DNA of 21,883 nt from a virus. The stretch covers positions 1 through 21,883 of IMG/VR virus record IMGVR_UViG_3300027970_000159; one strand, 5' to 3'. The stretch's first letter is position 1; each line of letters starts with the position of its first letter. Below the pieces are notes generated by a model, which was given only the letters and a program-made list of their open reading frames with translations, had not been told where the DNA came from and ran no database searches. The position numbers were made by a program, and so were the translations under genes. This document shows, one piece after another, positions 1 to 21,883 of the stretch.

Positions 1-4
1 CTCG

Positions 5-84
5 TGGAATAGGTGGCCGGATCGCCATGGAATGGGTGGCCGGATGCTCATGGAATCCGTGGCCGGATCACCGTGGTGCGCGCA
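5..84. repeat. Tandem 23-bp repeats, probable end of an IS21-type element
   Basis: Three direct units start at 5, 28 and 51 with an exact 23-base period. Each begins TGGAAT and shares the core GTGGCCGGAT; only the two bases after TGGAAT and the last few bases vary. A degenerate fourth unit starts at 74 (TGGTGCGCGCA). IS21-family elements are known to carry several short repeats inside each terminus and to end in CA, and position 84 is the A of such a CA. The transposase genes would lie to the left, outside the window. The family assignment comes from the repeat style only, and no target duplication can be checked. Confidence 0.5.
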
Positions 85-122
85 GCGAATGGCAAGAACG
101 CTAAAAGGCAGAAGGTAATTCC
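85..122 (+). promoter_or_regulatory. Leader and ribosome-binding site of the first tail gene
   Basis: Only 38 bases separate the repeat block from the ATG at 123. They include an AGAAGG Shine-Dalgarno-like run near 110-115, seven bases before the ATG, which supports that start. A tiny frame beginning with ATG at 89 closes with TAA at 116-118. It could be the last codons of an upstream phage gene cut by the repeat-bearing element. I see no convincing promoter here. Confidence 0.4.
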
Positions 123-2567
123 ATGGAAAAGCAACGCATCTTCCGGTCCCGCCAGAACGTGACCTTCGGCGATCTCAATTCGGTTCAGGCCTATGCAGCC
201 AAAACCTTCGAGGATGTCGTGAGTGACCTCCTCGTCAGCGGCAAGGGCTATGCTGGGTTCCTCGCGACCCGTGACAGCGCCACGACGGTGCAAGTGGCCC
301 AAGGTCGGCTCTATACCGCTGGCAGGATCTTCGCCAATGACGCTACTCAAACGGTCAGCCTCTCCACCTATTTGCCGGCCGCCGCCCAGCGGATCGTGAC
401 GCTGGTGTCTTACGGCCAGACGATTGACTCTGAGATCGAGCCTCGCGACTTCCTGATCAATGTGACCACGCGCGCCACCGAGCCCCAATCTGTGCCCATG
501 GTGCAGGAGCGCATCGCTCAGGTCTCCGTGGTGCCAGGCTCCGAGAGTGCCGACCCACAGCGCCCGGCTGTGCCTGAATCCTATGTCCCGATCGCAGATG
601 TGCTGATCGGCACGGTAGGCATCATCTCAGTCACCATGCGGTCCGACCATGCGGTACCCGAGCTTGATCTCGCGCGCGAACGCCTTGATGGCATCACCGC
701 CTGGCAGCTGCGCGTGGGCCAAGTGCTTGATGGGCTTTTGTCCGACCTCTCCACCCTGGGACGGCGCGTCGATAGCCTTCCCACGCGCGCCGAATTTGCC
801 GACCTCGGCTCCCAGATTGCCGCCCTGCGGCGCGCGCTTGATGAGTTGCGGCGCAACATCACGGCGTCGATCGAGGCGGATTTGTCCGTGATCAAGGCAC
901 AGATGAAGGCCTTTGCCGATCTGGTCGCAGGCCAGATCACGGCGATCGCGGGCAGCCTTGCGGTTGTGAAAGAGAACCTTGACCTCTCGGACCTCAATTC
1001 CCTCTACGGCGCTGATCAATTCCTGACCGCCGATGAAAGCGACACAGCTGTCGTTGGTTATGATGCTCTTGTCGAGGAAGGCATCCGGTTCCCCTGGGCC
1101 GCGACGGCGCTTTCAACCCTTCAGCTCGACAATCCCATCAATGGCTCCGTCACCATGACGGCCGACGGGCTGATGGTGCCCAATTACACCAGCATCGACG
1201 CCCTCGTGGTAGGCGCCCCCACCGCCAATGAGCTCGTCCAGTCCATTCCGCTGGCGGATTACCAGTTTGGCACGCATCAGTTGATCCAGCGCTCGATCAG
1301 CCGCACGAGGCTGCGCTACGGCACCACCCGCAACGTTTGCACCAACGCCAGTTTCTGGTCGGGCGGGCAGTATAATTCGGTCACGGGCGTGTTCACCAAG
1401 AGCGGCGAGAGCTTCGAAGTCAGGGATGCCAATGGCAACATCCCGACGGCCGTCGGGCGCAACGCCGCCCATGCCTGGTACCGCGTCCGTCAGTTCTGGA
1501 CTGACACCTTTGAGGAGACCTACTGGGAATACCAGCCGGTCATCTCGACGATCCAGGGCGTCCAGATCGGTCAGACCTTCGTCAATGGCCAGGCCCGCTA
1601 TTGCACCGGCCTGTCATTGGGCCTCACCCAGATCGGCCCCACAGGTAATGTCACCGTGGCACTTTGCGAGACGAGGGCTGATGGCACGCCCAATCCGAAC
1701 CGCGTACTTGCCCAATCAACGCTGGCGCAAGGCAATCTCAAGCGCTTCCCCGAATGGACATTGTTCCCGATCCGCCCGACGCTCCTCAAGCAGGGTGGCC
1801 GTTACGGCCTTCTCGTGATCACCGGCGGCGCCCATTACCTCGGCACCGTCTCGGGCTCGAACTTCACCTCGGGCACGCTGTTCTTCTCGACCGACGGGCA
1901 ATATCTCCTCGGCGATCTCACCAAGGACATGCGCTTCAAGGTGCATGTGGCCAAGTTCACCGCAACCCGGGTCTCGGTCGAACTGAAACCCCTGCAGCTT
2001 GCGGGCGGCATTGCCGATATCGACATCCTTGCCCCCCAGATCGTGCCCGACGCCACCAACCTTACCTATCAGGTGCGGGTCTCAGACACCTGGTATTCGA
2101 TCGCTGAGACGACGCCGGATTTTCTGACGGGGCTGCCCGCCGTGTTGCCCTTACGCGCCGTGATGACCGGAACGCCGGAGCTGATGCCAGTCATCCATGC
2201 AACTGACTCTCAGGTGAAAGTTTCGCGCGCCAAGACCGCTTTCCTGCATGTTTCAACGCCGAGGACACTGCCCTCCGGGATGACCACCAAGCAGGTCCGG
2301 GTGGTGGCAAAAGCCTATCCCTTCGTCAGTGCCCAGCACACGCTGGCCGTGACCCTTCTGACCGGTGCAGGTTACGCGACCTCCGTATCGCCTGCGGCCG
2401 TCGTTACCCGCAACATCGGCTCGTCCGACCGCGCCAACGACATCGAGAAGGAATACCTCTTCACCCTGACCAGCCCGATTGCTGCCTACAAGATCAAGAT
2501 AGCCGGCAGCGCCACCTCGGCAGGACAGCTCTTCCACGTCGAACAACGCATCGACACCGCCATCTGA
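123..2567 (+). CDS. Large phage tail/baseplate fibre-like protein
   Basis: An 814-residue protein. Its N-terminus (about residues 1-180) has the pattern of phage baseplate-associated proteins of the DUF4815 kind: an opening that contains LNSVQ at 18-22, then a beta-rich stretch with a 'G-R-L-Y-x-x-G-R-I-F' element near 61-70. A heptad-rich, probably trimeric coiled coil spans about 195-290, and the remaining ~520 residues are beta-rich. The start is set by AGAAGG upstream and by the gene being first after the repeats. It is followed after 13 bp by a small gene with a strong GGAGG site, so it probably leads a fibre operon. A structural role at the baseplate or fibre base is inferred from position and architecture. 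The DUF4815 resemblance is by eye and uncertain. Confidence 0.6.
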   Translation: MEKQRIFRSRQNVTFGDLNSVQAYAAKTFEDVVSDLLVSGKGYAGFLATRDSATTVQVAQGRLYTAGRIFANDATQTVSLSTYLPAAAQRIVTLVSYGQTIDSEIEPRDFLINVTTRATEPQSVPMVQERIAQVSVVPGSESADPQRPAVPESYVPIADVLIGTVGIISVTMRSDHAVPELDLARERLDGITAWQLRVGQVLDGLLSDLSTLGRRVDSLPTRAEFADLGSQIAALRRALDELRRNITASIEADLSVIKAQMKAFADLVAGQITAIAGSLAVVKENLDLSDLNSLYGADQFLTADESDTAVVGYDALVEEGIRFPWAATALSTLQLDNPINGSVTMTADGLMVPNYTSIDALVVGAPTANELVQSIPLADYQFGTHQLIQRSISRTRLRYGTTRNVCTNASFWSGGQYNSVTGVFTKSGESFEVRDANGNIPTAVGRNAAHAWYRVRQFWTDTFEETYWEYQPVISTIQGVQIGQTFVNGQARYCTGLSLGLTQIGPTGNVTVALCETRADGTPNPNRVLAQSTLAQGNLKRFPEWTLFPIRPTLLKQGGRYGLLVITGGAHYLGTVSGSNFTSGTLFFSTDGQYLLGDLTKDMRFKVHVAKFTATRVSVELKPLQLAGGIADIDILAPQIVPDATNLTYQVRVSDTWYSIAETTPDFLTGLPAVLPLRAVMTGTPELMPVIHATDSQVKVSRAKTAFLHVSTPRTLPSGMTTKQVRVVAKAYPFVSAQHTLAVTLLTGAGYATSVSPAAVVTRNIGSSDRANDIEKEYLFTLTSPIAAYKIKIAGSATSAGQLFHVEQRIDTAI

Positions 2568-2580
2568 GGAGGATCCCGAA

Positions 2581-2757
2581 ATGGCCAAGCAGTCTGAACC
2601 AGAAACCATCGATCCGAACGCGAGTTACCGCGTCGAGCTTGCCCGTCCGGTCCGGGTTGCAGGGATCGCCATGCACCCTAACGATCCCGACGTCACTGTC
2701 TCGGGCGCGGTGCTGGAGACCATCCTGCAGGCGGTTGCGTCTTACGTGAAGGTCTGA
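2581..2757 (+). CDS. Small phage protein, 58 residues, unknown function
   Basis: This short frame encodes MAKQSEPETIDPNASYRVEL at its start and ends in TILQAVASYVKV before TGA. A textbook GAGGAGG lies about nine bases upstream. It sits tightly between two fibre-like genes, 13 bp after one and 4 bp before the next, so co-translation is likely. There is no signal peptide or membrane segment. The sequence 'YRVELARPVRVAGIAMHPND' resembles short proteins that accompany phage fibre or baseplate genes, where the N-terminal half forms strands and the C-terminus a helix. A linker or assembly factor is possible but is not shown by the sequence. Confidence 0.65.
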   Translation: MAKQSEPETIDPNASYRVELARPVRVAGIAMHPNDPDVTVSGAVLETILQAVASYVKV

Positions 2758-2761
2758 CCTG

Positions 2762-3958
2762 ATGCGGCGCTTTGATCGCTACCGCGTGGCCGATGATGAC
2801 GAGGTCCAGGCCGGCTACTTCAACGGCGTCCATGAAGACCTCGACCTTCGTCTTCACGCGGTCGAAGAAAAGGCCGTGGGCTGGGAGGAAGAAGTCACGC
2901 GCTTTGAGGATGTAGCGCTTGGCCGTATAGACGCCGCACTTCTGCCAATCCTGCAACAGGCAATCGTGATCCGTGACCGGATCGAGACGGCGGCGCATCT
3001 GGGAACACTGCTGTCGGCCCAGTCCAATAGTCAGGTGGTAACCGGAGCCGGGATCAAGACCTTCCTCGTCCGGGAGAGCGATCGGCTGCGTTTTGCGCCT
3101 GCAGGCTTTCTGGTGGTCGTGAGTGAAGCCCAACCCGCAAACTGGCTTGGCGGCCGTCTGAACGATTATGATCCCGACAGCGGCGTGCTCTCGATCCTCG
3201 TGACTGCAACCGGTGGGAGTGGCGTTCATTCGGATTGGTTCATTACCGCAACGACCGACCCTGTGCTTGCGACGTCGATCCTTGAGGCAGCACAAGGGCT
3301 GTCGGCATCGGTCGTAGCCGCTGCCCAAGGCGCGCAGCAGGCGGCAACCAGTCAGCAGACGGCTGCTGTTCAGGCGGCCAGTGCTGCCAATTCAGCGAAC
3401 TTAGCGGCGACATCCAAGACGCAGGCCAATACTTCGGCCATTGCCGCGGCGGGAAGTGCCGAGACAGCCTCAAGCGCTGCGACGTCGGCGGCAACGATGC
3501 TTGCGGGGCTTGGAAGCAAATATGCCGGAGCATCAGCTACGGCTCCTTCTGTGGATGCACTTGGCAAGCCTTTGACGGCCGGGGTCCTGTGGTTCGATAC
3601 CGCTCAGAACCTGATGAAGGTCTATACGGGTGCGGTGTGGATCGTTGCGGCCTCAAGCGTGTTCCGGTCATCCTCGACGGAGACGTTTACAGCGAGCGCC
3701 AGCCAGACGAGCTTTGCCGTGACCGGCGGCTACGACGTTGGCCGCCTCACCGTCTATCGCAACGGGCTTCGCCTCATTGCAGGTTCAGGCTTCACGGCCA
3801 CCAATGGGCTGAGCCTAACACTCGGCAGTCCAGCGGTTGCGGGCGATGTGATCGAGATTGAGAAGTCGATCTTCATCCTCTCCGATGTCTGGTCAAAGTC
3901 TGAGGCTGATGCCCGCTTCCTGATGTCGAGCTCGCCGCTTGATGGCGGCGCCTACTGA
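2762..3958 (+). CDS. Phage tail fibre-like protein with Ala-rich coiled coil
   Basis: A 398-residue modular fibre. Residues 1-75 are helical and charged. Residues about 85-165 form a beta domain common in tail fibres. Residues about 170-250 are an Ala/Ser/Gln/Thr-rich low-complexity stretch typical of phage fibre shafts. Residues about 270-300 carry a 'GVLWFDTAQNLMKVYTGAVW' element that recurs in phage receptor-binding proteins, and 300-375 form another beta domain. The C-terminus is LDGGAY, nearly the same as the ends of the proteins at 15403 and 15645. The start at 2762 lies four bases after the previous stop with only a weak AAGG, which suggests translational coupling. The likely role is host attachment; the receptor is unknown. 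Confidence 0.75.
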   Translation: MRRFDRYRVADDDEVQAGYFNGVHEDLDLRLHAVEEKAVGWEEEVTRFEDVALGRIDAALLPILQQAIVIRDRIETAAHLGTLLSAQSNSQVVTGAGIKTFLVRESDRLRFAPAGFLVVVSEAQPANWLGGRLNDYDPDSGVLSILVTATGGSGVHSDWFITATTDPVLATSILEAAQGLSASVVAAAQGAQQAATSQQTAAVQAASAANSANLAATSKTQANTSAIAAAGSAETASSAATSAATMLAGLGSKYAGASATAPSVDALGKPLTAGVLWFDTAQNLMKVYTGAVWIVAASSVFRSSSTETFTASASQTSFAVTGGYDVGRLTVYRNGLRLIAGSGFTATNGLSLTLGSPAVAGDVIEIEKSIFILSDVWSKSEADARFLMSSSPLDGGAY

Positions 3959-3980
3959 TCAATTCTTCTTCGGAGGCATC

Positions 3981-6953
3981 ATGGCCAACACCATCCGCTT
4001 GAAGCGGTCATCCCTGGCTGGCAAAGCACCCGCCGTTGCCGATCTGCAGCTTGGCGAAATCGCCGTCAACACGACCGATGGCAAGCTCTATCTCAAGAAA
4101 AGCAATGGCGGGGAATTCATCGTCGAGGTTGGTCCTGTCACATCCGTTGCGGGCAAGACTGGTGCGGTCGCACTTGCGAAGGCCGATGTCGGACTGTCCA
4201 GTGTCGACAATACGTCGGATGCCGCAAAGCCCATCTCAACCGCGACCCAGACCGCGCTCAATGGCAAAGCCAATACCGTCCATGGTCATGTCATTGCCGA
4301 TGTCACCAATCTTCAGGCATCGCTCGACGCAAAGGCCTCGTCGACGCATACACATACACTTGCAAGCATCACCAATGCCGGCGCGCTTGCGGCCAAGAAC
4401 ACGGTGGCCGCTGCTGATATCGACGCAGGTGCTGCGACGCTTGCAAAATTCGATCGCACAGGTGCTGACAATTATGTCCTCACCGCAAAGGGTGCTGGCA
4501 ACACACCCGTCTGGCAAGCCGCTTTGGCTGGCGCATCGACCCTGACAGCGGGGTTCACGCGAAACATCTTCAGCAACGTTTACACCATCGATCTTTCAGC
4601 CGGCAGCACCTTCAACGGCACGATCACGCGACGTCCGAGTGTCAGCGATGCGAGAGATTACGTCTTCAATACGGTCCTCAATCCCATCTCGTTTGTTGGC
4701 TCCAGTGGTGCCACGGGCTCTGCGGCCCTCACTCTTCCTGCGGGCATTCAGCCAAATGATCTGATCATCTTGATCCAGGGCCGCGATAACGCAGCGCCCG
4801 TCGATCCAGCCGGATGGACCAATCTCATCACGGCGGCTTTCAGCGCGACGACGGTCGGCTATTCCGCTTGCTATCTCGTTGCCGGTGCCACGCCGCCGAC
4901 GAGTGTTACGGTGAGCACGACCAACACAAATGATGCGGCCATTGCCATCGTCTACCGCGGCGTTGATCCCTTGGCACCGATTGATGTCGTCTCGGCAAGC
5001 GCTGTCGGGATCGCAATGCCCGACGCACCCTCGGTCACGCCAAACTACAACGGCGCGCGCGTTGTCGCGATCGGCTTTATCGACGATGACAATTACGTGC
5101 CGACCGCTCCTTCGGGCTTTGGCAATCTCGCCTATCAGTCGGGTACGACACTAGGTTTTACGGTGATGTCAGCGGACATCCTTGCCTATAAGAGCGTCTC
5201 GGTGGACCCGGGCTCCTTTGGCGGCTCCGGTGCTGATGACACCGTCGCCTATAGTCTTGCATTGAAGCCCAGTGTTGCTTTGACCGAAACGCTCACGCTG
5301 CCAACGGGTCTCGTTGAAGGCGATACGCTGGCGCTGATCACAAGTTATGCTTCGACGCCGAATACGATCATAACGACGCCGAGCGGTTGGACATCACTGA
5401 CGGGAACCAACCTCGGCCAGAACGGCTATCGCTTTGGCGTATTCACCAAAGTAATGGGACCAACACCCGACACGACCGTTGTCGTCGCGAAAGCCCCATT
5501 GGCAGCCATCCATCGCGTCTATGTCTTGAAGGGCGTGGATCAGGCGACGCTCGTTGATGTGAGCAGCATCGACAACACACAAGGTTTTGGCGACACGCGC
5601 AGCTTGAACACGACCCAGCCCTATACGCTCTACTTTTGCGGTTTTGGATCGCCGCGCCTCAATTCGAACGTCGTCTCCACCGGCCTTGAATACTTCGACT
5701 ATGTCGAGACTGCGGCCGGTACGAGCTACCTCCATCTCTTCACGGGCTGGGCGAACGATCTCAAGAGCGGTTCTTTTGACGTCCCGCAGGTCACCGGAAC
5801 GTCGGGCGCAGGCAGCAACAGCGGTTCGAGCTGGGCCTTCGCGTTTCGAACGATTGTGCCGCGTGTTGTCTTCAGCAATGAGCCCGACAAAGGCAGCGCC
5901 TACAGCTGCACCATCGATGTGAACTTCGACACGAATGCGGTCATCTGGCCCTACAACGTCACCTTCGAGGGGATGACGGCGCTGCAACAGGACCCGACTT
6001 TTTCGACCCTCAACTATCCGGGTTCGGCGACGGTGTTTCATCTCGCAAAGACCGAGCCTCTCGTTCCTTTTGCTGCGAGCGGCCAAGCAGCCTTCACGAC
6101 ACCTGGAACCTACACCTGGGTCGTGCCGGCTGACGTAACGAGCATCTCGGGCATCGGCGTGGGGGCCGGTGGCGGAGGCCTGACGGCTGCGACCGGCGGC
6201 GGCGGTGCCGGCGGCGATTTGCGCTACCGGACCTCAATTGCCGTCACCCCCGGCGAAACGCTGACCGTCGTGGTCGGCGATGCCGGCGTCACGGGAGCAA
6301 CGCCCACGGCGGGTGGGTTCACGCAGATCAAGCGCGGCTCCACCGTCATCCTCGAGGCGGCTGGTGGTGGCGTGGGCCGCGCAGCAGGTTCTGGCACTAA
6401 GAATGGCACCAGCACCGCGCTCAGTGGAACGGTCGGCGGCGGCAATGGCGGCACGGCCCCAGTCTCGCCCGCGGGCGGCGCTACGGGTGGTGGCGGCGCT
6501 GGCGGCTATGCCGGCAATGGCGGTAACTCCGCTGGCACAGCTATCACGGCCGGTAATGCGGCTGCGGTGGGGTCTGGCGGTGGCGGCGCTGGTGGGACCG
6601 GTGGCTCGGGAAGCGATGTCTCTGGTGCCGGTGGTGGTGTTGGCCTCTTCGGCATTGGGGCTGACGGCGCTGGCGGCACTGCCAACGCCACGACTGCCGT
6701 GGGCGACAATGGTGGACCAGGATCTGGTGGGCTTGGCGTTGCTTTCGGCGGCGGTGGTGGCTCGTCTGACAATGCGGGCGTCATCCCGAGTGGTGCCGGA
6801 ACGGGTGCAGCCCGTCTGATCTGGGGCAAGACCATAGGCGGCGCAGTTCGCTCGTACCCGGCAACGGGCACCATCGATCACGTCAGCGGTGGCACGACGC
6901 CGAACCTCTACCGCGCCAAGGCCTACGACACCTATCCGCAAGCCTTCTACTGA
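3981..6953 (+). CDS. Glycine-rich phage tail adhesin with Mtd-like N-terminus
   Basis: A 990-residue protein starting at the ATG preceded by CGGAGG; the open frame extends back to 3939 but without a good ribosome site. Residues 1-50 (MANTIRLKRS, GEIAVN, DGKLYLKK) match the style of the N-terminal domain of the major tropism determinant (Mtd) family. Residues 52-95 are a classic fibre repeat (VTSVAGKTGAV, ADVGL, VDNTSD). HGH (101-103) and THTH (122-125) are HxH-type motifs that bind iron in some phage fibres. The centre (about 230-700) is made of beta domains. Residues about 725-950 are extremely Gly-rich (GGGGAGG repeats), like phage adhesins that build polyglycine-II helices. It is probably the main receptor-binding protein of this block and is followed by a terminator. 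Confidence 0.8.
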   Translation: MANTIRLKRSSLAGKAPAVADLQLGEIAVNTTDGKLYLKKSNGGEFIVEVGPVTSVAGKTGAVALAKADVGLSSVDNTSDAAKPISTATQTALNGKANTVHGHVIADVTNLQASLDAKASSTHTHTLASITNAGALAAKNTVAAADIDAGAATLAKFDRTGADNYVLTAKGAGNTPVWQAALAGASTLTAGFTRNIFSNVYTIDLSAGSTFNGTITRRPSVSDARDYVFNTVLNPISFVGSSGATGSAALTLPAGIQPNDLIILIQGRDNAAPVDPAGWTNLITAAFSATTVGYSACYLVAGATPPTSVTVSTTNTNDAAIAIVYRGVDPLAPIDVVSASAVGIAMPDAPSVTPNYNGARVVAIGFIDDDNYVPTAPSGFGNLAYQSGTTLGFTVMSADILAYKSVSVDPGSFGGSGADDTVAYSLALKPSVALTETLTLPTGLVEGDTLALITSYASTPNTIITTPSGWTSLTGTNLGQNGYRFGVFTKVMGPTPDTTVVVAKAPLAAIHRVYVLKGVDQATLVDVSSIDNTQGFGDTRSLNTTQPYTLYFCGFGSPRLNSNVVSTGLEYFDYVETAAGTSYLHLFTGWANDLKSGSFDVPQVTGTSGAGSNSGSSWAFAFRTIVPRVVFSNEPDKGSAYSCTIDVNFDTNAVIWPYNVTFEGMTALQQDPTFSTLNYPGSATVFHLAKTEPLVPFAASGQAAFTTPGTYTWVVPADVTSISGIGVGAGGGGLTAATGGGGAGGDLRYRTSIAVTPGETLTVVVGDAGVTGATPTAGGFTQIKRGSTVILEAAGGGVGRAAGSGTKNGTSTALSGTVGGGNGGTAPVSPAGGATGGGGAGGYAGNGGNSAGTAITAGNAAAVGSGGGGAGGTGGSGSDVSGAGGGVGLFGIGADGAGGTANATTAVGDNGGPGSGGLGVAFGGGGGSSDNAGVIPSGAGTGAARLIWGKTIGGAVRSYPATGTIDHVSGGTTPNLYRAKAYDTYPQAFY

Positions 6954-7002
6954 GTGACTGCGGCCCCTAAGCCGCCACATCAAAACCCCTTCGCTCCAAC
7001 CA

Positions 7003-7025
7003 CCCCGCCTTCGCGCGGGGTTTTT
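7003..7025 (+). terminator. Rho-independent terminator after the fibre block
   Basis: The inverted repeat CCCCGC (7003-7008) / GCGGGG (7015-7020), with a six-base loop, is followed directly by five T. It lies between the adhesin stop (6953) and the sheath start (7046), so it separates the fibre transcript from the tail-structure transcript. The upstream octamer AAAACCCC (6982-6989) is perfectly complementary to the 3' arm plus T-run (7017-7024), so a competing structure is possible. Confidence 0.8.
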
Positions 7026-7045
7026 CATTTTGAGGAGAACCGCTG

Positions 7046-8293
7046 ATGAGCGACCCAACCTTTGGCATTTCGATCACGCGGATCGACAACGAGCCGCGTC
7101 CCGCCGTCTGGTCCGACATGTCGGTCGTGGGCCTGATCGGAACGGCGCCCGGTGCAGATCCCGCGCTGTTTCCGGCCAATACGCCGGTGTTCCTCTATTC
7201 GGATGACATCGCAAAGCGCACTGCACTTGGGACCACCGGCACCATGCCCGCCGCACTGTCGCTGATCAATGCGCAGCTAGGCGAGTTTCAGGTGGCGGCC
7301 AAGGTGGTGGTTGTCCGGGTGGCCGAGGGCGGCACGGTGGACGAGACGATCGCCAATATCGTCGGCGACGGAATCTCCACCGGGCTCGAGGGCTTCATTC
7401 AGGCGGGCCCCATCCTGGGCGTGATCCCGCGGCTTCTCTGCGCGCCCGGCTTCACGAGCCAGCGGACAGGCTCGAATGCCAATGCGGTCTGCGCCGCACT
7501 TCCTTCGATCTGCAACAGGCTTCTCGCCCATGCGGTCGTCGACGGCCCTGCAACCACAGAACAGGCGGCCATCGACTGGCGCGAAACCCTGTCCTCAACG
7601 CGGTTGATCCCGGTCGATCCTGCCGTGCGCATCATGGCCGGAACGGACGTCACGGTCGTACCGCTGTCGCCCGCCGTCATCGGCATCGGCGTGCGGCGTG
7701 ATCACGAAAAGCAGGGTCGCCCGTTCCACTCCTGGGCCAATCAACCGGTACAGGGGATCGTCGGTCCTTCGCGGCCTATCAACTTCTCACTCACCGATGG
7801 CGCAACGGAAGGCCAGCGGCTTTTGTCGCACAATCTCGGCGTGCTCTTGCGCGGTGAAATGGGCGTCGAGACAGCGATTGCCTCTGGTGGCTTCGTCTTC
7901 GTCGGCACCGACAATGCAGGCGAGGATGATCTCTGGCGGTTCTACAACGTCACGCGCGGGCGCGATTACATCCACCTGATGTTCCTGCGCACGCTGCGTT
8001 TTTATCTCGGCCGTTTCAACATCACCGGACAAACTGTGCAGGCCGTCCTCAACACAATCGGCTTTGCGCTGCGTGACTTAAAGGCCGACGGCGATATCCT
8101 GGGCTATGAGGTGAAGTTCACGCGCGATCAAAACTCGCCGGAAGAACTGCGCCAAGGCCGCTTCACGGTGAACTTCGCGGCCGAGGAAGCCCCCGTGCTG
8201 CGTTACCTCGGCATCCAGTCCGCCCGCTACCGTCCCGCACTCGATGCGCTGCTCGACGATCTGCTCGCTCAGGTCGGCGCCATCACCGGCTAA
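7046..8293 (+). CDS. FI: Contractile tail sheath protein (P2 gpFI-like)
   Basis: A 415-residue sheath protein, close in size to P2 FI (about 396). The N-terminus (ITRIDNEPRP, then VVGLIGTAPGAD) is the typical beginning of phage and pyocin sheaths. The middle carries the domain with 'PRLLCAPGF' near 126-134 and the 'RFYNVTRGRDYIHLMFLRTL' segment near 305-324. The C-terminal part ends with the FTVNFAAEEAPVLRYLGIQ region that forms the conserved sheath-sheath handshake. It surrounds the tube and contracts to drive it through the host envelope. The start is supported by TGAGGAGAA about ten bases upstream. It is the first gene of the P2-order block and lies just after a terminator, so it needs its own late promoter or read-through. 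No promoter was evident to me. Confidence 0.93.
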   Translation: MSDPTFGISITRIDNEPRPAVWSDMSVVGLIGTAPGADPALFPANTPVFLYSDDIAKRTALGTTGTMPAALSLINAQLGEFQVAAKVVVVRVAEGGTVDETIANIVGDGISTGLEGFIQAGPILGVIPRLLCAPGFTSQRTGSNANAVCAALPSICNRLLAHAVVDGPATTEQAAIDWRETLSSTRLIPVDPAVRIMAGTDVTVVPLSPAVIGIGVRRDHEKQGRPFHSWANQPVQGIVGPSRPINFSLTDGATEGQRLLSHNLGVLLRGEMGVETAIASGGFVFVGTDNAGEDDLWRFYNVTRGRDYIHLMFLRTLRFYLGRFNITGQTVQAVLNTIGFALRDLKADGDILGYEVKFTRDQNSPEELRQGRFTVNFAAEEAPVLRYLGIQSARYRPALDALLDDLLAQVGAITG

Positions 8294-8308
8294 TCAAGGA
8301 GAACAGCC

Positions 8309-8845
8309 ATGAGCACGATTTACGTAATGGAAGCCGGAAACCTGTTTTGCGGCGATCATGATCCGTCCGCCTCAAAACACCTTACTCTCAACGAGTTGCA
8401 GCTGCCCACGCTGCAGGAAATCTACCAGGATCACCATGCGGGGGGGTCGCGCGTGCAGATCGAAGTGGCGGTCGGCATCCAGAAGCTCGAGCCCACCTTC
8501 AAGCTCGCAGGCTGGGATCCCGACCTCCTAAGCCGGTTTGGGCTTGGCACGCGGGACGCCAAGGTCTTCACCGCCTACGGCGTCATCCGCGACAAGCGCA
8601 CTGGCGTAGCGCATGAAGCCAAAGCCGTCATCGAAGGCCGCCTCGGCAAGATTGAGCCCGAAGCCTTCAAGCGCGGCGAGATGATGGGCCACGATTACGC
8701 CATCAACGAGGTCATGCACTATGAGCTCTGGTTTGGCGAAAAGGAGAAGCTCTTTTGGGACTTCTTCTCCAGCGACTGGCGCCTTGATGGCGCGTCGCAG
8801 ATCGATGACGAGCGCCGCATCCTGCGCATTCCCACCACCGGCTGA
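8309..8845 (+). CDS. FII: Major tail tube protein (P2 gpFII-like)
   Basis: A 178-residue tail tube protein, near the size of P2 FII (about 172). Recognisable features are the N-terminal MEAGNLFCGD, the 'LNELQLPTLQEIYQDHHAGG' helix/strand that follows, the 'FGLGTRDAKVFTAYGVIRD' strand pair and the C-terminal 'YAINEVMHYELWFG' segment. It polymerises as hexameric rings inside the sheath to make the DNA conduit. An AAGGAGA ribosome site lies 15 bp after the sheath stop. Its partner is the sheath gene immediately upstream, and tube assembly depends on the chaperones and tape measure that follow. Confidence 0.93.
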   Translation: MSTIYVMEAGNLFCGDHDPSASKHLTLNELQLPTLQEIYQDHHAGGSRVQIEVAVGIQKLEPTFKLAGWDPDLLSRFGLGTRDAKVFTAYGVIRDKRTGVAHEAKAVIEGRLGKIEPEAFKRGEMMGHDYAINEVMHYELWFGEKEKLFWDFFSSDWRLDGASQIDDERRILRIPTTG

Positions 8846-8856
8846 GGAGATCCATC

Positions 8857-9144
8857 ATGACAACCCCCATCACCATTGCCTTGACCGAGCCTGTGACCTT
8901 CGAGGGCTACACCATTACCGAGCTGCAGATCCGCAGGCCCAAGGTGCGTGACCTCCGCGCCATGGAACAAGCGACTGCCGACAAACCGACCCAGCTCGAT
9001 CAGGGCGCAGCCATGGTGGCGCTCCTGTCGGGCATTCCAGAAGCGGCCATCGAGGAACTGGACGCCGGGGACTTCACCCGCGCCTCCGAGGTGATCGCCG
9101 GTTTTTTCGCGAAGGCCGCGCCGCCGGAAACTGGCGCAGCGTAA
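8857..9144 (+). CDS. E: Tail assembly chaperone, short form (gpE-like)
   Basis: A 95-residue product of the type annotated as phage tail assembly chaperone (Mu gp41 / P2 gpE class). It has a short beta-rich N-terminus ('ITIALTEPVTFEGYTITELQIRRPKVRD') and a helical C-terminal half. It lies between the tube and tape measure genes, where nearly all long-tailed phages encode this factor. It probably coats the tape measure and recruits tube subunits. The gene contains T TTT TTC at 9102-9108 in the right phase for a -1 slip, so this frame is the major, unshifted product. An ATG with GAGGAG about ten bases upstream supports the start. Confidence 0.88.
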   Translation: MTTPITIALTEPVTFEGYTITELQIRRPKVRDLRAMEQATADKPTQLDQGAAMVALLSGIPEAAIEELDAGDFTRASEVIAGFFAKAAPPETGAA

Positions 9145-9263
9145 TCGCCGACATTGCCCATGTGCTCGCAACGCCCATCACGGCCTTTGAGGACATGGAC
9201 TGGCACGAGGCGCTGCTCTGGCATGAGGAGGCGCGGCGGCTTTCAGGGTCTGTGGGGGGCTGA
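8857..9263 (+). CDS. Tail assembly chaperone, -1 frameshift fusion (E+E'-like)
   Basis: A ribosome slipping back one base at 9102-9108 leaves the E frame after codon 84 and continues to TGA at 9261-9263, giving about 135 residues. The shifted tail includes WRSVIADIAHVL and DMDWHEALLWHEEARRL, which fits the small gpE/GpE-like family of P2 phages. The -1 frame has no good start of its own: the only in-frame ATG, at 9195, falls inside the conserved part and lacks a ribosome site. P2 makes E+E' and lambda makes G/GT in the same way. The long form is expected at a few percent to tens of percent and links tube subunits to the tape measure. The ratio cannot be read from sequence. Confidence 0.85.
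9102..9108 (+). promoter_or_regulatory. -1 ribosomal frameshift slippery site
   Basis: TTTTTTC fits the X XXY YYZ heptamer in the zero frame (T at 9102, codons TTT 9103-9105 and TTC 9106-9108). It is the only such heptamer I noticed in this tail block. It sits 36 bases before the zero-frame stop, which is normal for tail chaperone frameshifts. I did not identify a definite downstream stem-loop or pseudoknot. Confidence 0.85.
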
Positions 9264-9265
9264 CG

Positions 9266-11659
9266 ATGGCAAATCTGACCACCCAGCTCATCGTCGAACT
9301 TCTCGACAAGGTGACGGCACCCGCGCGGGGCGTGGCGCGGAGCCTCGCCGGGATCACGCGGAGTATCGATGACGCCAATGGCCGAAGGATCGGCTTTGGT
9401 GATCGCCTGGACGCCGCCATCACGCGCAACAACCGCGCGCTTGGCGATGCGCGTTCCGGGCTCGTCGATGCGGTTGCGGGCTTTTACGCGCTGAAAACGG
9501 CGATTGCGGCACCCGTCGAAGAGGCCATGAAGTTCGAAAGCGCCATGGCCGATGTGAAAAAGGTGGTCGACTTTCCAACACCGCAGGCCTTCAAGGATTT
9601 CCAGGCGGCGTTGATGGCGCTGTCACGTGACATTCCGCTCAGCGTCAATGGCCTCGCGGAGATTGCTGCGGCCGCAGGTCAGGCGGGCATTGCGGGCGCG
9701 GACCTAGTGCGCTTCACACAGGCCGCAGCAAAGATCGGCGTGGCGTTTGATATTTCGGCAGACGAAGCCGGATCCGCCATGGCGAAGATGATGACGGGCC
9801 TTGGTCTTACGATCGATGAGACCGTGCGGCTTTCCGACGCCATGAACCATCTCTCGAATGCGCAAGCCTCGTCGGCTGCCGAAATTCTCGACGTGGTGCG
9901 CCGGGTCGGCGCGCAGGCCAAGATGTTCGGGTTTACGGCAGAGCAGACGGCGGCCTTTGCCTCGGCGATGATTTCGGCAGGGGCAGAGAGCGAGGTCGCC
10001 GCAACCTCGTTTCGCAATATGGGGCTGGCCCTCACGCATGGGACAGCCGCCACAAAGGGCCAGCGCGAGGCGTTCAAGGCGCTGGGGCTTGATGCCGTCT
10101 CTGTGGCAAAGCGCATGCAGGAAGATGCTGTCGCCACCACGGTCGATGTGCTTGAGCGGCTGTCGCAGCTTCCAAAGGAGCAGCAGGCCGCAATTGCCAG
10201 CAATCTCTTTGGCAATGAAGCGCGCGCCTTGGGACCGCTTCTCACCAACCTCGATCTGGTCCGCTCGTCTCTCGGGCTGATCGCCAATGAGGCCAACTAT
10301 GCTGGGTCCGCCTTCAAGGAGTTCGAGAACCGCAATCGGACCTTTGGCAGCGAGTTGCAGCGTTTCAACAATCTACTCACAAATCTCAAGATCACCATTG
10401 GCAACGCCATTATTCCGGTGCTCTCGAACCTGATCGTCACCATCACGCCGATCATCGACAAGGTCACAGCGCTCGCCGCCGCCTATCCGGGGCTTACGGG
10501 CGCCATCGTGTCGGCGACGGCTGCCGTCATTGCCTTCAAGGTGGCGCTTGCTGGCCTTCGCTTCATTGGCCTCATGGGCCGTGGCGGGGCGCTGAGCCTC
10601 CTGTCGCTGGGTTTCAACTCGATTGGCAAGGCGGCCATCGGTGCGCGCGCGGCGGCAACCGAGATGATTGCCCTGCAAACGGCACTCGGCGCCATGGGTG
10701 GTCAGTCGCTGGGAACATTGGGGACGATCGGAGCGGGTTTGCGCGGCATGGCGCTGGCAGTCCCGGGTGTGGCCGCCATCGGCTCAGCGCTCACGGCCGT
10801 GGGCGCAGCCCTTGCGGCAATCTCGGCACCCGTTTGGGGAACAATTGCGGCCATCGTTGCGGCCTTGGCGGCCGCCGGCTTCACCATCTGGAAATACTGG
10901 GACCGGATCTCTGCGGTGTTCGCCGGTGTCGCGAAACGATTGAGTGAGGAATTGGAACCCGCTTTGGAGCTGGCCCAGCCGCTCTTCGATGCGCTTGCCA
11001 CCGTGGGCGGTGCGATCTCATCTGCTTGGGCCGGGGCGGCCCAATGGATCGGCAGCTTTTTTTCCTCGCTCTCCGGCTGGTTCGGCCAGGAGACCTTGTC
11101 GGAAGAGCAAAAGGCCCAGTGGGAAAAATCTGGCTACGACATTGCCGACCGCATCATCACCGGCATCAAGTCGGTCACGGTACGCCTTGGCGAACTGGCT
11201 GGCGAGTTTTTCACCGCCGGTTATAATTTGATCAAGTCGCTCTGGGACGGCATGGTGCAGGTCTTTGCCGATCTTAAGTCTTGGATCGACAAGCAGATCG
11301 CAGGCATCCTCGCGCCCATCAACGATGCTGCCAGTGCCGTCAAAGGTTTCTTCAGCTTTGGCGGTGGTAGCGAGGCGGCGTCGCCACAGGGGCGCGCCTC
11401 GGGCGGGCCGATCAGTGCTGGCAGACCCTATCTTGTTGGCGAGCGGGGCCCAGAGCTGATCACGCCAAGCCGGTCGGGATATGTCCACCCAGCGGGCAGC
11501 ACGGGCGCGCCTTCGATTACGATCGGGCCTTTCAGTTTTAATAATACATCTGCGGCCGATGCCGCCGAGATCACCGCACAAGTGCGCGCCGTTTTGAAGC
11601 GCGAGGTCCGGGAGGTGTTCCGCGGTGTTTATGCCGATGCTGGATTGAGGTTTGCCTGA
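9266..11659 (+). CDS. T: Tail tape measure protein (P2 gpT-like)
   Basis: A 797-residue tape measure protein, close to P2 T (about 815), so the tail should be similar in length to P2's. The conserved core spans about 80-330, beginning at 'MKFESAMADVKKVVD' and running through the 'LAEIAAAAGQAGIAG' and 'LFGNEARAL' segments of the TIGR01760-type family. Long hydrophobic stretches at about 408-435 and 490-546 could insert in the inner membrane at DNA ejection. The C-terminus carries 'ASGGPISAGRPYLVGERGPE' (about 711-730), a signature of many tape measures. It starts two bases after the E' stop and overlaps the U start by one base (TGATG). No internal break was seen. Confidence 0.93.
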   Translation: MANLTTQLIVELLDKVTAPARGVARSLAGITRSIDDANGRRIGFGDRLDAAITRNNRALGDARSGLVDAVAGFYALKTAIAAPVEEAMKFESAMADVKKVVDFPTPQAFKDFQAALMALSRDIPLSVNGLAEIAAAAGQAGIAGADLVRFTQAAAKIGVAFDISADEAGSAMAKMMTGLGLTIDETVRLSDAMNHLSNAQASSAAEILDVVRRVGAQAKMFGFTAEQTAAFASAMISAGAESEVAATSFRNMGLALTHGTAATKGQREAFKALGLDAVSVAKRMQEDAVATTVDVLERLSQLPKEQQAAIASNLFGNEARALGPLLTNLDLVRSSLGLIANEANYAGSAFKEFENRNRTFGSELQRFNNLLTNLKITIGNAIIPVLSNLIVTITPIIDKVTALAAAYPGLTGAIVSATAAVIAFKVALAGLRFIGLMGRGGALSLLSLGFNSIGKAAIGARAAATEMIALQTALGAMGGQSLGTLGTIGAGLRGMALAVPGVAAIGSALTAVGAALAAISAPVWGTIAAIVAALAAAGFTIWKYWDRISAVFAGVAKRLSEELEPALELAQPLFDALATVGGAISSAWAGAAQWIGSFFSSLSGWFGQETLSEEQKAQWEKSGYDIADRIITGIKSVTVRLGELAGEFFTAGYNLIKSLWDGMVQVFADLKSWIDKQIAGILAPINDAASAVKGFFSFGGGSEAASPQGRASGGPISAGRPYLVGERGPELITPSRSGYVHPAGSTGAPSITIGPFSFNNTSAADAAEITAQVRAVLKREVREVFRGVYADAGLRFA

Positions 11660-12081
11660 TGCTGATGGTTCTGGGACCTGTCCAATTCGAAGTCTGGCCG
11701 TTCAACGCCACCGATTACGAGCATGGCCACGAGGCGTCCTTTGCTGAAAAGCCGGTTCTGGGCACCCGTCCGCCGCTCGAATGGGTGGGCGAAGGACCCG
11801 AGACATGGACCATCAAGGCCCGGATCTTTCCGCGCCGCTTCGGCGGGCTCGAGGATTTAAAGAAACTGTCCCAGGCCCGGGCGTCGGGTCGTCCGCAATA
11901 CTTGATGCGCGGAGATGGCGCCCAGATGGGCTGGGTCGTCATCGAAAAGGTGCAGGAGCGTTCGTCCTATCTTGATGCCAAGGGTGTTGGCCAAGTGATC
12001 GAGGTCGACATTTCGGTAAAGCGCTCAGCCAAGCCCTCCAACGGATCCTTCTTCTCGCTATTGTCGGGGTTGTTTGCATGA
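11659..12081 (+). CDS. U: Tail completion protein (P2 gpU-like)
   Basis: A 140-residue protein with the features of the P2 gpU family: 'GPVQFEVWPFN' at the N-terminus, 'FAEKPVLGTRPPLEWVGEGP' in the middle of the first half, and 'RRFGGLEDLKKLSQARASGR' after it. It caps or terminates the tail tube at the head-proximal end, so tube growth stops and the head can join. The start overlaps the last base of the tape measure stop and the stop overlaps the next start (ATGA), so translation is coupled on both sides. It is a little shorter than P2 U (about 159). Confidence 0.9.
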   Translation: MLMVLGPVQFEVWPFNATDYEHGHEASFAEKPVLGTRPPLEWVGEGPETWTIKARIFPRRFGGLEDLKKLSQARASGRPQYLMRGDGAQMGWVVIEKVQERSSYLDAKGVGQVIEVDISVKRSAKPSNGSFFSLLSGLFA

Positions 12082-12305
12082 GCGAAGTAATCGAGCGCCT
12101 CACGGTTGAGGGCGACGGTATCACGGTGTCGCTTCTCGTCTGGCGGCGGTTCCGGCGCCCGATGCCGGGCCTCGTCGAGATGATCTTCGAGCGCAACCCG
12201 GGGCTGGCTGGCTTGGGTCCCATCCTCCCCGTCGGCACGGTACTTGAAATCCCTGTACCGACACCGCGCGCCCCGCAACTCCTCGATCCCATCCGGCTGT
12301 GGTGA
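12078..12305 (+). CDS. X: Tail protein X (P2 gpX-like, LysM-like fold)
   Basis: A 75-residue protein matching P2 gpX (about 67). It has a short beta-alpha-alpha-beta pattern in which 'MPGLVEMIFERNPGLAGLG' gives the helices and 'LPVGTVLEIPVP' the last strand, as in LysM-like folds. In P2-like phages X lies between U and D and is needed for tail completion, probably by holding the tube to the baseplate hub. ATGA overlap with U indicates coupling. Gene D follows 6 bp later. Confidence 0.9.
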   Translation: MSEVIERLTVEGDGITVSLLVWRRFRRPMPGLVEMIFERNPGLAGLGPILPVGTVLEIPVPTPRAPQLLDPIRLW

Positions 12306-12311
12306 CGCATT

Positions 12312-13319
12312 ATGGCAAAACGCGCACAGTTCATGGTGATGGTGGCGGGCACCAACATCACGAGCGTGCTCGCGCCCGTCCTGATTTCGCTCACCGTGTA
12401 GGACAAGGTCGGCACCCATTCCGACACGGCCAACCTCGAAATCGACGACACCGAGGGCCGGATCGTTCTGCCGCAACTGGGCGCAGCTGTCGTCGTGGCG
12501 CTCGGCTGGGAAAGCGAAGGCATGCGGCCTGTCTTCACCGGCACCGTGGATGAGGTCAGATCCTCCGGCTCGCGCAGCGGACGCGTCCTGAACATCACGG
12601 CGAAGGGCGTCGACACCACGGCAAAGCCGAAGGAGCCGCAACAGCGGCATTTCGACGACACATCCGTTGAAGACATCCTTCGCGAGACCGGCAAGACGGC
12701 GGGTATCACCACGATCGAGGTTGATCCGGACTTGGCCGGCATCAAGCGCGCCTATTTCGAGATGCGCGATGAGAGCTTCATCCACGCCGGAGAACGGCTT
12801 GCGCGCGAGATCGGTGGCAACTTCCGGATCCAAGGGAAGACGGCTTACCTCTCAAAGCGCGGCGGCACTTATGCCGCTGCCGTGATCGCCGCCTGGGGCC
12901 AGAACCTTCACGGCTGGGACATTGCACCCGCCTTGGCGCGGGCACAGTTCGGCGCCGTCCGCGCGCGCTGGTACGACCCGAGAGAGGCCCAGTGGCGGGA
13001 CACGGAAGAACAGACATCCCTCAATGTCACTGCGCGGCATGATCACCGCTATGCCAAGGCGGATGAGGGCGAAGCTACCCAGCAGACAGGCTCTGACAAG
13101 GCGACCTCGGAGCGCGATGCCGGCGAAGGCACGGTGACGATTGAGGGCGACACCAGCGCCATTCCCGACGGGCTTTGCATGATCGTTGGCGCCCGCCCGG
13201 GCGTAGACGGCGCTTACCGCATCGAGACCGTCACCCACAATTATTCGCGTGGAGGCGGCTTTGTCACCACGCTCGATCTCAAGGCGCCCCAGCAGGGTGC
13301 CGGAACGGACACACGATAG
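12312..13319 (+). pseudogene. D: Late control/hub protein D (P2 gpD-like), interrupted by in-frame TAG
   Basis: The frame from ATG 12312 to TAG 13317-13319 would encode about 335 residues of a gpD-family protein: 'QFMVMVAGTNITSVLAPVLI' near the start, 'SDTANLEIDD' after it, 'GRVLNITAKGVDT' and 'YRIETVTHNYSRGGGF' at the end. Codon 30 is TAG (12399-12401), between LTV and DKVGTHSDT, with the same frame open on both sides, so this is a point nonsense change rather than a frameshift. D belongs to the hub/spike-associated tail proteins, and truncation at residue 29 should destroy it. An internal GTG at 12495 would restart too late, after the first conserved block. Translation could be rescued by amber suppression. 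A sequencing error cannot be excluded. Confidence 0.8.
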
Positions 13320-13331
13320 GGAGGGCAGCCC

Positions 13332-13646
13332 ATGGCGCCAGACTGGACCGGGGGGCTCCCCACGGTGATTTACTTCATTCTCGGCGTCGGCGGCGTCGCC
13401 GGCGCGCTGCTTGCCATGGTCAAGCTCTGGGAGACGATTGTTCCCGATCGCGGCCAGCATATGGTCAAGGATATCGCCATCATCAAATCCGACATCCAGG
13501 ACATCCGCACCCGCGTCGGCATGCTGGAACTTGATGTCGCCAAGATTGACCAACCCTCGATCGCCAAGCGCTTCGATACGCTCGAGGGCAAGATCGACAA
13601 GCTCTACGATTTTTTGCTTGAGCGACTGACCAAGCTGCCGTCCTGA
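13332..13646 (+). CDS. Small membrane protein, holin-like
   Basis: A 104-residue protein with one strong transmembrane segment at about 8-31 (TVIYFILGVGGVAGALLAMV) followed by a charged, helical, coiled-coil-prone tail (about 45-100) with heptad-like leucines and isoleucines. A GGGAGGG ribosome site lies 12 bases after the D stop. Its position immediately before the endolysin makes a holin or antiholin role likely, although the single N-terminal membrane segment with a long soluble tail is not a classical class I or II holin. XhlA-type proteins have the opposite order (coil then membrane segment). The function is inferred from context only. Confidence 0.6.
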   Translation: MAPDWTGGLPTVIYFILGVGGVAGALLAMVKLWETIVPDRGQHMVKDIAIIKSDIQDIRTRVGMLELDVAKIDQPSIAKRFDTLEGKIDKLYDFLLERLTKLPS

Positions 13647-13733
13647 CGGTCGGCGGCAAACCCAACCCCCCAAATCCGAAACTGAACTGACGCTGGCGGC
13701 CACGGGCCTCCGGCCAAAGGAGGCTATTGTCCG

Positions 13734-14669
13734 ATGACACCCATTCTCTTTGCGAAAAGCTATCTCGGCACCACGGAATTCGAAGGTTCCGCCGACAACC
13801 CCAAGATCATGGAAATGTACAAAAGCGTCGGCCATGACTGGGTGGAGCATGACGAGGTTGCCTGGTGCGCCGCCTTCGTCGGCCACTGCCTTGAAAAGGC
13901 GGGTCTGCGCTCGAGCCGCAAGCTCAACGCCCAATCCTATCTCACCTGGGGTGAGAAGGTGGCCGGGGTCGAACAGGCGCGCGAGGGCGACATCATCGTC
14001 TTCACCCGCGGTTCCTCATCCTGGCAGGGGCACGTTGCGTTTTTCCTGAAGGCAGCGGGCAACCAGGTCGAGGTGCTGGGGGGCAATCAGTCGAATGCGG
14101 TCACCGTCGCGCGCTATTCCAAAGCCCGCATCCTTGGAATCCGTCGGCCGATTGCCCTTAATGCCGCGCTGCGGCCGGAGATCAAGGTCGTCCAGCAACA
14201 CCTCAAGGAGCTCGGCTATCACGAGGTCGGCAATGTCGATGGCCGGTTCGGCGCCCGCACGCGCGCGGCTGTCCTCGCCTTCCGGGCCGACAATGGCCTG
14301 CCGCTTAATCCTGATGTCGACACCGTGTTCGTCGAGGCGCTGCAGACGGCAAAGCCGCGGGCTGTGTCTGCCGAGCGGGCGACGGGGCAGCCGGAAGGCT
14401 CGCGCATCATCAAGGCAGCAAACGGGCAGATCGCGACGGGCATTGCCGGTATGGCAGGGGTTGCGGCGTCCGTCGTGGCGCCAGCCGTCGAGACGGCCGA
14501 GCGCGCAAAGGACATGACCGAGCGCACTGTCGGGCTTTTGAACCTCGGTGATTGGCTGATGCCGGTATTGCCCTGGGCTGGAGCTGCAATCTTCCTGATG
14601 GTCATTCTTCTGGCGTGGAAGGCGAAGGCCGCTCGGATCGAAGACTACCGCACGGGGAGGACACCGTGA
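13734..14669 (+). CDS. Endolysin: CHAP/TIGR02594-like amidase with PG-binding domain and C-terminal membrane segment
   Basis: A 311-residue endolysin. The N-terminal domain (about 1-140) has the TIGR02594/CHAP-like catalytic pattern: Cys45 in AWCAAFVGHCLEKAG, His100 in WQGHVAFF and Asn118 in GGNQSN. Residues about 147-200 form a PG_binding_1-like module (EIKVVQQHLKELGY, VDGRFGARTRAAVLAF). A linker follows, and residues about 277-296 are a hydrophobic helix (MPVLPWAGAAIFLMVILLAW), so the protein may be tail-anchored in the inner membrane. An AAAGGAGG site ten bases upstream supports the start. It cleaves peptidoglycan at the end of the lytic cycle and sits between a holin-like gene and the spanins. 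The stop overlaps the next start. Confidence 0.88.
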   Translation: MTPILFAKSYLGTTEFEGSADNPKIMEMYKSVGHDWVEHDEVAWCAAFVGHCLEKAGLRSSRKLNAQSYLTWGEKVAGVEQAREGDIIVFTRGSSSWQGHVAFFLKAAGNQVEVLGGNQSNAVTVARYSKARILGIRRPIALNAALRPEIKVVQQHLKELGYHEVGNVDGRFGARTRAAVLAFRADNGLPLNPDVDTVFVEALQTAKPRAVSAERATGQPEGSRIIKAANGQIATGIAGMAGVAASVVAPAVETAERAKDMTERTVGLLNLGDWLMPVLPWAGAAIFLMVILLAWKAKAARIEDYRTGRTP

Positions 14670-14926
14670 TGGGTGGCCTCCTTTTGTCCATGCTGTCCGG
14701 TGTGTGGTCCCGCCTGTCGGGCTGGGCGGCGCTTACAGCCGCCCTCATCGCCGCACTCGGCATCGCCTGGCTCCGGGGACGGGCCGCAGGCCAAGCGGCT
14801 TGGCAGGAAAAACGTCAGGCCAACCGCGACAAAGCCATCCGTAAGTCAGGAGAGATCAGACATGACGTTCAAAACGATAGCGATGCTGGTCTTGATCGCC
14901 GCCTCGACCGCTGGATGCGCGACTGA
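14669..14926 (+). CDS. Rz: Inner-membrane spanin subunit, Rz-like
   Basis: An 85-residue protein starting at the ATG that overlaps the endolysin stop (a GTG one codon upstream is an alternative start). It has an N-terminal transmembrane segment at about 17-36, then a charged helical stretch ending in RRLDRWMRD. This is the layout of i-spanins, which sit in the inner membrane and reach across the periplasm. It is short for the family. The strongest support is that an outer-membrane lipoprotein gene begins inside its 3' end in another frame, the standard Rz/Rz1 arrangement. Proteins ending in LDRWMRD are common after phage endolysins. Confidence 0.7.
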   Translation: MGGLLLSMLSGVWSRLSGWAALTAALIAALGIAWLRGRAAGQAAWQEKRQANRDKAIRKSGEIRHDVQNDSDAGLDRRLDRWMRD

Positions 14927-15062
14927 TCCACGATTGCAAAGCGATTGCGACTGGGCGCAGCCGATCAAGCCGTCACGGCAGGATGTGTTGACCCGCCAGA
15001 CCAAGGAGCAGATCGCCTCCCACAATGACATCGGCGCAAAACTTTGCGGGTGGCGGCCATGA
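14862..15062 (+). CDS. Rz1: Outer-membrane spanin lipoprotein, Rz1-like
   Basis: A 66-residue lipoprotein. The signal peptide (MTFKTIAMLVLIAASTAGC) has Lys at position 4, a hydrophobic core and a lipobox at ASTAGC, so Cys19 would be lipidated. The mature part includes 'CDWAQPIKPSRQD' and ends in 'HNDIGAKLCGWRP', close to a widespread phage Rz1-like family (CDW...P.. and HN..G..LCGW). Two further cysteines (residues 31 and 63) could form a disulphide. The start lies inside the preceding gene in another frame with CAGGAGA upstream, and the stop shares ATGA with the next gene. It is expected to fuse inner and outer membranes with Rz. Confidence 0.78.
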   Translation: MTFKTIAMLVLIAASTAGCATDPRLQSDCDWAQPIKPSRQDVLTRQTKEQIASHNDIGAKLCGWRP

Positions 15063-15406
15063 CAACGTCCGTCGTCGATGGCCCCGCCATCATCATCGGC
15101 TATGAATATCGATTGCAAATCGAGGCCGAGAGCGACCTGTTCCTAGCTCAGGCAAGTTTTGCGGGGCAGCTGCGCGTCAAGGTGAGTGCCACAACGCCGG
15201 TGACGACGCTGACCACCGAGAATGGCGGTGTCACGCGGTTGACGGACAGGATCTTGGAACTCGTAGTGTCCGCCGCCGCAACGGCTGGCCTCTCGCCTGG
15301 CAGCGCTGTGCTGGATCTGGTGCGCACCGATCTCACGCCGCCCAGGCATCTCGCCTTCATGCTGGAAATTCCCGTCGTGCAGCCCGTGACACGGGGGCTT
15401 GGATGA
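15059..15406 (+). CDS. Hypothetical phage protein, 115 residues, fibre-cassette member
   Basis: Starts at an ATG that overlaps the Rz1 stop (ATGA) and ends at another ATGA overlap with the collagen-like gene. This puts it in a coupled three-gene cassette that runs into a fibre protein. The 115-residue sequence is beta-rich and compositionally like a beta-sandwich: 'IIIGYEYRLQIEAES', 'FAGQLRVKVS', 'TDRILELVVSAAAT' and 'LAFMLEIPVVQPVTRG'. It has no signal peptide or membrane helix. A small tail or fibre accessory beta-sandwich is a reasonable guess from its shape and neighbours. I do not recognise the family with certainty. Confidence 0.7.
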   Translation: MTTSVVDGPAIIIGYEYRLQIEAESDLFLAQASFAGQLRVKVSATTPVTTLTTENGGVTRLTDRILELVVSAAATAGLSPGSAVLDLVRTDLTPPRHLAFMLEIPVVQPVTRGLG

Positions 15407-15624
15407 CAGGGGCAGTTTCTTGCCGGCCCATCACAGGTCCGATCCGCCTCAAAACCCAATCCGACGTTCCGATTATGGCGCGCGTTCTCGCGAGCCCTGT
15501 TTCGGTCCGTGTTCTCGGAACCCCTGGGCCAACGGGGGAGCAGGGGCAAACGGGACCCGCAGGCCCGCAAGGCCCACCCGGCAATCTCGATACCGGCATC
15601 GTCCTTGATGGCGGCAACTTCTGA
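15403..15624 (+). CDS. Collagen-like phage mini-protein
   Basis: A 73-residue protein. Residues about 1-38 are strand-rich. From about 39 to 61 there are seven Gly-X-Y triplets (GTPGPTGEQGQTGPAGPQG, then GPPG), which would form a short collagen triple helix of the sort that trimerises phage tail fibres. It ends in IVLDGGNF, matching the C-terminal signature of two other fibre proteins in this window. ATGA overlap with the gene before it implies coupling; the next gene begins 20 bp later. It probably acts as a trimeric linker or shaft piece. It is unusually small for a stand-alone fibre protein. Confidence 0.75.
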   Translation: MTGAVSCRPITGPIRLKTQSDVPIMARVLASPVSVRVLGTPGPTGEQGQTGPAGPQGPPGNLDTGIVLDGGNF

Positions 15625-15644
15625 AAACAAGGAAACTCTGATCC

Positions 15645-16628
15645 ATGGCAAACGTCATTCGCATCAAGCGCCGCGTCTCCGGTGTAGCCGGGGCGCCCTC
15701 AGCGCTCAAATCCGCTGAGCTCGCCCACAATGAGGTCGACGATACGCTCTATGTCGGCAAGGGCGACGACGGGTCCGGCAATGCGACCTCTGTCATCGCA
15801 CTTGCAGGACGTGGAGCCTTTGTCGATCTGTCCAATGCCCAGGCGGTAGCAGGCGCCAAGACCTTCTCGACCGTGCCCAAGGCGTCCCAGGACGCTTCCG
15901 GCGGCACCGACCTCGTGCGGAAGAGCCAGCTCGATACGCTCCTCGGTGCGAAGGCTCCGCTGGCCTCGCCTGCACTGACGGGCACGCCCACAGCACCCAC
16001 GCCAACTGGCGCAACAAATACAACGCAGATTGCGACGACGGCCTTCGTGCAGACGGCGCTCGCAGGCCTCGGCGCTGGCGACATGCTGAAATCCGTCTAC
16101 GACACCACGAACAACGGCAAAGTGGACCTCGCGGAACTGGCCGAGGCAGTGGCCTGGACGGGCGTCACGGGTAAGCCTTCGAGCTTCACGCCTGCGGCCC
16201 ACACCCACGCAACTTCTGAGGTCACCGGCCTCGACACGGCTCTTGCCGCGAAGGCGCCTCTCGCCTCACCGGCCCTGACCGGCACCCCAACGGCGCCGAC
16301 TGCAGTAACTGGAACCAGTTCCACCCAGCTAGCCACGACGGCGTTCGTATCCGCAGCCGTGGCGGCCGTCATCAATGGATCGCCCGGCGCGCTCGACACG
16401 TTGAACGAACTTGCCGCCGCCCTCGGCAATGACGCGAACTTCTCCGCCACCGTCACAAATGCGCTGGCGGGGAAGCTCGCCAAGGCGTCGAACCTGTCTG
16501 ATCTCGCAGATGCAGCGGCTGCCCGGACAAACCTAGGTCTCGGAACTATGGCCGTTCAGAATGCAAGCGCCGTGGCCATCACGGGCGGTAGCGTCGATGG
16601 TGTCACGCTGGATGGCGGGACGTTCTAG
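15645..16628 (+). CDS. Phage tail fibre/receptor-binding protein with Mtd-like N-terminus
   Basis: A 327-residue protein whose start MANVIRIKRR parallels MANTIRLKRS of the adhesin at 3981, and whose ELAHNEVDDTLYVGK matches the Mtd N-terminal domain style. Two copies of a shaft repeat (APLASPALTGTPTAPT, then ATTAFV) cover about 101-135 and 201-235. An AHTHATSEVTGL element, HxH type, lies at about 185-196. A tail-fibre-type helical repeat (LNELAAALGNDANFSATV) is at about 253-270. The C-terminus is GGSVDGVTLDGGTF. An AAGGAAA lies about 14 bases before the ATG. It is the last gene on this strand and ends with TAG, 20 bp from a convergent gene. It is likely a second receptor-binding protein. Confidence 0.82.
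   Translation: MANVIRIKRRVSGVAGAPSALKSAELAHNEVDDTLYVGKGDDGSGNATSVIALAGRGAFVDLSNAQAVAGAKTFSTVPKASQDASGGTDLVRKSQLDTLLGAKAPLASPALTGTPTAPTPTGATNTTQIATTAFVQTALAGLGAGDMLKSVYDTTNNGKVDLAELAEAVAWTGVTGKPSSFTPAAHTHATSEVTGLDTALAAKAPLASPALTGTPTAPTAVTGTSSTQLATTAFVSAAVAAVINGSPGALDTLNELAAALGNDANFSATVTNALAGKLAKASNLSDLADAAAARTNLGLGTMAVQNASAVAITGGSVDGVTLDGGTF
15945..16349 (+). repeat. Two-copy shaft repeat within the second Mtd-like fibre gene
   Basis: The protein stretch beginning GAKAPLASPALTGTPTAPT at about 15945-16049 is repeated, beginning AAKAPLASPALTGTPTAPT, at about 16242-16349, each copy running into TT(or ST)Q-ATTAFV. The DNA copies differ at many third positions while the protein is conserved, so this is an old, selected repeat and not a recent duplication. 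Confidence 0.8.
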
Positions 16629-16647
16629 GGCGGCACTTCGTCTAGAA
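16623..16647. repeat. Weak inverted repeat between the convergent genes
   Basis: TTCTAG (16623-16628) and CTAGAA (16642-16647) are perfect inverted copies separated by 13 bases. The left arm contains the TAG stop of the fibre gene, and the right arm ends just before the GIY-YIG stop. It could be a weak bidirectional terminator or a mark of a recombination junction. The stem is short and AT-rich and there is no T-run on either strand, so the evidence is thin. Confidence 0.3.
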
Positions 16648-16648
16648 G

Positions 16649-17590
16649 TCAAGTTGTTGTCTGCTGGGGACCTTCCTGGCCCGCTTCCCAATCGGCATAG
16701 GTATGTCCATCCGGCAGTTTCCACAGGATGCGCCCGTTCGCACTGGCGCCAATAACCGCGGAAGCGGCGGAAGAAGCCGAAGAAAAACTACAGTTGCTCG
16801 TGAACACCAGAAAGTCGCCATCACGGCGGAGCACGCCCTTTTCCAGCAATGTCTCCCGTAATGCTACAGTCCCTCGGGGCACGGTTGGCGTTGTCCGGGC
16901 TCTTGCTTTTGATCCTTCGGTCACAATGAACTCCCCGGACGAACCCACCATCATTTTCGCCGCGTATCCCTCACCAATAAATAAGAAAAGCGCAGGCACG
17001 TCAGCGGGCACCTTAGTGACCTCGGTTGGAAGGCCCGATGCCTCTGGCGCACGCCCCTTCATCTCGCGGAACAGATCCCAGCCCAGAGCGCCGACCAGCG
17101 TCTTCGTTTGGTCGACAAACTCGTCCATGTCTACGCGATCCTGAAGGGGCAACTTTCCTGCGTCATCAGACGGTCGTTTGGCATTCGGGATGGACCACCG
17201 GATACTCCGACCAATATTTCGAATGAGAGATGATTCCACGTAGCGAGCGTGGCTCTTCGTCAGGTTCTCATCCTTGCTGATCAGCACGACGGTATCTGTC
17301 CAAAAGCCCTTTGCGTCCCGGCCCGCCTCATTCGAATTATGATGGGAAAGTCGCGCGCCGATGCCCTCTGACTCACCGATGTAGGCGAGTTGTCGATCTT
17401 GGTGGTCATCGTCGGCACCTATCAAGATATAGACACCAGGTCGTTCAATTTCCGGAAAAGTTTCACGCACGCGCCGTAACTGATTGCGTCGAAATGCGAT
17501 CGCCTGAATCGTGGACATCGAAATCTGCGCCACGCGTATCCCGCTTGGGTCTCCATCGAGCAGGAAAATGTTGATCGAGCGGGGTTTCAA
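16649..17590 (-). CDS. GIY-YIG nuclease family protein with C-terminal DUF4357
   Basis: A 313-residue protein. Residues about 50-140 form a GIY-YIG domain: GVYILIG (52-58), AYIGES (69-74), Arg80, HH at 83-84, Glu119 in YVESSLI (the usual metal-binding Glu) and Asn137. The C-terminus (about 243-302) has the DUF4357 pattern: [19 protein letters not shown], then [21 protein letters not shown] and DGHTY. The start is a TTG whose last bases overlap the res stop (TTGA), so it should be translationally coupled to the restriction subunit; the next in-frame Met is residue 25. The N-terminal '[16 protein letters not shown]' is normal for this family, which supports the TTG start. It could be an accessory nuclease of the restriction system; its actual target is unknown. 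Confidence 0.83.
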
Positions 17591-20500
17591 CTTGCCCTAC
17601 CAATCGAAGCCGATCGACTGAGGCCGACAACCTCCATCAGTTTTCCGTAATTAGTGACGACATCGTAGCGGACCGGGTCGGTGGACACGCGCTGACCGAT
17701 TTCGTCGAAAAACTTCCGCGCGCAGGCGATCTTGGTGCTTTCGATCTCGCGCAGTTTCAGGGACGACATTGTCCCCTTGGTTTCGGCCACGAAATAGATG
17801 TGCTTGACGCTGCCCACCTTGAACGAAATCGCCCAGTCCGGGTTGTAGTCACCGACAGGGGTCGGGATCAGGAACCCGCGCGGGAGCTTTGCATAGACGA
17901 TGACCTCGTCGCTCGTATCGAGCTCCTCCACGAACCGCCGTTCGATGTCCGAGTCCGTGACGACATAGTCGTAAACATGGTTTTTCAGTTTAGAGCTGAC
18001 CTTGGAGAAGTCCTGCCCTGACTGGTTGGCCGTGAATATGTCGATGTCATATCGGTCCTCGACGCCGTCATAGGTCAGGCGCTCGATGACCATCGTGGCC
18101 TTCTGCTCGGAGATGATCCTGGAAGCCTCGGCAATGAAGTGTTCGGGGTTCTGGCGGAACTGAGCGAAGACGCTTAGCGCCATCCCGGTCAGGATCTGCG
18201 CAACTGTATGGCGGGTCAGATGAGCGTTTTCAGCGACCTTGCCCAGCAGGTCGTACTTCACCTGCGAATAGACGGACCCGCCGCTCTCGGTGGTCGTATT
18301 GGTGACCTTGAAGCCGTCGCCTGCCTTAAGCTGATCATCCGTGAGGTCGTCGCTCTGAATGCCGGTTTGGACGGTGTACTGCAGCGGTGTGACCCGGAGC
18401 TGGCTATCGAGCGCGCCCACGCATTTTCGAATGAGCTCGTCGGAATCAAACTCCACCCGATAGACGGCTTTGCGGTTGATTCGACCCCAGAGCTCGTGGA
18501 ATTCCTTCTTGTCGAAGTTGGCGTTCAGAGGATTGGTCTTCGGCTTCCGGCCGTCTTCAACCTTCGGCAATTGGGCGTCGCTGAACACGCTGTCGATCAG
18601 CTGGAAGACCTGATCGGCAAAGGGCTTCAAATCGTCCGGAAGCGCCGCGAGCGTTCCTGCGGTCTTGGCTTCGTGGTAGCCGGCCGCAATCTGGTCAGCG
18701 TCATCGGTGTAGTCGTTCTTCACCAGATACCGGTAGATCAGCTTGGCCAGGGCCGGGGTGATCTGGACCGGACCATTTTCATTCGTGACCGTCTTGCCGG
18801 TGAAGTAGGCCTCTGTGGCCTTCCTCGGGCGCGAGGACAGGGTATCGGCAATCTCCTTTTGGAGGCCCCCGACAAAGTCCTTGTAGCTCTCGCTGGCCAC
18901 CACAGTCAGGATGTTGATGTCATGGACCACCGCAGGGTGGTCCATGCGATCGCCATTCTGGTTTACCGACAGGCGAAGCCCGCGGCCGACTTCCTGCCGC
19001 CGCGAGATCATGTTCTCGCTGTGCTTCAGCATGCACATCACAAAGACGTTTGGATTGTCCCACCCTTCGCGGAGCGCGGAGTGGGAAAAGATGAACCGGG
19101 TCGCCTCGGCGAAGGACAGCAGACGCTCCTTGTCCTTCAGGATCAGGTCATAGGCATCCGTGTCGTCGGAATCGACGGACTTCGCCCCTACGTCAGGATT
19201 CTTCAGCCTGTTGGTCTTCTTGTCGATCGAGAAGTAGCCGTTGTGGGTCTTGGCGGCGTCGATGCCGGCCAGGTGCTTGCGATAGGCCTCGTTGTCGACC
19301 GCCAGCTCCGACAGGTATTCTGCTTTCAGGAGCTCATATTCCTCCTCGAAAACGCGGGCATACTCGCCCTTTTCGTCCGCCTGATCGTAGTCGCGGTACT
19401 TGGCGACCTCGTCGATGAAGAACAGGGACAGCACCTTGATCCCTTGGGAAAAGAGCTGCTTTTCCTTTTCGCAATGCGCCTTGATCGTCTCCCGGATCTG
19501 GATGCGACGGATATCCCGCTCAGACACGTCACCAGTGGCCTCGCCGGCCGACAGGATCACACCGTTGGTGAATTCGACAGTGTCGTTGTTGTAGTCGATC
19601 TGAGAGATGGTGAAGCCCCGGTACTGATCGAGGTCACCGGACAGCGTGAACAGGTCCTCGCGGAATTCCAGCCGGCGGACCTGACGCTTGATCTCGCCGG
19701 TCTTGAACTTGACCTCTAGCTCGATGCGGGCGACCGGCGCCTTCTTCGAGATGTCGATCCCTTCGAGATAGAGGTAGGCATTGGTGCCAGCCAGGCCGCG
19801 GGTCTGGATGCCGCGCACGGAGATCTTCTTCACCAGCTTCTGGTTATAGGCGTCCAGCGCGTCCAGACGATGAACCCGGTTGTGCTGGGTCTTATGGGTT
19901 GCTGAATAGCGCAGGATCATCAGCGGCTTGAACTTCGGCAGGGACTCCGTCGTCGCCTTGCCCTCCATCTTCTGCGGCTCGTCCAGGATCACGATCGGCC
20001 GGTTGCTGGCGATCACATCGATGGGCCGCCGAGACTGGAAGTCGTCCAGTTCGTCGTAGATCCGGAGGTTGTCAGCACCCCTGGCGGCGAACGCCTGGAT
20101 GTTGATGACCATGACGTTGATGCCGGCGTCAGACGAAAAACTCTCCAGCTCGTGCAGGCGCTTTGAATTGTAGATGAAGAAGCGCGCCTTCTTACCGTAG
20201 CTTTCGGTGAAATGGTCCGCGGTGATCTGGAGGGACTTATAGACGCCCTCCCGGATCGCAATGCTCGGTACCATGATGATGAACTTCGACCAGCCATAGC
20301 GCTTGTTCATCTCGAACATGGTCTTGATGTAGCAATAGGTTTTACCGGTACCCGTTTCCATCTCGACGTCGAGGTTGAACTTGCACCCCGCACTGGCGAC
20401 AAGGCTGTCCGACATGGGCAGGTTCTGGCGACGCTGGACGTCCTTGATGTTGGCCAGGACCTTAGGCTCGGTAAGCTGAAGGTCGGCGTTCTTAAAGCCT

Positions 20501-20643
20501 TCCTCGAAGGCGCTGGCCTGCGCCTTGCGGCCAGGGTCGATCCGGTAAGTGATACCACCTGTTATCGGCTGCCCGTCAAAACAGTCGACGACTGCCTCCA
20601 CGGCGTCAGTCTGATAGGGCTGGACCTTGAATTTGAGCTTCAT
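17587..20643 (-). CDS. res: Type III restriction enzyme, Res subunit
   Basis: A 1018-residue Res protein of normal family length. Helicase motifs in order: Walker A ETGTGKT (96-102), DEPQ box (221-224), SATH (247-250), [10 protein letters not shown] (525-534) and EVGRGLRL (551-558), as expected for superfamily 2. The C-terminal PD-(D/E)xK nuclease core is visible as YNPDWAI (Asp936) and FVAETKG (Glu954, Lys956). It hydrolyses ATP and cuts DNA in complex with Mod, whose DNA binding gives specificity. It starts 11 bp after the mod stop with an AAGGG in between and overlaps the following GIY-YIG gene. It looks intact, whereas its Mod partner is truncated. Confidence 0.93.
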
Positions 20644-20654
20644 GCCAAGGCCCT

Positions 20655-21782
20655 TCAGATCGACTTAATGTCGGTGTTGGGGGAAAGCTGGCGGAAGATC
20701 TGCTCCACGTTGATCTTGACGGCGTCCGACACAAAACCGTTGTCGCGGAAAACCATGCGGAGCGGCATGTGGCCGGCCAGCTCTTTGACCAGTTCTTCAG
20801 TCACGCCGGTGTCGAAACATGCGGCCAGAGCATTGTCGTCTACGAAGAACACTGTCTTGCCATGGATCACCTCGCGGCGAATGGGCAGTGCCAGATCAGC
20901 ACCCCAATCGATCAGCGTCTGAAAAAGGAGGTCCTCATGAGACCTATCTTGTTTGATGTTGTCTACGTGCGACAGCAAATCACCTTGGTTCAGAGAATCC
21001 GGCGAATAGTAGGTGTCGCGCATATTTGAGGTCGAGAGTTTGAATGCACGAAATCCGTCGTCGAATTTTCCAGTTGTGTTTTTCTGCAATTCCCGCGCCG
21101 ATAACTTCAATCTGCATTTAGTTATTTCTGCAATATTTGGCGCTAACGAATTGTCTAAAAGATATTTAAGTGCGGCCTCATTGTCCTTATCTTCTTTTGA
21201 TATTTGTTCGTCCAACTGAACCAAAATGAACTTTCTGTTCGCGCCCTTTTCGGCATTGAGCTCCATAACAGCATGGCCTGTGGTTCCGCTGCCAGCAAAA
21301 AAATCAAGTACAATTCCACTGCCAGTATGATCCGCCAGTTCAATGAACCTCTTTATAAGGTCTACTGGCTTCGGGTTTGAAAACACGCTGGCACCGCCAA
21401 ACAATTTTTTGACAGATGCAGTTCCATTAGTCGTCGTTCCGACGTCATCCCACCAGGTCTTAGATACTTTTCCGCGGTCTTCCGCTTCACTTAAAAACCG
21501 TTTTCTCTGCGGCCCAGCTTCGCCCGACGATCCAAATACAATTCTACCGTCAGACATAAGCTTTGTGAAATTTCCGAGATCATTTTTCCAGCTTGCACCT
21601 GGATTGGGCTTATACTCCTCGCCCGTTATAGGGTTGGTGATCGTGTACTGTTGATTGGGGCGCCAGCCGCCGACCTGAAACGGGTCTGCCTTCCATGGTC
21701 CGCGCGGATCATTATCTGGATTTGAAAAGAGCCTGTCGCCCAATAGGCGCGGCTTGAAGGTCGCCGCGCTTCCGATCGCCAT
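20655..21782 (-). pseudogene. mod: Type III DNA methyltransferase Mod, 3' fragment (N-terminus missing)
   Basis: 375 residues remain of a family usually around 600. Visible are the conserved NPDNDPRGPWKADPF (21-35), TWWDDVGTT (109-117), motif X-like FSNPKPVDLIKRFIELA (134-150), the AdoMet-binding motif I DFFAGSGTTGHAV (160-172) and FILVQLDE (185-192). In beta-class Mod proteins the catalytic DPPY motif lies before this region and is absent. Upstream of the ATG the frame meets a TGA at 21810-21812, so the missing half is not simply hidden by start choice. The first ~17 residues (MAIGSAATFKPRLLGDR) do not look like Mod and may come from inserted DNA. Much of the body is AT-rich while both ends are GC-rich. 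Catalytic methylation is unlikely from this fragment alone. Confidence 0.82.
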
Positions 21783-21883
21783 GACGGCGTAGAGAACCGG
21801 ATTGAGGGCTCATTGAGGTCGGTTTTCCGCCGTTTTGGCCGTTTTACCCGGCGTTTTCGGCTCGGCGGACGGACTCCCGGTGC
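21783..21883. other. Short GC-rich end region upstream of truncated mod, probable insertion or junction DNA
   Basis: The last 101 bases are GC-rich, unlike the AT-rich mod interior. They contain repeated CGTTTT motifs (around 21829, 21839 and 21854). I see no gene, RNA or clear promoter. Because mod loses its N-terminus just here, this may be the end of a mobile element or a deletion junction, continuing past the right edge. Confidence 0.35.

Follow-up and report, generated by a model that had tools for sequence, protein, structure and literature searches.

Why does a gene for a second putative nuclease lie at the end of a type III restriction operon in a phage genome, and does it belong to that operon? 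The window, that is, the whole stretch of DNA that was analysed, is a virus/prophage record of 21,883 bases. Its phage late genes (tail fibres, sheath, tape measure, hub, endolysin and spanin, assigned with PHROGs) occupy positions 123..16628 on the plus strand and converge with a minus-strand block that consists of a GIY-YIG/DUF4357 gene (16649..17590, 313 aa, TTG start), a res gene (17587..20643, 1018 aa) and part of a mod gene (20655..21782, 375 aa). The gene adjoining the 3′ end of the GIY-YIG gene is a tail-fibre gene (15645..16628, plus strand; PHROGs), and fibre genes similar to those of the window flank the GIY-YIG gene in L142, L168 and L170. Among the late genes, two overlapping plus-strand ORFs in different frames (14552-14926 and 14673-15062), the second of which matches an Rz-like spanin family, look like a nested Rz/Rz1 pair. 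An earlier note on this DNA had placed the GIY-YIG ORF at 16649-17590 and had stated that its TTG start overlaps the res stop codon as TTGA. The coordinates bear out both points: the overlap lies at 17587..17590 on the minus strand, with the res stop codon TGA at 17587-17589 and the TTG start at 17588-17590. Relatives lend credence to this start, since residues 2-15 do not vary among them and several use ATG at the same codon.

What kind of protein does this gene encode? The earlier reading of the product as a GIY-YIG protein with DUF4357 agrees with Pfam, which matched GIY-YIG at residues 52-125 (E 4.5e-5, barely over the cut-off) and DUF4357 (PF14267) at residues 245-297 (E 2e-18; 66.4 bits against a gathering cut-off of 38.4). 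The protein also matches, over its full length (residues 1-304, E 1e-88), the PADLOC profile PDC-S14, a GIY-YIG plus DUF4357 candidate phage-defence singleton; no matching family was found in NCBIfam. The presence of the catalytic residues, which had been anticipated, was confirmed in an alignment of 32 sequences, in all of which Y54, Y70, G72, R80, H114 and E119 are invariant, with N136 nearly so; thus, the signature residues of the GIY-YIG superfamily (both tyrosines, the arginine, the glutamate and the asparagine) are all present in the window protein. The dN/dS ratio against close relatives is 0.03-0.06, which indicates strong purifying selection on the gene as a protein. Judged from its sequence, the product is probably a DNA-cutting nuclease. 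The single weak Pfam score for GIY-YIG might be taken to mean that the ORF is a chance neighbour or an annotation artefact without a role in defence, but the purifying selection, the invariant catalytic residues and a strong enrichment beside restriction-modification (RM) genes make this extremely unlikely. In two order-level alphaproteobacterial samples, 22 of 30 relatives lie near type I, type III or BREX genes, versus none of 20 control windows picked arbitrarily by hand from the same genome set (Fisher p about 1e-7); in a wider class sample, just 3 of 16 profile matches lie near RM genes, many of these 16 being without DUF4357.

The restriction operon itself resembles the type III RM systems of the EcoP1I/EcoP15I type. 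The window's Res (ResIII and RE_endonuc domains) is full length, the REase_III profile matching positions 1-1005 of 1018, and an intact mod gene is present in L142, L158, L160 and L164. The resemblance has limits, in that the GIY-YIG gene falls outside the definition of such systems and the mod gene of the window is incomplete: it covers profile positions 270-621 of 621, and both the profile and an alignment to the four full-length relatives show that the N-terminal half, including the DPPY motif, is missing, while the final 100 bases of the window are unrelated to mod. Because its Mod lacks the catalytic N-terminal half, the type III system of the window is incomplete, and it has either decayed, been cut by the assembly or been misjoined at the record end. 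Elsewhere, the type III modules of L158, L160, L142 and L164 are extended by a DUF4391-like gene upstream of mod, which in L142 and L164 is also preceded by a large helicase. In L160, two mod-like genes lie ahead of one res, which possibly reflects specificity switching.

Is the GIY-YIG gene, as the earlier note held, fixed to a type III system? Were it a dedicated type III effector, the protein would be made in step with Res, recruited by the Mod-Res complex and used to cut translocated DNA. The overlap of 1 or 4 nt between the res stop and the GIY-YIG start in all six loci with this junction is in keeping with such a role, as is the operon order mod-GIY-res in L148, a distant member of the family. 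Three results make it highly unlikely, however. First, when type III res loci were inspected across the class, the GIY-YIG gene was found at none of 13, one of which encodes an 82%-identical Res, and an association specific to type III was rejected on this count. Second, members of the same clade follow at least five other systems, or none. Third, the window and L142 encode Res proteins that are 95% identical (dS 0.27), whereas the accompanying GIY-YIG proteins are only 58% identical. The class sample of 385 genomes contained 16 with strong PDC-S14-like matches and 15 with the res family of the window; the two coincided in a single genome, in which they lie on separate contigs. The claim of a fixed tie to type III is therefore refuted.

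With which systems, then, does the gene occur? We examined 22 members of the near clade (58-90% identity) and found that the gene is the last operon gene of at least six different defence systems. It follows type III res in six loci (the window, L004, L142, L158, L160 and L164, of which L158 and L160 are near-identical), type I hsdR with an SprT-like protease in L104, L141 and L161, and BREX-1 brxL in L103 (identical to L159) and L168. It also follows an operon of DUF499, DUF3780, DUF1156-methyltransferase and PLD-helicase genes in L003 and L162, MmeI with a helicase in L170, a methyltransferase with a ResIII/TnsA-like protein in L157, and an HNH protein in L163. Wherever the partner system has a methylase, this methylase is of an N6-adenine-type family. 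Distant relatives (30-38% identity) lie inside type I operons, in the orders hsdM-GIY-hsdS and hsdS-GIY-hsdR. The suggestion that the gene product is an accessory effector, or acts on modified DNA, thus survives in part: the conserved putative second nuclease is real and is plausibly a defence accessory, but its tie to type III is not upheld. In L157:9001, the gene apparently starts with CTG or else is 5′-truncated.

On the 3′ side of the GIY-YIG gene, the near clade mostly shows convergent phage late genes, which encode a GTA-TIM tail protein, tail fibres, endolysin or a head protein, although the viral collection favours phage contexts by design. Among the clean members from genomes, phage late genes lie downstream in four of six (L002, L003, L103 and L142). 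The type I group (L104, L141 and L161) apparently resides, as judged by eye, in serine-recombinase-like islands and not in prophages. We searched near the far ends of the loci for tRNA attachment sites and found none. On the other side of the variable cargo, host genes lie beyond the defence slot in L002, and inspection of L223 by eye revealed no phage gene or integrase over about 20 kb.

Three near-clade genes have no defence partner; that of L002 stands alone at a prophage end and those of L165 and L169 lie within tail modules, and the gene is kept under selection in this partnerless state, the L002 copy being under purifying selection. These copies could be explained if the protein were a superinfection-exclusion nuclease of prophages that acts alone, the modules being unrelated cargo that accumulated alongside it. 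We regard this as rather unlikely, because many relatives lie outside phages, on plasmids or chromosomes and within RM operons, and because the gene and its module are joined by tight start/stop overlaps.

How might so many systems have come to precede the same gene? In nine pairs of loci with the phage side and GIY-YIG gene in common but with different defence systems or none, nucleotide homology starts at −17 to +1 of the GIY-YIG start codon. Conversely, in pairs that share the defence system but differ in the phage (window/L004, L003/L162 and window/L158), homology spans the defence genes into the GIY-YIG gene and ends near the end of the latter. Between the window and L142, sliding identity drops at the GIY-YIG start. 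Recombination inside the gene in this pair was also considered, since a 90% blast match extends into codon 119, and was rejected, as the drop occurs already at the start codon. Well-supported branches of the GIY-YIG tree force no fewer than four changes of the label "type III", and these changes, together with the mismatch between Res and GIY-YIG identities, indicate that the type III module has moved between GIY-YIG backgrounds; the res module and the GIY-YIG gene have thus recombined with each other. The resulting picture, varied defence systems adjoining a conserved phage gene, is a feature of defence hotspots.

Does the protein itself drive this exchange? It could be the product of a homing-like docking gene and favour recombination at the 5′ edge of that gene, by which prophages swap modules. 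Homing enzymes occur among GIY-YIG nucleases, and both the position of the boundary, within 17 nt of the start codon in the nine pairs, and the repeated changes of the type III association would suit this role. Nevertheless, the pattern would also arise, with no active part played by the protein, wherever a conserved, selected ORF adjoins variable cargo, and recombination could use any phage-side homology; moreover, the distant relatives located mid-operon in type I systems show no such boundary, and no intron, intein or target site was noticed. We therefore consider an active role in exchange unlikely. Still bolder is the idea of a universal docking nuclease with a RAMA-like domain, which would serve any upstream adenine-methylating motor and would also drive module exchange by cutting the junction at the start codon; to this we attach only a slight probability.

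The predicted structure of the protein bears on what it might recognise. A model built from the 32-sequence alignment had a mean pLDDT of 82, versus 34 and no usable model for prediction from the single sequence. All structural matches of the protein lie under Z = 8, the safe limit of the comparison tool, and are read here with that limit. Residues 33-138 (17177..17494, minus strand), which hold the catalytic set Y54, Y70, R80, E119 and N136, are predicted to form a GIY-YIG nuclease fold, the best matches, below the safe Z of 8, being the GIY-YIG domain of UvrC (Z 6.7) and R.Eco29kI (Z 4.3); 9u75, a 5hmC-specific GIY-YIG enzyme, also matched (Z 3.8). The C-terminal domain that includes DUF4357 (residues 197-308; 16667..17002, minus strand) has a predicted RAMA-like fold. 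Its VIA matches, likewise below the safe Z of 8, were the MPND-DNA complex 7ydw (Z 6.6, 71 residues aligned) and the CcrM-DNA complex 6pbd (Z 5.6, 69 residues aligned), and the RAMA domains of MPND and CcrM were the sole entries in the structural list that cover residues 197-308 alone. By eye, DUF4357 and CcrM share a similar order of helix, LxxGxL, strands, SxSAA and NGxxxW; the alignment of their profiles with hhalign was not significant (P about 0.06). A Foldseek search of the model against the PDB gave no match at E under 0.001, and a sequence-profile search of solved structures gave none at E up to 1. The RAMA-like character of the C-terminal half is consequently suggestive only, a lead rather than a membership, and it lends some support to the proposed activity on modified DNA. 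The RAMA domain has been predicted to read 6mA, yet MPND bound DNA irrespective of 6mA, and the RAMA domain of CcrM touches the DNA backbone (PMC9963953). Because MPND bound DNA in this way, the RAMA-like end may be only a DNA-binding arm. The C-terminus of the PADLOC model PDLC02190 for DUF3780 (positions 265-354) matches the DUF4357 region of the window protein, so that this domain also occurs as a fusion to a second defence protein.

We propose, giving this explanation about an even chance of being right, that the protein is an autonomous, mobile, modification-reading nuclease whose expression is coupled to exchangeable adenine-methylating modules at prophage ends. A mobile GIY-YIG endonuclease would bind DNA through its RAMA-like DUF4357 end, with which it would probably sense the modification state. 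It would act alone against foreign DNA and, in most copies, would also end the operon of an adenine-methylating, ATP-dependent module. The partner, here the type III system, would restrict DNA without its mark, and the GIY-YIG protein would catch DNA that escapes this test, for example, foreign-modified DNA; together they might let the prophage shield its host from competing phages. A CcrM-like GANTC methylase gene is present in all eight carrier genomes examined, where cutting at 6mA without discrimination would be lethal to the carrier. For this reason, a general 6mA-triggered nuclease is unlikely, and cutting would have to depend on context, another modification or gating. A published observation runs counter to the proposal: in a panel of Pseudomonas aeruginosa strains, PDC-S14 was not in excess among phage-resistant strains, with susceptibility in 57% of its 14 carriers (PMC10855318).

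How does this proposal relate to known systems? BREX may be accompanied by BrxU, a type IV, modification-targeting nuclease that lies beside it and backs a methylation-based system. The role proposed here, a modification-targeting backup to such a system, is similar, but BrxU belongs to the GmrSD family, whereas the window protein is a GIY-YIG protein common to many system types. GIY-YIG-RAMA fusions have been noted by others and suggested to be 6mA-dependent type IV enzymes (PMC11037411); like the window protein, they combine a GIY-YIG nuclease with a possible reader of adenine methylation. The type IV enzymes Ahi29725I and Apa233I differ in that their reader is a winged helix (PMC11037411), in place of the predicted RAMA-like domain. 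Methyltransferase genes are seldom near such wH-GIY-YIG enzymes (PMC11037411), whereas the family studied here sits inside methylating systems. As to whether the protein would manage without a cognate methyltransferase, as a type IV enzyme does, the gene lacks a partner in L002, L165 and L169 but is usually in an operon with a methylating system.

PDC-S14 has been described in papers as restriction-like and overlapping GAO_29, and no function was found in the literature naming DUF4357 or PDC-S14. It is catalogued as stand-alone; exchangeable partners and a prophage slot are absent from the literature that we found. The PDC-S14 family, the GIY-YIG-RAMA architecture and prophage defence hotspots (PMC9122126) were already known separately. 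In the literature found, coverage of which was incomplete, no account was seen of many modules sharing a conserved nuclease as their final gene. That several unrelated methylation-based defence systems all end in one nuclease gene suggests a shared need, namely, the handling of DNA that escapes methylation-based discrimination. The protein also offers a means of testing a disputed point, the reading of adenine methylation by RAMA-type domains in bacterial restriction.

The prophage slot likewise resembles the hotspots of P2 prophages and P4 satellites, in which defence genes turn over beside a conserved prophage gene (PMC9122126). Those hotspots hold 1-5 kb between two conserved phage genes (PMC9122126), versus 5-12 kb of RM or BREX cargo here; in the present slot, the conserved neighbour is itself a putative nuclease, and only the boundary on its side is defined. 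The gene can serve as a marker for locating defence cargo in alphaproteobacterial prophages. Broken near-clade copies, namely, an hsdR-GIY fusion remnant, a half gene and a fragment (L107, L120 and L105), point to decay of the cassette.
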